Source of the DNA: Psychrobacter sp. P2G3
GTDB lineage: Bacteria > Pseudomonadota > Gammaproteobacteria > Pseudomonadales > Moraxellaceae
NCBI RefSeq assembly: GCF_001593285.1
Contig: NZ_CP012529.1
Coordinates: forward strand, 2,480,001 to 2,544,000
Reading direction: 5' to 3'
Length of the DNA stretch: 64,000 nucleotides
Positions 1 to 64,000 of this stretch are shown here, piece by piece; positions within the stretch are counted from its first letter, which is position 1, and each line of letters opens with the position of its first letter. Made by a program: the position numbers and the translations under genes. A model generated the notes under the pieces. That model made no database searches. It had not been told where the DNA came from and saw only the letters and a list, made by a program, of their open reading frames with translations.

Positions 1-426
1 GGTGAACGTGATAAAGCAGGCTTAGCCTTTAACGAAATGGTCAAAAGCGGTGAATTAAAAGGTCCTATCGTTATCGGTCGTGACCATTTGGATACTGGCT
101 CTGTTGCCAGCCCCAACCGCGAAACAGAAAGTATGAAAGATGGCTCAGATGCGGTATCTGACTGGGCGTTATTAAACGGCATGCTCAATGTCGCAGGCGG
201 CGCCACTTGGGTGTCATTACATCATGGCGGCGGTGTTGGCATGGGTTACTCGCAGCACTCTGGCATGGTCATCGTCGCTGACGGCACAGATGCGGCTGCC
301 AAGCGCTTAGCAAGAGTACTGGTCAATGATTGCGGCTCAGGTGTGATGCGTCATGCAGATGCAGGCTATGAGCTGGCTATCAAAACAGCGAAAGACTATG
401 GCTTAAATCTACCGATGATTAAATAG
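1..426 (+). CDS. hutU: Urocanate hydratase, C-terminal part (5' end outside window)
   Basis: The reading frame is open from the first base and ends with TAG at 424-426, giving about 141 C-terminal residues. Urocanate hydratase converts urocanate to imidazolonepropionate with tightly bound NAD+, the second step of histidine degradation, in the cytoplasm. The segment carries the family's C-terminal features: [16 protein letters not shown], a Gly-rich [15 protein letters not shown] stretch near residues 75-90, and an Arg-His-Ala-Asp-Ala-Gly close to the end. Its neighbours hutH, hutG and hutI on the same strand support the call. The missing N-terminus lies upstream of the window. An 11-bp inverted repeat follows the stop codon directly. 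Confidence 0.95.
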
Positions 427-434
427 CTTGCCCT

Positions 435-465
435 TGTCCTTATATGCCCAAATGATATAAGGACA
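435..465 (+). other. Intercistronic hairpin between hutU and the YjiH gene
   Basis: TGTCCTTATAT at 435-445 and ATATAAGGACA at 455-465 form a perfect 11-bp inverted repeat around a 9-base loop, starting nine bases after the hutU stop codon. No T-run follows, so it is more likely an mRNA-stabilising or processing hairpin than an efficient terminator. The role is inferred. Confidence 0.6.
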
Positions 466-493
466 TCATCAACACTTTATCAAGGACGATAAT

Positions 494-1885
494 ATGTCTG
501 AACGTGATATTTTGCCCCCAGGCAGCTCCGTGCCTAGAACGCCTCTAGACAGTCCAGCACCTGCTAGCCCGCCGCCTGAAAAGCTGCTGTCCAAACCTGT
601 AGCGCTAATACAGCTAATCGTATTTAGTGCTATTGGTCTGGTGATGTTCTTTGTGCCCTTCACTATTGGTGAAAAGAGCACTATTTTATTTGATCACGGG
701 GCAACTTATCTAGTCACTCAGCAGCACACCCTTGCGGTATTTTTACTGTTTTTACTGATGATTTATGGTGTTGGCAAACCCATTTACGATGGTTCATGGC
801 GTAAAAATATCACCAATATGATATTAACCGCCTTTAAGATTATCGGGCTGGTACTCGCCATCATGTATATCACTGATATGGCGCCTGCTATCATCATGGA
901 AAAGGACATGTTGCCGTTTTTGTTTGAAAAACTGGCATTACCAGTCGGCATGATTGTCCCTATTGGCGCATTAATCCTCGCTTTTTTGCTCGGTTTTGGC
1001 TTGCTGGAGATGTTTGGAGTACTCATGCAGCCTATTATGAAGCCAATTTGGAAAACACCCGGCTCATCAGCGATTGATGCGGTCGCCTCTTTTGTTGGCA
1101 GTTACTCTATTGGGCTGCTCATTACCAATCGGGTCTTTCTGCAAAATCAATATTCGGTTCGTGAAGCCATCATTATTGCTACTGGTTTTTCTACGGTGTC
1201 GGCAGCGTTTATGGTCATCGTTGCTAAGACCCTTGGTCTAATGGAATTTTGGAATCTGTTTTTTTGGTCGACACTGATTATTACCTTTATCGTCACCGCC
1301 ATTAGTGCACGTATTCCACCTATTCGAGGTTTTGATGATAGCGCCAGCCGTCCAGACTTAGAAAACCAACAAGGCAATCGTTTAGCAGCAGCTTATCATT
1401 TAGGACTGGCTACTTCGCGCCGTGCGACTGACCTCAAACAAATTATGTGGTCGAACTTTCGCGATGGGGTGACGATGGCGGCAGCGATTGTACCCTCGAT
1501 TATTGCGGTAGGGTTAACGGGTTTATTACTAGCCAAATATACGCCTGTCTTTGATGCCTTGGGCTTGCTCTTGTATCCATTCACTTGGGTAACCGGTATG
1601 CCTGAGCCACTAGTTGCTGCCAAAGGCATGTCAGCGGGACTGGCTGAAATGTTTTTGCCTGCCCTCTTGCTAACGGAAGCTGAGGTCTTGACCCGCTATG
1701 TAGCAGGAGTTGTTTCGATTAGTAGCGTGCTGTTCTTTTCAGCGATGATTCCTTGTGTATTGGCAACTGAAATTCCGCTGTCAGTACCTAAGATGGTCAT
1801 TATTTGGTTTGAGCGAGTGGTACTTAGCATTCTAATCGCTGCGCCTTTTGGACATTTAGCGATATATTTGGGCTGGATCAGTTAG
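494..1885 (+). CDS. YjiH family membrane protein (nucleoside recognition/gate domain) in the hut operon
   Basis: This 463-residue integral membrane protein is recognised as YjiH/gate-domain family by overall pattern. A Pro-rich cytoplasmic N-terminus (residues 1-30) precedes roughly ten hydrophobic segments. Two blocks have the gate-like pattern of alternating helices and Gly-Ser-rich turns: around residues 185-215 (IDAVASFVGSYSIG) and 330-400 (ending GMPEPLVAAKGMSAGLAEMFLP). The start ATG at 494 follows AAGGACGATAAT. It sits 67 bp after hutU and 140 bp before hutH, so it is probably cotranscribed with them. The family's substrate is not firmly established. Because no ordinary HutT-type histidine permease is visible here, transport of histidine, urocanate or a breakdown product is a reasonable inference, not a demonstrated role. 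Confidence 0.75.
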   Translation: MSERDILPPGSSVPRTPLDSPAPASPPPEKLLSKPVALIQLIVFSAIGLVMFFVPFTIGEKSTILFDHGATYLVTQQHTLAVFLLFLLMIYGVGKPIYDGSWRKNITNMILTAFKIIGLVLAIMYITDMAPAIIMEKDMLPFLFEKLALPVGMIVPIGALILAFLLGFGLLEMFGVLMQPIMKPIWKTPGSSAIDAVASFVGSYSIGLLITNRVFLQNQYSVREAIIIATGFSTVSAAFMVIVAKTLGLMEFWNLFFWSTLIITFIVTAISARIPPIRGFDDSASRPDLENQQGNRLAAAYHLGLATSRRATDLKQIMWSNFRDGVTMAAAIVPSIIAVGLTGLLLAKYTPVFDALGLLLYPFTWVTGMPEPLVAAKGMSAGLAEMFLPALLLTEAEVLTRYVAGVVSISSVLFFSAMIPCVLATEIPLSVPKMVIIWFERVVLSILIAAPFGHLAIYLGWIS

Positions 1886-1970
1886 ACCGACTGAAACGAG
1901 CAGGATTGGTTAAGAAAATTTAAACAGCATAGCTTTTAACGGTTTATAAACAACAAAGCATAAACTAAAA

Positions 1971-1980
1971 TGTATAGACA
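1971..1980 (+). promoter_or_regulatory. Possible HutC (GntR family) operator upstream of hutH
   Basis: TGTATAGACA contains GTATAGAC, which fits the HutC-subfamily half-palindrome consensus GT-N-TA-N-AC. It lies 46 bp before the proposed hutH start in the 140-bp gap after the YjiH gene. HutC represses hut operons and is released by urocanate in other proteobacteria. No hutC gene is in the window, and a match of this size can occur by chance. Confidence 0.35.
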
Positions 1981-2025
1981 ACAAAAAATATAATTAATAT
2001 AGCTCATAAAATTAGGATGAATCGC

Positions 2026-3588
2026 ATGACTGATATCAAAAAACTAACACTACACCCACGCCAATTAAGCTTCGAGATGTTGCGCGATATTTATGAGCAA
2101 CCTGTCATATTGACGCTACCCGACAGTGCTTATGAGGCGATAGATGCCTCGCATGAAGATGTACGTACCATCATTGCGCGTGATAAGAGCGCTTATGGCA
2201 TCAATACCGGTTTTGGCCTATTAGCAAAAACCCGCATCAGTGATGATCAGCTTGAGCTACTGCAGCGTAACCTTATCGTTTCTCACTCGGTGGGTACTGG
2301 TGAGGCGCTACCGGACAACGTGGTCAGGCTAATTATGGTGATGAAAGTTGCCAGTTTAGCGCAAGGCGTCTCTGGTGTACGTCGCGCTGTGGTCGATAGC
2401 TTACTTGGCTTAATCAACAATCAAATTACCCCAAACATTCCTGCCAAAGGCTCCGTTGGGGCATCTGGTGACTTAGCACCTTTATCGCATATGACGCTGG
2501 CGATGATGGGCGAAGGCGATGTCTATGTTGACGGCAAAAAAATACCCGCTGCTGATGCATTAGCGCAACATGGTCTTGAGCCCATTACCCTAGCAGCCAA
2601 AGAAGGGCTCGCTCTTATTAATGGTACTCAGGTCTCAACCGCATTGGCATTGCGTGGTTATTTCTTAGCACGGGACTTACTTGAGACAGCAACCATCGTC
2701 GGCTCCATGTCTATCGATGCCGCCAAAGGCTCAGATGCTCCATTTGATGCGCGTATTCATGAAGTGCGTGGTCATCATGGGCAAATTGAAATTGCTAAAG
2801 CGCATCGCCAGCTGATTAAAGGCAGTGCTATCCGCGCCTCGCATGATGGCGAACAGGACGATAGAGTACAAGACCCTTATTGCTTACGCTGTCAGCCACA
2901 AGTCATGGGTGCTTGCCTTGATATCATCAACCAAGCAGGAAAAACCTTATTAATTGAATCTAATGCGGTGACCGATAACCCACTTATCTTCACTAACGAT
3001 GATGGCCCAGTTGCTATCTCAGGTGGTAACTTCCATGCCGAGCCAGTTGCCTTTGCCGCAGACATTTTAGCCTTGGCAATTGCTGAGATTGGTTCTATGT
3101 CTGAGCGCCGTGTGGCTTTATTGATTGATGCAACCTTGTCAGGCGGCTTACCACCATTCTTGGTGGATAATGCGGGAGTGAACTCAGGCTTTATGATTGC
3201 CCATGTCACCGCAGCGGCACTCGCCTCAGAGAACAAATCTATCGCCCATCCTGGCAGTGTCGATAGCATTCCAACTTCTGCCAACCAAGAAGACCACGTA
3301 TCGATGGCAACCTATTGTGCGCGCCGCCTATACGAGATGGCGCAAAATACCGCCACCATTATCGGTATTGAGTTATTGGCTGCTGGTCAAGGTATCGACT
3401 TCCATCGTGGACTAGATACCTCGGAAGCGTTGAAAACAGCACATCAAAAACTACGCGATCAAGTGACTTTTTACGACAAAGATCGCTACCTAGCGCCTGA
3501 TATTGAAGCAGCAAAACAACTAGTATTAGATGGCACGCTCACCGAATATTGGCAGTCACTGCGCAGCGATTGGTATGAGTCTAAATAG
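2026..3588 (+). CDS. hutH: Histidine ammonia-lyase
   Basis: Cytoplasmic lyase that removes ammonia from L-histidine to give trans-urocanate, the first step of the Hut pathway. The Ala-Ser-Gly triad that cyclises to the MIO electrophile is present in [14 protein letters not shown] at about residues 146-148, and the N-terminal YGINTGFG motif is at about residues 57-64. Other family signatures are the [13 protein letters not shown] segment and NPLIF/NFHAEP in the second half. Length is about 520 residues, normal for HutH. I prefer ATG 2026 over ATG 2017: AGGATGA at 2014-2020 is well spaced for the later codon and overlaps the earlier one. Downstream, hutG follows after 103 bp that hold a large hairpin. 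Confidence 0.97.
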
Positions 3589-3593
3589 GAAAG

Positions 3594-3674
3594 TTTTATA
3601 TATATAAAACCCACTCTCAACCATCTAGCTTTATTGGCGTAGGCAATACTAAATTGAGAGTCAGGTTTTATATT
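3594..3674. repeat. Dispersed hairpin element, copy 1 (hutH-hutG gap)
   Basis: An 18-bp palindrome (GTTTTATAT / ATATAAAAC, 3593-3610) overlaps a longer stem. In that stem AAAACCC-ACTCTCAA at 3606-3620 pairs with TTGAGAG-TCAGGTTTT at 3654-3669, and the outer AT steps also pair. The loop contains GCGTAGGCA, the core shared in one or other orientation with copies at 34833 and 59432. It ends just before the hutG ribosome binding site, so it could affect hutG translation or mRNA decay. Confidence 0.6.
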
Positions 3675-3677
3675 ATG

Positions 3678-3687
3678 AAAGGAGGTC
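3678..3687 (+). promoter_or_regulatory. Strong Shine-Dalgarno for the GTG start of hutG
   Basis: AAAGGAGGTC is an almost perfect anti-16S match, 4-6 bases before GTG 3692, and decides in favour of this non-ATG start. An ATG at 3675 opens a six-codon frame (MKGGQK) whose TGA at 3693-3695 overlaps the GTG. It may be a chance minicistron or a coupling device. Confidence 0.75.
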
Positions 3688-3691
3688 AAAA

Positions 3692-4807
3692 GTGACAATA
3701 GCCGTTAGCCACACTGCAGCTGATATGAGTCGGTGGACAGGACGTGCAGAGCCGTTTGAGTCTGCGCGCGCCCGCTACTGGTATCAAATAGCTCAGCCTT
3801 ATGCCTTTGATAGCACCAGTCAGCAAAATGGTCAGCGCATTGGACTGGTCGGTTTTGCTTGTGATCAAGGCGTCAGACGTAATCAAGGACGCGTGGGTGC
3901 ACGAGCTGCGCCGCCCTTGATTCGTCAGGCATTTGCGGCGCTGCCGGTCATCGCTGAGTTACAACAACGCTTTGATGGTCAATTGCCGACTCTACTAGGT
4001 GATGCTGGTGATATCGATTGTCATGATAATGATGATTTTGCCGAGCGTACCCTTGAGCAAGCCCAAGTAACCTATGCAGATAAAGTAAGTCACATTATCC
4101 AGGAAGGCGGTCTACCTATCGGGCTTGGTGGTGGTCATGCCATTGCTTATGGCAGCTTTTTAGGATTATGGCAGGCGCTGTCATCAAAAGCCGATCAGCC
4201 TACTAATGACGTTAGCAATGTCAAAAACTATTTTGAAAATGATGTCGAAAGCAATGTTGAAAATAAGGTAAGCACAATGCCTAGCATCGGGGTGATTAAC
4301 TTTGACGCTCATCTAGATATTCGCCAATCTGATGTCGCCACGTCTGGTACGCCATTTCGTCAAATTGCCGAGCACCTTGACGCACAAGGTCAACCATTTC
4401 ACTATTGCTGTATCGGCGTCAGTCGGTTTTCCAACACTGCCGCGCTCTTCGACCGTGCTGAGCAGTTGGGCGTACACATTATCAGTGACGAAGATTGCAC
4501 CAATAAGAAATGGAAAAAAATTGCTGCTCAAATAGAAAATTTTATCAATGAAGTTGATGTGGTCTACTTAACCATTGATATGGATTGCTTGCCATCGAGC
4601 ATCGTACCTGGTGTCAGTGCGCCAGCCGCCTATGGTATTAACTTGGCATTCGTTGAGCGCGCGGTCAAACTTATCATGGCGTCAAACAAAGTAAGAATGG
4701 CTGATATTGCCGAGATTAACCCGATCTTTGATGTTGATGGACGCAGCTGCAAAGTTGCCGCTCGCCTATTAGCGACTATTATCGAGCAGCATTTACTTTT
4801 AGTATAA
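3692..4807 (+). CDS. hutG: Formimidoylglutamase (ureohydrolase family)
   Basis: Predicted Mn-dependent enzyme that hydrolyses N-formimidoyl-L-glutamate to glutamate and formamide, the last step of this Hut branch. Ureohydrolase metal motifs are in order: GLGGGHAIAYG (about residue 145), NFDAHLDIR (about residue 205) and TIDMDCLPSSIVPGVSAPA (about residue 295). Length is 371 residues, longer than usual because of an Asn/Val/Glu-rich insertion at about residues 172-195. That insertion is encoded by six imperfect 12-bp units (4205-4276) between the GGGH and DAH motifs. Start is GTG with a very strong Shine-Dalgarno. It sits between hutH and hutI on the same strand. Agmatinase or arginase are alternatives by fold, but the context favours HutG. 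Confidence 0.92.
   Translation: MTIAVSHTAADMSRWTGRAEPFESARARYWYQIAQPYAFDSTSQQNGQRIGLVGFACDQGVRRNQGRVGARAAPPLIRQAFAALPVIAELQQRFDGQLPTLLGDAGDIDCHDNDDFAERTLEQAQVTYADKVSHIIQEGGLPIGLGGGHAIAYGSFLGLWQALSSKADQPTNDVSNVKNYFENDVESNVENKVSTMPSIGVINFDAHLDIRQSDVATSGTPFRQIAEHLDAQGQPFHYCCIGVSRFSNTAALFDRAEQLGVHIISDEDCTNKKWKKIAAQIENFINEVDVVYLTIDMDCLPSSIVPGVSAPAAYGINLAFVERAVKLIMASNKVRMADIAEINPIFDVDGRSCKVAARLLATIIEQHLLLV
4205..4276 (+). repeat. 12-bp tandem repeat inside hutG (tetrapeptide repeat)
   Basis: Six codon-aligned 12-base units starting at 4205, 4217, 4229, 4241, 4253 and 4265 encode NDVS, NVKN, YFEN, DVES, NVEN and KVST. They follow a loose x-Val/Phe-x-Asn/Ser pattern and form an acidic polar insertion between conserved catalytic motifs. 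The likely origin is slippage in a surface loop. Confidence 0.6.
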
Positions 4808-4849
4808 ATAAATCGATACAGAATAAAAGTGTTATGAATATTTATACAA

Positions 4850-4922
4850 GTGACTGGGATGAATTTTGCGAAGCCTTTGTCTCGCTTGCGCACAACAAGC
4901 GAGTAAAATTTGTACCAGTCAC
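4850..4922. repeat. Dispersed hairpin element, copy 2 (hutG-hutI gap)
   Basis: Arms GTGACTGGGATGAATTTTGC at 4850-4869 and its near complement at 4903-4922 (ending ACCAGTCAC) flank a loop related to the reverse complement of the 59432 core, with CTCGCTTGCGCACAACAAGC in place of CTGCGTAGGCACAGCAAGC. It lies in the 290-bp gap between hutG and hutI. Confidence 0.6.
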
Positions 4923-4963
4923 GCTATAACATTTTTAAAATAAACCAACCATACAAGGCTACT

Positions 4964-5020
4964 GAAGTAAATTTTGCACATCCTCTGTCAGCAGCCCCAC
5001 AGCAAGAAGAGTTTTTACCA
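4964..5020. repeat. Dispersed hairpin element, degenerate copy 3
   Basis: GTAAATTTTGC at 4967-4977 and GAGTTTTTACC at 5009-5019 form weak arms around CCTCTGTCAGCAGCCCCACAGCAAG, clearly related to the reverse-oriented core of the family. It stands 42 bp after copy 2. This copy is decayed, and nothing else is seen in the 4808-5097 gap. Confidence 0.45.
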
Positions 5021-5097
5021 ACGACACAATGTCTATTTTAAAGTGAACGGACTATGGATGGCTGCACTAAATCTATACTAATAAGTAGGAGCACATC

Positions 5098-6414
5098 ATG
5101 ACTAATACAACAAACGGTACAGACCAAATGCCTATAAACAACTCCACTTTGACATCATTTGACAACATTATTATCAATGCCAATCTCGCCACCTTTTCAG
5201 AGCAATACGGGTTTGATATTTATAATGACAACCAAGAAAAAAACACTCCTTACGGTCAGTTAGAAAACACTGCTATCGGTATCAAAGACGGCAAAATTGC
5301 ATGGGTTGGTACGCATGAGCAAATAAAGCCGCATCTTACTCATTATAAAAGCGATCAAATCAAAGACGTTGAGGGTAACTGGGTCACGCCTGGACTCATC
5401 GATTGTCATACCCATATCGTTTATGGCGGTAACCGCAGCAACGAGTTCGAAGCGCGATTGCAAGGTGCCAGTTATCAAGATATCGCGGCACAAGGTGGCG
5501 GCATTGTCTCAACAGTTAGCTCTACCCGCGCGGCTAATGAGGAAGAATTGTTTGCGCAAAGTGAAAAACGCCTGCTCGCGCTCATCAAAGAAGGCGTGAC
5601 CAGTATTGAAATCAAATCTGGCTATGGGCTGGACTTAGACACTGAGCGCAAAATGCTAAAAGTCGCTCGCGCGCTCGGCGACAAACACAACATTCATGTC
5701 AGCACCACTTATCTGGCTGCCCATGCGCTACCTCCGGAGTATAAAGACTGTGCGGATGAGTATATTGAGCAAGTTTGTCAGTGGTTGCCAATCTTGCATA
5801 GCGAGGGTTTGGTCGATGCGGTCGATGGCTTCTGCGAAAACATCGCCTTTACTGCTGAGCAAATTAAGCGCGTCTTTGAAGTTGCTCGTTCGTTAGGCTT
5901 GCCAGTTAAGTTGCATTCTGAGCAGCTCTCAAACATAGGCGCTAGTGCTTTGGTAGCAGAATACCAAGGACTATCAAGCGACCATCTTGAGCACTTAGTA
6001 GAAGACGATATTAAAAAAATGGCCGCAAGCAACACGGTAGCGGTGCTACTGCCGGGTGCTTTTTATACGCTACGTGATACCAAACTGCCACCGATTGAAG
6101 AATTGCGTAAACACCAAGTTCCGATTGCCGTTTCAACAGATTGTAACCCCGGTACTTCGCCACTCACCTCGCTGTTATTAGCGATGAATATGGGCTGTAC
6201 ATTATTTTATCTCACTACTGAAGAAGTATTGGCAGGAGCGACCGTTCATGCGGCACAAGCGTTAGGTCTAGCCAACAAAGGCAAAATAGAAGTGGGTTAC
6301 GATGCAGATTTGGCATTATGGGATATCGCTCGCCCTGCTGACCTTGCTTATCAAATGGGGCTAAATCCTATCGCAGGTGTTATGGTTCAAGGTAAATGGC
6401 GCGAGACGGTATAG
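5098..6414 (+). CDS. hutI: Imidazolonepropionase
   Basis: Amidohydrolase-superfamily metalloenzyme that opens 4-imidazolone-5-propionate to N-formimidoyl-L-glutamate, the third Hut step. The HxH metal motif is in PGLIDCHTHIVYGG at about residues 99-112. Further family signatures are YGLDLDTERKML, HSEQLSN with a metal-binding His, and STDCNPGTSP near residue 350 with the Asp. Length is 438 residues, about 30 more than usual, the excess being an Asn/Thr-rich N-terminus. ATG 5098 is preceded by TAGGAGCACATC, so the long form is favoured over Met 11. A 290-bp gap with two hairpin repeats separates it from hutG. A strong terminator follows. Confidence 0.96.
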   Translation: MTNTTNGTDQMPINNSTLTSFDNIIINANLATFSEQYGFDIYNDNQEKNTPYGQLENTAIGIKDGKIAWVGTHEQIKPHLTHYKSDQIKDVEGNWVTPGLIDCHTHIVYGGNRSNEFEARLQGASYQDIAAQGGGIVSTVSSTRAANEEELFAQSEKRLLALIKEGVTSIEIKSGYGLDLDTERKMLKVARALGDKHNIHVSTTYLAAHALPPEYKDCADEYIEQVCQWLPILHSEGLVDAVDGFCENIAFTAEQIKRVFEVARSLGLPVKLHSEQLSNIGASALVAEYQGLSSDHLEHLVEDDIKKMAASNTVAVLLPGAFYTLRDTKLPPIEELRKHQVPIAVSTDCNPGTSPLTSLLLAMNMGCTLFYLTTEEVLAGATVHAAQALGLANKGKIEVGYDADLALWDIARPADLAYQMGLNPIAGVMVQGKWRETV

Positions 6415-6441
6415 CGAATTACCATAAACATTTATCATTAA

Positions 6442-6470
6442 AAAAGCCCCAATGATTGATTGGGGCTTTT
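6442..6470. terminator. Bidirectional rho-independent terminator after hutI
   Basis: AAAAGCCCCAA at 6442-6452 pairs perfectly with TTGGGGCTTTT at 6460-6470 around a seven-base loop. Flanking A and T runs let it serve the hut operon on the plus strand and the convergent PepSY gene on the minus strand. Confidence 0.9.
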
Positions 6471-6551
6471 GATGGGAGCTGCTAAATTGCTATCACATAT
6501 CAGTCTATTCGTTATTGACTAAAAATGAATAACTAAATTTTATTGTCGAAA

Positions 6552-7169
6552 TTATAACTCTACTGCGGTCATATCTGGCACAGCGTCTATATCTTCGATT
6601 GAATTTTCAAATACAGTACCTGTTTCGGCATCGATATTTAGTTCAACAATTTGATCAGCCTTTAGTACTTTAACTTCGTAGTAGGTCTGATGATCAGCAT
6701 AATCATTATCATTTTCGAATTCAATTTCTAAGACACGACCACTGGTTTGTTTTTCCGCAGTATTGATAGCATCCATAATCTTGATTTTTGCTTGCTGCTG
6801 AACTTCATAACTATCGACATCATCTTTATCTAAATTTTCGGTTTCAGACTTTACGACTTTGCCAGTTATAGCATCAACTTTGATTTCATAACCAGTGGTA
6901 TTAGTACTGAATTCCAGCTCATAGACACCGCCATCACCCTCAGCATCGCTGTCATTTTCATCAAACTCTGCGCTGATTAAAGTACCGGAAGCTTCTTTGC
7001 TCGCCGTAGTAATCGCCTGCTTTAGGCTAATTTTCGCTGTTTGAGCAGCACTCACTTCGTCAGTATGATTAGCAGCACTAACAGCTGTACTCACTACACC
7101 TGCGCTCAATGCTAAAGTTAGACAAGCGCCCAATGTAGTCAGTTGCAATTTTTTAATAATATTACTCAT
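6552..7169 (-). CDS. Exported PepSY-domain protein, two tandem domains
   Basis: 205-residue protein with an N-terminal signal peptide (Lys-Lys then a hydrophobic stretch, likely cleaved after about residue 33 at AVSAA). Two PepSY-like repeats follow, about residues 45-115 and 120-195. Each has a helix (LKQAITTASKEASG; IMDAINTAEKQTSG), an acidic strand pair, and a 'G-Y/V-E-I/L-x-V-D-A-x-T-G-x-V' ending (EIKVDAITGKVV; ELNIDAETGTVF). PepSY domains are thought to inhibit proteases or act in envelope signalling. The mature protein is very acidic (EFDENDSDAEGDGG, EFENDNDYAD). No two-component system or protease adjoins it, so the partner is unknown. Confidence 0.85.
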   Translation of the reverse strand: MSNIIKKLQLTTLGACLTLALSAGVVSTAVSAANHTDEVSAAQTAKISLKQAITTASKEASGTLISAEFDENDSDAEGDGGVYELEFSTNTTGYEIKVDAITGKVVKSETENLDKDDVDSYEVQQQAKIKIMDAINTAEKQTSGRVLEIEFENDNDYADHQTYYEVKVLKADQIVELNIDAETGTVFENSIEDIDAVPDMTAVEL

Positions 7170-7406
7170 ATCTCTTTATCCTTATAGCCATTATGGAATT
7201 GCTTTTATGATACGGATATATAAGGATAAACATGAGACAAAAAGGTAGCGTAATGTAGCACTAATGTACTGTAAAACATTGTCTAATAATTACCTTTTTT
7301 CTATGACTATCATATACTTAGGTAATGCTATTGCAGTAGAAATAAGGTATAATGTTATTCCGTTTTTTATAATGTTACTTCACCTTTTTAGGTCATTTAA
7401 GCCTCT

Positions 7407-8255
7407 ATGCTAAATACGTCCCACCTAACAGACTTACTATACGATAATACTTATCACTCTTTAACGGGCGTTGATTTTGACATTATTGCTGATTTTGATA
7501 CTTCTGGTTTTGATACTGAGTCGGCCTTGGCTTTTGCAAGCTTACCGCTTATCATTCAAGAGCAAATGTTGCAGAGTAAACGGATTGTATTGATAGCAAA
7601 TAACCCTTCAATAGATACAGCGAGCTTAGAGGCGCTGTTGCAGCTGACAGATATGCTAGTTTTGTTCAATGACTTTATTCATGCTGATTTTTTTGCTCAT
7701 CACCCTAGCGCTAAAGATCTACCAAAACTGTTATTTTTTAGAAAAATCGGCGACAGTTTATTGCATTTTGGCATGCCGCCGCGTAGTAACAACTTAACTG
7801 CAATGCTAGATATGGCAAAGCATGCACCACTTGGCATCTTGTTTGGGAATGCTGACTACCAGTTTCCATTACCAGCTGACGACCCTAGCCCTAATGATGA
7901 TCCGATAACAGCCAGCCGAGTATTAAAGATTCCAGAACTGCTAAATCATTTATTGCATAGCGATGAGCATTGTCGCGTGCTATCAGATCAGCATAGCGTG
8001 GTGGCAGATTATCCTATTTTTGCTGATATCCATTCATCAGCGCCGACCTCAGGGTTTCTGTTATATCGGCTATTATTAGCGGCGCGCTTACATGTGCAGC
8101 AGCGACAAAACGCTGCGACTCCGCTATCGATAGTCATGTTGGGCTTTAATAATGATGATAAAACAGCGCACTTTTGGGATGGGCATAATTGGGCGTTTGA
8201 AAGACAAGAGCTTGCGACGCCGCCTAATAGCGTCGAGATTATCCGTCAGTATTAA
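7407..8255 (+). CDS. Unrecognised protein with sialyltransferase-like (GT29/GT42-type) motifs
   Basis: 282 residues, no signal peptide or membrane segment. An early segment RIVLIANNPSIDTAS (about residues 60-74) followed by DMLVLFNDF resembles the 'GNGPSL ... D-x-V-x-x-FN' pattern of GT29-like and GT42-like transferases. Near the C-terminus, SSAPTSGFLLYRLLLAARL then SIVMLGFN and HFWDGHNWAFERQE resembles their second conserved region (Thr/Ser-Gly, an 'I-x-L-x-GF' strand, then His-x-Trp-x-x-Glu). It lies head-on to the minus-strand glycosyltransferase locus at 8322-14105, 66 bp from its end, which fits a role in surface glycan synthesis. The family match is by motif only. Start ATG 7407 has no clear Shine-Dalgarno. 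Confidence 0.5.
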   Translation: MLNTSHLTDLLYDNTYHSLTGVDFDIIADFDTSGFDTESALAFASLPLIIQEQMLQSKRIVLIANNPSIDTASLEALLQLTDMLVLFNDFIHADFFAHHPSAKDLPKLLFFRKIGDSLLHFGMPPRSNNLTAMLDMAKHAPLGILFGNADYQFPLPADDPSPNDDPITASRVLKIPELLNHLLHSDEHCRVLSDQHSVVADYPIFADIHSSAPTSGFLLYRLLLAARLHVQQRQNAATPLSIVMLGFNNDDKTAHFWDGHNWAFERQELATPPNSVEIIRQY

Positions 8256-8321
8256 TACATCAGCACTAACGAATCAGTGTTAATAAAACAGAGCCTCTAC
8301 ATCATTTAGATATACAGCATA

Positions 8322-9299
8322 CTAAACATAAGGCGCATCCGGATAATGAGCCGCTCTAATCTCGACTTCACTTGGCTGTCGATTGATAGCAATCGGTACT
8401 GTCTGCGTATCTTGCCAGTTAATCAATTGCAACTGCGCAAACTCTGCTAACCATACTGACATCGGCCAATGTTGCCATTTTTCATAAAAGCGATTGGCAT
8501 TGATAACGATACTATCTAAATGATTAAGCGGCGGTCTATAGACACTATGCTGTTGATGGTAAATCACATCATCAGTTAAGTAAAAATCGATATTCAACGC
8601 ACGCGCCATAAAAGCAAAATCCGTATCTTCAGCGCCGTAGCCGACATAATCCGTATCAAAGCCACCAATTTTCTCAAATTGACGGCGCATGATCGCAAAG
8701 CAAAGACTCCAAAATGCACCATAATCTTGCGTCTGTTTAATAGACTTATCTTGATGCTGCAAATCAAAGTTATCCCGATAAGGGTTAAATACGGACAGCT
8801 TGTCTAGATAATCGGCTGCTAATTTACCTTGTTGTAGCTGACTACCCTCATCATCGGTTAAAGGACGCATCAGATAACGCGGTTGACCCATCAGTAAGGC
8901 TTTGGAATGTGCTTGGAGTTTATAATGTAGCTGCTCAATAAAGGTTGGGGCGACGATACAATCTACATCCAAGAAAACCATGGCGTCATACGTGGCGCGC
9001 GCGGCTCCAAGGTTACGGTTACGACCAATATCAAATGATGCGCTACTTGCTAATCCATCCTCAGTCGCTGTAGTCGTTGCTATCTTAATAATATTTAAAT
9101 CGTACTCTGCTAGACGTTCATGCTCAGCATCGTCATTAACGATAATAATTTCTGCTGGTTTGACACTACCCTGCGACAAACTACTGAGTAGATTGTAGAG
9201 GTGTCGATTGCGTCCATAGCAGGTAGTAATGACGCTTAAAGGCACGCTAACGGGAGTAGTGGCATGAATGGCGTCTTGCGCTTTGGTTATCGTTGTCAT
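8322..9299 (-). CDS. Glycosyltransferase family 2 protein with galactosyltransferase-type C-terminal motif
   Basis: 325-residue cytoplasmic GT2 enzyme. The GT-A nucleotide-binding start SVITTCYGRNRHLYNLLSSL is at about residues 21-40, the DxD-type metal motif is MVFLDVDCIV (about residues 111-120), and GGFDTDYVGYGAEDTDFAF (about residues 215-233) is the Glyco_transf_7C signature with an Asp-Glu base pair. It is the promoter-distal gene of a minus-strand set, starting 17 bp after the stop of the MurG-like transferase. It probably adds a sugar to a surface polysaccharide or glycolipid; the acceptor cannot be read from sequence. Confidence 0.85.
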   Translation of the reverse strand: MTTITKAQDAIHATTPVSVPLSVITTCYGRNRHLYNLLSSLSQGSVKPAEIIIVNDDAEHERLAEYDLNIIKIATTTATEDGLASSASFDIGRNRNLGAARATYDAMVFLDVDCIVAPTFIEQLHYKLQAHSKALLMGQPRYLMRPLTDDEGSQLQQGKLAADYLDKLSVFNPYRDNFDLQHQDKSIKQTQDYGAFWSLCFAIMRRQFEKIGGFDTDYVGYGAEDTDFAFMARALNIDFYLTDDVIYHQQHSVYRPPLNHLDSIVINANRFYEKWQHWPMSVWLAEFAQLQLINWQDTQTVPIAINRQPSEVEIRAAHYPDAPYV

Positions 9300-9316
9300 A
9301 GAAATATTTGCTCTTA

Positions 9317-10585
9317 TTATCTTTCAGGTTTTATACCTAGCTGCGGCAATAACCATTCCTCAAACCAAGCTTTAACGGAAGTATAGTCAGCGAAACTATC
9401 CATAAATTCTTGCGCTAGCATATTAGCTTGGTTACCCGTCAAAGCAGTCTTATCAGTGTTGATTGATTCATTGATAACTGATTCGTTGTTAATTGACTTA
9501 TTGTTAACTGATAAAAAAGACGGTATATCCTGACTACCCAAACTTGAAATTTGAGCGATAAACTGCGGCCAACTTAAAGCACGGCCTTGCTCAATCAGTG
9601 CCTCTGCCATGACTTCCTGCTCACGATGCGGACGCTCATCTGGTAATACCACAAGCGGCGTCGCATAGTCATAGGCTTGCGCAATACCGTTCAAACCACA
9701 AGCCATCAAAAGCAGGTCACTATAGGCAATAAATGACGTTACATCATCTACGTGCGCAGCAATATCGACATAATCACGTGCCTCGTCGTTAATAGGTCCA
9801 AGCGATATAATCAATGCATTGGGTAATGCACGGCGCAGCTGTAGCAGCTTGGCATCAATAGCATCGTGACCACCATAGCCCTTAATGACGGTAACAATAC
9901 TACCTTCGTTGGCATTATCTTCAGCTGATTTATTGACAGCGTCTAAACGCGAGTAAAGTCGCTCATGAATAGTATTATCAGTAGTGAGCGTCATGAGCTT
10001 ATTTATAAAGGCGGTAAACGTTAACAGCTCATCCGTCTTATTGGGCATGAAATCAAGATATAGCGTTTTTTGGCGTACCCAGTCCGGCGTTGCTGGCGCT
10101 TCAAGCGCCTTTGGATAAGGAGCTAATAATCCCAGCGCGCCAGCAAAGGCATTCAAATGTGGCATATCATCGCGCTCGCCTGCCAGCTTTACATATAAGT
10201 AAGGCACACTAGCAGCGCGGCATAGCATGGCAACTTCGGCGCTCACATCGATAATCATTAGGTCAATCTGACGCTGACGGATCTCATCGAGTAGCTGCCA
10301 GCTACGCGTCTGCACATGACGATTACCTACTGGCGAGTAATGCAAACTACTTGGCTGCCAATATTTTCCAGCTCGTCCTGGCAGTACATCTTCTGGCAGC
10401 TGATCCTCAGCGCTTAAACGTACGATTTGCTCATCAGTTATCGTACTAAAGCGATAACCATCAATAGGTAAACTGGTAAACACCGTCATCTGATCGCGTA
10501 ACTCGAGCGGCAATAATGCAGCCAATTTATCTGCTTGGCGGCAGTGACCTGAACCATGATGATGGGCATAATAGCCAATACGCAT
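9317..10585 (-). CDS. Glycosyltransferase, GT28/MurG-like fold
   Basis: 422-residue GT-B type protein. The N-terminal YYAHHHGSGHCRQADKLAALL has the Gly/His loop of MurG-like and PF13528-type transferases. The C-terminal half has a nucleotide-sugar site: LLLMACGLNGIAQAYDYATPLVVLPDERPHREQEVMAEALIEQG is split here into FIAYSDLLLMACGLNG and ATPLVVLPDERPHREQE. Near the C-terminus an Asn/Ser/Ile-rich linker (VNNKS, INNES, VINES, INTDK) is encoded by four 15-bp tandem units at 9456-9515. It overlaps no gene and lies between a GT4 and a GT2 gene on the same strand. Sugar and acceptor are unknown. Confidence 0.75.
   Translation of the reverse strand: MRIGYYAHHHGSGHCRQADKLAALLPLELRDQMTVFTSLPIDGYRFSTITDEQIVRLSAEDQLPEDVLPGRAGKYWQPSSLHYSPVGNRHVQTRSWQLLDEIRQRQIDLMIIDVSAEVAMLCRAASVPYLYVKLAGERDDMPHLNAFAGALGLLAPYPKALEAPATPDWVRQKTLYLDFMPNKTDELLTFTAFINKLMTLTTDNTIHERLYSRLDAVNKSAEDNANEGSIVTVIKGYGGHDAIDAKLLQLRRALPNALIISLGPINDEARDYVDIAAHVDDVTSFIAYSDLLLMACGLNGIAQAYDYATPLVVLPDERPHREQEVMAEALIEQGRALSWPQFIAQISSLGSQDIPSFLSVNNKSINNESVINESINTDKTALTGNQANMLAQEFMDSFADYTSVKAWFEEWLLPQLGIKPER
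9456..9515 (-). repeat. 15-bp tandem repeat, four units, in the MurG-like gene
   Basis: Units start at 9456, 9471, 9486 and 9501 on the plus-strand numbering and share the pattern TTG-T/A-T-A-A-C/T-TGA-x-T-x-A. They encode consecutive pentapeptides in a polar linker before the last 45 residues. They match the 15-bp period seen in other genes of this window. Confidence 0.7.
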
Positions 10586-10667
10586 AAAAGATGTCCTAGA
10601 ACTTACTTATTGAGAAATGACAATTAAATAGCTGGTCAAGTCAGTCTGTTTTTTTGGAAAATTTTCA

Positions 10668-10736
10668 GTAGGCTGAGTTTTAATTAAGCCTTGAAGCTTT
10701 GCAAAAGCAAAATGCTGGGTTGAAAACCCAGCCTAC
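10668..10736. repeat. Intergenic hairpin repeat, distinct family
   Basis: GTAGGCTGAGTTTT at 10668-10681 pairs with AAAACCCAGCCTAC at 10723-10736 (one mismatch). An inner hairpin GCTGGGTT / AACCCAGC sits at 10714-10732. It lies between the GT4 and MurG-like genes (10586-10763) and resembles short GTAGGCTGGGTT-type chromosomal repeats. On the minus strand it could act as a processing hairpin. Confidence 0.6.
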
Positions 10737-10763
10737 ATCTAGAATTTGAATCATAAGTATCCC

Positions 10764-11981
10764 CTAGAAAGACAAGGCCTGAATCTGAGCGCTAACATTA
10801 GCACTATCACTACTTTCTAATGCCTGCTCATATAGCCGCAGATAACCATCAACCATCGTAGCGACGGAACAAAATTGCTCAGCACGAAGGCGACATGCCA
10901 CGCGAGAAATACTTTTAATATCATCAAAAGCTTGAATAAAAGCATCTTTATCCATTTTAGGTACGATAATGCCAGTATCCGGCGTAACAATCTCAGCGCT
11001 CGCACCAACATTAAAACCTATGACTGGCGTACCGCAAGCCAAGCTCTCAGCCAATGTTAAGCCATAAGGCTCGTCCCATGTACTGGTAAAGAGCATAGCC
11101 GTCACTTGGCTTAAGCGTTCATTGATTTGATCTTTACTCAGATGACCGACGTAATTGAATAAAGACCCATCGTTTTTATCTTCTTCTAGTAGCGGTGCAA
11201 CGTACTCATCAAAATATTCCTCATTACTCTTAGGCCCTGCAATAATGAGGCGCTTGCCTGCCGCTTTGCAATACTCCATCGCTAGATGTGTACCTTTCTC
11301 CACACAAATGCGCCCATACCAAAAGTAAACCTCGTCTTCAATTGGGTTTGTATTGGCATCAAATGACTGCACATCAATACCGTTATAGACCACATGAGAA
11401 GGCACGAACTCATCAAATAGCTGCTGCTGATGACCACTAATCGCGGTGAACTGAGTTTGCGTTCCTTGACGTAGTGTCAATAATGCCAAACGCAACTGCG
11501 GAAAAATCGGCGTATGAAAGGTGGTAAAGAAGCGTGCGCCAAACGCCTGACCCATCATCATCGGTATATGATGCAAGCTATGATTGTGCACCACATCGAT
11601 CATGCCCTGCTCATCACGGCTGATGATATCACGCATGGCTTGCTGATAGACCAAATACTGATACAGCTCCTCACGGCTCATACCTACCGAATCATGCTCA
11701 TTGTCATAGACCAACGCATCAAACTGCGTACGCGTCATAAAGGGCACGAGTGTCGCATTAGTTTGACTATCAGCGTGCGCGAAGAGCAACACTTCATGCC
11801 CTTGAGCGACCATTTCATCACAGATAAGCTCGGTAATCATCTCAAGACCGCCGGCGTATGGCTGCGCGATTGGATATAAAGAATGCGCAATAATGGCAAT
11901 GCGCAACACTGGAGTATCCATTACTCTAGCACTACGGTAAGTAGTAACACTTGGTATATCGACAGTAGGGCTAGATAACAT
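10764..11981 (-). CDS. Glycosyltransferase family 4 protein
   Basis: About 405 residues, GT-B fold. N-terminal RIAIIAHSLYPIAQPYAGGLEMI is the donor-independent Gly loop of GT4 enzymes, and the middle has VVYNGIDVQSF. The C-terminal half has FWYGRICVEKGTHLAMEYC and the E-x7-E motif in PYGLTLAESLACGTPVIGFNVGASAE, here read as EPYGLTLAE with SLACGTPVIG. A longer frame begins at a TTG at 12017, but ATG 11981 has GGA nine bases upstream and is preferred; ATG 11921 is another option. The gene is the second of four glycosyltransferase genes on this strand. Substrates are unknown. Confidence 0.85.
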   Translation of the reverse strand: MLSSPTVDIPSVTTYRSARVMDTPVLRIAIIAHSLYPIAQPYAGGLEMITELICDEMVAQGHEVLLFAHADSQTNATLVPFMTRTQFDALVYDNEHDSVGMSREELYQYLVYQQAMRDIISRDEQGMIDVVHNHSLHHIPMMMGQAFGARFFTTFHTPIFPQLRLALLTLRQGTQTQFTAISGHQQQLFDEFVPSHVVYNGIDVQSFDANTNPIEDEVYFWYGRICVEKGTHLAMEYCKAAGKRLIIAGPKSNEEYFDEYVAPLLEEDKNDGSLFNYVGHLSKDQINERLSQVTAMLFTSTWDEPYGLTLAESLACGTPVIGFNVGASAEIVTPDTGIIVPKMDKDAFIQAFDDIKSISRVACRLRAEQFCSVATMVDGYLRLYEQALESSDSANVSAQIQALSF

Positions 11982-12083
11982 AACGAGTCCAATATGAATT
12001 AAGTAAATATGAGCCAATTAACAGTCATTAAATACAGATAAAAACTGTAGAGATTAAAACTAATGTTCTTAAAATTAATGTTC

Positions 12084-14105
12084 TTAGAAATTAACAGCAT
12101 TGTCGTCTTTGAATGAAGACACCAAAGGTCTGTCTTCTGATTTAGCAATACTAATCGTATGCGGATGAGACGAGTTTTTAGTAACGAAGCTTTTAGCGCT
12201 TAGGTTTCTAGCACCGAGACTTCTACCATCAAGATTTTTAGTACTTAGACTCCTAGTAATGAAACTCTCAGCAGCTACCCTTTCATTCGCAACCTTATAT
12301 TCTTCATAGCTATAATTAGCTAGCATCACTTTGGCAGCCCATACTTTTAGGAGACAAACCATCACAGCGCAGCCAAACAGTAGCGGTGAATATAACAGTG
12401 AAAATGGCGATACGATTATAGCTGTGGTTATATTTAACATTAGCAGTACTTTAGGCATCGCCATTAAATTGGCAGCATAAACTGATTTCCGTGTACTTAT
12501 CAACTCTTGTTTCGGTGTACAGATAAATGGCTTTTTTTGTCCCCACAATACTGGCCACCATGATAAGGCGCCCAGCTCCCAAAAATTCAAATGCACAGCC
12601 CAAGCCCGCAAACGATTACTTAAACTTGGCGCAGCTCCATGGTTAGTTTGCTGATTGAGCGGTGCACTATCATGCATATATGCCCATAATTGCCTCCCCA
12701 AAAATATGGCGTAGCTTGCATACACGATATATAAAGGAGCAAGCAAAGCATGAATATTCAAACTGGTGCTGAATAGTAGCGCGCCCGTAATGATAAGCAG
12801 CGTCAATAGCTGCAATACGATAAAGATACCAGTAAAATTGACCCAAGCACTAAGCTGAGATAAGTGCGCACCCATGTACGCTAGGCGCTCACTAAGTTTC
12901 TTTTTTGTGGCGGATGAGTGTGTGACGAGTGAACTTGTGGAAGGCAAGTTTGATGACGCTGAGAAGTAAGTATTAAGCACTTGCATATTGCCGTAGATCC
13001 AACGTCGCCGCTGACTCATTAGGTCGTGTAAGGTAGTCGGCAGCAGTCCTGTCGCGATAACTTCAGGAACGAACTGACTACGCAAGCCGCGACCATGCAT
13101 CAGCACACCCATCTGCGCATCTTCGGTAATTGATGCGCCTGACCAACCGCCCAAATCTAGTAGCGCGCGACGGCGAATAACTGCATAAGTCCCTGTCGAT
13201 AGCGCGCGTTTACGGTTAAACGGACGGTATAAATGATGATTGAAATAATGATTTAACTCGCTATGAATATCGACTCGACCTGCGTCCCGATAAAACTGTG
13301 GAAATTGCAATAGCGCATGAGACGGATAGCGTTCGATGGCGTTTGCAATTGATACTCGTGCCTGCGGTAACGCCTGATAGTCACTGTCGACTACCACTAT
13401 ATGGCTGCAATTAGGATCCATGAGTCCTAACGCTAAATTAAGCGCGCCTGCTTTAAAACCTGCTACTGAATCGATATGATAAAAATGTACATTATGACGC
13501 GCATCAAGACTGGCACAGAACTGTGCTAGTGGCTCGTATAAGGTCATTTGAGTATTATTATTATCAACGATTAAAATCTCATCGTCGTCTGCTTTGATAG
13601 CCAATAATGATTTAATTGTCTCAATGACTAGCGCTGCTGGCTCAGCACGAGTCATTAGCTGAAAACTTAAACGTATAGGCGTTTCTTTACTAACATAGGC
13701 ATTCTTTGATACAGCTTTGTACGTCTGGCTGTCTGCTCTATTTAGAATGTTTTTATTGAGAAGAGTTTTGTTCAGGATATTTCTATTGAGATTTTTTTCT
13801 TCGAAGTTATTGCTACGATCGCTTCTGCCGTGACTCTCAGTTTGAGCTTTAGAATTCTTTAGATGATAAGCAGGTGAACTATGAATCTTTAATGTATTAT
13901 TCTTGGTTAAACTCAAGCTATTTATGTTTTTTGTTTTATTATCTGTGACAACGTATTGGTTTGCATTTACGTCAGCTTCTTTCATACCATCTCTCCTTAT
14001 GGCACCTTTTGCTATAGCACTCCTTTCTATAGCATTCTGTCTTATGGTTTCCTCACTTATAAATAATGACGTTTTTGTAGAATAATTTACTTTATTGATA
14101 CTCAT
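12084..14105 (-). CDS. Processive-type GT2 membrane glycosyltransferase with pentapeptide-repeat tails
   Basis: 673 residues. The catalytic domain is at about residues 145-385: D at VDNNN, the DxD-like VVVDSDYQA (about 243), SITEDAQMG (TED, about 327) and the QxxRW-type MSQRRRWIYG (about 364), the signature set of cellulose-synthase-like processive GT2 enzymes. Four or five hydrophobic helices follow at about 405-590. The unusual parts are polar tails built from 15-bp repeats: residues 19-48, about 103-123, and 616-645. It is the first gene of the minus-strand glycan set. No cyclic-di-GMP (PilZ) domain or export partner is visible nearby, so the polymer and the secretion route are unknown. 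Confidence 0.85.
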   Translation of the reverse strand: MSINKVNYSTKTSLFISEETIRQNAIERSAIAKGAIRRDGMKEADVNANQYVVTDNKTKNINSLSLTKNNTLKIHSSPAYHLKNSKAQTESHGRSDRSNNFEEKNLNRNILNKTLLNKNILNRADSQTYKAVSKNAYVSKETPIRLSFQLMTRAEPAALVIETIKSLLAIKADDDEILIVDNNNTQMTLYEPLAQFCASLDARHNVHFYHIDSVAGFKAGALNLALGLMDPNCSHIVVVDSDYQALPQARVSIANAIERYPSHALLQFPQFYRDAGRVDIHSELNHYFNHHLYRPFNRKRALSTGTYAVIRRRALLDLGGWSGASITEDAQMGVLMHGRGLRSQFVPEVIATGLLPTTLHDLMSQRRRWIYGNMQVLNTYFSASSNLPSTSSLVTHSSATKKKLSERLAYMGAHLSQLSAWVNFTGIFIVLQLLTLLIITGALLFSTSLNIHALLAPLYIVYASYAIFLGRQLWAYMHDSAPLNQQTNHGAAPSLSNRLRAWAVHLNFWELGALSWWPVLWGQKKPFICTPKQELISTRKSVYAANLMAMPKVLLMLNITTAIIVSPFSLLYSPLLFGCAVMVCLLKVWAAKVMLANYSYEEYKVANERVAAESFITRSLSTKNLDGRSLGARNLSAKSFVTKNSSHPHTISIAKSEDRPLVSSFKDDNAVNF
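12174..12263 (-). repeat. 15-bp tandem repeat, six units (C-tail of the GT2 gene)
   Basis: Units start at 12174, 12189, 12204, 12219, 12234 and 12249 with plus-strand consensus RYTTYTAGYAMYKAR. They encode pentads such as ITRSL, STKNL, DGRSL, GARNL and SAKSF, with Leu or Phe every fifth residue. Confidence 0.8.
13738..13797 (-). repeat. 15-bp tandem repeat, four units (before the GT2 catalytic domain)
   Basis: Units start at 13738, 13753, 13768 and 13783 and encode KNLNR, NILNK, TLLNK and NILNR. The Leu/Ile period of five matches the other two tracts in the same protein, although the unit sequence differs. Confidence 0.75.
13986..14060 (-). repeat. 15-bp tandem repeat, five units (N-tail of the GT2 gene)
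   Basis: Units start at 13986, 14001, 14016, 14031 and 14046, most ending in YTAT on the plus strand. They encode pentads such as TIRQN, AIERS, AIAKG and AIRRD, with Ile or Met at every fifth residue (21, 26, 31, 36, 41). Confidence 0.75.
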
Positions 14106-14604
14106 GTCTTGTCCCTGTGTTTACCCGTTAACTAAGAAGGAAATTAAAACGAAAAATAGAAACTTGTCGGTTTCTATCATTGTCGTAACTTGTCTATCAG
14201 CGAGAGGGTCAACCCATGTACTTATAGCTGCTTAATTGACACTCAGTTTGTATTAGTCTTAAATTTTATCTGAGTAATATTATTCAAAGTCTTATCGTTA
14301 TTTGCCTGTATAAAAATCTATGATAGTTGAAAGAAATAATAGTCTTTACCTGTGAAATGTACATAATCACCCCGTAGTGTAACGCCACGTAATTATTGTA
14401 AAAACGCTGCTATATTAGTCGCTTAGCGTCCATATAACTCTATCTATCGTCTTTGATACATTAATCATATTGTTTGATAGCTAACGATAAATACTCGAGG
14501 ATACACGTCATGTTAATAGCTATTTCTTTAATGCTATAAAGGTTGGTTAAGGTGATGCTTGTCTTATGTATAGATTGATTTCTATGGCTTTATTTTGCAC
14601 AAAA
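14106..14604. other. Non-coding gap upstream of the glycosyltransferase set
   Basis: About 500 bp without a convincing gene. It should hold the promoter of the minus-strand glycan genes. I see AT-rich sequence and no clear repeat, operator or RNA. Confidence 0.5.
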
Positions 14605-14639
14605 AAATGCCGCACCTATAAGATATAGATGCGGCATTT
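14605..14639 (-). terminator. Rho-independent terminator of gdhA
   Basis: AAATGCCGCACCTAT at 14605-14619 pairs with ATAGATGCGGCATTT at 14625-14639, with a single G-T wobble. On the minus strand it is followed by a T run (14601-14604 and beyond), about 90 bp after the gdhA stop. Confidence 0.85.
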
Positions 14640-14729
14640 AAGAATGCTTCCAAACTGCTTTCAGAGAGCTAAGAACAAGCTATCCTATAGTATTATTAGT
14701 GTATGTCACAAGCTAGTTTACATCACAAG

Positions 14730-16076
14730 TTAGTTTAAAATACCATAAGCACATAACGCATCAGCCACTCGTTTGAAACCGACAATGTTGGCACCTGCTA
14801 CATAGTCAATATAACCATTGTCAGTCTGATTGTACTTCTCTGACGCTTCAGCCGCGCAATCATGGATATTCTTCATTATAAGTTTTAGACGCTCATCAAT
14901 TTGATCAAAACTTTTATATTGACGTACTGAATTTTGTGACATCTCAAGCGCAGATACTGCGACCCCTCCAGCATTTGCTGCCTTACCTGGCGCATAATGC
15001 ACACGATGCAGACAGATATAATCAACTGCTTTGGCAGTCAGAGGCATATTAGCGCCTTCAACTACGTATTTTATGCCGTTTTCAACCATCAGTTTGGCAT
15101 CATCTTCATCAACTTCGTTTTGAGTGGCTGAAGGGATAGCGATATCGCCCTTAAACTGCCATGGCTTTTGATCGGCAAACCACTCGCCACCATAGACATC
15201 GACATAGTCAGCTAACGGCTTACTTTGTTCTTTTTGCTTTTTAAGCCAGTCGATTTTTTCTTGATCGAGACCTGCTTCATCATATAAAGTACCTTTTGAA
15301 TCAGACACCGTAATTGGAATACCACCGAGCATAAAGACCTTTTCAGCAGCATGTAGTGAGACGTTACCCGCCCCTGATATCAACACCCTCTTACCTTTGA
15401 TATCTTCGTTCTGCGCGGCCAGCATATTCTCTAGGAAGTAAACTGCGCCATACCCTGTGGCCTCCGTACGCACCAAGCTACCACCAAAACCTACGCCTTT
15501 ACCGGTTAATACACCGCCGTGCTCGTGAGTCAAGTTCTTGTACATGGCAAACATATAACTGACTTCACGGCTGCCAACACCGATATCGCCTGCTGGTACG
15601 TCAACGTCTTTACCAACATAGTGATGTAATTCGCGCATAAAAGCATAGCAAAAACGACGAATATCATTATCAGTTTTGCCCTTAGGGTCAAAATCAGAAC
15701 CACCTTTACCGCCGCCCATAGGTAGACCAGTCAATGCATTTTTGAAGATTTGCTCAAAGCCTAAAAACTTCAAAATAGATTGATTCACCGATGGATGAAA
15801 ACGTACGCCACCTTTATAAGGTCCCAAAGCGTTGCTGAACTGAACACGCCAGCCGCGATTGACTTGAACTTCGCCTTTATCGTTTTCCCAGTTAATACGA
15901 AAAGCGATAATACGATCAGGCTCTACTAGACGCTCGAATATTTTGAATTTTTGGTATTCAGGATGAGCATCATATAAAGGGGCAATGGTAAGCGCAACTT
16001 CTTTGACTGCTTGAACAAACTCAGGTTGATGGGCATAGCGCGCTTCAACTTTTTCGATGGCCTGACTGATACTCAT
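14730..16076 (-). CDS. gdhA: NADP-type glutamate dehydrogenase
   Basis: 448-residue cytoplasmic enzyme making glutamate from 2-oxoglutarate and ammonia, or the reverse. The hexameric GDH signatures are visible: PYKGGVRFHPSV (about residues 87-98), the catalytic Lys in LPMGGGKGGSDFDPKG (Lys124), the Asp in DVPAGDIGVG, and the Rossmann loop SGAGNVSLHAAEK. A 448-residue length and the MSISQAIEKV-type N-terminus match the NADP-dependent small GDH subfamily; cofactor choice is inferred from that. It is monocistronic, with a terminator downstream and a 660-bp divergent intergenic region upstream. Nearby hut genes also produce glutamate. Confidence 0.95.
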   Translation of the reverse strand: MSISQAIEKVEARYAHQPEFVQAVKEVALTIAPLYDAHPEYQKFKIFERLVEPDRIIAFRINWENDKGEVQVNRGWRVQFSNALGPYKGGVRFHPSVNQSILKFLGFEQIFKNALTGLPMGGGKGGSDFDPKGKTDNDIRRFCYAFMRELHHYVGKDVDVPAGDIGVGSREVSYMFAMYKNLTHEHGGVLTGKGVGFGGSLVRTEATGYGAVYFLENMLAAQNEDIKGKRVLISGAGNVSLHAAEKVFMLGGIPITVSDSKGTLYDEAGLDQEKIDWLKKQKEQSKPLADYVDVYGGEWFADQKPWQFKGDIAIPSATQNEVDEDDAKLMVENGIKYVVEGANMPLTAKAVDYICLHRVHYAPGKAANAGGVAVSALEMSQNSVRQYKSFDQIDERLKLIMKNIHDCAAEASEKYNQTDNGYIDYVAGANIVGFKRVADALCAYGILN

Positions 16077-16735
16077 AGATCTTCCTTAACTATAGAACGT
16101 GTGATGGTACTCGATTACATCTCTACAATACCGTACTCAGTAGACTACGGCATTGCAAGTACTGATGCAGGATTGATTTTTTGCGTTCGGTACACAAAAG
16201 GCTAGCGGGATTAAAAGCCGATAAGTTAAGCAACCGACAGGCGTCATGACGTTTATATGTCTATTGCATATCACTTTGAGACTACTGAGTATGTACAGAT
16301 GGGATCGGTATGACAAAGACAGTAATTGTGGCGCGCAGCTTATATGGTCAAAACGGTTGGTTACTTGACATCTCCTATTTAATTTACCCTGCTACTGAAA
16401 AAAGTCAATCCCGTATTGCAATATAAATGCTACTAATTATGAACGGCTATGGTTATAGACGAATACATTCTAAGGCATCTTATTGATTCTTATCATATAT
16501 TGGCCTAGACAAGCGTATGAGCGGTATAAAAAGTAAAGCAAATGGCAAAAAACTTAACTTAAATTCGATAATTTCATATCATTATTAATAGTAAGGCATT
16601 ATAATAATCCACATTGCTAGTAAGGTATTATAATCGTTTACCTGAATACATCCTTTGTTTAAATACAAAGTTATTTTTGAATATTATCAATGAATGGTTT
16701 GTGTCCATTTAACAATGAGAGATTGTGAGATATCT
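16077..16735. other. Divergent promoter region gdhA / roadblock gene with two 17-bp direct repeats
   Basis: A gene-free stretch of about 660 bp. Near its plus-strand end, TAGTAAGGCATTATAAT at 16589-16605 recurs as TAGTAAGGTATTATAAT at 16618-16634 (16 of 17 identical, 29 bp apart). Each copy ends in a -10-like TATAAT, so they may be tandem promoters or paired operator sites for the roadblock gene. No other structure is evident. Confidence 0.5.
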
Positions 16736-17098
16736 ATGCGTACAGATTCGTTCCAACAAATACTAGAAGACCTTAATAGCTCATCAGCAGACGTCGAAGC
16801 CTCTGCTCTAATCTCAAACGATGGCTTAATGATAGCTTCAGCTTTGCCGACAGGCGTGGATGAAGACCGCGTTGGTGCTATGTCAGCAGCGTTATTATCG
16901 TTGGGTGACCGCGCAGGTCGTGAGTTGGCTCGTGGCAGTATTGACCGTATTATGATTCAAGGTGAAAAAGGCTATGTGATTATGACTTCATCGGGCGATG
17001 AAGCAGTCCTTACGATTATGGCCAAAACCAATGCCAAACTTGGGTTGATATTTTTGGACATTAAACGCGCCTCAGAAGCACTTGCCAAGCTGATCTAA
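16736..17098 (+). CDS. Roadblock/LC7 (MglB-like) domain protein
   Basis: About 120 residues made almost wholly of one roadblock/LC7 domain: helix SFQQILEDLNSSSADVEASALIS, the 'NDGLMIASALP' strand-turn, the helix GAMSAALLSLGDRAGREL, then the strands IDRIMIQGEKGYVIMTS and AVLTIMAKTNAKLGLIFLDIKRA. Such proteins dimerise and act on small Ras-like GTPases (MglB on MglA) or serve as scaffolds. No GTPase gene is in the window. Two in-frame upstream ATGs (16694, 16715) exist; I prefer 16736, where GTGAG lies seven bases before and the domain starts at once. First gene of a five-gene plus-strand set. Confidence 0.85.
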   Translation: MRTDSFQQILEDLNSSSADVEASALISNDGLMIASALPTGVDEDRVGAMSAALLSLGDRAGRELARGSIDRIMIQGEKGYVIMTSSGDEAVLTIMAKTNAKLGLIFLDIKRASEALAKLI

Positions 17099-17287
17099 GT
17101 AATAGATCTAGGTAATAAAAATCATTCTTGTCGTCTAGCATAGTCGATCCACAATAATATCGACGCCAAAAAACCAAAGCAAACCAAGAGCAAGCTATAG
17201 ATTAATATGGCGAGCGAAGTTGAGACCGTAGCGGTTTTATGACTATAGACGACTGAAAATTTATAATGATAAATATAGGAGGTTATT

Positions 17288-17782
17288 ATGGGCTTTCCCC
17301 TTCTCGATGCCGCGAAGCCTGATATGCCAGCTGAGAAAGTTGCACTGACTTATCATGACGGTACTTCACGCAGCGTTTATGATTCTGCGATTGAACGTCC
17401 CTATCCTGATGGCAAGCTAATCGTCTCGCGTACGGATTTAGACGGTATCATCACCCATGTGAATGATGCGTTCGTCGAAATCAGTGGCTATACGACAGAC
17501 GAGCTAATCGGTCAGCAGCACTATATATTGCGTCACCCTGATATGCCCAATGCCGCTTATCAAGATTTATGGCAAACGGTGAAAGCAGGACAAAAATGGC
17601 ATGGCTATGTCAAAAATTTATGCAAAGATGGCAGCCATTATTGGGTATATGCGACTGTCGTGCCTAATGTACGCCGTGGACAAACCGTCGGCTATACGTC
17701 CGTGCGCCGTAAGCCCTCGCGTAGCAAGATTGAAGCGGCGACTATGCAATATGCCGAAATGAAACAGAATGAGGAAGGTTAA
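17288..17782 (+). CDS. Aer-like single PAS domain protein
   Basis: 164 residues. One PAS fold spans about residues 40-145. It starts with LIVSRTDLDGIITHVNDAFVEISGYTTDELIGQQHYILRHPDMP, here noted as the 'NDAFVEISGY' and 'LRHPDMP' motifs, and ends with KDGSHYWVYATVVPN and GYTSVRRKPSR. This is the Aer/PAS_3 subtype, which often binds FAD and senses redox state. The usual methyl-accepting or output domain is absent, so the signal must pass to another protein. A strong Shine-Dalgarno (AGGAGG at 17277-17282) precedes ATG 17288. Only 3 bp separate it from the PhnD-like gene, so the two are translationally linked. Confidence 0.85.
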   Translation: MGFPLLDAAKPDMPAEKVALTYHDGTSRSVYDSAIERPYPDGKLIVSRTDLDGIITHVNDAFVEISGYTTDELIGQQHYILRHPDMPNAAYQDLWQTVKAGQKWHGYVKNLCKDGSHYWVYATVVPNVRRGQTVGYTSVRRKPSRSKIEAATMQYAEMKQNEEG

Positions 17783-17785
17783 ATC

Positions 17786-18541
17786 ATGAACGAGAAGATG
17801 TATAACCTATTAATCGCCCCTGATTTTTCGCCTGATCATTTTGCAGGTTGGCATATGTTTAACACCTTAATCCAAAAGCGTGCGGACATTCACTTGCATC
17901 TCAATACACCGACCTCTCATGCTGAACAAGAAGAGATGGTCGATGCCGGTGACATACATATTATCTATGCCAATCCTTTTGATGCTGCCGCTTTGATTCG
18001 TGAAAAAGGCTATCGCGCCATCGCACGCCCAATCGGTAAATCTGATGAAATGGTCATTGCATCGGCCGCCAATAGTGACATTAATCACTTAGAAGATTTG
18101 ACCAAAGGCGCAACCATCGCTATGGCAGACAACCGCGATGTGAAGCTTATCGGTCTGCGCTTACTAGAAGCGGTAGACTTAGAAGAAGCAGATCTAAACT
18201 GGGAAGTGACCGAAACCTATCAAGCAGCGGCAAGGCAAGTTATCAAAGGTAACGCACAAGCTGCGTTCTTCTTAGCAGAAATCTTTCATAGCTTCTCACG
18301 TTTGACCAAAGCACAACTGTCAGTACTGATCGAAAGTGATTTGGCAGATATTAGTCATGTGCTACTGATTAAAGATGATTTCACTGAGGCGGACGCATTG
18401 AGTCAGGCGATACTCACCTTTCATCAAGATGATAGCGGTAAAGAGGCGCTTACCGAGCTTGGTATGCCGCAAGGCTTTGAGGCGATGAGCGAAGAAGATG
18501 GCGAGTTTATGTTGGATTTGATGGAAACCTTACTTGATTAA
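17786..18541 (+). CDS. PhnD-like substrate-binding fold protein without signal peptide
   Basis: 251 residues resembling PhnD/phosphonate-type periplasmic binding proteins: YNLLIAPDFSPDHFAGWHMFNTL at the start, then GDIHIIYANPFDAAALIREKGYRAIARP, a hinge with DEMVIASAANSDI and DLTKGATIAMADNRDVKLIGLRLLEA. In known family members the N-terminus carries an export signal; here the protein begins directly with the first strand, so it should stay in the cytoplasm. That makes a sensor role more likely than transport, and no ABC permease or ATPase adjoins it. It starts 3 bp after the PAS gene, suggesting the pair work together. The ligand is unknown. Confidence 0.7.
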   Translation: MNEKMYNLLIAPDFSPDHFAGWHMFNTLIQKRADIHLHLNTPTSHAEQEEMVDAGDIHIIYANPFDAAALIREKGYRAIARPIGKSDEMVIASAANSDINHLEDLTKGATIAMADNRDVKLIGLRLLEAVDLEEADLNWEVTETYQAAARQVIKGNAQAAFFLAEIFHSFSRLTKAQLSVLIESDLADISHVLLIKDDFTEADALSQAILTFHQDDSGKEALTELGMPQGFEAMSEEDGEFMLDLMETLLD

Positions 18542-18625
18542 GTTTTAAAAGGTCGTTCCTTTATAAAATCATGTATCGTCTGTCGCGCTAAAACCTATAA
18601 TATCCCTTATATTAAGGATACCGTC

Positions 18626-19330
18626 ATGGCTGATTTATTTCCAACTGACGAGTTACTTTTACATAAAAGCGGCGAGATGACTGCACGTCGCACGTTTCGT
18701 TATTACTCTCGGAAGATTTTCGCCGCGCCCAATAACCGCTACTATCACGAACAACGTATCAATGCCGCTTTGATGCTTAATGAAAAAGAACCGCTACAAG
18801 GCGCGGTCGCTGACTTTTTCTTTGGCTGTTGGTATGACATTCCTTACGATGTCAAAGATATCTTTGCTCGTATTCAAGGTCGCCTGCATCCGCAGATAGA
18901 GCACGCCTTTCATAACTGTATCAACAAGCTTGATTATATAAGGCACAGCAGTGAGTTTGCGACGCGCTGGAGCGTACTGGTAACGCCATCGTTGAACGTG
19001 CAAACCCATCGCCTACGTATCAGCAGTGATGATGCCAAAGAGATCGCTCGGAACATTACCAATGAGCTAATGAGCGCACGTGATGCGGCGGACTGGAATA
19101 CGATTGAGCAAATTGAGCGTGAATTTTTTGCTCATTGCTTGGCTTGTAATGATCGCTTAGCCTTCTCTATCGTTTGGTTTCGCTTAGGTAAAAGCGACTG
19201 GCAATTTGATGAACACTGGAGTGATTGCCAACAGCAATTAGAACAAACGGGTTCAACTTCTACAAAAGAAATCTTAGGCTCTAAGCCAGTAAAAAACACG
19301 CTAAGCTTAGACAACAAGGCAAGCGCGTAG
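18626..19330 (+). CDS. Unrecognised cytoplasmic protein of the roadblock-PAS cluster
   Basis: 234 residues, no signal peptide or membrane helix. I do not recognise the family. It is rich in aromatic residues and His in the first half (RTFRYYSRKIF, FFFGCWYDIPYDVKDIF), with predicted helices at about 130-165 (SSDDAKEIARNITNELMSARDAADW) and a conserved-looking CLACND near residue 175. The last 30 residues are polar and probably disordered. A good Shine-Dalgarno (AAGGATACCGTC) precedes ATG 18626. It lies 84 bp after the PhnD-like gene and 69 bp before the next member, so cotranscription is likely. Confidence 0.7.
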   Translation: MADLFPTDELLLHKSGEMTARRTFRYYSRKIFAAPNNRYYHEQRINAALMLNEKEPLQGAVADFFFGCWYDIPYDVKDIFARIQGRLHPQIEHAFHNCINKLDYIRHSSEFATRWSVLVTPSLNVQTHRLRISSDDAKEIARNITNELMSARDAADWNTIEQIEREFFAHCLACNDRLAFSIVWFRLGKSDWQFDEHWSDCQQQLEQTGSTSTKEILGSKPVKNTLSLDNKASA

Positions 19331-19399
19331 CTATTGCTGGTTTAACATTGCAACTGATTAACCCCTATTTTATTCCATCCTGTCGATAAGGTAACTTTT

Positions 19400-20014
19400 A
19401 TGTCCACTTTTGATGATGCTGACAAAACCTATATTACCTTAACCCCTGCTGGCGTGTTTGAAGCATTTTCCCAAAGTAAACCAACCGCACAGCAGTTGGC
19501 ATTACAGGCACTGTTGTCACATCGCGAGACGATGCTGGTCGCAGCATGGCTGGAGGAGTATTCAGAACGATGGTTAAATAACTTCGTTGAACAAGGTTTC
19601 ATTGAAAAGCTATCTACCTTTTTGCCCGCTCCCCACTTACCACTTGATCAGTTTTTGCCGTATGTGGTGGCAAGCTTATCCGGCAAGCGCCGCGCTGCCA
19701 TCGCTTCAGACGAAGGGTTTTGTTTGGCGCGCATTGGCTACAGCCAAGAAGAAGCCGACATGCTTAGCGTAGCGGCAGCGGACTTCTCTGGATTTATGTT
19801 ACGTCAAAGACAGCGCGGCTGGGCAGTTGAAAGCCAAGCGATATCTTTCTTCCAACAAGTTGATTTATTGATTCCTGAGACCAGCTTTGTATTTTTGTGG
19901 ATCGATGGTGGCGGCTATGCACTTATTATCGACGGTGAACCCTTGACCAATAATCGCGCCTTTGTTGAGCTAATCTGGGGCATCAAAACCTCTGGGCTAC
20001 GATTTGATAACTAA
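19400..20014 (+). CDS. Unrecognised protein, C-terminal half possibly a degenerate roadblock domain
   Basis: 204 residues. The N-terminal half is helical. From about residue 95 the order of elements resembles the roadblock protein at 16736: a strand and turn RAAIASDEGFCLARIG (compare ASALISNDGLMIASAL), a helix with SVAAADFSGFMLRQ (compare MSAALLSLGDRAG), then strands VESQAISFFQQ and SFVFLWIDGGGYALIID. This similarity is by eye and weak. A good Shine-Dalgarno (AAGGTAACTTTT) precedes ATG 19400. If real, two roadblock proteins bracket the PAS and PhnD-like genes, which suggests a heterodimeric scaffold or GTPase regulator. Confidence 0.65.
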   Translation: MSTFDDADKTYITLTPAGVFEAFSQSKPTAQQLALQALLSHRETMLVAAWLEEYSERWLNNFVEQGFIEKLSTFLPAPHLPLDQFLPYVVASLSGKRRAAIASDEGFCLARIGYSQEEADMLSVAAADFSGFMLRQRQRGWAVESQAISFFQQVDLLIPETSFVFLWIDGGGYALIIDGEPLTNNRAFVELIWGIKTSGLRFDN

Positions 20015-20161
20015 AGCTCCATTATAAAAAAACGTCAATGCAAAATATAACTTCGTCAAGGCATGACTTCGTACTGAAACTCTCCGATATCAAGCAATCG
20101 TGCATCTAATATGTCCAAACTAAGTGCACGCTTACAACCCATTCACTTTAAAAGTCAGCCA

Positions 20162-20237
20162 GTGCTGCTGGAATTAATTTTTGCAGCCTCTGTCACGCTG
20201 GCGAACAGCACACAAGAAAAGCTTATGCTAGTAGCAC
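20162..20237. repeat. Dispersed hairpin element, copy 4
   Basis: Arms GTGCTGCTGGAATTAATTTT (20162-20181) and AAAAGCTTATGCTAGTAGCAC (20217-20237) pair imperfectly around GCAGCCTCTGTCACGCTGG, then CGAACAGCACACAAG, a reverse-oriented relative of the 59432 core. It sits in the 480-bp gap between the roadblock cluster and the methyltransferase, where I see no other feature apart from a 49-codon frame that runs through the repeat. Confidence 0.55.
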
Positions 20238-20495
20238 GTCTTATAGAAGACTCCTTTTAATAGCAGACTTCAAAAAGCTAGCAACATCAGTAATGCTAGT
20301 AATATTAGTACCTTGCGAAATAACAATAACTCACCGAGCTATCAGGCATAATATTATCCAGTTAATCTTAAATTAATTACACCCACCTCTTTATATAGGC
20401 TGTTACTCAGTCTTTCCCACCTTTTTATTATCCAACTCCTGATAGTGGCAACCTCTGCCAATCCTTGCACTCTTGCTCATTTTTTAGGACAGTTT

Positions 20496-21161
20496 ATGAC
20501 TTCGCTTACTACTGTGCGCGTGCGTTATCAAACGATTGAAATTGGCAATACCGATATTCACATTTGCACCTTACGCGACAACCAACAATTCAGTGACCCT
20601 GACGATGAGGCACTCAATTTAGGTATTTGCTCGGCATCTTGGCCACTGTTTGGGGTGATATGGCCGTCAAGCTTGGTACTGGCTAACCATATGCTCGATT
20701 ATAATATCGCGGGTAAGCGTATATTGGAGGTCGGCTGCGGGATGGCACTATCCAGCCTACTACTTAATCATCGGCATGCGGACATCACGGCGACGGACTA
20801 TCATCCGACGGTCGAGTACTTCCTTGATCGCAATACCACGTTAAATAATAATAAAGAAATTAACTTTGAGCGCTTAGACTGGGCCGAAGACAACAGTCAA
20901 CTTGGACGCTTTGATATGATCATCGGTAGCGACCTACTCTACGAAGATCAGCATATCGATATATTGGCCGCATTCATTGATCGCCATGCCAGCTCCAACT
21001 GTGAAGTCATCATCGTTGACCCCGGTCGCGGACGCAAAAACAAGCTGACGACAAAAATGATTGAATCAGGCTTTAGTAGTCAACACATAAAACCTGAAGA
21101 TACTACTTATTTGGATCTACCGTTTAAGGGGCATATCTTGACGTTTTCTCGAAATAGTTAA
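20496..21161 (+). CDS. SAM-dependent methyltransferase, METTL21-like (Methyltransf_16)
   Basis: About 221 residues. The SAM-binding motif I is KRILEVGCGMALSSLLL (about residues 77-93), motif II acidic ADITATDYHP, and a post-motif FDMIIGSDLLYE (about 148-160). WPSSLVLANHML before motif I is typical of the class I protein-lysine or nicotinamide N-methyltransferase-like group. An upstream GTG at 20445 extends the frame, but ATG 20496 has AGGA at the right distance and begins the recognisable domain. It is monocistronic between a long gap and a convergent acetyltransferase. The substrate is not evident. Confidence 0.8.
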   Translation: MTSLTTVRVRYQTIEIGNTDIHICTLRDNQQFSDPDDEALNLGICSASWPLFGVIWPSSLVLANHMLDYNIAGKRILEVGCGMALSSLLLNHRHADITATDYHPTVEYFLDRNTTLNNNKEINFERLDWAEDNSQLGRFDMIIGSDLLYEDQHIDILAAFIDRHASSNCEVIIVDPGRGRKNKLTTKMIESGFSSQHIKPEDTTYLDLPFKGHILTFSRNS

Positions 21162-21301
21162 GATTTTTGAGAGATTTTAAAAAATCTGACTTAAAACTAT
21201 AATGGCAATTTATTAAATTTCTAACAAAAATATTTCTGATTTGTAAGAAAAAATCCTACTAACCACTATGGTTTGTATTTTTTGCCTTTAGAGTTTATTA
21301 A

Positions 21302-21880
21302 TTAACTATTAACAATAGATTCCTGCCACTGCTGTTGAGTAACCTTATACAAGACGTGCTCAGCAAGTGGATGGCTGGGATTAAGCATTGGATGATAAAA
21401 GTTTTCTTGTGTATCAGTCATACCAATACGCTGCATAATCAATTGCGAGTGCTTGTTAATAACGGCAGTAAAGGCGACGACTTCATCAAGCTCTAATGTT
21501 TTAAATGCGAACCTTAACGAGGCTCTTGCTGCCTCAGTTGCATAACCTTGTCCCCAATAGTCTTTGTGTAGTCGCCAACCAATTTCCACATTGGGCGCAA
21601 AAGGCATATCAGCATGTGCTTCATTCAAGCCAACCATACCGATAAAGGTATCCTTCTTTTCTAAACTGCCTTTTAGACTCACCGCCCAAAACCCCCAACC
21701 TTTATCTTCAATAAGCTGCTGGCACTTATTGGCTATCACATCGCTCAATGCTGGCGATAATAGCTTGGGAAAGTATTTCATTACCTCGGGATCAGCATTC
21801 ATTTCTGCAAACACCGCAAAGTCGCTTGGCTGCCATTGCCTGAGGTAGAGCCGTTCTGTTGTTAGCACTTTTTGCGTCAT
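21302..21880 (-). CDS. GNAT family N-acetyltransferase, RimJ/RimL type
   Basis: About 192 residues. The protein starts TTERLYLRQWQPSDFAVFAEMNADPEVMKYFP, recorded here as the 'TERLYLRQW' and 'NADPEVM' motifs, and continues with GWFWAV-like GWGFWAVSLKG, FIGMVGLNEAH, VEIGWRLHKDYWGQGYATEAA (the acetyl-CoA pyrophosphate loop GQGYAT) and LDEVVAFTAVINKHSQLIMQRIGM, all in RimJ/RimL order. It probably acetylates a protein N-terminus or a small amine with acetyl-CoA. A longer start at 21922 lacks a ribosome binding site; ATG 21880 follows GCAGG and matches family N-termini. It lies 76 bp downstream of the broken tautomerase gene on the same strand. Confidence 0.85.
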   Translation of the reverse strand: MTQKVLTTERLYLRQWQPSDFAVFAEMNADPEVMKYFPKLLSPALSDVIANKCQQLIEDKGWGFWAVSLKGSLEKKDTFIGMVGLNEAHADMPFAPNVEIGWRLHKDYWGQGYATEAARASLRFAFKTLELDEVVAFTAVINKHSQLIMQRIGMTDTQENFYHPMLNPSHPLAEHVLYKVTQQQWQESIVNS

Positions 21881-21956
21881 GATATTTTGCCTGCTTCGTC
21901 CAATGCCTAATTCTACTGACATCTAGTACATTCTGCACTATTAGTACGTTCTGCCG

Positions 21957-22343
<387 letters not shown>

Positions 22344-23108
22344 AAGTAAGCCTATATACTTTAGAGAAAATAATTTTATTTAATTTAATTAAAAACTCAT
22401 TTAATCACAAACCCTATTTCTTAGGAATAATAAAAAAAATATTTTATTATGATTAAATTTATATAACTTAAAATATAATCCTTAACTTATTATTTATTTA
22501 CATATTTAGAACTATTATTATATTTTGATTAAATTTATACATATATGAAAAAATTTTTACTTAAAATTTTACATCTTAATCTTTTAACCTTAAAAGACTA
22601 ATAAATAAAATTTAATATATTTTATTATTTATTAAACCATATTTATCTTTCGTCTTATCGAGAATCCATATCTTAGTAATGCTCATATAGTCTAATCGAT
22701 ACTTCGTACACTATACCTTACAAGGCATTGATAACACCTGCTTAATAATCTTAAAACAATCTCAAAACAATCTCAAAACAATGACTTTTAAAGCTATTTT
22801 TTTAGTTATATAAAACTTATAACTCATCTATGAAAAATAAAAACCTCTTATTTATATTCGTTTAAATGAATATTAAAATATCTATATACAATCTTTAAAA
22901 CGAATATTAATTATCAGTTAAAATAAAAATATAATTATGGTTTATAAAAGTTAATTAACTTCACTTTGTATTACTTTTGTATTACCATTAATTATAAATT
23001 ATTCGTTAATTAAAAGTATTAGTTATTTCTTCTCTACTAATGTCAATTTATTATCAGCAGATCTTACTGTTATCAGGCAGGGTTTTGACCACTACAGGAT
23101 GTTACCTT
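22344..23108. other. Very AT-rich leader upstream of the autotransporter gene
   Basis: About 765 bp, overwhelmingly A and T from roughly 22380 to 23000, with no credible gene. Such leaders are typical targets of H-NS-type silencers and give curved, promoter-rich DNA. I see many TATAAT-like boxes and cannot choose a promoter. No long homopolymer tract that would allow simple slippage-based phase variation was noticed. Confidence 0.6.
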
Positions 23109-26100
23109 ATGAATCGCAATTATAAAGTTATTTGGAATCAGTCATTAAACTGTTTTATGGCAGTAGCAGAATATGCGAAAAGTCGCGGCAAATCATCAAG
23201 TGCCGTCGTAAGCTCTAACGCTGCAAGTGCTTCCAATGACACGCTAACGGGAGGCGCGCAACTCTTGCGCCTTAGTGCATTGTGCGTGGGGCTAGCTAGT
23301 GCTGGATTTAGTATGCAAGCAGTAGCTGTTGTAGGAGCTAGTTCAATAGATACTAACGAGTGTCTTATTTCTGCTCTTGGCACAGATACCATGGCAGATA
23401 AGTCTACTGGTGATATCGCTATAGGCTGTGAGAGCGATGCTAGTGGTAGAAACAATATTGCAATAGGTGGTAGAGCAACGACTAAGGTAGATGCAGGAGA
23501 CATACAAGGCGCTCAAAGTATAGCCATAGGCTATGATACTCAAGTAAAAGGTGATCAATCTATAGGATTTGGTGCCAATGTACGCTCCAATAGTAGCTCA
23601 TCTATTGCAATCGGTGGTGATGATTTAGATTCAGCATCTAAGAGCAATATAGACGGTTCAACGAACAGTAATTTAAACAGTGGCGATGTCAACGAAGCTT
23701 TTAAAAAGTTCGCAGGTCGTGATTTAGTCTATACAGCTGCAGAAGGTGCAAGTAATCCAAATATTCCAGATGCAAATAGAAGACAATATATCGGCACAGA
23801 AACTGCTGGAGCTGCTTCAGTAGCTATTGGCGTACAAGCACAGTCAATCGGTGCGTTATCCACTGCATTTGGTACACAGGCTACCTCTATTGGTGTAGGT
23901 TCTACAGCTCTTGGTGTATCAGCCACTGCCACCAAGTCAGGTTCAGTCGCTCTTGGTGCTGGCGCAGAGACAGATAGCGATGCTACTTCCGAAAAGACAA
24001 TTGTAATAGGTGGCAACACCTATAACTTCGCTGGTAGTGTGTTAGATGATGTAGGTGCGGTCAAGTTAGGTGCGCAAGTCTCCGTCGGTGCAGCAGGGCT
24101 TGAACGACAAATAAAGAACGTCGCTGGTGGTAAAATTAGCACAGACAGTACTGATGCTATTAATGGTAGTCAATTAGCGGCTACCAACTCAGCACTTGAA
24201 GCTACTAATAACAATATTGTAGGCTTAACCAATGGCTCCGTAGGCCTTGTTCGTCAAGACAACGGAACAAACCCTATAACAGTTGGTAATGCTACTGGCG
24301 GCACAAGCGTTAACTTTGCTGGTACTAATGGCGTGCGTACGCTAAGCGGCCTTGCTAATGGTAATGTTACTACCGGATCAACCGAAGCTGTCACAGGTGA
24401 TCAGTTAAATACTACCAATACTCATGTCACCGACAACAGCAATCGCTCTACTGGCAACTTAGCTGCATTGGGCGGCAATGCTGCTTATGATGCGGCAAAC
24501 AATACTTATACCGCTCCAACTTATACTTTAGATGACGGTACCAATACGACTACGAATACCACGGTTAACAATGTCGGTGATGCGCTAGGCAACCTTGATA
24601 CTCGTACTACTACTAATACCACTGATATTGCGAAAGGCATCAACGTTGGCGATGGCACGACAGACAACAACTTTGCGCTAGGTAATACTATTAATGTCAC
24701 TGGTGACAGCAACCTAACCAGCAGCACCACCGCCGATGGCGTACAAGTTAGTTTAAATGAGAGCGTTGATCTTGGTGCAAATGGTAGCGTTAGAACAGGT
24801 AATACTACCGTCAATAGATCTGGTATTACTTTAACCGGTGGTACAAACCAAACAGTGACTCTAAGCAATGAAGGTCTTAATAACGGTGGCAATCGTATTA
24901 CTAAAGTTGCCGACGGTATCGTAGCTGATGACGCGGTGAATTTCGGTCAATTAGATGCAGCAGCAGGGGCTGCTGATACCAAGACTGATGCGCTAGGCAA
25001 CAGCACAGCAAGCAACTTAGGCGGCGGTGCAAGCTATAACGCTGCAACAGGTGTAGTTGAAGCACCCATCTATACCTTAAATAACGGCGATAACGATGGT
25101 AACACCACAGGCTATAACGATGTCGGTAGCGCACTAGGCAACTTAGATGGTCGCACCACGGCAAACACTTCTGGTCTTGCAGATCTGGCCTCAGGTAGAA
25201 CTGGTCTGGTTCGTCAAGACACAGGTACAAGCGCTATCACCGTTGGCGCTCAAACGGGTGGTACCAGCGTTGACTTTAGTAATTCAACAAATGAGAACCG
25301 TAAACTGACAGGCGTTGCTGCCGGAACAGCCGACAATGATGCGGTGAACGTGAGTCAATTAAATACTACCAATAGCAATGTTGCCACTAATGCTAGCAAC
25401 ATCACTGATAACGATAACCGCTCAGCAGGCAACCTAGCTGCTCTAGGTGGCGGCGCTGCTTATGATGCAGCAACTGATACCTATACTGCCCCAACCTATA
25501 CCTTGGATGACGGGACTAATACTGGCTCCAATACCACGGTCAACAACGTTGGTGGCGCTCTTAGTAATTTAGATACTCGTACCACTACTAATACCGCTGA
25601 TATTGCAAAGGGCTTTAACATTAGCGCAGCTGGTGGTACTAATGATAACGTTCAACTTGGTGAAAGCGTCAACTTCACAAATACCGACGGCAACCTAGTT
25701 GTGACCAATACTGTCGATAATGGCATTAACTACGACTTAGCAGAGAACATCAGTGTCACCCAAGCGACTATTGGTGATGCCACTAATAATACGGTATTGA
25801 CCAGCACAGCTAATGGTTTAGATGTAGGCGGTGATAAAATCACTAACCTATCCAACGGCACTATTGCTGCTGGATCAAGTGATGCAGTGACAGGTGATCA
25901 ATTAAATACTACCAATCAAAACGTTGCAGCCAACAGAACAGATATTGATACCAACACCAGCGATATCGACGACATCAACGCTGGTCGTACCGGTATCGTC
26001 CGTCAAGATGCTGGCACAGGCGCGATCACTGTTGGTGCTGCTACTGGTGGTACCAGCGTTAACTTTACTGGTACTGATGGCGTGCGTACCTTAAGTGGCC

Positions 26101-29100
26101 TTGCTAATGGTAACGTTGCTGCTGGATCAAATGACGCAGTGACTGGTGATCAGTTAAATACTACTAATACTAACGTTACTGCTAATAGAACAGACATCGA
26201 TATCAACGCAGGCAACATTACCGACAACAGTAATCGCTCTACTGGCAACCTAGCTGCATTAGGCGGCGGCGCTGCTTATGATGCAGCAACCGATACCTAT
26301 ACTGCCCCAACCTATACCTTGGATGACGGGACTAATACTGGCTCCAATATCACGGTCAACAACGTTGGTGGCGCGCTAGGTAACCTAGATATACGCACCA
26401 CCACCAATACAACTGACATCAATAAAGGTATTAGCTTTGGGAATGGCACGACAGATAATAACTTTGCGCTAGGCGATACTATTAATGTCACTGGTGACAG
26501 TAATATCACTTCTACTACTACTGCTAATGGCGTACAAGTTAGTTTAAATGAGAGCGTTGATCTTGGTGCAAATGGTAGCTTCACCGCCGGTAACAGTGTC
26601 TTAAACAACACCGGTCTGACCATTACGGGTGGACCGAGTATCACCAGTGCTGGTATCAATGCCGCCGGTAATAAAATCACCAACGTCGATGACGGTACGG
26701 ACGCAGGCGACGCAGTGAATTTCGGTCAGCTAGAAGCATCAAGCAATGCTGCTGATACTAAGACCGATGTCTTGGGCAACAGTACAGCGAGTAACCTAGG
26801 TGGCGGCGCGAACTATAACGCAGCCACTGGCGCAGTCAGTGCTCCAAGCTATACTTTAGATGATGGGACTAATGCTAGTGTCAACACTACGGTCAATAAC
26901 GTGGGCGCTGCCCTCACCAACCTTGATGGTCGTACCACTACTAACACTAGCGATATCGACGATATCAACGCTGGTCGCACCGGTATCGTCCGTCAAGACG
27001 CCGGTACAGGCGCGATTACCGTTGGTGCTCAGACTGGCGGTACAAGCGTTAACTTTACTGGCACTGATGGCGTGCGTACCTTGAGTGGCCTTGCAAATGG
27101 TAACGTTGCCACAGGTTCAACCGAAGCGGTGACGGGTGATCAATTAAACACTACTAATACCAACATCACCGACAACAGCAATCGCTCTACTGGCAACTTA
27201 GCGGCATTGGGCGGCAATGCTGCTTATGATGCAGCAAACAATACTTATACCGCTCCAACTTATACTTTAGATGACGGTACCAATACGACTACCAATACCA
27301 CGGTTAACAACGTTGGTGACGCGCTAGGTAACCTAGATATACGCACCACCACCAATACAACTGACATCAATAAAGGTATTAGCGTTGGGAATGGTACGAC
27401 AGACAATAACTTTGCGCTAGGCGATACTATTAATTTCACTGGTGATAGTAATATCACTTCTACTACCACCGTCGATGGCGTACAAGTTACTCTGAACGAT
27501 AATATTGATGTTAATAGAATCACTGCTGGTAACAGTACATTAAATAATGCTGGTGTTACCATTGTTGATGGTCCTAACAATACTGTTACCCTTAGCGGAT
27601 CTGGACTCAATAACGGTAATAATAGAATTACCAACCTAGCTGATGGCATTGCACCAAATGACGCAGCAACTTTCGGTCAATTAACAGACACCAATAATAT
27701 TGCAACAGGGAACTTGTCTGCCCTTGGCGGCGGTGCAACTTATAATGCTGTAACTGATACCTATACCGCGCCGACTTATACACTAAATAATGGTAGCAAT
27801 ACCGGTACCACCAGCGACTTTGATAACGTCGGTAGTGCACTAGGCAACCTAGATGGTCGTACCACTGCGAACACTTCTGGTCTCGCAGATCTGGCCTCAG
27901 GTAGAACTGGTCTGGTTCGTCAAGACACAGGTACAAGCGCTATCACCGTTGGCGCTCAGACTGGCGGTACAAGCGTTAACTTTACCAATGTAGGTGGCGA
28001 TGCTCGTCAACTAACAGGCGTGGCAAGTGCAGGTGATATAAGTTTACCTGCCAATGCAAATACTGCGGTGAATGCTGGTGACATGAATGCAGCGGTTACA
28101 GGCTTGACTAATGCTGGTCTAAACTTCCAAGGCGACGACGGTACATTGATCGATCGCAACCTTGGCGACACACTCAGGGTTACAGGTAGCGCAACTGGTA
28201 ACTTAACCACTGGCAATATCGGTGTGGTAGCAGACGGTACAGATGGTCTGAGCGTCCAGTTGGCTGAGAACATTAACCTTGGTACTGATGGTAGTGTGAT
28301 GACTGGCAACACAGTAACGGATAACACAGGCGTTACCATCACGGATGGTACTGTTGGTGGTAACTCAACCACCATCACAGCAGCAGGCACTAACGTAACT
28401 GATGGCATCAACACCAGCAACTACGGTGCAAACGGCTTCACAGCGACTGATGGGATCAACAGCACTACTGTTGGTACAGGTCGTATTAGTGTGAGCGGTG
28501 TTGACAACACCGACCCATCAAACCCTGTCTCCAACACCTTGGTATTAGATGGCAACACAGGACAAATTAGCGGTGTTGCCGATGCAACTGCTGCTGACCA
28601 AGCCATCAATAAAGGCCAACTAGACGCGATAGCAAATGCCGGTAACACTAAGGCAGATGCTTTGGGCAATAGTACAGCGAGTAACCTAGGTGGCGGCGCG
28701 AACTATAACGCAGCCACTGGCGCAGTCAGTGCTCCAAGTTATACCTTAGATGATGGGACTAATGCTAGTGTCAACACTACGGTCAATAACGTGGGCGCTG
28801 CCCTCACCAACCTTGATGGTCGTACCACTACTAACACTAGCGATATCGACGATATCAACGCTGGTCGCACCGGTATCGTCCGTCAAGACGCCGGTACAGG
28901 CGCGATTACGGTTGGCGCTCAGACTAATGGCAATAGTGTTGACTTTACTGGTACTGATGGCGTACGTACGCTAAGTGGTCTTACTAATGGCAACGTTGTC
29001 GCAGGTTCAACTGAAGCGGTGACTGGTGATCAGTTAAACAGCAGCGCAGCTTCTCTTGCAACCGTCATTGGTGGCAATGCAACGAACGCTAGCGGTATTG

Positions 29101-31667
29101 TCACCGCAACCAACATTGGCGGCACTGGCGTTAACACGATTGACGGTGCCATCTCATCGGTTAAAGATGCAGCTACCAAAGCGAAAAGCACCGTCACTGA
29201 AGGTAAAAACATCACCGTTTCCGAAACGGTCAACACTGATGGTTCTACTGATTATGAAGTCAAAACCAAAGAAGACTTAGCACTTACTAGCGTGACGACC
29301 GGCAATACCGTAACCAACACTGCTGGTGTAAGCATTGATGATGGTGCAGACAACATCACGACCATGACTAGTGCAGGCACCAACGTCACTGACGGTACTA
29401 ATACCAGCAACTATGGCGCAGAAGGCTTTAGTGCCACAGACAATGCTGGTAACAATGGCATCACTGTCAACCAAGGCGGCATAAGCTTCATTAATGGCAC
29501 AGGCGACACAACAGGGCCAATCATCACGGCACAAGGCATTGATGCAAACGCTACTAAAATCACTAACCTTGCCAATGGTTCAGTAGCTAGCGATGCAGCA
29601 ACCTTTGGTCAATTAAGCGCTATTGCTGGCAACATAACTGCAGGTGGCGTTCAATATGATCGTAATGATGACGATACAGTAAACTACGATAGAGTTATCT
29701 TTAACGGTACACAGGCTGTTATTGGTAAAGACGATAACGATAATAATATCGTAGTAAGCGGTGGCACCACTCTTACTAACATTGCCAATGGTATCAATGC
29801 TGCTGATGCAGTTAATAAAGGTCAGCTTGATAGAGCTACCAAAGTCAAAATCTTCGATAAAAATGGTGATGAAGTTACCATTAATATCGCTGAGCAAGTC
29901 GCTAACACCTCTGTAGATAACAGTAATTTGGATTCGTTGTTCTTAACCTACGATGTCGAAGGTCAAGAAGTTACCGATCGTTTAAGTATCGGTCAAACCG
30001 TGCAAAAAATGAATACCGAAGGGGTAAAATTTGCTCATACCAATGCCGTTAGTGCTGACGGTGATTTGGGTATTACCAACGACTCAAGCGCTGGTGGTGC
30101 TAACTCAACAGCCATTGGTGTCAATGCTATTGTAGAGTCTGGTGCAGATAGTACGATTGCCTTAGGATTTGATACCAAAGCGACGACAGAAGCTACAAAC
30201 TCTGTAGTCATAGGTAAGGGCTCTCAAGTCAATGGTGCCTCTTCTGTTGCCATCGGTGATGGTGCTCAAGCCAACGGCACTCAGTCTATTAGTGTAGGTA
30301 CAGGCAACATCGTCAACGGTAATAACTCAGGGGCCTTTGGTGACCCAAGTATTATTGATGGCAATAACAGTTACTCAGTAGGTAATAATAATACTATTGA
30401 TAGTGATGACACCTTTGTATTCGGCAACAATGTCACTCAAACTGTCGAGGGTTCAGTAGTATTAGGCACTGGCTCTGCAGCGATGACAGGTGCTGGAATT
30501 ATTGGTTTTGGCGCAGTCGGTAATGCGGCGATTATGGCTACTACAAGCACTACAGGCGCAGTTGCTGTAGGCGATGCGGCTAATGGCACATATCGCCAAA
30601 TCACAGGTGTCGCTGCTGGTACAGCCGACTCTGACGCCGTCAACGTCTCACAGTTAAAAGCAGTCAGTGACGCACTTGGTGATAGCAATGCATCCCTCAA
30701 TAATGCAGCAGTCCAATACGACGAAAACCCAGATGATAATACTGTCAATAAAGGCAGTATCACATTAGGTGGCGGTGCTGGAGGTACCACTATTACTAAC
30801 GTGGCTAATGGGGTTGGAGCAACAGACGCAGTTAATAAAGGTCAGCTAGATAACCTTGGTAGCGGTGTCGCTGGTATTATTGGTGGAGATGCACAATACG
30901 ACGCTGCTGGAAATCTCACTGTCAGTAACATTGGTGGCACTGGCAAAGGTAACATCAGTGATGCTATTGCTGCTGTCAATCAAGGCAATGCGCAGTCTAA
31001 TCAAGACATCCAAGCCAATAACGAGAAGATCACAGACAATACTGGTCGTCTTGACGCAGGTATTAGCTTTGGCGCGGATAATGGCGATAACATCAGTCAG
31101 AGCGTCGGCGGTAATAATGGCAGCATTCAGTTTGAAGGCGGTAATAACATTACGACCAGCACTGCTAATGGCGGTATTCAAATTGGCCTAGATGGCAACA
31201 TCGAAGTCGATAGTGTCACCACAGGCAATACGGTGGTTGATAACACAGGCGTCACCATCAAAGATGGTCCTAGCATGACCGCTGAAGGCTTTAATGCAGC
31301 CAACACTGTCATTACTGGAGTTGAAGCTGGTACCAATGAAAAAGATGCGGTCAACTTCGGTCAACTCACTGCTCTTGATAAAAAACTGGGTGATAGCGTC
31401 AACGCGCTAGGCTACAGAGTTGGTGAAGTCGAAGACAATGCAAACGCTGGTATCTCAGCAGCGATGGCAATGTCTTCATTACCGCAAGCTTATATTCCAG
31501 GTAAGTCAATGGTCGGCGGCGGTATCGCGTCATACAATGGCGAAAGTGCAGTGGCTGTTGGTGTATCTAAAGTATCTGATAACGGTCGTTGGGTAATTAA
31601 AGTGAATGGTACGGCAGATACGCAAGGGAATGCTGGCGGTGCAATTGGTGCAGGCTTCCATTTCTAG
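23109..31667 (+). CDS. Giant trimeric autotransporter adhesin (YadA/Hia/AtaA type)
   Basis: 2852-residue surface fibre (type Vc secretion). An extended signal peptide region begins MNRNYKVIWNQSLNCFMAVAEYAKSRGK, noted here as 'NYKVIWN' and 'AVAEYAKSRG'; cleavage is likely near residue 73 (AVA). YadA-like head repeats (SIAIG, SVAIG, STALG, SVALG) lie at about 98-175 and 235-291. A long stalk follows with necks (DAVNFGQL, DAINGSQL) and at least eight copies of a module containing YTLDDGTN or YTLNNG. A second head is at about 2326-2465, and the last 75 residues are the membrane anchor ending GAGFHF. ATG 23109 follows AGGA and gives a perfect ESPR start; a longer frame to 23040 lacks support. The role is adhesion to surfaces or cells. 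Confidence 0.95.
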   Translation: MNRNYKVIWNQSLNCFMAVAEYAKSRGKSSSAVVSSNAASASNDTLTGGAQLLRLSALCVGLASAGFSMQAVAVVGASSIDTNECLISALGTDTMADKSTGDIAIGCESDASGRNNIAIGGRATTKVDAGDIQGAQSIAIGYDTQVKGDQSIGFGANVRSNSSSSIAIGGDDLDSASKSNIDGSTNSNLNSGDVNEAFKKFAGRDLVYTAAEGASNPNIPDANRRQYIGTETAGAASVAIGVQAQSIGALSTAFGTQATSIGVGSTALGVSATATKSGSVALGAGAETDSDATSEKTIVIGGNTYNFAGSVLDDVGAVKLGAQVSVGAAGLERQIKNVAGGKISTDSTDAINGSQLAATNSALEATNNNIVGLTNGSVGLVRQDNGTNPITVGNATGGTSVNFAGTNGVRTLSGLANGNVTTGSTEAVTGDQLNTTNTHVTDNSNRSTGNLAALGGNAAYDAANNTYTAPTYTLDDGTNTTTNTTVNNVGDALGNLDTRTTTNTTDIAKGINVGDGTTDNNFALGNTINVTGDSNLTSSTTADGVQVSLNESVDLGANGSVRTGNTTVNRSGITLTGGTNQTVTLSNEGLNNGGNRITKVADGIVADDAVNFGQLDAAAGAADTKTDALGNSTASNLGGGASYNAATGVVEAPIYTLNNGDNDGNTTGYNDVGSALGNLDGRTTANTSGLADLASGRTGLVRQDTGTSAITVGAQTGGTSVDFSNSTNENRKLTGVAAGTADNDAVNVSQLNTTNSNVATNASNITDNDNRSAGNLAALGGGAAYDAATDTYTAPTYTLDDGTNTGSNTTVNNVGGALSNLDTRTTTNTADIAKGFNISAAGGTNDNVQLGESVNFTNTDGNLVVTNTVDNGINYDLAENISVTQATIGDATNNTVLTSTANGLDVGGDKITNLSNGTIAAGSSDAVTGDQLNTTNQNVAANRTDIDTNTSDIDDINAGRTGIVRQDAGTGAITVGAATGGTSVNFTGTDGVRTLSGLANGNVAAGSNDAVTGDQLNTTNTNVTANRTDIDINAGNITDNSNRSTGNLAALGGGAAYDAATDTYTAPTYTLDDGTNTGSNITVNNVGGALGNLDIRTTTNTTDINKGISFGNGTTDNNFALGDTINVTGDSNITSTTTANGVQVSLNESVDLGANGSFTAGNSVLNNTGLTITGGPSITSAGINAAGNKITNVDDGTDAGDAVNFGQLEASSNAADTKTDVLGNSTASNLGGGANYNAATGAVSAPSYTLDDGTNASVNTTVNNVGAALTNLDGRTTTNTSDIDDINAGRTGIVRQDAGTGAITVGAQTGGTSVNFTGTDGVRTLSGLANGNVATGSTEAVTGDQLNTTNTNITDNSNRSTGNLAALGGNAAYDAANNTYTAPTYTLDDGTNTTTNTTVNNVGDALGNLDIRTTTNTTDINKGISVGNGTTDNNFALGDTINFTGDSNITSTTTVDGVQVTLNDNIDVNRITAGNSTLNNAGVTIVDGPNNTVTLSGSGLNNGNNRITNLADGIAPNDAATFGQLTDTNNIATGNLSALGGGATYNAVTDTYTAPTYTLNNGSNTGTTSDFDNVGSALGNLDGRTTANTSGLADLASGRTGLVRQDTGTSAITVGAQTGGTSVNFTNVGGDARQLTGVASAGDISLPANANTAVNAGDMNAAVTGLTNAGLNFQGDDGTLIDRNLGDTLRVTGSATGNLTTGNIGVVADGTDGLSVQLAENINLGTDGSVMTGNTVTDNTGVTITDGTVGGNSTTITAAGTNVTDGINTSNYGANGFTATDGINSTTVGTGRISVSGVDNTDPSNPVSNTLVLDGNTGQISGVADATAADQAINKGQLDAIANAGNTKADALGNSTASNLGGGANYNAATGAVSAPSYTLDDGTNASVNTTVNNVGAALTNLDGRTTTNTSDIDDINAGRTGIVRQDAGTGAITVGAQTNGNSVDFTGTDGVRTLSGLTNGNVVAGSTEAVTGDQLNSSAASLATVIGGNATNASGIVTATNIGGTGVNTIDGAISSVKDAATKAKSTVTEGKNITVSETVNTDGSTDYEVKTKEDLALTSVTTGNTVTNTAGVSIDDGADNITTMTSAGTNVTDGTNTSNYGAEGFSATDNAGNNGITVNQGGISFINGTGDTTGPIITAQGIDANATKITNLANGSVASDAATFGQLSAIAGNITAGGVQYDRNDDDTVNYDRVIFNGTQAVIGKDDNDNNIVVSGGTTLTNIANGINAADAVNKGQLDRATKVKIFDKNGDEVTINIAEQVANTSVDNSNLDSLFLTYDVEGQEVTDRLSIGQTVQKMNTEGVKFAHTNAVSADGDLGITNDSSAGGANSTAIGVNAIVESGADSTIALGFDTKATTEATNSVVIGKGSQVNGASSVAIGDGAQANGTQSISVGTGNIVNGNNSGAFGDPSIIDGNNSYSVGNNNTIDSDDTFVFGNNVTQTVEGSVVLGTGSAAMTGAGIIGFGAVGNAAIMATTSTTGAVAVGDAANGTYRQITGVAAGTADSDAVNVSQLKAVSDALGDSNASLNNAAVQYDENPDDNTVNKGSITLGGGAGGTTITNVANGVGATDAVNKGQLDNLGSGVAGIIGGDAQYDAAGNLTVSNIGGTGKGNISDAIAAVNQGNAQSNQDIQANNEKITDNTGRLDAGISFGADNGDNISQSVGGNNGSIQFEGGNNITTSTANGGIQIGLDGNIEVDSVTTGNTVVDNTGVTIKDGPSMTAEGFNAANTVITGVEAGTNEKDAVNFGQLTALDKKLGDSVNALGYRVGEVEDNANAGISAAMAMSSLPQAYIPGKSMVGGGIASYNGESAVAVGVSKVSDNGRWVIKVNGTADTQGNAGGAIGAGFHF
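24510..24720 (+). repeat. Autotransporter stalk repeat A, first copy (second at about 27249-27460)
   Basis: CCGCTCCAACTTATACTTTA begins at 24511 and again at 27250, and the following 150-200 bp, encoding YTLDDGTNTTTNTTV and the next module, stay very similar. The offset of 2739 bp is a multiple of three, so recombination between the copies would delete 913 codons in frame. Confidence 0.7.
26776..27020 (+). repeat. Autotransporter stalk repeat B, copy 1 (near-identical 245-bp direct repeat)
   Basis: This block is almost identical to 28666-28910, with only a few base differences seen by eye (for example AAC/AAT and CTATACT/TTATACC). The offset is 1890 bp, exactly 630 codons, so unequal recombination would lengthen or shorten the stalk without breaking the frame. 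Confidence 0.8.
28666..28910 (+). repeat. Autotransporter stalk repeat B, copy 2
   Basis: Partner of 26776-27020 at an offset of 1890 bp. It encodes the segment from the SNLGGGANYNAATG pattern through RTGIVRQDAGTGAIT. A further shared block links 25181 and 27887 (offset 2706 bp, 902 codons). Confidence 0.8.
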
Positions 31668-31769
31668 TATAACAACGTTACTTCACGACAGCGTTTGTCT
31701 GCCAGTAGGTTTGGTTATAAATAGATAGGCGCTGTCAAATTACTCATAAAATATATTAAGGAATGGATA

Positions 31770-32225
31770 ATGAAAAAATCTGCATATCATTACGGCTTGC
31801 TGGCAACGACTGCTTTACTATTCACAGTGACTGGCTGTACCCAAAAAAATATAACGCCGACTTGGCATTTGTCTCCTGGTGCCCAGCATGGATCTGTTGA
31901 TGCCAATGACTTGGTATTCCCTGATCCAAACAAAGCGTGGCAAAAAGGAGGTAGTATTGTCAATCATGAAGGTGTTGCTAATATTCAAGTAGGTACTACC
32001 AAAGATCAAATCTACCAGTTGATTGGCACACCTCACTTTAGTGAAGGTTTTAATGCTCGCGAATGGGATTATATTCTCAAATTCTACGATGCTGATAACA
32101 GAGTCGAGACATGCCAATACAAAATAATCTTTGATGATAGCTATGAAGGCAGAATACGTAACGACGAATTCTTTGCCACTGAGTTTTATTGGCAACCAGC
32201 ATCCTGTGCTAAGTATGCGCGCTAA
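31770..32225 (+). CDS. BamE-like (SmpA/OmlA) lipoprotein beside the autotransporter
   Basis: 151 residues with a lipoprotein signal: LLATTALLFTVTGC with the lipid-accepting Cys at about residue 23. The mature part includes IQVGTTKDQIYQLIGTPHFSEGFNAREWDY, noted here as 'VGTTKDQIYQLIG' and 'REWDY', which is the SmpA/OmlA (BamE) fold. It lies 102 bp after the autotransporter stop with no terminator between, so the two are probably cotranscribed. In Acinetobacter, AtaA-type adhesins are followed by an outer-membrane helper (TpgA). This protein may likewise help fibre assembly or anchoring, but it lacks an OmpA-like peptidoglycan-binding domain. It is unlikely to be housekeeping BamE because of its length and context. 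Confidence 0.8.
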   Translation: MKKSAYHYGLLATTALLFTVTGCTQKNITPTWHLSPGAQHGSVDANDLVFPDPNKAWQKGGSIVNHEGVANIQVGTTKDQIYQLIGTPHFSEGFNAREWDYILKFYDADNRVETCQYKIIFDDSYEGRIRNDEFFATEFYWQPASCAKYAR

Positions 32226-32294
32226 TCTATTTAACTCATAAGCCATATAATTAAACTGAAAAGCCATACAATTGAACTAAGAAGCAAAACATTG

Positions 32295-32321
32295 AAAGCA
32301 AGGCATCTAATGCCTTGCTTT
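32295..32321 (+). terminator. Rho-independent terminator after the autotransporter-lipoprotein pair
   Basis: AAAGCAAGGCA at 32295-32305 pairs perfectly with TGCCTTGCTTT at 32311-32321 around a five-base loop. A T run follows. It could also serve the convergent rhodanese gene. Confidence 0.85.
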
Positions 32322-32366
32322 TAATGCCGAAAATGCCTTACTCAAAATAAATGACTGCCTAATATA

Positions 32367-32750
32367 CTAGCCAAAATCAATTTCATCATTCGGTTTTACT
32401 ATTGGCATGTCAGCTTCAGTCCATGCCTCAAAACCACCTGCAATAGATACTACTTGCTTATAGCCAAGCGCTTCTAACGACTGCACTGCCAACGCTGCAC
32501 GTCCACCGGTTTTACAATAAAGCACAATGTTGGTATCAGCACCAGTAGTGGCTGTTAGATCGTCAATTTTAAACTCTAATAACCCGCGAGGTATCAGTAC
32601 TGCCTTTTCAATATGACCAGTAGCGTATTCCTCAGGTTCTCTTACATCGATAACGATATCGGCTTTATCACAAGCAGCAGCTGCTTGCGCCAGTGCAACT
32701 TCAGTGATTTGTGCTTTAGCAGCGCTTACTAAATCCTGTGGGGTTTTCAT
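32367..32750 (-). CDS. Single-domain rhodanese-like protein
   Basis: 127 residues. The rhodanese fold starts with DIVIDVREPEEYATGHI (noted as 'DVREPEEY' and 'GHI') at about residues 31-47, and the active-site Cys79 lies in LYCKTGGRAA. A helix (VQSLEALGYKQV) and the GGFEAW motif finish the domain. It may move sulfane sulfur between thiols; the loop CKTGGRA is typical of GlpE/PspE-like single-domain enzymes. A Shine-Dalgarno (GAGG) precedes the ATG. It is monocistronic and convergent with the BamE-like gene; the biological donor and acceptor are unknown. Confidence 0.88.
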   Translation of the reverse strand: MKTPQDLVSAAKAQITEVALAQAAAACDKADIVIDVREPEEYATGHIEKAVLIPRGLLEFKIDDLTATTGADTNIVLYCKTGGRAALAVQSLEALGYKQVVSIAGGFEAWTEADMPIVKPNDEIDFG

Positions 32751-32972
32751 AGTTATACCTCAAAATATGGTAGACAAATCAGAACAGCTTGATAGGTATT
32801 GTTATGATAAAAACACCTAAGACAGCCAACTTAGACATCAAAAAGTATAGGGCATGTTGAACATTTAAAATTACTATCAAAGACCATTCACTATTAAAAA
32901 TAGTATATTATTTTGTATATTATATCTACAGATTTCAACTTATTTCAATATATTCATTTATATAATAATACA

Positions 32973-33587
32973 TTACTTTGTCGCTGCTTCCACTCTGATA
33001 TCTAACGTCAGATTTCTCGTCATTCCCAGTAAGGCGTATTTATTAATCTTCCATTTAGTGCGATCAATCGTAGTGGTAAAACCTCCCCCACAAACTGAAT
33101 TTTTACGTGAGGGGCTAACATAGCAATCGAAATTGGTAGCCGTTAGCGTGACCGGATGAGTCTCCCCATGTAGCGTTAGTTTGCCATCGACTCGGATAAC
33201 CTCTGAGTGTGTTTTATCAGTCATAAAATACCACTTAGTAGACTCAAAGTAAGCCAAGGGAAATTGTGCCACATCAAAGAAATCACGACTCGTCAGCTTT
33301 TGATTGAATGATCGACTACCTGTACTTAAGGATTTTATTGGAATGATAAGCGAGATGTTGCCCGTGTGTGCATTTGGATCATATTGTAGCTGCCCCGTCA
33401 CATTGTAAAAGCCACCCGTATGGGTGGAGTTTTTATTAAAATAGTCGATGGCGAAACGTACATTGGTGCGGGCTGGGTCAATATTATAGGTCGCAGCATG
33501 ACTACTGACACAAGACATTATTAACAACAACGCCATTAGTGGCTTGCGATAGTGGGATAGCTTTCGATCGGGTAAAAGACAACTCAT
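32973..33587 (-). CDS. YceI family periplasmic protein
   Basis: 204 residues with an N-terminal export signal (LMALLLIMSCVSSHAA, cleavage near residue 32). The mature domain begins TYNIDPARTNVRFAIDYF, with the lipocalin-like YceI signatures 'TGQLQYDP', 'FNQKLTSRDFFDVAQFP' (typical 'FFDVxxxP') and 'LTLHGETHPVTLTA' (about residues 145-160). YceI proteins bind isoprenoid-like lipids in a beta-barrel and are often induced by stress; the ligand here is unknown. A Cys pair (FDCYVSPSRKNSVCGG) could form a disulphide in the periplasm. It is monocistronic, with a 370-bp gap on its upstream side. Confidence 0.88.
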   Translation of the reverse strand: MSCLLPDRKLSHYRKPLMALLLIMSCVSSHAATYNIDPARTNVRFAIDYFNKNSTHTGGFYNVTGQLQYDPNAHTGNISLIIPIKSLSTGSRSFNQKLTSRDFFDVAQFPLAYFESTKWYFMTDKTHSEVIRVDGKLTLHGETHPVTLTATNFDCYVSPSRKNSVCGGGFTTTIDRTKWKINKYALLGMTRNLTLDIRVEAATK

Positions 33588-33959
33588 AGTGGCATTCCTT
33601 TGCGAAGTTGTTTCAACGATACAATTTCAAAGATAAAATAGTCATTAAACCATTCCTTATAACTGTAAACCTAAGCTAAAAATTTAGACGATAAAGAAGC
33701 TGCCATTACTTAGATTCACTTACTTAACACTTATTATTAAACTTTGGCATAGCAAAATCGTGCCTGTTTTTCAGTTAATCAGTACCTTGATAATACTCCA
33801 ATTATTCATGTTTAAATTTGCAAATACATGAGACACCCGATAAAAAATTACGTTACAAAACGTATTGATTGCATTCCGCATTGTAGTATTTCACGCTATA
33901 TTCGGCTAGAATAATATATTACCTTTTCCGAATATACTAAAATATACAAGTAGAATGTT
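33588..33959. other. Divergent non-coding gap, YceI gene / small plus-strand gene
   Basis: About 370 bp of AT-rich DNA containing the promoters of the two divergent genes. No repeat or operator stands out. Confidence 0.5.
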
Positions 33960-34199
33960 ATGATAAATACTGGTGATAAACTACTGTGTACGGCTGGCAA
34001 TACTTTTTATGCAGCAGGAAATACCTACGTTGTAGGTGACTTTGTGAATGAAAAATACTTTCAAGTGCTCACAGGCTATAACGATGAGCATTGGTATGCG
34101 ACATTGAATAATGAAAAAATATACGTGCACTTTGATTCTGCTGCTACCGTATATGACGATGCATGGTTCGATTGTATGAACAACAAAAGAAGCGCCTAA
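33960..34199 (+). CDS. Small unrecognised protein (79 residues)
   Basis: A 79-codon frame starting at ATG 33960 (weak GAATGTT upstream). It has the look of a compact beta-barrel: MINTGDKLLCTAGNTF, NTYVVGDFVNEKYFQVL, DEHWYATLNNEKIYVHFD with regularly spaced aromatic residues, like an SH3-type fold. It is acidic toward the end and has no signal peptide or membrane segment. It is convergent with glpM, which ends 20 bp away. Composition and strand pattern suggest a true gene, but I cannot name a family. Confidence 0.55.
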   Translation: MINTGDKLLCTAGNTFYAAGNTYVVGDFVNEKYFQVLTGYNDEHWYATLNNEKIYVHFDSAATVYDDAWFDCMNNKRSA

Positions 34200-34218
34200 T
34201 AAGCTCGTACACCCTTTA

Positions 34219-34554
34219 TTATATTTGTAGATGTTGCCACGCAAATATCAAAACAGCAGCAGCGATCAACCAGCCTGCCACACCTAGTAATAATGCTTTG
34301 TACAAGCCAATATGGCTAAAGCTAAAAAATACAATCAGCGTATAAATGAGATGCGGTATCACACCTAGCATACTAAATATCAATGCAATTTTAAAATCTG
34401 CAGCACTACGCTGAGTGCCAACTAAAAAATGGCTAATCAAAGTAAAGGTCGGAAAAAGTGGCGCAAGTGCTGCCAAATAAAAGAACCTGCTTTGAGCGAA
34501 TAGTTGAATCAACAATACCACCAACGCGCCAACAAGCATTTTTAGCCAAATCAT
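34219..34554 (-). CDS. glpM: GlpM family inner membrane protein
   Basis: 111 residues with four hydrophobic segments. It matches GlpM in length and in order of features: LKMLVGALVVLLIQLFAQSR, FYLAALAPLFPTFTLISHFLVG (noted as 'APLFPTF'), an R-S-A-A-D-F-K loop, then IPHLIYTLIVFF and a final pair of helices. GlpM is a small membrane protein known from Pseudomonas, where it influences alginate production; its biochemical role is undefined. A terminator lies between it and the upstream nitroreductase, so it has its own promoter. Confidence 0.75.
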   Translation of the reverse strand: MIWLKMLVGALVVLLIQLFAQSRFFYLAALAPLFPTFTLISHFLVGTQRSAADFKIALIFSMLGVIPHLIYTLIVFFSFSHIGLYKALLLGVAGWLIAAAVLIFAWQHLQI

Positions 34555-34656
34555 GATGAGGTTATCTCCTGTTGGATACTGGTTGACTGTACATTGATTG
34601 GCTTACTATATAGCAGTTAAGAGTCTTAATGCTAAATCCAGTATTATTTATCATAG

Positions 34657-34693
34657 AAAAACCTCATAAACATATCTCATTTATGAGGTTTTT
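34657..34693. terminator. Hairpin terminator between glpM and the nitroreductase gene
   Basis: AAAAACCTCATAAA at 34657-34670 pairs perfectly with TTTATGAGGTTTTT at 34680-34693 around a nine-base loop. Poly-A/T flanks make it a terminator in either direction. On the minus strand it would end nitroreductase transcripts. Confidence 0.8.
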
Positions 34694-34832
34694 CTTATTA
34701 ATGACTGATAATTTTTCATGCTGAAGTCTATTTGCAACCAACTATATTTTAGTGGCTTTTATAATCTAAAATTATAGTTTAATTATTATATAGTCCATAC
34801 TAAATAAAGTAGATACGTTGTATTCTTACGCA

Positions 34833-34911
34833 GAACTGGTACGAATTTTTCTTGCTTGCTGTGCCTACGCAGACAGAGGCGACAGAGGCTGCAAAAAATT
34901 CATTCCAGTTC
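34833..34911. repeat. Dispersed hairpin element, copy 5
   Basis: GAACTGG(TAC)GAATTTTT at 34833-34850 pairs with AAAAAATTCATTCCAGTTC at 34893-34911. The core TTGCTTGCTGTGCCTACGCA, then GACAGAGGC, is followed by a duplicated nine-base GACAGAGGC and CTGC. The core is the same as copy 6 but the arms are different. It lies in the 418-bp gap between glpM and the nitroreductase gene. Confidence 0.7.
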
Positions 34912-34972
34912 CACCGTATTCTTTTTATATTGAACTAACTATAGCTTAGTAAAACTTATATTTTGGTAAAAC

Positions 34973-35629
34973 TTATAGCTTGCTAAAAACAGCCTCTTCA
35001 CTCAAGCGCGATTTCGGTAATTCTACATTGTAACCATCACCACTACGATAGCCAAGACAGACCACTCCTACAGCGGTTAAGCCTTTACTATTCAAATCAA
35101 GCTCGTCATCGAGCACCTCAAAATCGACACCTTCCATCGGTGTCGCGTCAATCCCAAGCGTTGCTGCGCCAAGTAATAAAGCACCCATCGTAATATAAAC
35201 CTGCTTAGCCAACCAAAACGGCTCATCTTTTTCTGTAAAACGGTGCTTATTAACTGATTTCTTACGTTTTTCATCCATTTGTGTTTTGCGTTTCGGTTCA
35301 GTAAAACGACCATCAGCGTCTTCTTTTTCGAGTAATTCACTCAAATACTCATTATCTGCATAAGCACGACTACAAAAAACGATAACGTGTGAGGCATTCT
35401 TTATTTTTGATGAATTAGCCTCGTGATGCCCATCAGTCCCTTTAGCAACTCTAGCTCTACCAGCATCATCATCGGCAATCACATAGTGCCAAGGTTGAAT
35501 ATTGGTCGCTGAAGGACTCAAGCGCAACACATCTTTTAGACTCTGAAAGTCATCAGCTGACAGCTTTTTGGTAGGGTCATAGTCTTTAACGCTATAGCGC
35601 CAATTCATCGCATCAGTGATATCTTTCAT
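34973..35629 (-). CDS. NAD(P)H-dependent nitroreductase (NfsB-like)
   Basis: 218-residue FMN flavoprotein. DAMNWRYSVKDYDPTKKLS near the N-terminus is the FMN-phosphate Arg-Ser loop (noted as 'RYSVKDYD'), followed by LRLSPSATNIQPWHYVIA, and in the second half LLLGAATLGIDATPMEGVDF and AVGVVCLGYRSG, all in the NfsB/oxygen-insensitive nitroreductase order. It reduces nitroaromatics and quinones. Next upstream on the strand is a quinol monooxygenase (ABM) gene 96 bp away, so they may be coexpressed in quinone detoxification. Confidence 0.9.
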   Translation of the reverse strand: MKDITDAMNWRYSVKDYDPTKKLSADDFQSLKDVLRLSPSATNIQPWHYVIADDDAGRARVAKGTDGHHEANSSKIKNASHVIVFCSRAYADNEYLSELLEKEDADGRFTEPKRKTQMDEKRKKSVNKHRFTEKDEPFWLAKQVYITMGALLLGAATLGIDATPMEGVDFEVLDDELDLNSKGLTAVGVVCLGYRSGDGYNVELPKSRLSEEAVFSKL

Positions 35630-35725
35630 ACATTATTCCTGTTCGTACATTTTCAAATGTTTTAAGTTTAAAGTGGAATCGTTATCTATCTTATTATTAA
35701 TGATAGATAAATGCACAGGTGAAAT

Positions 35726-36031
35726 TTACGAAATAGCGGTCATTTCAGTTATGACAAATTCATCGACCATGCCATCTGTTACCTTTACATAGTTCTGAAA
35801 ATGCTGGCTTTGTACATGCTGCTGCAAAAGCTCATTGTTTTCCCAAATCTCATAAACGATAAATCCATTAAGATTTGCATTGTCTTGATGTAAGTCATAT
35901 TGGATACAACCTTGATCAGCTTGTGATGCTGCTGTTAGTTTAAGTAGTTCAGATTTGACTCGCTCAACGTGCTCAGGTTTGGCTTTGATAGTAGCAACGA
36001 TGGTGAGTGGCTTGTTTGCTTGCGTGTTCAT
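35726..36031 (-). CDS. Antibiotic biosynthesis monooxygenase (ABM) domain protein, quinol-monooxygenase type
   Basis: 101 residues, one ABM ferredoxin-like domain: LTIVATIKAKPEHVERVKSELLKL, DQGCIQYDLHQDNANLNGFIVYEIWEN (noted as 'GCIQYDLHQ' and 'FIVYEIWEN'), QQHVQSQHFQNYV. It belongs with YgiN-like quinol monooxygenases that oxidise quinols without a cofactor. It is on the same strand as the nitroreductase, in a set of quinone and aldehyde genes. An AT hairpin (35682-35710) follows its stop. Confidence 0.82.
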   Translation of the reverse strand: MNTQANKPLTIVATIKAKPEHVERVKSELLKLTAASQADQGCIQYDLHQDNANLNGFIVYEIWENNELLQQHVQSQHFQNYVKVTDGMVDEFVITEMTAIS

Positions 36032-36148
36032 AAATGCTTCCTATGTTTTAATATTATAATTATTTCAAATAAATTCATTTAAGCAGGTTCAATATATTTG
36101 CTCAAAGCGTTAAATTAGACTTGTAAAGCTAAACGATAATTTAACGCT

Positions 36149-37207
36149 TTATACAGGCCAGCCTTCTAATACGATTTTGCCATGTGCTTGACGATTCTCT
36201 AACATCTGGTGCGCACTGCGTAAATGCTCGGCTGTGATAGTGCCAAGATTGTGAGCAACCGTGGTTTTAATCTCGCCAGCATCAATTAATGTTGCCACTG
36301 CATTTAATAAATGGTGCTGTTCAATCATGTCTGGCGTATTAAACATTGAGCGCGCAAACATAAACTCCCAATGCAGGCTTAAGCTTTTGGTCTTAAGCGG
36401 TAGGACGTCTAATGTTGCTGGGTCATCAATCAGTCCAAGTTTACCTTGGGGCTTTAAGCATTTAATAATTTCTTCATAATGCTCTTCGGTGTTATTGAGA
36501 CTCACGACATAGTCTACTTCAGCAATGCCTGTTTTTTGAAGCTCATCAGACAATGCATTACGGTGATTGATAACATAGTCAGCGCCCAAATCTTTGAGCC
36601 ACTGTATACTCTCATCCCTTGAAGCGGTACCAATAATGGTGGCTGTTGTTTGAGATTTTAATAGTTGGGTTAATATTGATCCTACCCCGCCCGCTGCGCC
36701 AATCACTAATACTGAAATGTCATTAGTATCCTCATCATTACCGTTTTCATCCGTCGAACTATCAGAAACAGGTACTTGCAAACGGTCAAATAACATCTCC
36801 CATGCCGTAATTGTAGTGAGCGGAAGCGCCGCAGCCTCAGCGAAAGATAAGGATGTCGGCATGTGGCCAACGATACGCTCATCGACCAGCTGATACTCAG
36901 CATTGCTGCCTGAACGGGTCAAATCTCCAGCGTAATAAACGTTATCTCCTACTGAGAACAGACTGACTTCTTCACCGATAGCCGTTACGATACCAGCAGC
37001 ATCCCAACCAATAACAGCATACTCACCCTCTGGTGCAGGACGCGATGCACGGATTTTATAATCTACCGGATTGACGGATATGGATTTAACTTCTACCAAA
37101 ATATCATGGCCTGAAGCAGTCGGTTTATCAAGGATAATATCTTGTAGCGCTTGTTCATCATGGATAGGTAGGTTATTTTGATAACCAATGGCTTTGATAG
37201 TCTGCAT
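36149..37207 (-). CDS. Zinc-type alcohol dehydrogenase-like quinone oxidoreductase (MDR superfamily)
   Basis: 352 residues. The medium-chain dehydrogenase pattern is complete: N-terminal GroES-like domain (VKSISVNPVDYKIRASRPAP, AVIGWDAAGIVTAIGEEV), then the Rossmann fold with VLVIGAAGGVGSILTQLLK. Catalytic-zinc ligands (Cys/His) are absent, so it belongs to the zinc-free ZADH1/quinone-reductase group using NADPH. A linker at about residues 150-165 (SSTDENGNDEDTND) includes two 15-bp repeat units (36726-36755). The next upstream gene is an SDR 93 bp away, on the same strand. Confidence 0.85.
   Translation of the reverse strand: MQTIKAIGYQNNLPIHDEQALQDIILDKPTASGHDILVEVKSISVNPVDYKIRASRPAPEGEYAVIGWDAAGIVTAIGEEVSLFSVGDNVYYAGDLTRSGSNAEYQLVDERIVGHMPTSLSFAEAAALPLTTITAWEMLFDRLQVPVSDSSTDENGNDEDTNDISVLVIGAAGGVGSILTQLLKSQTTATIIGTASRDESIQWLKDLGADYVINHRNALSDELQKTGIAEVDYVVSLNNTEEHYEEIIKCLKPQGKLGLIDDPATLDVLPLKTKSLSLHWEFMFARSMFNTPDMIEQHHLLNAVATLIDAGEIKTTVAHNLGTITAEHLRSAHQMLENRQAHGKIVLEGWPV
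36726..36755 (-). repeat. 15-bp tandem repeat, two units, in the MDR oxidoreductase gene
   Basis: On the minus strand GATGAAAACGGTAAT is followed directly by GATGAGGATACTAAT (9 of 15 identical, with GATGA and TAAT shared). They encode DENGN DEDTN in an acidic loop. This is a small example of the window-wide 15-bp pattern, and its status as a repeat is the weakest of the set. Confidence 0.45.
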
Positions 37208-37300
37208 AAGGGTATGTCCCAGTTTTTGATGATAAGTTTAATGAGATACTTTGTAATGGTTTAATTTCTAACCATTAATTGATGCGGCTAGATATAAATA

Positions 37301-38152
37301 TCATGCAGAAAGCGACTGCAATACTTTCTGAGTTTGGCGTTCAAGCTCTGCAATGGCTTCTTTATTTAGAGCGTCTGCATGCGGTTGTCCGAACTCTCCT
37401 CTTGCGTCACCATGTACGCCATCTTTAATATCATTATCAAAATATTTACCGCTATCGTCAGCGAACTCATCCGAGATGGCAAGTTCAGTTAGGATATTTG
37501 CCCCTTTATCTGCTGATGACCAATGTTGACCATAAGCTTCATCGACCATTTTTGTATTCAATAGCGAGCCTGGATTCACAGCGATTAAATTGATGTCATC
37601 TGCTGCGACTGTGTCAGCTAAATCCATAGTCCACATCGTTAGTGCCAGCTTACTTTGAGCATAGGCATCTTTATCAGCGAGACGGTCCTGTCCTGCAAAT
37701 GCCTTATAGGATATCGGAGCTTGAGCCGCTGAGCTTAGATTTACGATACGAGCTTTACTAGACCTTTTGAGTAGTGGTAATAAGGCGTTGGTTAACTCGT
37801 AAGGCGCTAAGTAATTGACCACGAAGCGTATGTCCAACTCATCTTTAGTCGTTGCCGATGCGGTTGTATAAATCCCTGCATTGTTTATGAGTACATCAAG
37901 CTTTGGCAGCTTTTCGCTCACTTCTGCTGCCATCTTGAGTACAGCGGTTAAATCTGAAAAATCAGCCACAAACCCGTCAATATTATCTACTGCTGCGCCT
38001 GTCGCTACCGCTTTGACCTCTGCAATGACACTGGCAAGTTTGTCGGCATCGCGGCCATGCAAGTACACTTGATGCCCAGCTTCTGCCAGTTTTAAAGCTG
38101 CCAATTTGCCAATGCCATCAGTACTGCCAGTGATTAAAATAGTCTTAGTCAT
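37301..38152 (-). CDS. Short-chain dehydrogenase/reductase (SDR)
   Basis: 283-residue classical SDR. The coenzyme motif TGSTDGIGKLAALKLAEAGH (noted as 'TGSTDGIG') is at residues 8-15, the structural NNAG at about 93, the catalytic Ser in VNLSSAAQAPIS and YAQSKLAL (Tyr-x-x-x-Lys) at about 165-175, and the VNPG following. It reduces or oxidises a carbonyl or alcohol with NAD(P)H; the substrate is unknown. The gene is divergent from the AhpD-like gene at 38664 across a 511-bp regulatory region with repeats and TetR-type palindromes. Confidence 0.9.
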   Translation of the reverse strand: MTKTILITGSTDGIGKLAALKLAEAGHQVYLHGRDADKLASVIAEVKAVATGAAVDNIDGFVADFSDLTAVLKMAAEVSEKLPKLDVLINNAGIYTTASATTKDELDIRFVVNYLAPYELTNALLPLLKRSSKARIVNLSSAAQAPISYKAFAGQDRLADKDAYAQSKLALTMWTMDLADTVAADDINLIAVNPGSLLNTKMVDEAYGQHWSSADKGANILTELAISDEFADDSGKYFDNDIKDGVHGDARGEFGQPHADALNKEAIAELERQTQKVLQSLSA

Positions 38153-38246
38153 GAGCCGTCCTTATTGTTTGAGTTGTTATTTAAGCTATTATTTAAATTT
38201 TGGATGTGTGTTCCATTTTATCCATCGTAATAGCACCCATTGTAAT

Positions 38247-38291
38247 GAAAGTGTTGTGCTTCAAAAAGTAGCTATAGCCGGAAACACTTTC
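38247..38291. promoter_or_regulatory. Inverted repeat near the SDR promoter
   Basis: GAAAGTGTT at 38247-38255 and AACACTTTC at 38283-38291 form a perfect nine-base inverted repeat separated by 27 bases. It lies about 100 bp upstream of the SDR start and is unlike the TTGAG palindromes nearby. The function is unknown. Confidence 0.4.
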
Positions 38292-38420
38292 AATATCTTT
38301 CTAAAATGAGCTAACTTGCTAAGTGTAAAACCACCTTTTTAAGCTACTTCATTAAATTATTTTGTCAAATTAGCGTTGCTATCAATGAGATAACAATTAA
38401 GTAGCTATGTTTGTAAGCTA

Positions 38421-38468
38421 ATTGATTCGTCACTTAATTGATTTGTAACTTGATTGATTTGTAACTTG
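38421..38468. repeat. Three 16-bp direct repeats in the SDR/AhpD intergenic region
   Basis: ATTGATTCGTCACTTA (38421-38436), ATTGATTTGTAACTTG (38437-38452) and an identical ATTGATTTGTAACTTG (38453-38468) run head to tail and lead straight into ATTGAG of the operator palindrome at 38465. An expanded or stepped operator array, or slippage from the operator half-site, are both possible. Confidence 0.7.
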
Positions 38469-38490
38469 ATTGAGCAATCACTCAATCAAG
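38465..38490. promoter_or_regulatory. TetR-type palindrome, site 1 (10-bp arms)
   Basis: CTTGATTGAG (38465-38474), spacer CAATCA, CTCAATCAAG (38481-38490): a perfect inverted repeat. It is the longest member of the TTGAR-N6-CTCAA set. The binding protein is inferred to be the TetR regulator at 40327. Confidence 0.65.
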
Positions 38491-38491
38491 G

Positions 38492-38507
38492 TTGAACGTT
38501 CGCTCAA
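38492..38507. promoter_or_regulatory. TetR-type palindrome, site 2
   Basis: TTGAACGTTCGCTCAA, one mismatch from the TTGAG-N6-CTCAA form, two bases after site 1. Confidence 0.5.
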
Positions 38508-38558
38508 AATCATTTATAGTGGCTTTAGTTGATTTACTTAGGCAAGCATCACCTATCA

Positions 38559-38578
38559 ATTTGAGCAATCACTCAAAT
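38559..38578. promoter_or_regulatory. TetR-type palindrome, site 3, upstream of the AhpD-like gene
   Basis: ATTTGAG (38559-38565) and CTCAAAT (38572-38578) around CAATCA; actual bases are AT-TTGAG-CAATCA-CTCAA-AT. It is 86 bp before the ATG at 38664. Confidence 0.65.
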
Positions 38579-38663
38579 ATAATATTACGTCTATTGTTGA
38601 TTGAGCTACCGTACTTTAATAATCATTAAATAATTAATTAACAATCACAATAAGGGTTTTTAC

Positions 38664-39218
38664 ATGACTGAATTTACTTTACACGACAAACAGAGTGCAC
38701 CAGTAGATAGCAAAGAGCTACTCGACATTTCTATCAATGCTTTTGGCATGGTTCCAAATTTACATGCGGTAATGGCCGAAGCGCCAGGACTACTCGAAGG
38801 TTATCAACGTCTACATCAATTGTTTTTAGACAGTAGCTTTGATGATGAAGAAGTTACCGTAGTATGGCAAACCATCAACGTTGAGCACGCTTGTCATTAC
38901 TGCGTTCCTGCGCATACTGGCATTGCCAAAAGTATGAAAGTAGATGACGCGATTACCGAAGCATTACGTAATGAAACCCCACTACCGACTGATAAGTTAG
39001 AAGCACTACGTAACTTTACGCTTTCTGTCGTCCGTGATCGTGGTAATGTGAATGATGATGCCGTACAAGCATTTTTGGATGCAGGCTTCACCAAGCGCCA
39101 GATTTTAGAAGTCGTCCTTGCTGCCGCGCAAAAAGTGATGAGCAACTACACTAACCATCTAGCCAACACGCCAATCGATAAGCCTTTTCAAAAGTTTGAA
39201 TGGCACAAAGCTGACTAA
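38664..39218 (+). CDS. Carboxymuconolactone decarboxylase / AhpD-like protein with CxxC
   Basis: 184 residues of the CMD family. The AhpD-type redox motif Cys77-His-Tyr-Cys80 lies in EHACHYCVPAHTG, after a VVWQTINVEHACHYC helix, and the C-terminal half has RQILEVVLAAAQKVMSNYTNH. It probably handles peroxide or an alkylated or quinoid electrophile through the thiol pair, since true decarboxylase residues are not evident. Two TetR-type palindromes and 16-bp repeats precede it. The next gene, a FrnE/DsbA-like oxidoreductase, follows 240 bp later on the same strand. Confidence 0.85.
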   Translation: MTEFTLHDKQSAPVDSKELLDISINAFGMVPNLHAVMAEAPGLLEGYQRLHQLFLDSSFDDEEVTVVWQTINVEHACHYCVPAHTGIAKSMKVDDAITEALRNETPLPTDKLEALRNFTLSVVRDRGNVNDDAVQAFLDAGFTKRQILEVVLAAAQKVMSNYTNHLANTPIDKPFQKFEWHKAD

Positions 39219-39458
39219 TCACGTTGCCTAATAAAGCAGACTAACCATTACGTTAACGATGCAACCAATTTAGGGTTGTAATAACCCTTTTGGTGTTTCT
39301 ATACTGTTGTTTAAAAGTCTGCTGTTTGCGAGAGTATTGTTTAAGAAGCTGTTGTTCGGAAAATGTTCGAGCAGCAGTTTTCTCAGTTAACGTCATACGT
39401 ATCAGTTAGAATTACAGATATCAGTTAGAATCATAAATAGTAGCTAACGAGAGGTCAT

Positions 39459-40127
39459 ATGGAAAATTCAAAGCAGTTATCATCAGAGCAACCACTGCGC
39501 ATAGATATTGTATCGGACGTGGTCTGCCCTTGGTGTGTCATCGGCTACCGCCAGCTGGCAGAAGCGCTTGAGCAAACCAATACCGAGCATGAAATTCACT
39601 GGCATCCGTTTGAGTTAAATCCTGATATGCCAAGCGAAGGTCAGAACTTGCGCGAGCATATCACTGAGAAGTACGGCTCAAGCAGAGAAGAATCTGATGC
39701 TAGCCGAGTTAGAATGACTGAGGCTGGTAGCGAGGTTGGCTTTGAGTTTAATTTCACTGAGGAGACTCGCACCTATAATACCTTTGATTTGCATCAGCTG
39801 CTGCACTGGGCAGATCAGCAAGGCCGTATGCACGACCTAAAGCAAGCCTTGTTCGCCGCTCACTTTACTAATGGTCGTAATATCTCTGATAAAGAAGTGC
39901 TGGCAGATATTGCAGCAGAGATTGGGCTAGATCGTAGCGAAGCGGTAGCAGTATTAAAGGATCAGCGCTTTGCAGAAGAAGTACGTCAAGCTCAACAACA
40001 GTGGCGTCAGCAAGGTATTCAAAGCGTACCCTCTGTTATCTTTAATCAAAAACACTTGGTTAGCGGTGCACAAGGGGTTGAGAACTTCAAAAGTATCTTA
40101 CAGCAATTGGCAGACTTGCCAGAATAA
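39459..40127 (+). CDS. DsbA family oxidoreductase (FrnE-like), cytoplasmic
   Basis: 222 residues, no signal peptide. It starts IDIVSDVVCPWCVIGYRQL with the active-site Cys23-Pro-Trp-Cys26 of the FrnE branch, then WHPFELNPDMPSEGQ, and near the end RQQGIQSVPSVIFNQKHLVSGAQ with the cis-Pro loop (SVPSVIF) of the thioredoxin fold. FrnE-like proteins work in the cytosol on disulphide or polyketide substrates and in stress resistance. A strong terminator follows. Context suggests redox repair in the same response as the AhpD-like protein. Confidence 0.88.
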   Translation: MENSKQLSSEQPLRIDIVSDVVCPWCVIGYRQLAEALEQTNTEHEIHWHPFELNPDMPSEGQNLREHITEKYGSSREESDASRVRMTEAGSEVGFEFNFTEETRTYNTFDLHQLLHWADQQGRMHDLKQALFAAHFTNGRNISDKEVLADIAAEIGLDRSEAVAVLKDQRFAEEVRQAQQQWRQQGIQSVPSVIFNQKHLVSGAQGVENFKSILQQLADLPE

Positions 40128-40175
40128 ACGACACTTTTGGCGAATATCAAAAATTGGCCATTAAAATTTAGATAT

Positions 40176-40211
40176 AAAAAAGGCTACTTGAAACTTCAGG
40201 TAGTCTTTTTT
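40176..40211 (+). terminator. Terminator after the FrnE-like gene
   Basis: AAAAAAGGCTACTTGAA (40176-40192) pairs with TTCAGGTAGTCTTTTTT (40195-40211), with two G-T wobbles and a two-base loop. A and T runs on both sides make it effective in both directions; the TetR gene converges from the other side. Confidence 0.85.
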
Positions 40212-40326
40212 ATGGTTTCATCAATTTATAAGGGTGATTTACACTGTTAATTAGTTCTCAGTTTGACCTCTGATTAACTTAGCAAGCACACTTAACTAGA
40301 CCTATTATTCAGAGCCAGTTAGCGAA

Positions 40327-40935
40327 CTAGCCAGCAAACGTGTTATTACGCAATGCTTCTAACGATTGCGCCATATCTTCGGCAAGCTCATGTACGGCAG
40401 CACTATCTACATCACGCTGTGCAAAAGCGCGCAGCCCCATTATTTCAGCTTGTAAACGCCGAGCCAGCCTAACAGGGTCAAGCTCACTATCAAGCTCCCC
40501 TATGCGCTGAGCTTCCGTAAAGCAGTCAATAAATCGCGCTTCCATACCAGCCAGCATGGCCTCAACCTTTTGTAAGGCTGATTGCTCACGCGCGCCAAGC
40601 TCCAACAAGCTTTTTACCAGCATACAAGCGCGACTTGGCAGCCCCTTATCGAGAATTCCGCCAAGCTGTCGCAAGTAGGCAGCTAGCCCCATCAATGGCG
40701 AACTATGGGTCTTCAAAGTATATTCTAGCTCGGTCAGTGTCAGACGAGCATAGTACTCTAGTACTTCTTGGAACAGTCCATCCTTGCTACCAAAAGCTGC
40801 ATAAATACTCCCCGGTCGCATATCGAGTGCTTTTTCTAAATCTTTTAAAGATGTCGCATGAAAACCCTTTTGCCAGAACAGCTGTAAAGCTCGTTCTAAA
40901 GATTCTTGTCGGCTATAAAGTGCGGTGCGTGACAT
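40327..40935 (-). CDS. TetR/AcrR family transcriptional regulator
   Basis: 202 residues. The N-terminal helix-turn-helix is ALQLFWQKGFHATSLKDLEKALDM (noted as 'FHATSLKDLEKAL') followed by GSIYAAFGSKDGLFQEVLEYYAR, the TetR signature around residues 10-58. The C-terminal ligand-binding domain is helical with a Cys (ACMLVKSLLELG) typical of electrophile-responsive NemR/AcuR-like sensors. Its own promoter has a TTGAG-TGACTG-CTCAA palindrome, so autorepression is likely. It is probably released by an electrophile such as a quinone or aldehyde; this is inferred. Confidence 0.92.
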   Translation of the reverse strand: MSRTALYSRQESLERALQLFWQKGFHATSLKDLEKALDMRPGSIYAAFGSKDGLFQEVLEYYARLTLTELEYTLKTHSSPLMGLAAYLRQLGGILDKGLPSRACMLVKSLLELGAREQSALQKVEAMLAGMEARFIDCFTEAQRIGELDSELDPVRLARRLQAEIMGLRAFAQRDVDSAAVHELAEDMAQSLEALRNNTFAG

Positions 40936-41361
40936 AATATATTCCGTTTTCTCACAGCCTTAGCGTCATATAATGAAATGAGCATGACTGTACAACTTGA
41001 GTGACTGCTCAATTTTATCTTGACTAGCTATTACAGTCCAGTTAAAGTTTATTAACAGGGCTCAGACTATTGATTGTCAAGAATCACTAGCCACAATAAT
41101 ACTGAATGAATAAGCAAAAGAGAAAGAAGGATTGCCATTGCCATTACCGTATCAGCACATCATCAGCACTTTCGATTTACATCTTGTGTGATTCAATTTT
41201 GACCGACTAGGTTGTCCACATAAGCTGTACGTATAATAGAGGTATTAACTGCTTTTAAAATCCGAGTTAAAAGTGTCTTAAATAGCCTTCCTGCATAGCT
41301 ATGATGCAGTAGGTAAAGGACGTAGGCTTCACAGTAGTCCAAACACTTTGGGGTAGCTTGA
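40936..41361. other. Divergent gap, TetR gene / patatin gene
   Basis: About 425 bp. Apart from the TetR-type palindrome at 40997 I see no gene or repeat. It contains the promoters of tetR (minus) and the patatin lipoprotein (plus). Confidence 0.5.
40997..41012. promoter_or_regulatory. TetR-type palindrome at the tetR promoter
   Basis: TTGAG-TGACTG-CTCAA, 62 bp upstream of the TetR start codon on the minus strand. It links the regulator to the sites at 38465-38578 and 43021-43062. Confidence 0.7.
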
Positions 41362-42795
41362 ATGCGTATAAATATATCTACTTTCTGTGACAATCAGCTT
41401 CAGAGATTTCCAAATAAGGAAATTTCGTCTCGATTATGCTCCGCATTCTTCCTATTAGCCATTACTCTTATATCCAGCTTGTTGACGGGTTGTACGAAAC
41501 GAATCTGGAACAAGCCAATAACGGATAAGACCACCACAAGTCGCTACGATTTTCGCAATAACTTACCTAAAAACTCAGATGACGTCTTTGTTGTGCTCGC
41601 ATTTTCTGGTGGCGGTACACGAGCGGCGGCGCTTAGCTACGGCGTGCTAGAAAAGCTACGCGATACACCGGTAACTATAGACGGCGTGGAGCGTCGACTG
41701 TTAGATGAGGTGGATGTTATCTCTTCGGTATCAGGCGGTAGCTACACAGCAGCCTACTACGGCTTGTTTGGCGATGATATATTTAAGCAGTTTGCGCCAG
41801 ATTTTCTGTATGAGGACTGGCAGTCTCGATTGATAAAGCTCGCGATACGTCCGCAAAGCCTTATAGCGATGAGCAGCTCTGAATACAATCGTGGCGATCT
41901 GGTAGCGAATAACTTAAATCATAGTCTGTTTCAGCAAAAAACTTTTGCCGATATGGGGCGTGGAAAGTTACCTTACGTTATCCTGAATGCCAGTGACTTA
42001 AATAATTCAACGACATTTTCCTTTACCCAGCAGCATTTTGATTTTTTGTGTTCAGATTTGTCGAGTTATCCGGTGGCAAATGCTGTGATGGCATCTTCCT
42101 CAGTACCTGGCATCTTTGCACCTATAGCGCTGCGCAATTTTTCCGACTGCCCTCAGCGTTACCAGTCGTGGGTCGAGGATGCCTTAAATCAAGACAGTCA
42201 TCTGCCGCGCAATTATGCGGTAGCCCGGGCGTTAAAGCGTTATTCTTATCCAGAGCGTATGCCCGTCCTACGCTTAGTAGATGGCGGGGTAACCGATAAC
42301 TTGGGTGTGCGTGGATCTATGATGAGTCCAGTGACTCAGTATGGTGATGTGCCCAATATGGCTGGTGCGTTTAGCCCTGAAAAATTCCGCCAAGTTAAAC
42401 AAGTGCTGGTCGTAGTCGCCAATGCTCAAACCTACTCTGAGCATAAATGGTCATTGGAAGGTAAAGACCCAGGGTTCTTCGAGACAGTTTCAGCTTCTAG
42501 CGAAGTGGCATTAGGTATTTTAAATAACGAGACCGTCTCATTAGCTAAAAAAGAATTTTTGCAATGGGGTGAGCACGTGAATGCACAGCGCAGCTCTGAC
42601 TCGCCTCAAGTTGAGGTGCATTTTTCCATATTAACTTTCGATCAAGTTGAGAATAAGAAAGAACGCGCAAAGTTCGATGCCATGCCAACCACTTTTCATC
42701 TACAGCCTAAACAAGTTGATGAGTTGCGGGAGTTAGGCAGCAGCTTACTTGATCAATCTGAGGAATTCCAAAATTTTCGTAAAGCGCTACAGTGA
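41362..42795 (+). CDS. Patatin-like phospholipase lipoprotein
   Basis: 477 residues with a lipoprotein signal (LLAITLISSLLTGC, Cys44) after a 26-residue N-terminal extension. The catalytic domain has the oxyanion Gly-rich FSGGGTRAAALSYGVLE (about residues 78-94), the nucleophile region VISSVSGGSYTAAYYG (about 128) and the catalytic Asp in LVDGGVTDNLGVRG (about 308). It should hydrolyse phospholipids or lysophospholipids on the periplasmic side of a membrane. The gene is alone on the strand and is followed by TetR-type sites for the next gene. A downstream in-frame start would remove the unusual extension. Confidence 0.85.
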   Translation: MRINISTFCDNQLQRFPNKEISSRLCSAFFLLAITLISSLLTGCTKRIWNKPITDKTTTSRYDFRNNLPKNSDDVFVVLAFSGGGTRAAALSYGVLEKLRDTPVTIDGVERRLLDEVDVISSVSGGSYTAAYYGLFGDDIFKQFAPDFLYEDWQSRLIKLAIRPQSLIAMSSSEYNRGDLVANNLNHSLFQQKTFADMGRGKLPYVILNASDLNNSTTFSFTQQHFDFLCSDLSSYPVANAVMASSSVPGIFAPIALRNFSDCPQRYQSWVEDALNQDSHLPRNYAVARALKRYSYPERMPVLRLVDGGVTDNLGVRGSMMSPVTQYGDVPNMAGAFSPEKFRQVKQVLVVVANAQTYSEHKWSLEGKDPGFFETVSASSEVALGILNNETVSLAKKEFLQWGEHVNAQRSSDSPQVEVHFSILTFDQVENKKERAKFDAMPTTFHLQPKQVDELRELGSSLLDQSEEFQNFRKALQ

Positions 42796-43020
42796 CGAAT
42801 AGCAAAGTTGTGGTCTGGACTAAGCAAGCTATTTGAAGCCAAACAAGACACTCAATTACATCCTAACTCTAATGTATTGACACTCCAGTGCCGACCCTCT
42901 AAAGATTTCGATTCAGTAAACTCTAACAAGGATGAAGCGTTATCTACCCTGTAAACAATCCAATTTCTCTGTTTTTTGAAATCATATCATTTACATATGA
43001 TAACAAAGCATAACAATATA

Positions 43021-43040
43021 ATTTGAGTGATTACTCAAAT
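43021..43040. promoter_or_regulatory. TetR-type palindrome, HAD promoter site 1
   Basis: ATTTGAG (43021-43027), TGATTA, CTCAAAT (43034-43040): perfect seven-base arms with a six-base spacer. Confidence 0.7.
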
Positions 43041-43044
43041 TCAT

Positions 43045-43062
43045 CTTGAATGACTGCTCAAG
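43045..43062. promoter_or_regulatory. TetR-type palindrome, HAD promoter site 2
   Basis: CTTGAA-TGACTG-CTCAAG, one mismatch, five bases after site 1. It has the same spacer as the site at the tetR promoter. The pair lies about 100 bp before ATG 43163. Confidence 0.6.
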
Positions 43063-43162
43063 CTAGTTTAAAGTGAAATTAATCAGTTTTATAATTATAA
43101 CTGTAGTTATCAGCCTACTTCCCTCACAGACGCAATTTACCATTATTAAAAAAGGATCTTTT

Positions 43163-43858
43163 ATGTCCTCTAACCAATCACCCTCGATTATCGTATTTGA
43201 TGTCAATGAGACTCTACTAGATATCGATACCCTTACGCCTTTATTCGTTCGCCTGTTCGGTAACAAGTACATGTTAAGGGAGTGGTTTGCCCAATTGGTA
43301 CTTTATTCGCAAACCATGACTTTATCAGGCCTTTATACGCCTTTTGGGGAGCTTGGCGTTGGTGCGTTACAGATGACAGCTGATATCCATGAAATCACGC
43401 TGACAGATGACGATATTAATGAGTTAAAAGAGCTTATGGGCAAAATGCCTGCTTATCCTGATGCAATACCAGCCTTGACCAAACTACGTGACGCAGGGTT
43501 TCGACTGGTGACATTGACCAATTCAGCACCCAGCGCCGCCCCTACGCCACTTGAAAAAGCAGGATTGAGTGAGTTCTTTGAGCAGTCTTTTAGCGTTGAG
43601 AAGGTTAGCAAGTTTAAGCCTGCGCCTGAGACTTATCAAATGGTCGCTAAAGAGCTGGCTGTTGAAATGTCAGATTTATGCCTAGTGGCTTGTCATCTTT
43701 GGGATACGATTGGCGCTCAAGCGGCTGGCTGCCAAGGGGCGTTTCTCAAACGTCCTTATAACGCCATGTTGCCTGCCTCCAATGTGCCAACACCGAACTT
43801 TATGGCCTCAGATCTTGTCACGCTTGCTGAACAGATTGTTAATGGACAACATGAGTAA
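43163..43858 (+). CDS. Haloacid dehalogenase type II (HAD superfamily)
   Basis: 231 residues. The HAD nucleophile Asp13 is in IIVFDVNETLLDIDTL, motif II is LVTLTNSAPSAAPTPLE, and motif III/IV is VSKFKPAPETYQMVAKE then CLVACHLWDTIGAQAAG, the order of L-2-haloacid dehalogenases. It hydrolyses short 2-haloacids to hydroxyacids through an ester on the Asp; a phosphatase function cannot be excluded. I chose ATG 43163, with AAAAAGGATC upstream, over the GTG at 43073. The gene is preceded by two TetR-type palindromes and followed by a membrane protein gene 44 bp later. Confidence 0.88.
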   Translation: MSSNQSPSIIVFDVNETLLDIDTLTPLFVRLFGNKYMLREWFAQLVLYSQTMTLSGLYTPFGELGVGALQMTADIHEITLTDDDINELKELMGKMPAYPDAIPALTKLRDAGFRLVTLTNSAPSAAPTPLEKAGLSEFFEQSFSVEKVSKFKPAPETYQMVAKELAVEMSDLCLVACHLWDTIGAQAAGCQGAFLKRPYNAMLPASNVPTPNFMASDLVTLAEQIVNGQHE

Positions 43859-43902
43859 CCTTAAAACCTGAACAAGTAAAACCTGAACAAGGAATGTTTA
43901 CC

Positions 43903-44334
43903 ATGAATAAATATATGTCAGGAATTATTGCAGGCTTCATTGCCACCGTCGTTATGACTATTTTACTAATGCTAAAAAGCATGATGGGTCTGATGCCTGA
44001 TTTAGACATCATAGCTATGCTCGCATCAATGATGGGTGACAGTCTAGTATTGGCATGGCTCGCTCACTTTATGATTGGTTCTATCGGCTATGGTCTAGCA
44101 ATGGCAGTAGTGGCTGGTGCGGATAGGAGTAAGAATTTTACGCTGATTGGTGCGGTTATAGGTGCTGCTGGTTGGCTTATGATGATGATTGCTCTTATGC
44201 CGATGATGGGTAATCGCCTATTTGGTCTAGCTATGCCAAGCGGTATCATGATTCCTATCGCAACCTTAGTGCTCCATTTAATCTTTGGTGTGGTATTAGG
44301 TAAGGCTTATGCCAAGCTCGTTTTTAAACATTGA
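43903..44334 (+). CDS. Small four-helix membrane protein (DUF6789-like)
   Basis: 143 residues, very Met- and Gly-rich with four hydrophobic helices: YMSGIIAGFIATVVMTILLML, LAWLAHFMIGSIGYGLAMAVV, NFTLIGAVIGAAGWLMMMIALMPMMG and PIATLVLHLIFGVVLGKAYAKL. It resembles small uncharacterised inner membrane proteins of the DUF6789 type, a tentative match. ATG 43903 has AAGGA about eight bases before it; the ATG at 43894 is too close to that site. It is the second gene in a plus-strand set with the HAD enzyme and the peroxiredoxin. The function is unknown. Confidence 0.6.
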   Translation: MNKYMSGIIAGFIATVVMTILLMLKSMMGLMPDLDIIAMLASMMGDSLVLAWLAHFMIGSIGYGLAMAVVAGADRSKNFTLIGAVIGAAGWLMMMIALMPMMGNRLFGLAMPSGIMIPIATLVLHLIFGVVLGKAYAKLVFKH

Positions 44335-44447
44335 AGCTTATTAAAAATAGCCAACTTATTGTAGAAGGTTTAATTTACCTACCAAGCCTTCTATGTCTCA
44401 ACACGAATTACTCACATTCATGCAAACCATTAAATAAAGGATAAATC

Positions 44448-44984
44448 ATGCAATCAAATTACGCACAAAAACTTCAAGCTGGTGTCAAATTCCCCAATAT
44501 AGATGTACAAATGCTAAATGGTGATATGAAGTCGCTTGGCAAGCCTGAAAACGGTTACGATTGGAAATTAGTCGTTGTTTACCGAGGTCAACATTGTCCA
44601 ATTTGTACGAAATACCTTAACCAGTTAGAAACCGTAAAAGCATCATTTGCTGAGGCAGGTGTCGATATCATTGCGATATCAGGTGACAGTAAAGAGCAAT
44701 TAGAGAGTCATTTAGAAAAATTAGATATCAACTTTCCTATTGCTTATGGTTTAACTATTGAGCAAATGGATACGCTAGGGCTCTACATTTCTGACCCACG
44801 CTCAGAGAAAGAGACTGATCATCCCTTTGCAGAGCCTGGTTTGTTTGTCATTAATGCTGATGGAGAGATTCAAATCGTCGATATCTCCAACGCGCCTTTT
44901 GCTAGACCTGAACTTGAAGCCCTTGCGAATGGTTTATCCTTTGTTCGAAAAAACGATTACCCTATTCGTGGTACGCATCGTTAG
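44448..44984 (+). CDS. Peroxiredoxin-like AhpC/TSA protein
   Basis: 178 residues with a thioredoxin fold. The active site is VVVYRGQHCPICTKYLNQLE with Cys50 and Cys53, an unusual CxxC in place of the single peroxidatic Cys of most peroxiredoxins (noted as 'HCPIC'), followed by IIAISGDSKEQLESHLEKL and a C-terminal FVINADGEIQIVD strand. It likely reduces peroxides or disulphides. It lies 113 bp after the membrane protein gene and 141 bp before the haloalkane dehalogenase, with a 35-bp palindrome in that gap. Confidence 0.85.
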   Translation: MQSNYAQKLQAGVKFPNIDVQMLNGDMKSLGKPENGYDWKLVVVYRGQHCPICTKYLNQLETVKASFAEAGVDIIAISGDSKEQLESHLEKLDINFPIAYGLTIEQMDTLGLYISDPRSEKETDHPFAEPGLFVINADGEIQIVDISNAPFARPELEALANGLSFVRKNDYPIRGTHR

Positions 44985-45035
44985 ATATAATTTTATCTAA
45001 TCTAAAACTCTTATCGATAGAAGTAGTTAGATTCA

Positions 45036-45070
45036 CCCATTTATTCATAATATTATTATGAATAAATGGG
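45036..45070. other. 35-bp perfect palindrome upstream of the haloalkane dehalogenase gene
   Basis: Arms CCCATTTATTCATAATA (45036-45052) and its exact complement (45054-45070) around one centre base. No T run follows, so it is a doubtful terminator. It could be an operator, a replication- or transposition-derived palindrome, or an RNA hairpin. It sits 55 bp before the ATG of the dehalogenase gene. Confidence 0.75.
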
Positions 45071-45125
45071 ATTTCCAGCAGCTGTGTGAGAATGCGCGCT
45101 CAATTACCTAACTCAAGGACGACAC

Positions 45126-46031
45126 ATGAAAACGCTCAGAACCCTTGATTCGTGTTTTGCGAATCTGCCCGATTATGATTTTGCCCCGCACTACTTAATG
45201 GTTGACGATGGCGAAGGGGGTGAGTTGCGCGTGCATTACCTCGACGAGGGCCCAAGGGACGCCTATCCGGTGTTACTGCTCCATGGGGAACCTTCATGGT
45301 GTTATCTGTATCGTAAAATCATCCCAATACTGACTGCAGCAGGACACCGCGTGATTGCACCAGACCTCCCCGGTTTTGGACGCTCAGACAAACCCGCATC
45401 CCGTACTGACTACACCTACCAGCGTCATGTCGACTGGCTACAATCAGCACTCGACCAGTTAGATCTAAAGGACATCACCTTGTTTTGTCAGGACTGGGGC
45501 GGCCTGATCGGTCTGCGCTTGGTTGCGGCACATCCAGATCGGTTTGCTCGGGTAGCGGCTGGTAATACCATGCTCCCCACTGGCGACCACGATCCAGGTG
45601 AAGGTTTTCGAAAATGGCAGAAATTCTCACAGGAAACACCAGAATTTAATGTGGGAGGCGCTATAAAGAGTGGTACTGTTACATCGCTATCACAGGCGGT
45701 AATCGACGCTTACAATGCACCTTTTCCTGATGAGTCTTATAAGGAAGGAGCCAGACAGTTCCCACTACTCGTCCCCACGACACCGAATGACCCTGCTTCG
45801 GATAAAAACCGTGCCGCTTGGATTGAGCTGAGCAAATGGACGAAGCCCTTTCTTACTCTATTTAGCGATTCTGATCCGATTACTGCTGGCGGTGATCGAG
45901 TAATGCAAAAACTTATTCCCGGAACCAAAGGTCAAGATCATACGACTATTGCCAACGCTGGACATTTTCTCCAAGAAGATCAAGGCGAGAAAGTGGCCGA
46001 GCTTTTGGTCAAGTTCATTAATGACAACTAA
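45126..46031 (+). CDS. dhmA: Haloalkane dehalogenase (subfamily HLD-I type)
   Basis: 301 residues, alpha/beta hydrolase fold. The oxyanion segment LLHGEPSW is at 52-58, the nucleophile Asp123 in LFCQDWGGLIGL with halide-binding Trp124, the third acid Asp250 in DSDPI, and the base His280 in ANAGHFLQED. The order and spacing match DhlA-like HLD-I enzymes, which hydrolyse terminal haloalkanes to alcohols. ATG 45126 is clean, with AAGGACG upstream. Base composition is richer in G+C than the neighbours. A near-perfect palindrome is upstream and a membrane-protein remnant overlaps the downstream end, hinting at insertion into this site. The name dhmA is a family-level guess; substrate range is unknown. 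Confidence 0.85.
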   Translation: MKTLRTLDSCFANLPDYDFAPHYLMVDDGEGGELRVHYLDEGPRDAYPVLLLHGEPSWCYLYRKIIPILTAAGHRVIAPDLPGFGRSDKPASRTDYTYQRHVDWLQSALDQLDLKDITLFCQDWGGLIGLRLVAAHPDRFARVAAGNTMLPTGDHDPGEGFRKWQKFSQETPEFNVGGAIKSGTVTSLSQAVIDAYNAPFPDESYKEGARQFPLLVPTTPNDPASDKNRAAWIELSKWTKPFLTLFSDSDPITAGGDRVMQKLIPGTKGQDHTTIANAGHFLQEDQGEKVAELLVKFINDN

Positions 46032-46034
46032 GCC

Positions 46035-46125
46035 GTAGTGAAACCATAAGTTATAAATAAAGTTCCATATTGTCGCGATAATGAAGCCAGCCACAGTGAT
46101 GAATCCGATTAGCTGGAAATCAAAA
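46035..46125 (-). pseudogene. Possible truncated membrane-protein remnant
   Basis: Read on the minus strand this short stretch gives VFDFDFQLIGFITVAGF then IIATIWNFIYNLWFHYG, a hydrophobic segment with a WN-x-x-YN pattern like the membrane segments of PACE-type or GtrA-like small transporters. No start with ribosome binding site or continuation past the dehalogenase end was found. It may be the stump of a gene displaced by the dehalogenase region. The identity is weak. Confidence 0.3.
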
Positions 46126-46157
46126 TCGAATACCTTAAAACCAATGTCTCAACATGC

Positions 46158-46190
46158 AAAATGCTGCCCCTATATAGGAGCAGCATTTTT
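46158..46190. terminator. Bidirectional terminator, dehalogenase / formaldehyde dehydrogenase
   Basis: AAAATGCTGC at 46158-46167 pairs with GCAGCATTTT at 46180-46189, with the inner CCTA / TAGG also pairing. A and T runs on either side. It separates the two convergent genes. Confidence 0.85.
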
Positions 46191-46257
46191 ATAATTTTAT
46201 TTTATAGCGCTGATGTTATCATTGCTATCGTTAACCATTACTTTTAGAAAGCATCTG

Positions 46258-47415
<1,158 letters not shown>

Positions 47416-47528
47416 TTAAACGCAGACCAATTTAGCTTATAGCGCTTAGTGTATAGAGGCAAGCCACAGTTGTCACAGTCTGTAAAAGGTTTGATTTTAT
47501 ACTTACCATTATAGTCGTTTCTGAAATG

Positions 47529-47543
47529 ATAACAATGTGTTAT
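47529..47543. promoter_or_regulatory. LysR-type palindrome between adhC and the LysR gene
   Basis: ATAAC-AATGT-GTTAT: five-base arms and a five-base centre, 35 bp before the LysR start. It fits the T-N11-A style of LysR operators and lies between the divergent promoters. Confidence 0.5.
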
Positions 47544-47577
47544 ATTTGAAAATATCTTTTACACAGTGGTAATAATC

Positions 47578-48489
47578 ATGCGCTGGGACGGTATTAGCGA
47601 GTTCGTCTATGTGGCGGAGTACGAGAGCTTCACACGCGCTGCAAAAGAGTTGGGCGTCTCAACCGCGCAAGTCAGTCGACAGATAAGCGCTTTAGAAAAA
47701 CGACTGAATATTAAATTGCTGTATCGCACGACGCGCAAGGTATCACTGACTGAAGAAGGCCGCGTGTTTTATCAGCACTGCCGCGGTGTGCTCGATGGAT
47801 TGGATGCTGCTGAGCAAGCAGTAAGCAACTTACAGTCAAAGCCCCAAGGCAGAATTAAACTGACCGCCCCTGTCACTTATGGCGAGCAGCAGTTATTACC
47901 ACTGGTCAATGATTTCATGGTGCAATATAGTGATATCGAAGTGACGGCTTTTTTGAGTAATCAAAAAATCGACTTGGTTGATGGCAGCTATGATTTAGCG
48001 ATTCGTATTGGTAAATTAAGCGATTCGACGATGATGGCAAAAAAACTTAGCCGTCGTACCAACTTCGTTTGTGCTGCGCCCGCTTATCTCGAAAAATACG
48101 GCACGCCTCATGTTCTGTCCGAGCTAAGCCAACATAACTGCTTACTTGGCACTCGTGATTATTGGCACTTTATAGATTTTAAAGAAACAGGTTCTAGAAA
48201 AACAGATTCTGGCAAAGATGCTAATAAAGAAAAAAACCTGCGCGTGTCTGGCACGGTGCAATATAACAGTGGTCATAGCCTAGTTGATGCTGCGTTAAAA
48301 GGTCTGGGTATTGTGCAGCTACCTGATTATTATGTGCAAAAGTACTTAGCATCAGGCGCGCTGGTCAGCTTACTAGATAACTATAGAGAGCCCGAGGAAA
48401 GTATCTGGGCCGTCTATCCGCACAACCGTCATTTATCACCAAAGATTAGGTTGCTCGTAGATTATCTAGCAGAGCGTTTGGCTGTGTAA
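47578..48489 (+). CDS. LysR family transcriptional regulator
   Basis: 303 residues. The winged helix-turn-helix is SEFVYVAEYESFTRAAKELGVSTAQVSRQISALEKRL (noted as 'FTRAAKELGVSTAQVSRQI') at about residues 7-43; the C-terminal substrate-binding domain follows from about residue 90 (GRIKLTAPVTYGEQQLLP). A Lys/Asp-rich loop (ETGSR, KTDSG, KDANK) at about residues 202-217 is encoded by three 15-bp repeat units. ATG 47578 fits family N-termini; a GTG at 47566 would add four residues. Divergent from adhC, so it likely regulates formaldehyde detoxification, which is inferred. Confidence 0.9.
   Translation: MRWDGISEFVYVAEYESFTRAAKELGVSTAQVSRQISALEKRLNIKLLYRTTRKVSLTEEGRVFYQHCRGVLDGLDAAEQAVSNLQSKPQGRIKLTAPVTYGEQQLLPLVNDFMVQYSDIEVTAFLSNQKIDLVDGSYDLAIRIGKLSDSTMMAKKLSRRTNFVCAAPAYLEKYGTPHVLSELSQHNCLLGTRDYWHFIDFKETGSRKTDSGKDANKEKNLRVSGTVQYNSGHSLVDAALKGLGIVQLPDYYVQKYLASGALVSLLDNYREPEESIWAVYPHNRHLSPKIRLLVDYLAERLAV
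48184..48228 (+). repeat. 15-bp tandem repeat, three units, in the LysR gene
   Basis: GAAACAGGTTCTAGA, AAAACAGATTCTGGC and AAAGATGCTAATAAA follow each other in frame and encode ETGSR KTDSG KDANK. The first two share 11 of 15 bases. They form a charged loop within the co-inducer domain. Confidence 0.6.
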
Positions 48490-48642
48490 TTAGTTTTGGC
48501 TTAGTCATTCTTTAAGAGGTGTTGTAATGCGACCCTTTACTATACGCAGTTTATTACGCACAATGTTATAGTTCACAATGAATATTCAATATTACCAGCC
48601 ATCACTCACTTAATAAACAAACACAATAAAAAAGGACTTTTT

Positions 48643-49161
48643 ATGATTAAAATTATCTCTATTACTGCTCTAGCTTTGGCCGTTTCCTCTTGCGCCAGTG
48701 TTGAAAGCATTTTAAACGCGCCGGATAAGGTGCAGTCAACGCCAGAAACAATGACTGCTATCAATGCTGAAAAGGGTCTGGTTACGATGCAAAGTAATCA
48801 CTCTGTTCAAGATACTGCTGATAAGCTGGCGGCGATTATTAAAAGCAAAGGCATGAAAGTATTTGCGCGCGTCGATCATCAAAAAAATGCGCAAGGTGTC
48901 GATTTAACATTAAGACCGACGCAAGTGATTATGTTTGGTAATCCGAAAGCGGGTACGCCATTGATGAATTGCGAGCAAAGCGTCGCTATTGATTTGCCGC
49001 AAAAAATCCTAATCAGTGAAGATGCTGATAAAAAAGTTTGGTTGTCGTACAACAATCCTGAATATCTCAAAGACCGTCATAATATAAAAGGTTGTGATGC
49101 CCAGTTAGCGAATATCGCAAAAGCCCTTGATGGTGTCAGTAAAGCAGCTATTGCAAAGTAA
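48643..49161 (+). CDS. DUF302 domain lipoprotein
   Basis: 172 residues with a lipoprotein signal (ALALAVSSC, Cys17). The DUF302 segment includes VTMQSNHSVQDTADKLAAIIKSKGMKVFARVDH, noted as 'SVQDTADKLAAIIKSKGMKVFARVDH', then LTLRPTQVIMFGNPKAGTPLM, the signature order of the domain (about residues 45-110). The molecular role is not known; the family appears often near stress and copper genes. It is monocistronic with a strong terminator downstream. The two Cys near the ends (MNCEQ, KGCDA) may form a disulphide in the periplasm. Confidence 0.85.
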   Translation: MIKIISITALALAVSSCASVESILNAPDKVQSTPETMTAINAEKGLVTMQSNHSVQDTADKLAAIIKSKGMKVFARVDHQKNAQGVDLTLRPTQVIMFGNPKAGTPLMNCEQSVAIDLPQKILISEDADKKVWLSYNNPEYLKDRHNIKGCDAQLANIAKALDGVSKAAIAK

Positions 49162-49187
49162 AATATAAATGAAAATCTGAACAAACG

Positions 49188-49220
49188 AAAAGGTGGGATG
49201 CAAAAGTACTCCCACCTTTT
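49188..49220 (+). terminator. Terminator after the DUF302 lipoprotein gene
   Basis: AAAAGGTGGGA (49188-49198) pairs perfectly with TCCCACCTTTT (49210-49220), with an eleven-base loop and T run. Confidence 0.9.
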
Positions 49221-49244
49221 TTATGTTTTTAGAAAATTAACTTA

Positions 49245-49532
49245 TTAGGAGTTCTCAGATTGTGCTATTTGCTCATGTAACTCTACTTTCAACTTCTTTG
49301 CACATTCGATAATCTTTTTTCGACCAGCAGGAATAGCGCCATATTCAATCGCTGTCTCTCGCATTTGTACCGTGACATCATAGTGCGGATAACTGGCATT
49401 ACGGTGGAATAAACGCTTATCCACTTCAATCATTGCGGCAAAATCATGCAACTCTTGCAGGGTATCTGCCAGCATGTGGCACCATTTATAGCCTTTAAAT
49501 TCTATCTGCATAAAATCTACGTATATCGCCAT
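49245..49532 (-). CDS. DUF4031 domain protein
   Basis: 95 residues, cytoplasmic. It begins MAIYVDFMQIEFKGYKWCHMLADTLQELHDFA, noted as 'YVDFM' and 'CHMLADTLQELH', then FHRNASYPHYDVTVQMRETAI, a pattern of DUF4031 proteins (short, with Asp-x-Met and CHMxADT near the N-terminus). Function unknown. It is the first gene upstream of the benzyl-alcohol-type dehydrogenase on the same strand, separated by 77 bp. Confidence 0.8.
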   Translation of the reverse strand: MAIYVDFMQIEFKGYKWCHMLADTLQELHDFAAMIEVDKRLFHRNASYPHYDVTVQMRETAIEYGAIPAGRKKIIECAKKLKVELHEQIAQSENS

Positions 49533-49609
49533 AGAGCTGTACCTTTGAGATTTTTAAATAATTTGGTTTTATTTTAATACAAAACTAATTTAACCTAACG
49601 TTTTGATTA

Positions 49610-50698
49610 TTAACCTACTTTCAGAATCGGCTTAATGGTAATGCCACTTGCCGAATCTTCAAACGCTTGGTTAATGTCCTCAAAATCGTAAAACTCAACC
49701 AATTTATCAAATGGGAATTGACCAGCTTTAAAGTAAGCAATCAACTGTGGAATAAATACTCGAGGAATAGAGTCGCCTTCGATGACGCCAATCATGCTCT
49801 TACCTTCGGCCATCAAGTCATTATGGACATCAATATTCATCTCTGGTGTAATACCGACAATTGCGACTGTACCCAAAGATCGCAAGGCATTCAATGATTG
49901 CTTAACAACCGTAGGCACGCCTGTGGTTTCAACGGCATAGTGGCTGCCACCGTCAGTTATTTTTTTGACTTCTATTACGACATCGACATTTTTACCGTTG
50001 AGAGTATGGGTCGCGCCAAGCTCTTTTGCCAGCTCAAGACGACTATCATGTACATCAACGGCAATGATATGCTGACAGCCAACAATCTTGGCTGCCATCA
50101 CTGCACTGAGGCCAACTGCACCAGCACCATAAATCACGATACTAGAACCAAACTCTGGCTTTAGACGATTTAACACCGTTCCAGCGCCAGTCTGAATACC
50201 ACATCCTAACGGTCCAAGTAGCGCTAAATCGACATCCGGATCGACTTTCACGGCATTTCTAGACTTAGCAATCGCATAAGTGGCAAATGAGGACTGTCCA
50301 AAAAAAGTCGCCAGCGTCTCACCATCTTGCGCAAGTCTACGGGTGCCATCGTCCATCGCACCACCGAAGTTCAGCTCATTAAAAGTGTCGCAAACGGTTG
50401 GATGACCCGTCAGGCAATGCCCACAATTACCGCAGTGCGCAAATGATAACACTACATGATCACCGACTTGCAAATCAGTTACCCCTGCGCCGACAGCATC
50501 CACTATCCCAGACCCTTCATGACCCAGTACGATAGGAAATGGCGCGATGCCCATATCACGCGCGACCACATCGGTATGACAGACACCAGCTGCAACGATT
50601 TTAACCCGTATCTCGTCAATCTCAGGCGTTGCAAGCTGTACAGGCTCTAATTCGAACGCCGCGCCTTGGTTATGAGTTACTGCTGCTTTAATATCCAT
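49610..50698 (-). CDS. Zinc NAD-dependent alcohol dehydrogenase, aryl/benzyl alcohol type
   Basis: 362 residues. Catalytic zinc ligands GVCHTD and GHEGSG, the structural zinc site CGNCGHCLTGHPTVC, and the Rossmann motif IYGAGAVGLSAVMAAK are present. GCGIQTGAGTVLNRLKP with CDTFNELNFGG points to the benzyl/aryl-alcohol dehydrogenase branch. It should oxidise aromatic or long-chain alcohols to aldehydes, or reduce the aldehydes. Its upstream gap holds the SDR remnant. A PaoC-like aldehyde oxidoreductase further on could take the aldehyde to the acid. Confidence 0.9.
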   Translation of the reverse strand: MDIKAAVTHNQGAAFELEPVQLATPEIDEIRVKIVAAGVCHTDVVARDMGIAPFPIVLGHEGSGIVDAVGAGVTDLQVGDHVVLSFAHCGNCGHCLTGHPTVCDTFNELNFGGAMDDGTRRLAQDGETLATFFGQSSFATYAIAKSRNAVKVDPDVDLALLGPLGCGIQTGAGTVLNRLKPEFGSSIVIYGAGAVGLSAVMAAKIVGCQHIIAVDVHDSRLELAKELGATHTLNGKNVDVVIEVKKITDGGSHYAVETTGVPTVVKQSLNALRSLGTVAIVGITPEMNIDVHNDLMAEGKSMIGVIEGDSIPRVFIPQLIAYFKAGQFPFDKLVEFYDFEDINQAFEDSASGITIKPILKVG

Positions 50699-50935
50699 TA
50701 GTATTACCTCTTCAATTAGTTACTTCAGCCAGTTTCTCTCAGGAGCCATATGCTTATAATTTAGCTACGCCTCAACAATGACAATCTGATTTCAATATAG
50801 ATTACTACTCAGTATATTACTGCTCAGTCGTTTAAGCTCAAAAAGAGACACAAAAGCTAGTCTGCCTCTACATCTCTCTTGAGATATCAATTCTCTTTAA
50901 AGTTGTTCTTTAAGCTTATTCTCAAAATGATTTCT

Positions 50936-51090
50936 ATCTACCAAGAATCCAGCCACCATCCATAAATACGTTAGAACCATGCATGTAGTTAGAGTCGTCA
51001 GAGGCTAGGAATACAGCAAAGGCAGCAATCTCCTCTAACTTTTCCGCGCGCTATGTCAGGCATTGATTCGGCAGGCAGTTACAGTAGTCA
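50936..51090 (-). pseudogene. C-terminal remnant of an SDR with a frameshift
   Basis: On the minus strand the bases read EKLEEIAAFAVFLASDD, then SNYMHGSNVFMDGGWILG and a TAG stop at about 50936-50938. This is the classical C-terminal end of an SDR ('FLASDxSxYxxGxxxxxDGGW'). About one codon before it, LPAESMPDIAR reads in a different frame, so a one-base shift near 51050 breaks the gene; further upstream stops occur in all frames. No N-terminal part with TGxxxGIG is left. It has no intact coding potential and is not covered by any other gene. Confidence 0.65.
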
Positions 51091-51165
51091 TTGTAGATCT
51101 AACTACCATATTAACCCTTCAACCTCGCCTAGCTAACTTCCAATAATTTTAACGTCTGACATGTC

Positions 51166-52029
51166 TTAGCGCACCAAAATCACCGGTGTCAGTGTGCTGG
51201 CGATGATTTCTGTAGTAGTGCTGCCAAGAAACAAGCGCTGCAATTTAGAGTGGCCATAAGCACCAACCACAATAATATCGACATCATTATCTATCTGAAA
51301 CGACAACAGTCCATCAACAGCATCAAGCTCAGGCAAATGATGAGCCTCTACCTTAAAACCCGCTGACGTTATATGTTCAACGGCATCAGCAAGACTTTTT
51401 TTGGCGGCGTCTTTGTCATTACCTACCATCACGATATAACCTTGCAACCCTTTTAATAGCTCACTTCTTGCCACCATCTGTGTAGCTTTGATAGCGGTTT
51501 TACTAGCATCAAATGCGACCATGTATGACTTGGGCTCTTCAAATTTCTCTGAGCAAATCAAGACAGGTATGCTTGATGCTCGTGCGACAGTTTCGATTTG
51601 GCTGCCGATATTGATGCGGCTATTTTTATGATCTTCGCCGCGACGCCCCATAATGATGGCACGATTTTCTTCTTTAAAATGTTCAATGGCAGGTAACAAT
51701 TTACCGCGGCGTTGATAGATATTGACTTTTATACCATCGAAGCTATTTTGCAGATAGCTTTTTGCATCTTGTACCAAGGCATTACTATAACTGTTCACAA
51801 CCTTTGCTCTTTTTTCATCCAGTTCCGTTAATTCTTCTAATAAATATTCACGACTATTGAATCCTATTGCTCCCGATAAGTCACGTCTAGTCGACGCCGG
51901 AACATCGCTAACATGCAATAACGCAACCGGTAGACCTAACCTGCTGGCATACCATGCCGCATAATCACAAACCGATTCAGTAACCGCTGAGCCGTCAATA
52001 CAGGCTAAAACGTGCTGTTCTGTTTTCAT
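51166..52029 (-). CDS. Universal stress protein with two Usp domains
   Basis: 287 residues. The first Usp domain begins HVLACIDGSAVTESVCDYAAWYA with strand and loop as in UspA; the ATP-binding G-2x-G-9x-G(S/T) type motif GRRGEDHKNSRINIGSQIE is at about residue 130. The second domain starts SYMVAFDASKTAIKATQMV and ends IIVVGAYGHSKLQRLFLGSTTTEI (noted as 'GAYGHSKLQRLFLGST'), also an ATP-loop. Tandem Usps bind ATP and act in stress survival. It stands alone, 290 bp downstream of modB, without a modC between. Confidence 0.92.
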   Translation of the reverse strand: MKTEQHVLACIDGSAVTESVCDYAAWYASRLGLPVALLHVSDVPASTRRDLSGAIGFNSREYLLEELTELDEKRAKVVNSYSNALVQDAKSYLQNSFDGIKVNIYQRRGKLLPAIEHFKEENRAIIMGRRGEDHKNSRINIGSQIETVARASSIPVLICSEKFEEPKSYMVAFDASKTAIKATQMVARSELLKGLQGYIVMVGNDKDAAKKSLADAVEHITSAGFKVEAHHLPELDAVDGLLSFQIDNDVDIIVVGAYGHSKLQRLFLGSTTTEIIASTLTPVILVR

Positions 52030-52322
52030 GATTCATCCTTAAATTTTTAATTATTGAATGGATAGAGTTATCAATGCGTGTCAATAACGCTATTGCGCCT
52101 GTCGCTACAGAAATCATTACTAGCTAACTACTAAGCAAGCCAATCACTGCTTTAGTCACTGCTGCAATGACAGACGTACAATTCGACTTATAGATTCACA
52201 CCTATCATCATTAAAATACAATAACTTAGGAATTAAAGACTTAGGCGATGACCATACTATTCAGCATATCATCTCTATCATTTGATAACCATTTCAAGAT
52301 GTACCTTTACCATCTGCTCAAA

Positions 52323-53021
52323 TCAACGCTGATTCAACCTATTCACACTGGCAATCAACGCCACCATAATCATGCCTATAATGATAAGAATACCTGACAT
52401 CAGGTGTGCCGCTTCGTAATTGAGCGCTTCGACTTGCTCATAGATTGCGATGGACACCACTTTGGTCTCGCCGGAGATACTGCCGCCTATCATCAGCACC
52501 ACCCCAAATTCCCCAATAGTATGGGCAAAGCTGATGAGGCTGCCGAGGATAATACCCACCTTTGCTTGTGGGAGCGCGACTCTGATAAAGCGTCTTAGAC
52601 GACTGGGCTCTAATAAGTGCGCCATCTCTATCACGCTTTTCGGTATGCGTAAAAATTGGGCATAGACAGGTTGGATATAGAAAGGTAAAGAATAAATAAT
52701 AGATCCGATGACCAGACCCTCAAAGGTAAAAATCAAGGGGCTGATGTGGTGTTCGCTCAGCCATTTACCAATACCCATGCTAGGGCTTAGCAGGAGTAAT
52801 AAGTAAAAACCAATGACGGTAGGAGGCAGTACGAGTGGCATGGCGATAATGCCCATAAGTATAACTTTAAGACGTGCAATGACTTGCCCACGACTCGGCT
52901 TAGCGAGCCAATAAGCCACAGGTGTGGCAAAGAGTAATAGACATAAGGTGGTGACAGTAGCAAGTTTGATGCTGACTAAGAATGGACTGAGCATGTCTGA
53001 CATTAGGGATGGAGATATCAT
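52323..53021 (-). CDS. modB: Molybdate ABC transporter permease
   Basis: 232 residues with about five membrane helices. The family EAA-type loop for ATPase contact is seen around YEAAHLM and RRFIRVALPQAKVGIILGSLISFAHTIGEFGVVLMIGG, noted as 'RVALPQA' and 'AHTIGEFGVVLMIGG', typical of ModB/CysW permeases. The N-terminus (MISPSLMSDMLSPFLVSIKLATVTT) fits ModB. It starts 49 bp after modA stop and is the last gene of this strand's molybdenum set. ATPase ModC does not follow, which is unusual. Start has no strong ribosome binding site. Confidence 0.88.
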   Translation of the reverse strand: MISPSLMSDMLSPFLVSIKLATVTTLCLLLFATPVAYWLAKPSRGQVIARLKVILMGIIAMPLVLPPTVIGFYLLLLLSPSMGIGKWLSEHHISPLIFTFEGLVIGSIIYSLPFYIQPVYAQFLRIPKSVIEMAHLLEPSRLRRFIRVALPQAKVGIILGSLISFAHTIGEFGVVLMIGGSISGETKVVSIAIYEQVEALNYEAAHLMSGILIIIGMIMVALIASVNRLNQR

Positions 53022-53070
53022 GATGTCATTGCTCGTTGCCGTTAGTTGGTTGGTTCTATTTAATGAATCA

Positions 53071-53895
53071 CTATTGAACCGCTAGATAGCCCGCTTGTGA
53101 GAAGTGTTGTTGTCCTGCTTTGGAGGTTAAATAATCGCTGAAGTCTGTTGCCGTAGAGGTGTCACTGATTATAATACCGTCTTGCAGGATAGCCGGATAA
53201 GAATCGGGCGCTAGGGTAACGAACTGCTCAGGCTTGGCTTTAATGGCTATGATTTGTGATTGCGCGACAAAGCCATAATCGACACTGCCAGTATGCGCAT
53301 ATTGAAAGGCTTGACCAATATTCTCTGCTTGTATTAACCGTTTTTGCTTGTCTAAAGCTTCATATATATTTTGCGACTGCAGATAAGATTTTGCCGATGC
53401 ACCATAAGGCGCAAGCTCAGGACTGGCAATAGCAATCTTGCTATTCGTATCGCTCATGAGCAAATCAGTCAGCGCTGCTGGATTGAACTCACCCAAAGGT
53501 TTAGTGACACTATATAGCGCCAGTTGACCTTGCGCATAAGTAAAAGGTTGATGAAGATTTTCACCTTGGGGGCTTTCATTAGCTAGTTTGGCAGGGAATT
53601 CTTGATTGGCGGATAAAAATATATCGTAAGGTGCACCCGCTTTAATCTGCGCGTATAACTTACCAGAAGACGCGTAAGTAACATCTATATCTTGGTTAGG
53701 TAAGCCTTTATCTGTTTTATAGCTTTCTACAATGGCAGGCAGTACGTCAGATAAATTGGCAGCAGCAGCGATACGTAGTGTTTGTGTTTGCTTAGTAGTG
53801 TCAGCAGCAGAAGCTATATTTGTAGTGTTCTCCTGTGTACAAGCACTTAATATCAAAAATGAGCTTGCAATTACAATCGTTATTAACCTACCCAT
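53071..53895 (-). CDS. modA: Molybdate ABC transporter substrate-binding lipoprotein
   Basis: 274 residues with a lipoprotein signal (SSFLILSAC, Cys19). The mature part begins TLRIAAAANLSDVLPAIVESYK (noted as 'AAAANLSDVLPAI'), then VTYASSGKLYAQIKAGAPYDIFLSAN and later GASAKSYLQ, the ModA order. It captures molybdate or tungstate in the periplasm for ModB. Its ATG overlaps the moaE stop by eight bases (ATG at 53893-53895), so it is translated with the moa genes, and modB follows. Confidence 0.92.
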   Translation of the reverse strand: MGRLITIVIASSFLILSACTQENTTNIASAADTTKQTQTLRIAAAANLSDVLPAIVESYKTDKGLPNQDIDVTYASSGKLYAQIKAGAPYDIFLSANQEFPAKLANESPQGENLHQPFTYAQGQLALYSVTKPLGEFNPAALTDLLMSDTNSKIAIASPELAPYGASAKSYLQSQNIYEALDKQKRLIQAENIGQAFQYAHTGSVDYGFVAQSQIIAIKAKPEQFVTLAPDSYPAILQDGIIISDTSTATDFSDYLTSKAGQQHFSQAGYLAVQ

Positions 53896-54379
53896 TATTA
53901 CTCAGCCATTTAGAAGAGTCATCTTCATAATATTCCTGCTTCCACACTGGGATGTCCGCTTTGATGGTGTCGAGTATCCAGCGGCAAGCATCAAAGGCTG
54001 GATAACGATGAGCAGAGACGACCCCAACCCATACTGCCACATCGCCAATCTCTAATGCGCCAATACGGTGAATAGCAAGAGCATGGGTAATCTCAAAACG
54101 CTGTTTAGCTTCCTCAATAATGGTACGGCCTTGATTCAATGCTAAGTCTTCGTAACCGTAGTAAGTCAAGCAATCAACGCTAGTGGCATTATTGTGATTG
54201 CGCACGCGACCTTCAAAGCAGACGAATGCGCCGCAGCTATCGTTATCAAGGGTGTTTTTAAGTCTGTCTTCATCTATAGCAATATCTAATAAAGCAAAGC
54301 CATCACGCTCTGCGATTGCATATACCTCATCAACGCTACGTTTGATGGTCATCGAATGACTATGTACATTATCCGTCAT
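53888..54379 (-). CDS. moaE: Molybdopterin synthase catalytic subunit
   Basis: 163 residues. MoaE signatures are present: CGAFVCFEGRVRNHNN (GxVR loop), TYYGYEDLALNQGRTIIEEA, ALAIHRIGALEIGDVAVWVGVVSAHR and ILDTIKADIPVWKQEYYED (Lys of the active site in KADIPVWK). With MoaD it adds two sulfurs to cPMP to make molybdopterin in the cytoplasm. It overlaps modA at its end and follows moaD by 35 bp. Confidence 0.94.
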   Translation of the reverse strand: MTDNVHSHSMTIKRSVDEVYAIAERDGFALLDIAIDEDRLKNTLDNDSCGAFVCFEGRVRNHNNATSVDCLTYYGYEDLALNQGRTIIEEAKQRFEITHALAIHRIGALEIGDVAVWVGVVSAHRYPAFDACRWILDTIKADIPVWKQEYYEDDSSKWLSNNG

Positions 54380-54414
54380 GTGTTATCTCTATTTATTGTT
54401 TTTAAAACCCTGAC

Positions 54415-54696
54415 TTAACCACCAGCGACTGGAGTGATAAACACCACACTGTCGCCATCGTTGATCTGGTCTGTCCAGTTAGCAAAATAATCATTCACCG
54501 CCACGCGCAGCTCTGACTGCGGACGACTAAAACGATGCTTTTGCGTCAATTGCTCGTATAGCTGGCTCAATGAGGTCGACTGCTGCACGCTAACGGTTTC
54601 TTGTTGGCAGTTGGCCTCATCCGCTAGGCTGGCGAAGTATAGGACGTTGATATTCATGGTGGCTGCGGTGTTGGTTGCTACCTCTAAAGTACTCAT
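54415..54696 (-). CDS. moaD: Molybdopterin synthase sulfur carrier subunit
   Basis: 93 residues, ubiquitin-like. The C-terminus is FITPVAGG, ending in the Gly-Gly that becomes the thiocarboxylate. NINVLYFASLADEANCQQETVSV opens the fold. A longer frame begins at a TTG (54717), but ATG 54696 has GGAG seven bases upstream. Activation needs MoeB, which is not in the window. It is on the same strand as moaE and moaC. Confidence 0.92.
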   Translation of the reverse strand: MSTLEVATNTAATMNINVLYFASLADEANCQQETVSVQQSTSLSQLYEQLTQKHRFSRPQSELRVAVNDYFANWTDQINDGDSVVFITPVAGG

Positions 54697-54788
54697 AATA
54701 TTCTCCATTCTTGTCAAACTATCCAGCTTCAGCTCTATTGCATAACTTCTTGCATAATATCGCTGGTTCTCAAAACGTATTTACTCTT

Positions 54789-55310
54789 TTAAGCATGACT
54801 ATAATCTGATTTACCGCCCGTTTTTGTTATCAAACGAACATTATCAATAACGATATCATGCGATAGGGCTTTAGTCATGTCATAGATGGTCAGGCAAGCA
54901 ATGCTCACAGCAGTTAAGGCTTCCATCTCGACCCCAGTTTTGTGGGTGACTTTGATAGTGCCGCTGACGATAATACTATTCAGTGCATCATCATATTTAA
55001 AGGTTAAACCAATCTTATCTAATGGTAGTGGATGGCACAGTGGAATAAGATCGTGGGTGCGCTTGGCGGCCATGATGCCAGCGATATGAGCGGTCTGAGT
55101 GATACTACCCTTTTTGGTCATGCCATCGGTAGCTTTGATTTGTTGATAAACCGCGCTTGGGAAACGCACTTGTCCAACCGCGTTAGCTTCTCGTGTTGTG
55201 GCGGTCTTGCCACTGACATCGACCATGGTGATATCACCGTCACTATCTAAATGCGATAAGGTAGGTTGAGTTACAGCAGCTTGGTTATTTTTCTGACTCT
55301 TGCTATTCAT
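54789..55310 (-). CDS. moaC: Cyclic pyranopterin monophosphate synthase
   Basis: 173 residues. It has TMVDVSGKTATTREANAVGQVRFP, KGSITQTAHIAGIMAAKRTHDLIPLCHPLPL (noted as 'AAKRTHDLIPLCHPLPL', the active-site hallmark), and THKTGVEMEALTAVSIACLTIYDM. It makes cPMP with MoaA from GTP. It follows mobA by about 20 bp on the minus strand and precedes moaD by 92 bp. Confidence 0.95.
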   Translation of the reverse strand: MNSKSQKNNQAAVTQPTLSHLDSDGDITMVDVSGKTATTREANAVGQVRFPSAVYQQIKATDGMTKKGSITQTAHIAGIMAAKRTHDLIPLCHPLPLDKIGLTFKYDDALNSIIVSGTIKVTHKTGVEMEALTAVSIACLTIYDMTKALSHDIVIDNVRLITKTGGKSDYSHA

Positions 55311-55330
55311 TTATAGTTTCTCTTACATTT

Positions 55331-56110
55331 TTATAAGTCGCTTAACGATGCACAGGCCCGCTTAAACTCTTCAGGCGTATTAAAATTGGTCAAATGCTGC
55401 CAGTTTTTTTCAAAGGGCACGGCTTGTACAATAGGTTTGATGAATTGCATTACTCGGCGCCCGCCACTATCAATATAAGCTTTTAAGTCAGCCTCAACGC
55501 TTAATTGATAAAGTCCTAACAATGGATATAAATGGCTATCATCGATCAAGCAAATCACTTTTTTATCGGCTGTTTGGCTTTCTATTGTTTGGTTTTCGGT
55601 TGCTTGGCTATCATTTGCTTGAATTAGTGAACACTGTAGTTTTTGCCATAGATCTGTGACTGGTATTAGGCTATCACAGCTAATAACCAGTAACCACGAT
55701 GACTGCTTATGTCTCAATGTGACTGATTCATTTACTTCTTGCAAAGCTGACTCAATAGCGACTAATGCGCCGCCCGTCTTAATGTTAGCATTGCTGGTTT
55801 GACTTTGAGTATCAACGCTATCGTAATCGGTAATATGAATAATGGGTGTTTGCGGATTGCCGTTATCCAAGGCTAAATCAACGTCAAAACCACGCCCATT
55901 ATCCGCAATCATAATAGGAGCATTGTTGTTAATCATACTCAAAGCGAGCGCATGTCTAACATGATAGTCTAGCAAGCGCTCACCTGTCGGTAGAGTCAGC
56001 GTGGCTTTAGGCGTGCCCATACGACTAGAGGCACCGCCCGCCAAGATTACGATCCCTGCCAAGCTATCTAAACCAGTTGAGCTATTTAAACGGTTTACAG
56101 CATCAATCAT
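55331..56110 (-). CDS. mobA: Molybdenum cofactor guanylyltransferase-like protein
   Basis: About 259 residues. The nucleotidyltransferase motif GIVILAGGASSRMGTPKATL (noted as 'LAGGASSRMGTPK') is at about residues 18-30 and SWLLVISCDSL at about 135 is the metal-binding strand. A polar linker (NDSQA, TENQT, IESQT, ADKK) near residue 165 is coded by four 15-bp units. ATG 56110 overlaps the end of moaB by eight bases and gives coupling; a longer frame to 56170 runs through moaB. It links molybdopterin to GMP for DMSO-reductase-type enzymes; the CTP-type enzyme is a separate gene at 59518. Confidence 0.82.
   Translation of the reverse strand: MIDAVNRLNSSTGLDSLAGIVILAGGASSRMGTPKATLTLPTGERLLDYHVRHALALSMINNNAPIMIADNGRGFDVDLALDNGNPQTPIIHITDYDSVDTQSQTSNANIKTGGALVAIESALQEVNESVTLRHKQSSWLLVISCDSLIPVTDLWQKLQCSLIQANDSQATENQTIESQTADKKVICLIDDSHLYPLLGLYQLSVEADLKAYIDSGGRRVMQFIKPIVQAVPFEKNWQHLTNFNTPEEFKRACASLSDL
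55571..55630 (-). repeat. 15-bp tandem repeat, four units, in mobA
   Basis: Units start at 55571, 55586, 55601 and 55616 with TG-x-TTGG at the front of the first three on the plus strand and TGCTTGAATTAGTGA last. They encode consecutive pentapeptides in an acidic Ser/Gln/Thr loop. Confidence 0.7.
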
Positions 56111-56633
56111 GACTAGGATTAGTACGCATAAAGTGCGGCACAAAATTGCAAGGACGCGTACGGCTATCAAACTGCTCTTTTAAGATATTCTCCCAACCGG
56201 TGCGACATGCGCCTGATGAGCCCGGTAAGCAGAAAACCCCCGTACCATTCGCCATACCTGCTACGGCTCTCGACTGTACTGTTGACATGCCAATCTCATC
56301 TTTTGAGATCAGACGGAACATCTCACCAAAGCCATCAATCGATTTATCAAACAACACACTCACCGCCTCTGGCATGCTGTCTCTGATATAAAAACCGGTA
56401 CCGCCTGTGGTAATCACGGCATGGACTTTTGGTTCGGCTATCCAATTACTAATAACGGCTCGAATCTGATAGATGTCATCGGTAATGAGCTTGCGATCAG
56501 CTAAGGTATGACCTGCTTCGGTCAAGCTATCTGCTAGATACTGCCCTGAGGTATCTTCTGCCAGCGTACGACTGTCAGAGACGGTTAGAATAGCAATGTT
56601 AAGGGGGATAAACTCGGCAGCGGGCTTGCTCAT
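56103..56633 (-). CDS. moaB: Molybdenum cofactor biosynthesis protein MoaB/MogA family
   Basis: 176 residues. Molybdopterin-binding fold motifs: NIAILTVSDSRTLAEDTSGQYLADSL (noted as 'VSDSRTLAEDTSGQYL'), VITTGGTGFYIRD and FCLPGSSGACRTGWENILKEQ (noted as 'LPGSSGA'). It binds molybdopterin and in some bacteria adenylylates it for metal insertion by MoeA. It is a gene of the moa operon, 110 bp after moaA, and its TGA overlaps the mobA start. Confidence 0.92.
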   Translation of the reverse strand: MSKPAAEFIPLNIAILTVSDSRTLAEDTSGQYLADSLTEAGHTLADRKLITDDIYQIRAVISNWIAEPKVHAVITTGGTGFYIRDSMPEAVSVLFDKSIDGFGEMFRLISKDEIGMSTVQSRAVAGMANGTGVFCLPGSSGACRTGWENILKEQFDSRTRPCNFVPHFMRTNPSHD

Positions 56634-56742
56634 AAAGGTTTCCTTAATAGATGTAAAACTAAGTCGTTAAAAGAATAATGATTAACTTCTTATTATTAGA
56701 GATAAAAAAATATAAATCAGACTAACCTATAAATCCGACAAC

Positions 56743-57846
56743 CTAACCACCGATAATCGATAGATTATGCATGATGCCGCTATTGGATTCATGCAAATGA
56801 TGATGTTCAGGTTTGATTGGCATAAAGCGATGTAAGGTATCAACTAAACCTTGCACATCATTCTGTTGTAGATGATCTCTGATATCGTAGTTGCCTTGGT
56901 CAAATAAACACAGATGTACACGGCCTTGACTACTGACTCGCAGACGATTACAGGTATCACAGAAATGTTCAGCGTAAGGGGCTATCATGCCAATACGTCC
57001 TAAATAGTCTGGATGACTGTACTCTACTGCTGGGCCATCGCTACTACCACGCTCATGCGGTTGCCAACCATGTTCTATGAGATAGTCGATGATGGTATCG
57101 GAATGGGCATGCTGGGCAAAAAACAAGTCACTGTTATCACTGGTCTGCATAAACTCAATAAAGCGATAAGTGACGGGTCTGTCTTTGACATAGTCGATGG
57201 CGGTGACTAGATTCTCAAAAGCGGTCTCTGCCATGAGTACACTGTTTATCTTTAATTTGATATCCGTGGTTTGGAGCAGTGTATCCATATCGACGAGCAG
57301 TTGCGGTAAGGTATTAAAGCCTGTCATTTTATGAAAGGTAGCGGCATCAAAGCTATCCATACTAATATTGAGCTGATTCAATCCAGCGGCTTGCCAACTG
57401 GCTAGGTGTTTACCAAGCTTATAACCGTTACTGGTCATGGCAACGGTTTCTATGCCTTCGGTTTGTTTAATGGTTTGAATAATCTCAACGACATCGCGGC
57501 GAATGGAGGGTTCACCGCCTGTGATTCTGACCTTTTTAGTCCCTACTTGGGCAAAGCCGCGAATAAGCGTGGCAATCTCAGGGATGCTGAGCTCGTTATC
57601 AGGACGTTTGCCTTGGTAGCCATTGGGTAGACAGTATTCACAGCGAAAGTTGCAGAAATCGGTGATAGACAGACGCAAGTAGGTCAGACGACGAGAGAAG
57701 CCGTCGGTTAGGGGCTTATCGTTTTTAATAACATCGTAAACAGCAGGCGCAGCAACAGACGACGGCCTATAGCTATCGAATATAGAGGGCTCTGAGTTAG
57801 GCGAATATATTTGAGCACTGCCTATTTTAACGTTGTCATTATTCAT
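56743..57846 (-). CDS. moaA: GTP 3',8-cyclase (radical SAM)
   Basis: 367 residues. The radical SAM cluster is Cys65-x3-Cys69-x2-Cys72 (CNFRCEYC), the C-terminal iron-sulfur cysteines are in HFCDTCNRLRVSSQGRVHLC, and the tail ends with Gly-Gly (SIIGG), all typical MoaA. It is longer than average by a disordered N-terminus of about 45 residues. It converts GTP to the cyclic intermediate used by MoaC. It lies on the minus strand 131 bp after moeA. Confidence 0.96.
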   Translation of the reverse strand: MNNDNVKIGSAQIYSPNSEPSIFDSYRPSSVAAPAVYDVIKNDKPLTDGFSRRLTYLRLSITDFCNFRCEYCLPNGYQGKRPDNELSIPEIATLIRGFAQVGTKKVRITGGEPSIRRDVVEIIQTIKQTEGIETVAMTSNGYKLGKHLASWQAAGLNQLNISMDSFDAATFHKMTGFNTLPQLLVDMDTLLQTTDIKLKINSVLMAETAFENLVTAIDYVKDRPVTYRFIEFMQTSDNSDLFFAQHAHSDTIIDYLIEHGWQPHERGSSDGPAVEYSHPDYLGRIGMIAPYAEHFCDTCNRLRVSSQGRVHLCLFDQGNYDIRDHLQQNDVQGLVDTLHRFMPIKPEHHHLHESNSGIMHNLSIIGG

Positions 57847-57977
57847 ATGTTACTGCCATCAGTATTGCTAATCATAAGCGCTGCTTTACTACCTGTGCTT
57901 ATCGTCTATCACTCTATTGTAGCGTTTATTTTCAACTTTTCTTGTAGTCATCTTATGGTGAATTGGCAAACGATGAA

Positions 57978-59273
57978 TTAAGTATGCAGCCAAGGGAAAG
58001 GTTGCACCGTCACAGTATTACCCGCTGCTACATTACCACTGTCTTTATCTAATACGATAAAGCAATTGGCACGGCTAAGCTGCTTGATTCTATGCGACTG
58101 CTGACTTGAGAAACACTCAACTTGATAACTGCCTGCTTCACCTTGCGTTAATACCCCGCGTTGGAAGTCTTTGCGACCGACTGATTTTCTAATGTCGTTG
58201 GTGAGGGTGGCCTTGACGTTCAGTTGCATAGGTTGCTCTGACAAACTAGCACCTGACATCTGCCATAATGCTGGAATCACAAACTGTAGCGTACCAACGA
58301 CCGTGGATAACGGATTACCGGGTAAGCCAAAGTACAATACTGGCTTATCAACGTTTTTTGTTAGTTCGCCAAACACGAAAGGTTTGCCGGGCTTCATCGC
58401 TACTTTATAATGGTTAATCTGCCCAAGCTGCTCAATCACTGTGGTCAAAAAATCATAATCACCCACCGATACGCCAGCAGTAGAAATCAGTACGTCACAG
58501 TCTTGCATGGCTTGATTGACAGCAGAAGTCGTCTTGTCCAAATCATCAGGAATGATGCCGTAATCACGAATGGTAATCGGCAAGTCTGTCAGCAAGGTTT
58601 TAAGGGTTGGGGTATTGGAATTATATATTTGCGCCAAGCTTGTGAGCTCATCGCCAATAGCGACGAGCTCATCACCGGTCGCGAGCACCCCTACAATAAG
58701 TGGTTCAAACACCTTCATTTGGCTAATGCCTAAATTGGCAAGTAAGCTAATGTCAGCAGGATTAATACGTTTGCCTACTTTTAAGACCGCTTCTCCCGAT
58801 TCTATCTCTTCGCCTTGTCGACGAATATTGCTATCGATTCGAGCGGTTTGTGTGAGCGTTATAGCATAAGGTTGAGATTTATCCAGCGTGTCTTTTATTT
58901 CCGCAAAGTTCGTATTCTCTTGCATGATGACGGTATCACAGCTATCTGGCACGACCGCGCCTGTGAAAATTCGTACGCCTTGTCCTGCTGCTAATTCGCC
59001 AGTGTAAGCACTGCCCGCTTGTGACTCACCAATGATTTCAATAGTGCTGTCTGTCAATATCGCGCTGCCTTGCGCTATGGCATAGCCATCCATCGCAGAG
59101 AGATTTTGTCTTGGCACATCAAAAAGTGATTTGATATCTTGCGCCAGTATTTGATTGCGGCTGTCCAGTAGCTTGCAAGTATCGACTGCTCTTTGTTTTA
59201 GGGAAAAGTCGTTATTGTTATATTTTTCTACGCGCAGCTTTATCGCTGACTGCAACTCTTCCATGGTAATCAT
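57978..59273 (-). CDS. moeA: Molybdopterin molybdenumtransferase
   Basis: 431 residues. Domain order is standard: QDIKSLFDVPRQNLSAMDGYAI (noted as 'VPRQNLSAMDGYAI'), VRIFTGAVVPDSCDTVIMQEN (noted as 'TGAVVPDSCDTVI'), LVGVLATGDEL, ISTAGVSVGDYDF and YFGLPGNPLSTVVGTL, ending in the C-terminal MoeA domain. It puts molybdate into molybdopterin. It precedes moaA on the strand and follows a 244-bp gap with hairpin copy 6. Confidence 0.95.
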   Translation of the reverse strand: MITMEELQSAIKLRVEKYNNNDFSLKQRAVDTCKLLDSRNQILAQDIKSLFDVPRQNLSAMDGYAIAQGSAILTDSTIEIIGESQAGSAYTGELAAGQGVRIFTGAVVPDSCDTVIMQENTNFAEIKDTLDKSQPYAITLTQTARIDSNIRRQGEEIESGEAVLKVGKRINPADISLLANLGISQMKVFEPLIVGVLATGDELVAIGDELTSLAQIYNSNTPTLKTLLTDLPITIRDYGIIPDDLDKTTSAVNQAMQDCDVLISTAGVSVGDYDFLTTVIEQLGQINHYKVAMKPGKPFVFGELTKNVDKPVLYFGLPGNPLSTVVGTLQFVIPALWQMSGASLSEQPMQLNVKATLTNDIRKSVGRKDFQRGVLTQGEAGSYQVECFSSQQSHRIKQLSRANCFIVLDKDSGNVAAGNTVTVQPFPWLHT

Positions 59274-59431
59274 AAGGATTTACTCTTTTTATTTATAGTA
59301 GTGGGACAATAGGTTAAAAACTAGAAGGCAAAAAGATTTCAACGATGCAAGCATGCTCTTGGTCTGTTTTTCTTATCATTGCTAGATCAACTATAATTAG
59401 TTCAAGATACGGAAATTACACTTACTATAAC

Positions 59432-59507
59432 GTGCTACGGATATAAGTTTTTCTAGCTTGCTGTGCCTACGCAGACAGAGACTGCGAAAAACTTATATCC
59501 GTAGCAC
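59432..59507. repeat. Dispersed hairpin element, copy 6 (best preserved)
   Basis: 22-base arms at 59432-59453 (start GTGCTACGGATATAAG, end TTTTTC) and 59486-59507 are exact complements. The loop is TAGCTTGCTGTGCCTACGCA then GACAGAGACTGC, the family core. It sits between mocA and moeA and may act as a terminator-like or RNA-processing hairpin on the minus strand. Confidence 0.8.
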
Positions 59508-59517
59508 TATATTACTT

Positions 59518-60219
59518 TTAAATTAAATCGACTCTATCCAGCCATCTCTGTGCTCTAGCATGAGCGAGTTGCTCAGGCGTGTCAATATCATAGCTGAGCT
59601 GATGGTTATCAACGCTACTGATTTGGATAACGGGCAGCCCCCTTATCAAGTGACGTAACCCTTTATCCCCTGTTAACGATACTTGCCATCGTTTTAGCAA
59701 CTCGTAATCAATCGATAAAGGCAGTCCAACGACATCTTTTTTAAAGGTTTCAGTAGCGGTTGTTTCATCTAAATCTTGCCCATTGCTCCAATTTCCCAAA
59801 CTACTATAGCTACTGGCAACCACTATCTGCGCGCCTGCCAGCAAGGTTAGCAAATGCTCTTCATCTAGCAGTACTTGATCAATCCCCATTATCAAAACAC
59901 GATTAATAAGACTGTCGTCAAGATTAACTAATGCCTCAATACCTAAATATAAACTATGCGCCATCCCTGTTTCGGGTGTTGGGTTCGTAACCGTGTGGAT
60001 AATGGAATGCTGAGTAGCTAACTCGGTAATCGCACTGGCTATTAATGGATTATCTTCAGGAATAACAATGATAATGGCTTGCGGCTGAGTCACTAAGGCA
60101 ATCTTGGTCATATAGCAGATTAATGGCTCACCATCCTTGCTGAGGAGTTGCTTCGCTTGACCCAAACGCTGGCTTAATCCACTTGCCAAAATAATAGTGG
60201 CATGGTTTTGAGTCATCAT
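59518..60219 (-). CDS. mocA: Molybdenum cofactor cytidylyltransferase-like protein
   Basis: 233 residues. ATIILASGLSQRLGQAKQLLSKDG (noted as 'LASGLSQRLGQAKQLL') is the NTP-transferase motif with Leu instead of Met in the loop, as in MocA-like enzymes, and VLIMGIDQVLL is the metal strand. It overlaps the XdhC gene by four bases (ATGA). MocA makes molybdopterin cytosine dinucleotide, the cofactor form of PaoC/XdhC-type enzymes, and the next genes upstream are exactly those, so context supports the call. Confidence 0.82.
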   Translation of the reverse strand: MMTQNHATIILASGLSQRLGQAKQLLSKDGEPLICYMTKIALVTQPQAIIIVIPEDNPLIASAITELATQHSIIHTVTNPTPETGMAHSLYLGIEALVNLDDSLINRVLIMGIDQVLLDEEHLLTLLAGAQIVVASSYSSLGNWSNGQDLDETTATETFKKDVVGLPLSIDYELLKRWQVSLTGDKGLRHLIRGLPVIQISSVDNHQLSYDIDTPEQLAHARAQRWLDRVDLI

Positions 60220-61544
60220 GCGTGGCTCATCATAGCTACATCGCTATTTGCTAAATCTACACATTTAGCTGGCGATGCTTGATTATGCATGACCGCATTT
60301 ATTTGCGCCATGATACCCAGAGCTAAAGCTTCGGGGCCATCGCCACCTAACTTATAGCCGATAGGATAATGTAATTTGTTTATACCAACAGATAAACTCG
60401 CAGGATTGACGTTAGTAGCACTAATTTCTTCAATTAAACGTTCGGTACGATAGCGCGGGCCTAATTGTCCAAGGTATTTATAATGATTGGCATGCGCTAG
60501 TAATACAGCAAGGCGAGCGCGATCTTGACTAAGGCTATGCGACATCAAAGCGACGGCAGCATTATCGCTAAGTTTGAGTAGAGTATCGGTATCTTCTAAC
60601 CCTAGCGTCATCACTTCATCTGCTTGCGGAAAACGCATACGCGTAGCATATTGCGCGCGACTGTCCACGACGGTGACATGCCAATCTTGCAATTTTGCCA
60701 TCGTGACTAGCGGCATAACATCATTGCCTGCCCCGCAAATCAACAACCGGATTTGTGGCTCTAGTCGTTGTATCAACCACTCTGTCGCTAAATTAACGTT
60801 GTCATCATGGTCATCATTCTTCACAACGACGTATTCGGCATTTTTATCACCAAGCTCATACTGTGCTAAATATTCAACCGTATTGATAAATGTATTTGAA
60901 ACATCAGACCCGGCTTGATTTAAGCTGTTATTAGTGCCAATGCCATTAGCGCCTATAGTCATAATTTGTCCTGACTCGGTATAATCATCTAAATTAACGC
61001 GCATACCGATTTGCAGTTCAGGATTTGAATTTTGGCGATTAGTAGAACGAATTAATGTTGCTATTGTAAATGGCTGCTGAGTGTGTCGAACTTGACTAAT
61101 GGTATCTAACAACGGCGTCGCAGTCGTTAAGCGCTCAAACAAAACATGTACCCGTCCATTACATCCTAAGCCAAAATTCAACTCGTCTAAATCAAGATCT
61201 GGCTCATCATGGAAATCAACATTTAAAAAATCGTCTCTGGACGTCTCTTCTTTAGCAGCTTCCTTTGCTTCGCCATTTTCAGTGTATTCAATATCATCGC
61301 CCGTTTGATAAACTTGCACGTTAGCGCCATTACGAGTAAGCCAAAAGGCACGTTTGATAATATGCGGCTCAAGGCAGCCACCACTAATCATCCCGACCGA
61401 GTGTCCATCTGCGCATATAAGCATCATCGCGCCAGCACGGCGATATGCTGAACCTTCAGTACGAACCACCGTTGCCAGTACAGCATCAACGTTTTGTTGC
61501 TGAGCCTCGCGTGCCAGCTTAAGAATGTCAGCGATTTGATTCAT
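60216..61544 (-). CDS. XdhC/CoxI family Moco chaperone (PaoD-like)
   Basis: 442 residues. The N-terminal XdhC_CoxI domain has LATVVRTEGSAYRRAGAMMLICADG and VGMISGGCLEPHI, a Rossmann-like C-terminal domain includes RLLICGAGNDVMPLVTMAKLQDWHVTVVDSR (noted as 'CGAGNDVMPLV') and RLAVLLAHANHYKYLGQLGPRYR. The length is above the usual 300-390, with acidic polar linkers in the middle. Such proteins bind and insert cofactor into xanthine dehydrogenase or PaoABC enzymes. It is between the PaoC-like gene and mocA on the minus strand. Confidence 0.9.
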   Translation of the reverse strand: MNQIADILKLAREAQQQNVDAVLATVVRTEGSAYRRAGAMMLICADGHSVGMISGGCLEPHIIKRAFWLTRNGANVQVYQTGDDIEYTENGEAKEAAKEETSRDDFLNVDFHDEPDLDLDELNFGLGCNGRVHVLFERLTTATPLLDTISQVRHTQQPFTIATLIRSTNRQNSNPELQIGMRVNLDDYTESGQIMTIGANGIGTNNSLNQAGSDVSNTFINTVEYLAQYELGDKNAEYVVVKNDDHDDNVNLATEWLIQRLEPQIRLLICGAGNDVMPLVTMAKLQDWHVTVVDSRAQYATRMRFPQADEVMTLGLEDTDTLLKLSDNAAVALMSHSLSQDRARLAVLLAHANHYKYLGQLGPRYRTERLIEEISATNVNPASLSVGINKLHYPIGYKLGGDGPEALALGIMAQINAVMHNQASPAKCVDLANSDVAMMSHA

Positions 61545-61559
61545 AACGCCTCTTGTTTT

Positions 61560-61588
61560 GCTTATGTTATAACTTGCTTATGTTATAA
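61560..61588. promoter_or_regulatory. Two 13-bp direct repeats upstream of the XdhC gene
   Basis: GCTTATGTTATAA at 61560-61572 is repeated exactly at 61576-61588, a period of 16. On the minus strand these are TTATAACATAAGC, twice, 16-44 bp before the XdhC start, so they may be an operator pair or overlap its promoter. Confidence 0.5.
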
Positions 61589-61603
61589 ACAGTTAGGTTG
61601 TAA

Positions 61604-61626
61604 AAACCCGCTAACTAAGCGGGTTT
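61604..61626. terminator. Terminator after the PaoC-like gene
   Basis: AAACCCGC (61604-61611) and GCGGGTTT (61619-61626), loop of seven, T run on the minus strand. It stands between the PaoC-like gene and the XdhC gene, implying a separate or read-through start for the latter. Confidence 0.85.
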
Positions 61627-61670
61627 CTTTAATGCAAAAACTTCTATTAAAACGACACTCGTATTTAAAA

Positions 61671-64000
61671 TTACTCTGGCATCTCAGCGAGCAGTTTATC
61701 AAGCGTAATCGGAAAGTCATAAACTCTGACGCCAACTGCATTATAAACAGCATTCGCAATGGCAGCAGCCGCACCGGAAATTGCTGTTTCGCCGATACCT
61801 TTAATGTGCATTGGATTGGTATAGGGATCGTCTTCTTCTACCAAAATAACATCGAGCTGCGGTACATCTGCATTGACAGGGACATGGTATTCAGCAAGGT
61901 CATGGTTGCATAGGCGACCGTCACGCTTGTCATGGATTACCTCCTCCATCAAAGCAGAACCAATACCAAATATCATACCGCCATAGCACTGCGAGGTAGC
62001 CGTTTTATGGTTTAAGATACGCCCTGCTGCGAATGCACCAGTCATACGTTTGACGCGAATCTCACCAGTGACTCTATGTACAGCAACTTCAGCGAAGTTG
62101 GCACCATACGAGGATTGGCGGTATTTCTTACCATTTTTACCGGGTTTGATTTGACCTTTGGCACTGACTTTTTGATCTTCGTATTTAGCGATGATATCTG
62201 CCAAGGCATAAGATTGAGAATTGTTAAAATCATATTCTTCCGTCTTAGCTTTTGAAATTGGTAAGCCAGTTTTTTCAGCCACTTTATCTGCTAAGTCCGT
62301 TGCCTTTTCTGTTAGTCCAGAAAGCTTATCCGTCAAGCCCGGTACTTTTTTAACCAAACCTGCAGCTTTTCCCTTACCCAGTTCGAGCGCAGCTTCGAGA
62401 GCAATTTCTGTCACGCTAGGATCATGCTCACCTGTTTGCTTGATTTGGCCGTTATCTAACTGGATGGTATCAGGATAAAGACCTACCTTATCTGCAATCA
62501 TCTCACGCAACTGCTCACAGGCTAGATAAACGCTACTACCTGAACTAGCAGCACCCCAACTACCACCCGAACCTGATGCAGCTGGTAAATCACTATCGCC
62601 TAACTTCATCTCAATATGGTCAATAGGCAGCCCTAACAGATCCGCAGCGACTTGGGAGAATACCGTATAAGAGCCGGTACCAATGTCGGTCATATCAGTC
62701 TCGATAATGGCTTTTACGCCAAGCGCTTTTGAGCTATCTATCTGCAAGGTTGCACGTGCTTCAGAAGGCTGTAATTGGTTACCACGAGCAGAAGCTGCCA
62801 TGCCTGTGCCTATCCACCAATCTCCCTCTAACTGACTGGCAGGTTTGGCATTACGTTGATCCCAGCCGAACTGCTCAGCGCCTTGTTCCATACAAGCAAG
62901 GAGCTTACGCGATGAGAACGGAATGTCCTGACTGGGGTCTTTTTCAGGTTCGTTACGGCGGCGCAGCTCAATAGGATCAATATCCAACTGCGAGGCCAGC
63001 TCATCCATCGCACATTCGACTGCAATCATACCAACAGCCTCGCCCGGCGCACGCATCGAGCCTGATAATACTTGGTTCATATCTACTTGTTGGTAGTTTA
63101 CTCGGCGGTTCTCACCACGATATAAATACTGGGTAGACAATGCCGTCGGCTCAAAAAACCCTTCTTCAGGTAAATTGCTAGTCACCGTATCGTGAATCAT
63201 GGTATTGATAAGACCGTTTTCATCGCAGCCAATAGCGATACGCTGACGGGTGTTTGAACGCCTTACCGTCGCTTCCATCACTTGTGGGCGAGTCATAGTA
63301 ATCAGCACTGGACGACCAAGCTCTTTTGCTGCAATCGCTGCTGCAATTGACTCTGGAGCGATGCCCAGTTTGCTGCCAAAACCACCACCGACATAATAAG
63401 CAATCAGTTGCACTTGATCTTTCTTTAAGTCTAAAGCGTCCATTACTTGCTGTTTGCAAGACGCCAACATCTGGTTAGAGGTGTACATAATGAGCTTATC
63501 ATCTTCCCAATGTGCCAATGTCGCATGCGGTTCCATAGCTGAGCTGTTTTGGCTTGGGGTATGATAGAGGCGATCAACGGTCACCGCAGCATCAGCCAGT
63601 CCTTGCTCCGGATCACCCTGTTCAGAATTTTTATCTGAGCCTTCTTGTTCATTAACATCATGAGCATTGGGCAGCTCTTTGGTAAAGTCGACAGCGGCTT
63701 TGTCAGTTTCGTCTTTATAGGTCACTTTGATAGCATTTGCGCCTTCTGTTGCCGCCTCAAAAGTTTCTGCAATCACGACAGCTATGGGTTGACCATGATA
63801 AAACACTTCACTCACACCTTGAGTAGGTGCTTTTGTTGCCCCGCCTTGCTGAGCATTACGTAAAAAATGCTTAGGATCGGTCACCACTTTGATGATACCG
63901 GGAATATCCTCTACAGAGCTACTGTCAATATTCTCCACTTCACCCTTAGCAATGGTTGCCCCAACCAAGACGCCATACACTTGGTTTTCTAGATGAATCT
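61671..64000 (-). CDS. paoC: PaoC-type molybdenum aldehyde oxidoreductase large subunit (5' end outside window)
   Basis: About 776 C-terminal residues, open to the right edge (the frame continues upstream as IHLENQ before VYGVLVGATIAKG). Features match the E. coli periplasmic aldehyde oxidoreductase PaoC: AMEPHATLAHWEDDKL, YVGGGFGSKL, GSMRAPGEAVGM, ETDMTDIGTGSYT, and the catalytic Glu in IKGIGETAISG near the C-terminus. A helical insertion of about 45 residues (from KAAGLVKKVPGL to EKTGLP, at 62235-62375) is not expected in the family. It oxidises aldehydes to acids with Moco, with Fe-S and FAD subunits (PaoA, PaoB) presumably encoded upstream. XdhC and MocA genes follow. Substrates are probably aromatic or aliphatic aldehydes. 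Confidence 0.85.
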   Translation of the reverse strand, partial: IHLENQVYGVLVGATIAKGEVENIDSSSVEDIPGIIKVVTDPKHFLRNAQQGGATKAPTQGVSEVFYHGQPIAVVIAETFEAATEGANAIKVTYKDETDKAAVDFTKELPNAHDVNEQEGSDKNSEQGDPEQGLADAAVTVDRLYHTPSQNSSAMEPHATLAHWEDDKLIMYTSNQMLASCKQQVMDALDLKKDQVQLIAYYVGGGFGSKLGIAPESIAAAIAAKELGRPVLITMTRPQVMEATVRRSNTRQRIAIGCDENGLINTMIHDTVTSNLPEEGFFEPTALSTQYLYRGENRRVNYQQVDMNQVLSGSMRAPGEAVGMIAVECAMDELASQLDIDPIELRRRNEPEKDPSQDIPFSSRKLLACMEQGAEQFGWDQRNAKPASQLEGDWWIGTGMAASARGNQLQPSEARATLQIDSSKALGVKAIIETDMTDIGTGSYTVFSQVAADLLGLPIDHIEMKLGDSDLPAASGSGGSWGAASSGSSVYLACEQLREMIADKVGLYPDTIQLDNGQIKQTGEHDPSVTEIALEAALELGKGKAAGLVKKVPGLTDKLSGLTEKATDLADKVAEKTGLPISKAKTEEYDFNNSQSYALADIIAKYEDQKVSAKGQIKPGKNGKKYRQSSYGANFAEVAVHRVTGEIRVKRMTGAFAAGRILNHKTATSQCYGGMIFGIGSALMEEVIHDKRDGRLCNHDLAEYHVPVNADVPQLDVILVEEDDPYTNPMHIKGIGETAISGAAAAIANAVYNAVGVRVYDFPITLDKLLAEMPE

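Follow-up and report, generated by a model that had tools for sequence, protein, structure and literature searches.

A Psychrobacter roadblock gene cluster with lone sensors, read as a GTPase-less derivative of Group 3 MglA systems

Within the window, a 64,000-nucleotide stretch of the Psychrobacter sp. P2G3 genome, lies a five-gene cluster that we consider, with a probability of about 0.6, to derive, with loss of the GTPase, from the Group 3 MglA systems of beta- and gammaproteobacteria and to encode a complex of roadblock proteins loaded with sensors. In our reading, the operon provides a platform of roadblock proteins for lone sensors that can be exchanged, and in this lineage it functions without its GTPase. 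Because relatives carry the same genes in one operon together with a Ras-like GTPase and a further gene, prec, the cluster appears to derive from a known system. At the level of sequence, this reading draws on the content and order of the genes, the homology of the parts, the loss of prec and the GTPase, and the purifying selection on what is left. Beta- and gammaproteobacteria are known to have Group 3 MglA systems, according to the sections of PMC4316618 covered here, and the literature sections covered describe no input for them.

Gene content of the cluster

A preliminary description of this DNA had listed five plus-strand genes in a row, and all five open reading frames are present at that place and in that order:

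16736-17098, plus strand: roadblock 1, an MglB-like roadblock/LC7 protein of 120 aa (Robl_LC7, E = 2.3e-18)
17288-17782, plus strand: lone Aer-type PAS protein of 164 aa, without an output domain (PAS_3, E = 3.7e-19)
17786-18541, plus strand: PhnD-fold protein of 251 aa, without a signal peptide (Phosphonate-bd, PF12974, E = 2.6e-37)
18626-19330, plus strand: u4 (gene 4), a 234-aa protein of a TPR-like family (profile comparison)
19331-19399, plus strand: 69-bp u4/u5 junction, the site of prec and the GTPase gene in relatives (comparison of loci)
19400-20014, plus strand: u5 (gene 5), a divergent second roadblock protein of 204 aa, with the roadblock part at about residues 82-200

Pfam bore out the roadblock, PAS and PhnD-like calls at the E-values listed. 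The tight spacing that had been described holds for the PAS and PhnD-like genes but not elsewhere: the gaps from gene 1 to gene 5 are 189, 3, 84 and 69 bp, so PAS-PhnD is the only really tight pair. Two proteins had been left as unrecognised, and neither indeed passes the Pfam cut-off, but their families can be named, as TPR-like for gene 4 and as a second roadblock protein for gene 5. A Pfam scan of the window genes from 14730 to 21922 found no transporter and no chemotaxis transducer, as had been claimed, and we reject either kind of gene as a member of the cluster; neither the histidine kinase CvnA nor the GTPase CvnD was among the genes scanned. Anti-phage defence was also rejected, as 0 of the 5 products had a PADLOC match at E = 0.01. 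The gene membership of the module is well supported.

The solved structures nearest to roadblock 1 are roadblock proteins, and 53 of its 120 columns are invariant among 15 relatives from several families. Robl_LC7 is matched by 28 of 34 members of the u5 family (E up to 1, best 1e-4), the window's own u5 remaining unmatched, and the family profile had CvnB5 as its sole hit below 0.01 among solved structures (E = 1.4e-4). On the strength of these Robl_LC7 matches and the CvnB5 hit, we assign u5 to the roadblock family. Early comparisons of u5 with roadblock profiles were weak (probabilities of 0.4, 7.5 and 0.8); a further one gave an E-value of 0.0047, where the best of 40 column shuffles reached 0.013. 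Group 3 systems are described as having one or two MglB proteins, and here we find gene 1 and, as a family, gene 5.

Profile comparison placed u4 in the family of the first gene of a gammaproteobacterial operon (probability 96.7; controls at most 0.4). TPR_19 was detected in 12 of 28 members of this family at E up to 0.1 and not in the window's own u4. The u4 model, built from six close sequences, is all-helical and of low confidence (mean pLDDT 58.3). The u5 model, likewise from six close sequences, has a mean pLDDT of 53.5, and Foldseek searches with these two poor models returned nothing at E = 0.001 or better.

Loss of the GTPase and its partner

Relatives with all seven genes in one operon were found in other Moraxellaceae, other Pseudomonadales and many Gammaproteobacteria. 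The common gammaproteobacterial order is u4, prec, an MglA-type GTPase, u5 and roadblock 1; a sensor cassette often comes next, PAS-PhnD in the window's cluster. Of 16 loci from other Moraxellaceae genera, 11 carry the Ras-like GTPase and prec between u4 and u5, which speaks against treating an absent GTPase as a defining trait of the module. Of the 18 Psychrobacter loci that carry this roadblock gene, 17 have the five genes intact, as the window does; the remaining one also contains the GTPase. Both prec and the GTPase are found at the u4/u5 junction in 1 of these 18 loci.

When 19 GTPases of relatives were aligned, TPGQ and DAR appeared in most of them and N/TKxD in none. The exceptions are an A or V for the T of TPGQ (L036 and L066) and DMR (L068), DPR (L066) or DGR (L157 and L180) for DAR. 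The covered sections of PMC4316618 give TPGQ, DAR and a missing N/TKxD as the motifs of Group 3 MglA, and by its sequence the cluster GTPase of relatives bears the marks of that published group. The Group 3 partner protein is described there as having a receiver-like N-terminal and a winged-helix-like C-terminal part. The prec proteins of relatives have no meaningful Pfam family match. The u4 and prec sets beyond Moraxellaceae were begun with members chosen partly by position, which profile comparison later confirmed; for prec, the sets matched with a probability of 98.0 (controls at most 0.4), and a direct comparison of Moraxellaceae prec with family-f37 prec gave 3.1. The Psychrobacter genome G194 gave one weak prec match (8.3e-5), which lies inside a frame of 1271 aa and is taken for chance.

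A Group 3-type GTPase is absent from the window and had no match in its own genome, G000, where the search covered the Group 3 profile and PF03029, both without a match; the controls G138, G101 and G184 were matched. The prec gene is likewise absent from the window and unmatched in G000, with G138, G101, G184, G234 and G446 matched in the same search, which supersedes an earlier one of 70 genomes that had no positive control. The preliminary description's "no GTPase" is therefore right for the cluster and, as regards the relatives' GTPase family, for the genome, but wrong for the cluster in related genera. A co-occurring Ras-like GTPase elsewhere, which it had envisaged, was not found in the genome itself, but 19 of 48 Psychrobacter genomes with a GTPase-less cluster have a paralogous one. 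A midpoint-rooted tree of 52 loci, read with support values left aside, has the cluster GTPase lost four times (one contig-edge case set aside). Judging from this comparison of loci, prec and the GTPase have been lost from the cluster in the Psychrobacter clade.

Alternatively, the roadblock pair might simply have exchanged its partner and still regulate a GTPase, one from a different family with its gene at another site in the genome. Regulating GTPases is the role for which roadblock proteins are best known (PMC4316618, sections covered), and roadblock 1 stays very conserved after the loss, its median dN of 0.052 among 16 GTPase-less Psychrobacter loci being the lowest of the five genes. However, loci that retain the GTPase likewise show roadblock 1 as the most conserved of the five, and G000 had no match to either model searched, PF00071, PF08477 and PF00025 standing outside that search. 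We consider a swapped GTPase unlikely.

Sensor proteins

The PAS protein closely resembles the PAS domain of E. coli Aer (E = 1.9e-37). Four of the six FAD-contact residues named in the covered part of the Aer work (PMC9668731; chain 8dik) are found in every PAS relative: the positions of R57, W70, N85 and R115 are identical in 16 of 16, whereas that of H53 is kept in 14 and that of M69 in 1 (mostly L). Unlike Aer, the protein is PAS only over its 164 aa, with no HAMP or chemoreceptor signalling domain in Pfam, in keeping with the description of a sensor without an output domain.

The PhnD-like protein had been proposed to lack an export signal, and its upstream region agrees. The codon before the ATG is ATC, preceded in the same frame by the TAA stop of the PAS gene, which excludes an upstream extension and hence a possible export signal there; we reject an exported PhnD-like protein. 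Its nearest solved structures by profile are ArrX, AioX and PtxB, of which AioX and PtxB are exported according to their structure names, in contrast to the window's protein, which has no signal peptide. ArrX is exported too, and both it and AioX act as sensors for kinases. PtxB's phosphite anchor, which we take to be its STSS stretch, is missing from the window's protein; the aligned position holds a stretch of the D-V-K-L-I-G type. A C-terminal stretch, with E-F-M near the end, is conserved. Redox sensing by the PAS protein and ligand sensing by the PhnD-like protein are plausible on these sequence features.

Other stand-alone sensors stand beside the roadblock gene in relatives: protoglobin in five loci, FIST in two and CZB in one. 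The sensor models were built from proteins of these loci, so that as a control they show no more than that there are no further copies elsewhere in the 40 loci.

Linkage and selection

The view that these genes form a conserved module was upheld by their linkage in Moraxellaceae. The PhnD-like protein is present in 65 of 199 genomes, and in 64 of these 65 a strong roadblock match lies on the same contig, at most 2 kb from its gene (compared by eye), which is far beyond chance; in the exception, G100, the two genes are on separate contigs. Roadblock proteins are the common element of the module, as had been supposed. The module is dispensable, since the PhnD-like gene is missing from 17 of 66 sampled genomes of one genus (g1).

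PAS-PhnD could instead be a separate unit that merely adjoins the roadblock genes and shares no pathway with them. The 189-bp gap before the PAS gene could hold a separate promoter: it contains the region's best-matching promoter-like site, with 10 of 12 matches, although such sites are near their chance number (13 versus 9.8). Many operons also do without PAS-PhnD, the PAS gene occurring in 14 of 37 class-level loci, a non-random sample fetched from 36 of 57 matching genomes in which some loci lack a gene merely because the contig ends. Against independence, the PhnD-like protein adjoins the roadblock gene in 16 of the 19 class-level genomes that have it, even across rearrangements that place u4 and u5 on the other side, and other lone sensors occupy the same place. 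We find a separate unit quite improbable.

The five remaining genes are, judging from a dN/dS of 0.01-0.08 in those gene pairs, 20 out of 25, whose synonymous sites were unsaturated, under strong purifying selection. A decaying, functionless remnant of a GTPase system is hardly credible: there are partly decayed clusters (L078, whose roadblock gene is truncated and whose PAS and PhnD-like genes are both missing; L103, with u4 and u5 only) and a split PAS gene in L045, but the window and nearly all Psychrobacter loci with this roadblock gene have the five genes intact, and these dN/dS values reject simple decay.

Proposed function

We infer the mechanism, ligands and output of this GTPase-less derivative from its parts. 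The FAD-type PAS protein would read the redox state or respiration of the cell, the cytoplasmic PhnD-fold protein would bind a small ligand, and both would bind the two roadblock proteins, which probably form a hetero-oligomer held by the TPR-like u4. In most relatives the sensor-loaded roadblocks would control the nucleotide-bound state of the GTPase; the loaded complex of Psychrobacter would act on another target, whether by itself or by way of a GTPase from a different family. That the output is the type IV pilus or polar functions is only a guess by analogy with other MglA systems. We tentatively entertain a bolder version, in which the roadblock pair itself would be the switch, biased by interchangeable sensors (FAD-type PAS, PhnD fold, protoglobin, FIST, CZB) and working in Psychrobacter and some other lineages without any GTPase.

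Relation to known systems

A literature search of titles and abstract starts, extending to few subscription journals, returned no PAS-PhnD-roadblock operon among the matches listed. The closest published counterpart is the Group 3 MglA system (PMC4316618), with which relatives share the G4/G5 marks of the GTPase, the adjoining partner and the roadblock proteins; the window differs in having lost the GTPase and partner, and the u4 family and sensor cassette are absent from the sections of that paper covered here. In the bee symbiont Snodgrassella, the passages covered of PMC11112851 describe a Group 3 mgl operon with mglA and several mglB genes, of which one is an orphan located apart from mglA, and a roadblock protein of 121 aa; there mglA is still present, and the PAS-PhnD cassette is unmentioned in those passages. 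The conservons CvnA-D of Streptomyces likewise combine a sensor, a roadblock protein and a Ras-like GTPase in an operon (PMC4316618 and PMC13343842, in the parts covered), and conservon protein CvnB5 is the best solved match of the u5 family, but their sensor is a histidine kinase and their GTPase is present (PMC4316618). In Myxococcus, according to the covered part of PMC9481161, two different proteins built around a roadblock domain, MglB and its co-GAP, act jointly on MglA; that system differs in retaining MglA and having no lone sensor genes.

Variation of the sensor cassette from one operon to another points to candidate inputs for these systems, namely redox, oxygen and small ligands. 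GTPase-less lineages with roadblock proteins under strong selection are natural knock-outs that may reveal what roadblocks do without that GTPase. The differing cassettes also provide matched pairs to compare, such as the two complete operons of G853, one with PAS-PhnD (L169) and the other with CZB (L151).

A five-gene cluster shared by part of the Moraxellaceae

We read this module, with a probability of about 0.6, as a sensor-roadblock platform that includes a Ras-like GTPase in most relatives; the present lineage is without the GTPase and its partner protein and has retained the rest. Which genes belong to the module, and the loss of the GTPase and partner, are well supported; how sensing works, the existence of a complex and what it acts on are inferred. 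The cluster and its flanking genes in the window are:

16736-20014, plus strand: five-gene cluster, as open frames
14730-16076, minus strand: glutamate dehydrogenase
20490-21161, plus strand: methyltransferase
21302-21922, minus strand: GNAT protein

Family searches of the window proteins identified gene 1 as a roadblock protein (120 aa, the single Robl_LC7 match in its own genome), gene 2 as a PAS protein and gene 3 as a PhnD fold, and gave no match above cut-off for genes 4 and 5 (u4 and u5). The intergenic gaps are 189, 3, 84 and 69 bp. Because the glutamate dehydrogenase, methyltransferase and GNAT genes adjoin the cluster only in Psychrobacter loci among those compared, we place them outside the module. 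A repetitive plus-strand open frame of 2875 aa lies at 23040-31667; it looks like a trimeric autotransporter adhesin.

The preliminary description proposed a five-gene signalling module, and the objection that the genes might be unlinked in relatives can be set aside. PhnD-like and roadblock genes lie on one contig, less than 2 kb apart, in 64 of the 65 Moraxellaceae genomes that encode the PhnD-like protein, as judged by matching the two sets of search results by eye, and 17 of 19 Psychrobacter loci (window counted) share the order roadblock-PAS-PhnD-u4-u5. The remaining two are L064 (genome G138), with two additional genes, and L103, one of two partly decayed clusters:

L103 (G023), 7663-8882: u4 with u5 alone, nothing else of the cluster
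L078 (G033), 6745-8796: truncated roadblock gene, u4 and u5 present, PAS and PhnD absent

Compared with five close Psychrobacter loci, the five genes gave dN/dS values of 0.01-0.08 in 20 of 25 pairs; synonymous sites were saturated in the other five.

Loss of the GTPase and its partner

Outside Psychrobacter, 11 of the 16 Moraxellaceae loci compared carry a Group 3 MglA-type GTPase (about 180 aa) and its partner, prec (about 400-460 aa), between u4 and u5, as does G138 within that genus. As for the other five, L042 and L043 lack both, L036 and L037 have a GTPase alongside a different roadblock subfamily, and L078 is the decayed locus. With few exceptions the GTPases carry GPVGAGKT-type, TPGQ and DAR motifs, and N/TKxD is absent from the relatives' sequences examined. 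The window's own genome gave no GTPase match with a single-sequence search or a 19-row profile, and no prec match with a 16-row profile; G138, G101 and G184 were matched in both profile runs. In 48 Psychrobacter genomes the PhnD-like gene is present and no GTPase adjoins it; 19 of them encode a paralogous GTPase elsewhere, and the remaining 29 gave no match at E 0.001. One Psychrobacter paralog has its own setting:

L066 (G192), 7556-9792, minus strand: BLUF (blue-light) protein, paralogous Group 3-type GTPase and its own two roadblock-like proteins

On the tree, the cluster GTPase is missing in 28 of 52 loci, spread over five clades. Since a contig end truncates L167, its clade was set aside, leaving four losses: family f37, L165, two genomes of genus g7, and Psychrobacter. 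Three of eight f37 genomes checked have a GTPase elsewhere; the 19-row profile found none of this family anywhere in the other five, nor in G606 (source of L155) or G651 (source of L165). In a bee symbiont's Group 3 system, mutation of an orphan mglB is reported to have made the bacterium a better coloniser of a non-native host, with type IV pilus motility a possible route (PMC11112851).

The PhnD-like protein

The PhnD-like ATG is at 17786, and the in-frame codons upstream are ATC and then the TAA stop of PAS; therefore, a signal peptide cannot be gained from an earlier start, and the earlier claim of a protein without an export signal stands. In 15 aligned relatives, the earliest start codon in the open frame falls within 4 residues of the aligned start. 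Among solved structures, the profile of this protein is nearest to ArrX, PtxB and AioX. In the alignment, the STSS stretch of PtxB stands opposite a D-V type stretch in this family, so the protein probably binds neither phosphite nor phosphonate.

Of the 199 Moraxellaceae genomes searched, 65 encode the protein (49 from the same genus, 16 from three others). Class-wide, its profile matched 51 of 369 genomes at E 1e-8, and 19 of these, including the window's own, are set apart by E below 1e-48 versus 1e-15 for the next genome. The gene lies beside the roadblock gene in 16 of the 19 and on a separate contig in G531, G676 and G783. The L165 operon, which has no GTPase, encodes a further PhnD-like protein of 244 aa, diverged from the first, between u5 and the roadblock gene (7484-8218, minus strand).

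Free-standing sensor proteins beside the roadblock gene

The match between the PAS protein and the PAS domain of Aer spans 118 residues. Aer N85, R57, W70 and R115 contact FAD in the crystal structure (PMC9668731), and all four residues are the same in 16 of 16 relatives; H53 is conserved in 14 and M69 in one. Aer-type PAS occurs in 14 of 37 class-level loci, always adjoining the roadblock gene. Other families' operons have other free-standing sensors there: protoglobin in five loci from five families (between u5 and roadblock in L147, L150, L155 and L171, after roadblock in L152), FIST in L154 and L156, and CZB in L151. L155 has a histidine kinase in addition, L171 combines protoglobin with PAS-PhnD, and in L158 the gene for a chemoreceptor-signalling protein follows roadblock at a distance of about 280 bp. 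Genome G853 contains two operons, L169 with PAS-PhnD and L151 with CZB.

The operon in the order and class

Across 293 genomes of the order, the gene 5 profile found 18, of which 11 belong to other families. Ten loci were fetched from other families: seven, all f37, read u4-prec-u5-roadblock-PAS-PhnD without GTPase, two have the same genes plus GTPase, and L102 lacks a roadblock of this type. Class-wide, 57 of 369 genomes have a match to the roadblock profile at E 1e-5. The 37 class-level loci in which the roadblock gene is present comprise u4-prec-GTPase-u5-roadblock with PAS-PhnD (11) or without it (10), prec-GTPase-u5-roadblock (7) and other forms (9). Four of those seven have a longer protein (505-532 aa) at the u4 position:

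L157, 306-1847
L164, 2375-3892
L180, 8931-10487
L184, 8958-10556

Two of these long proteins were inspected, and each begins with a hydrophobic segment; the L157 protein gives clear matches to TPR.

Of the 34 u5 family members, 28 are recognised by Robl_LC7 at E up to 1 (best 1e-4) and nine by LAMTOR5; the window protein on its own gave no family match. Against solved structures, the family profile ranks CvnB5 first (1.4e-4), then 3kye (0.04), Rv3364c (0.15) and LAMTOR2 chains (0.3 and above). TPR_19 is found in 12 of 28 u4 members at E up to 0.1, and that scan saw none in the window protein.

The open frame at L162 5468-7072 (534 aa) contains a roadblock match and may encode a fusion. Ordinary neighbours of the operon include PdxJ and ACPS (L145) and MiaE (L095). 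Downstream of the operon, L146 7020-8126 and L177 5464-7032 encode proteins with an apparent signal peptide, the latter with weak similarity to LysM and a match to a coiled coil; both look FimV-like.
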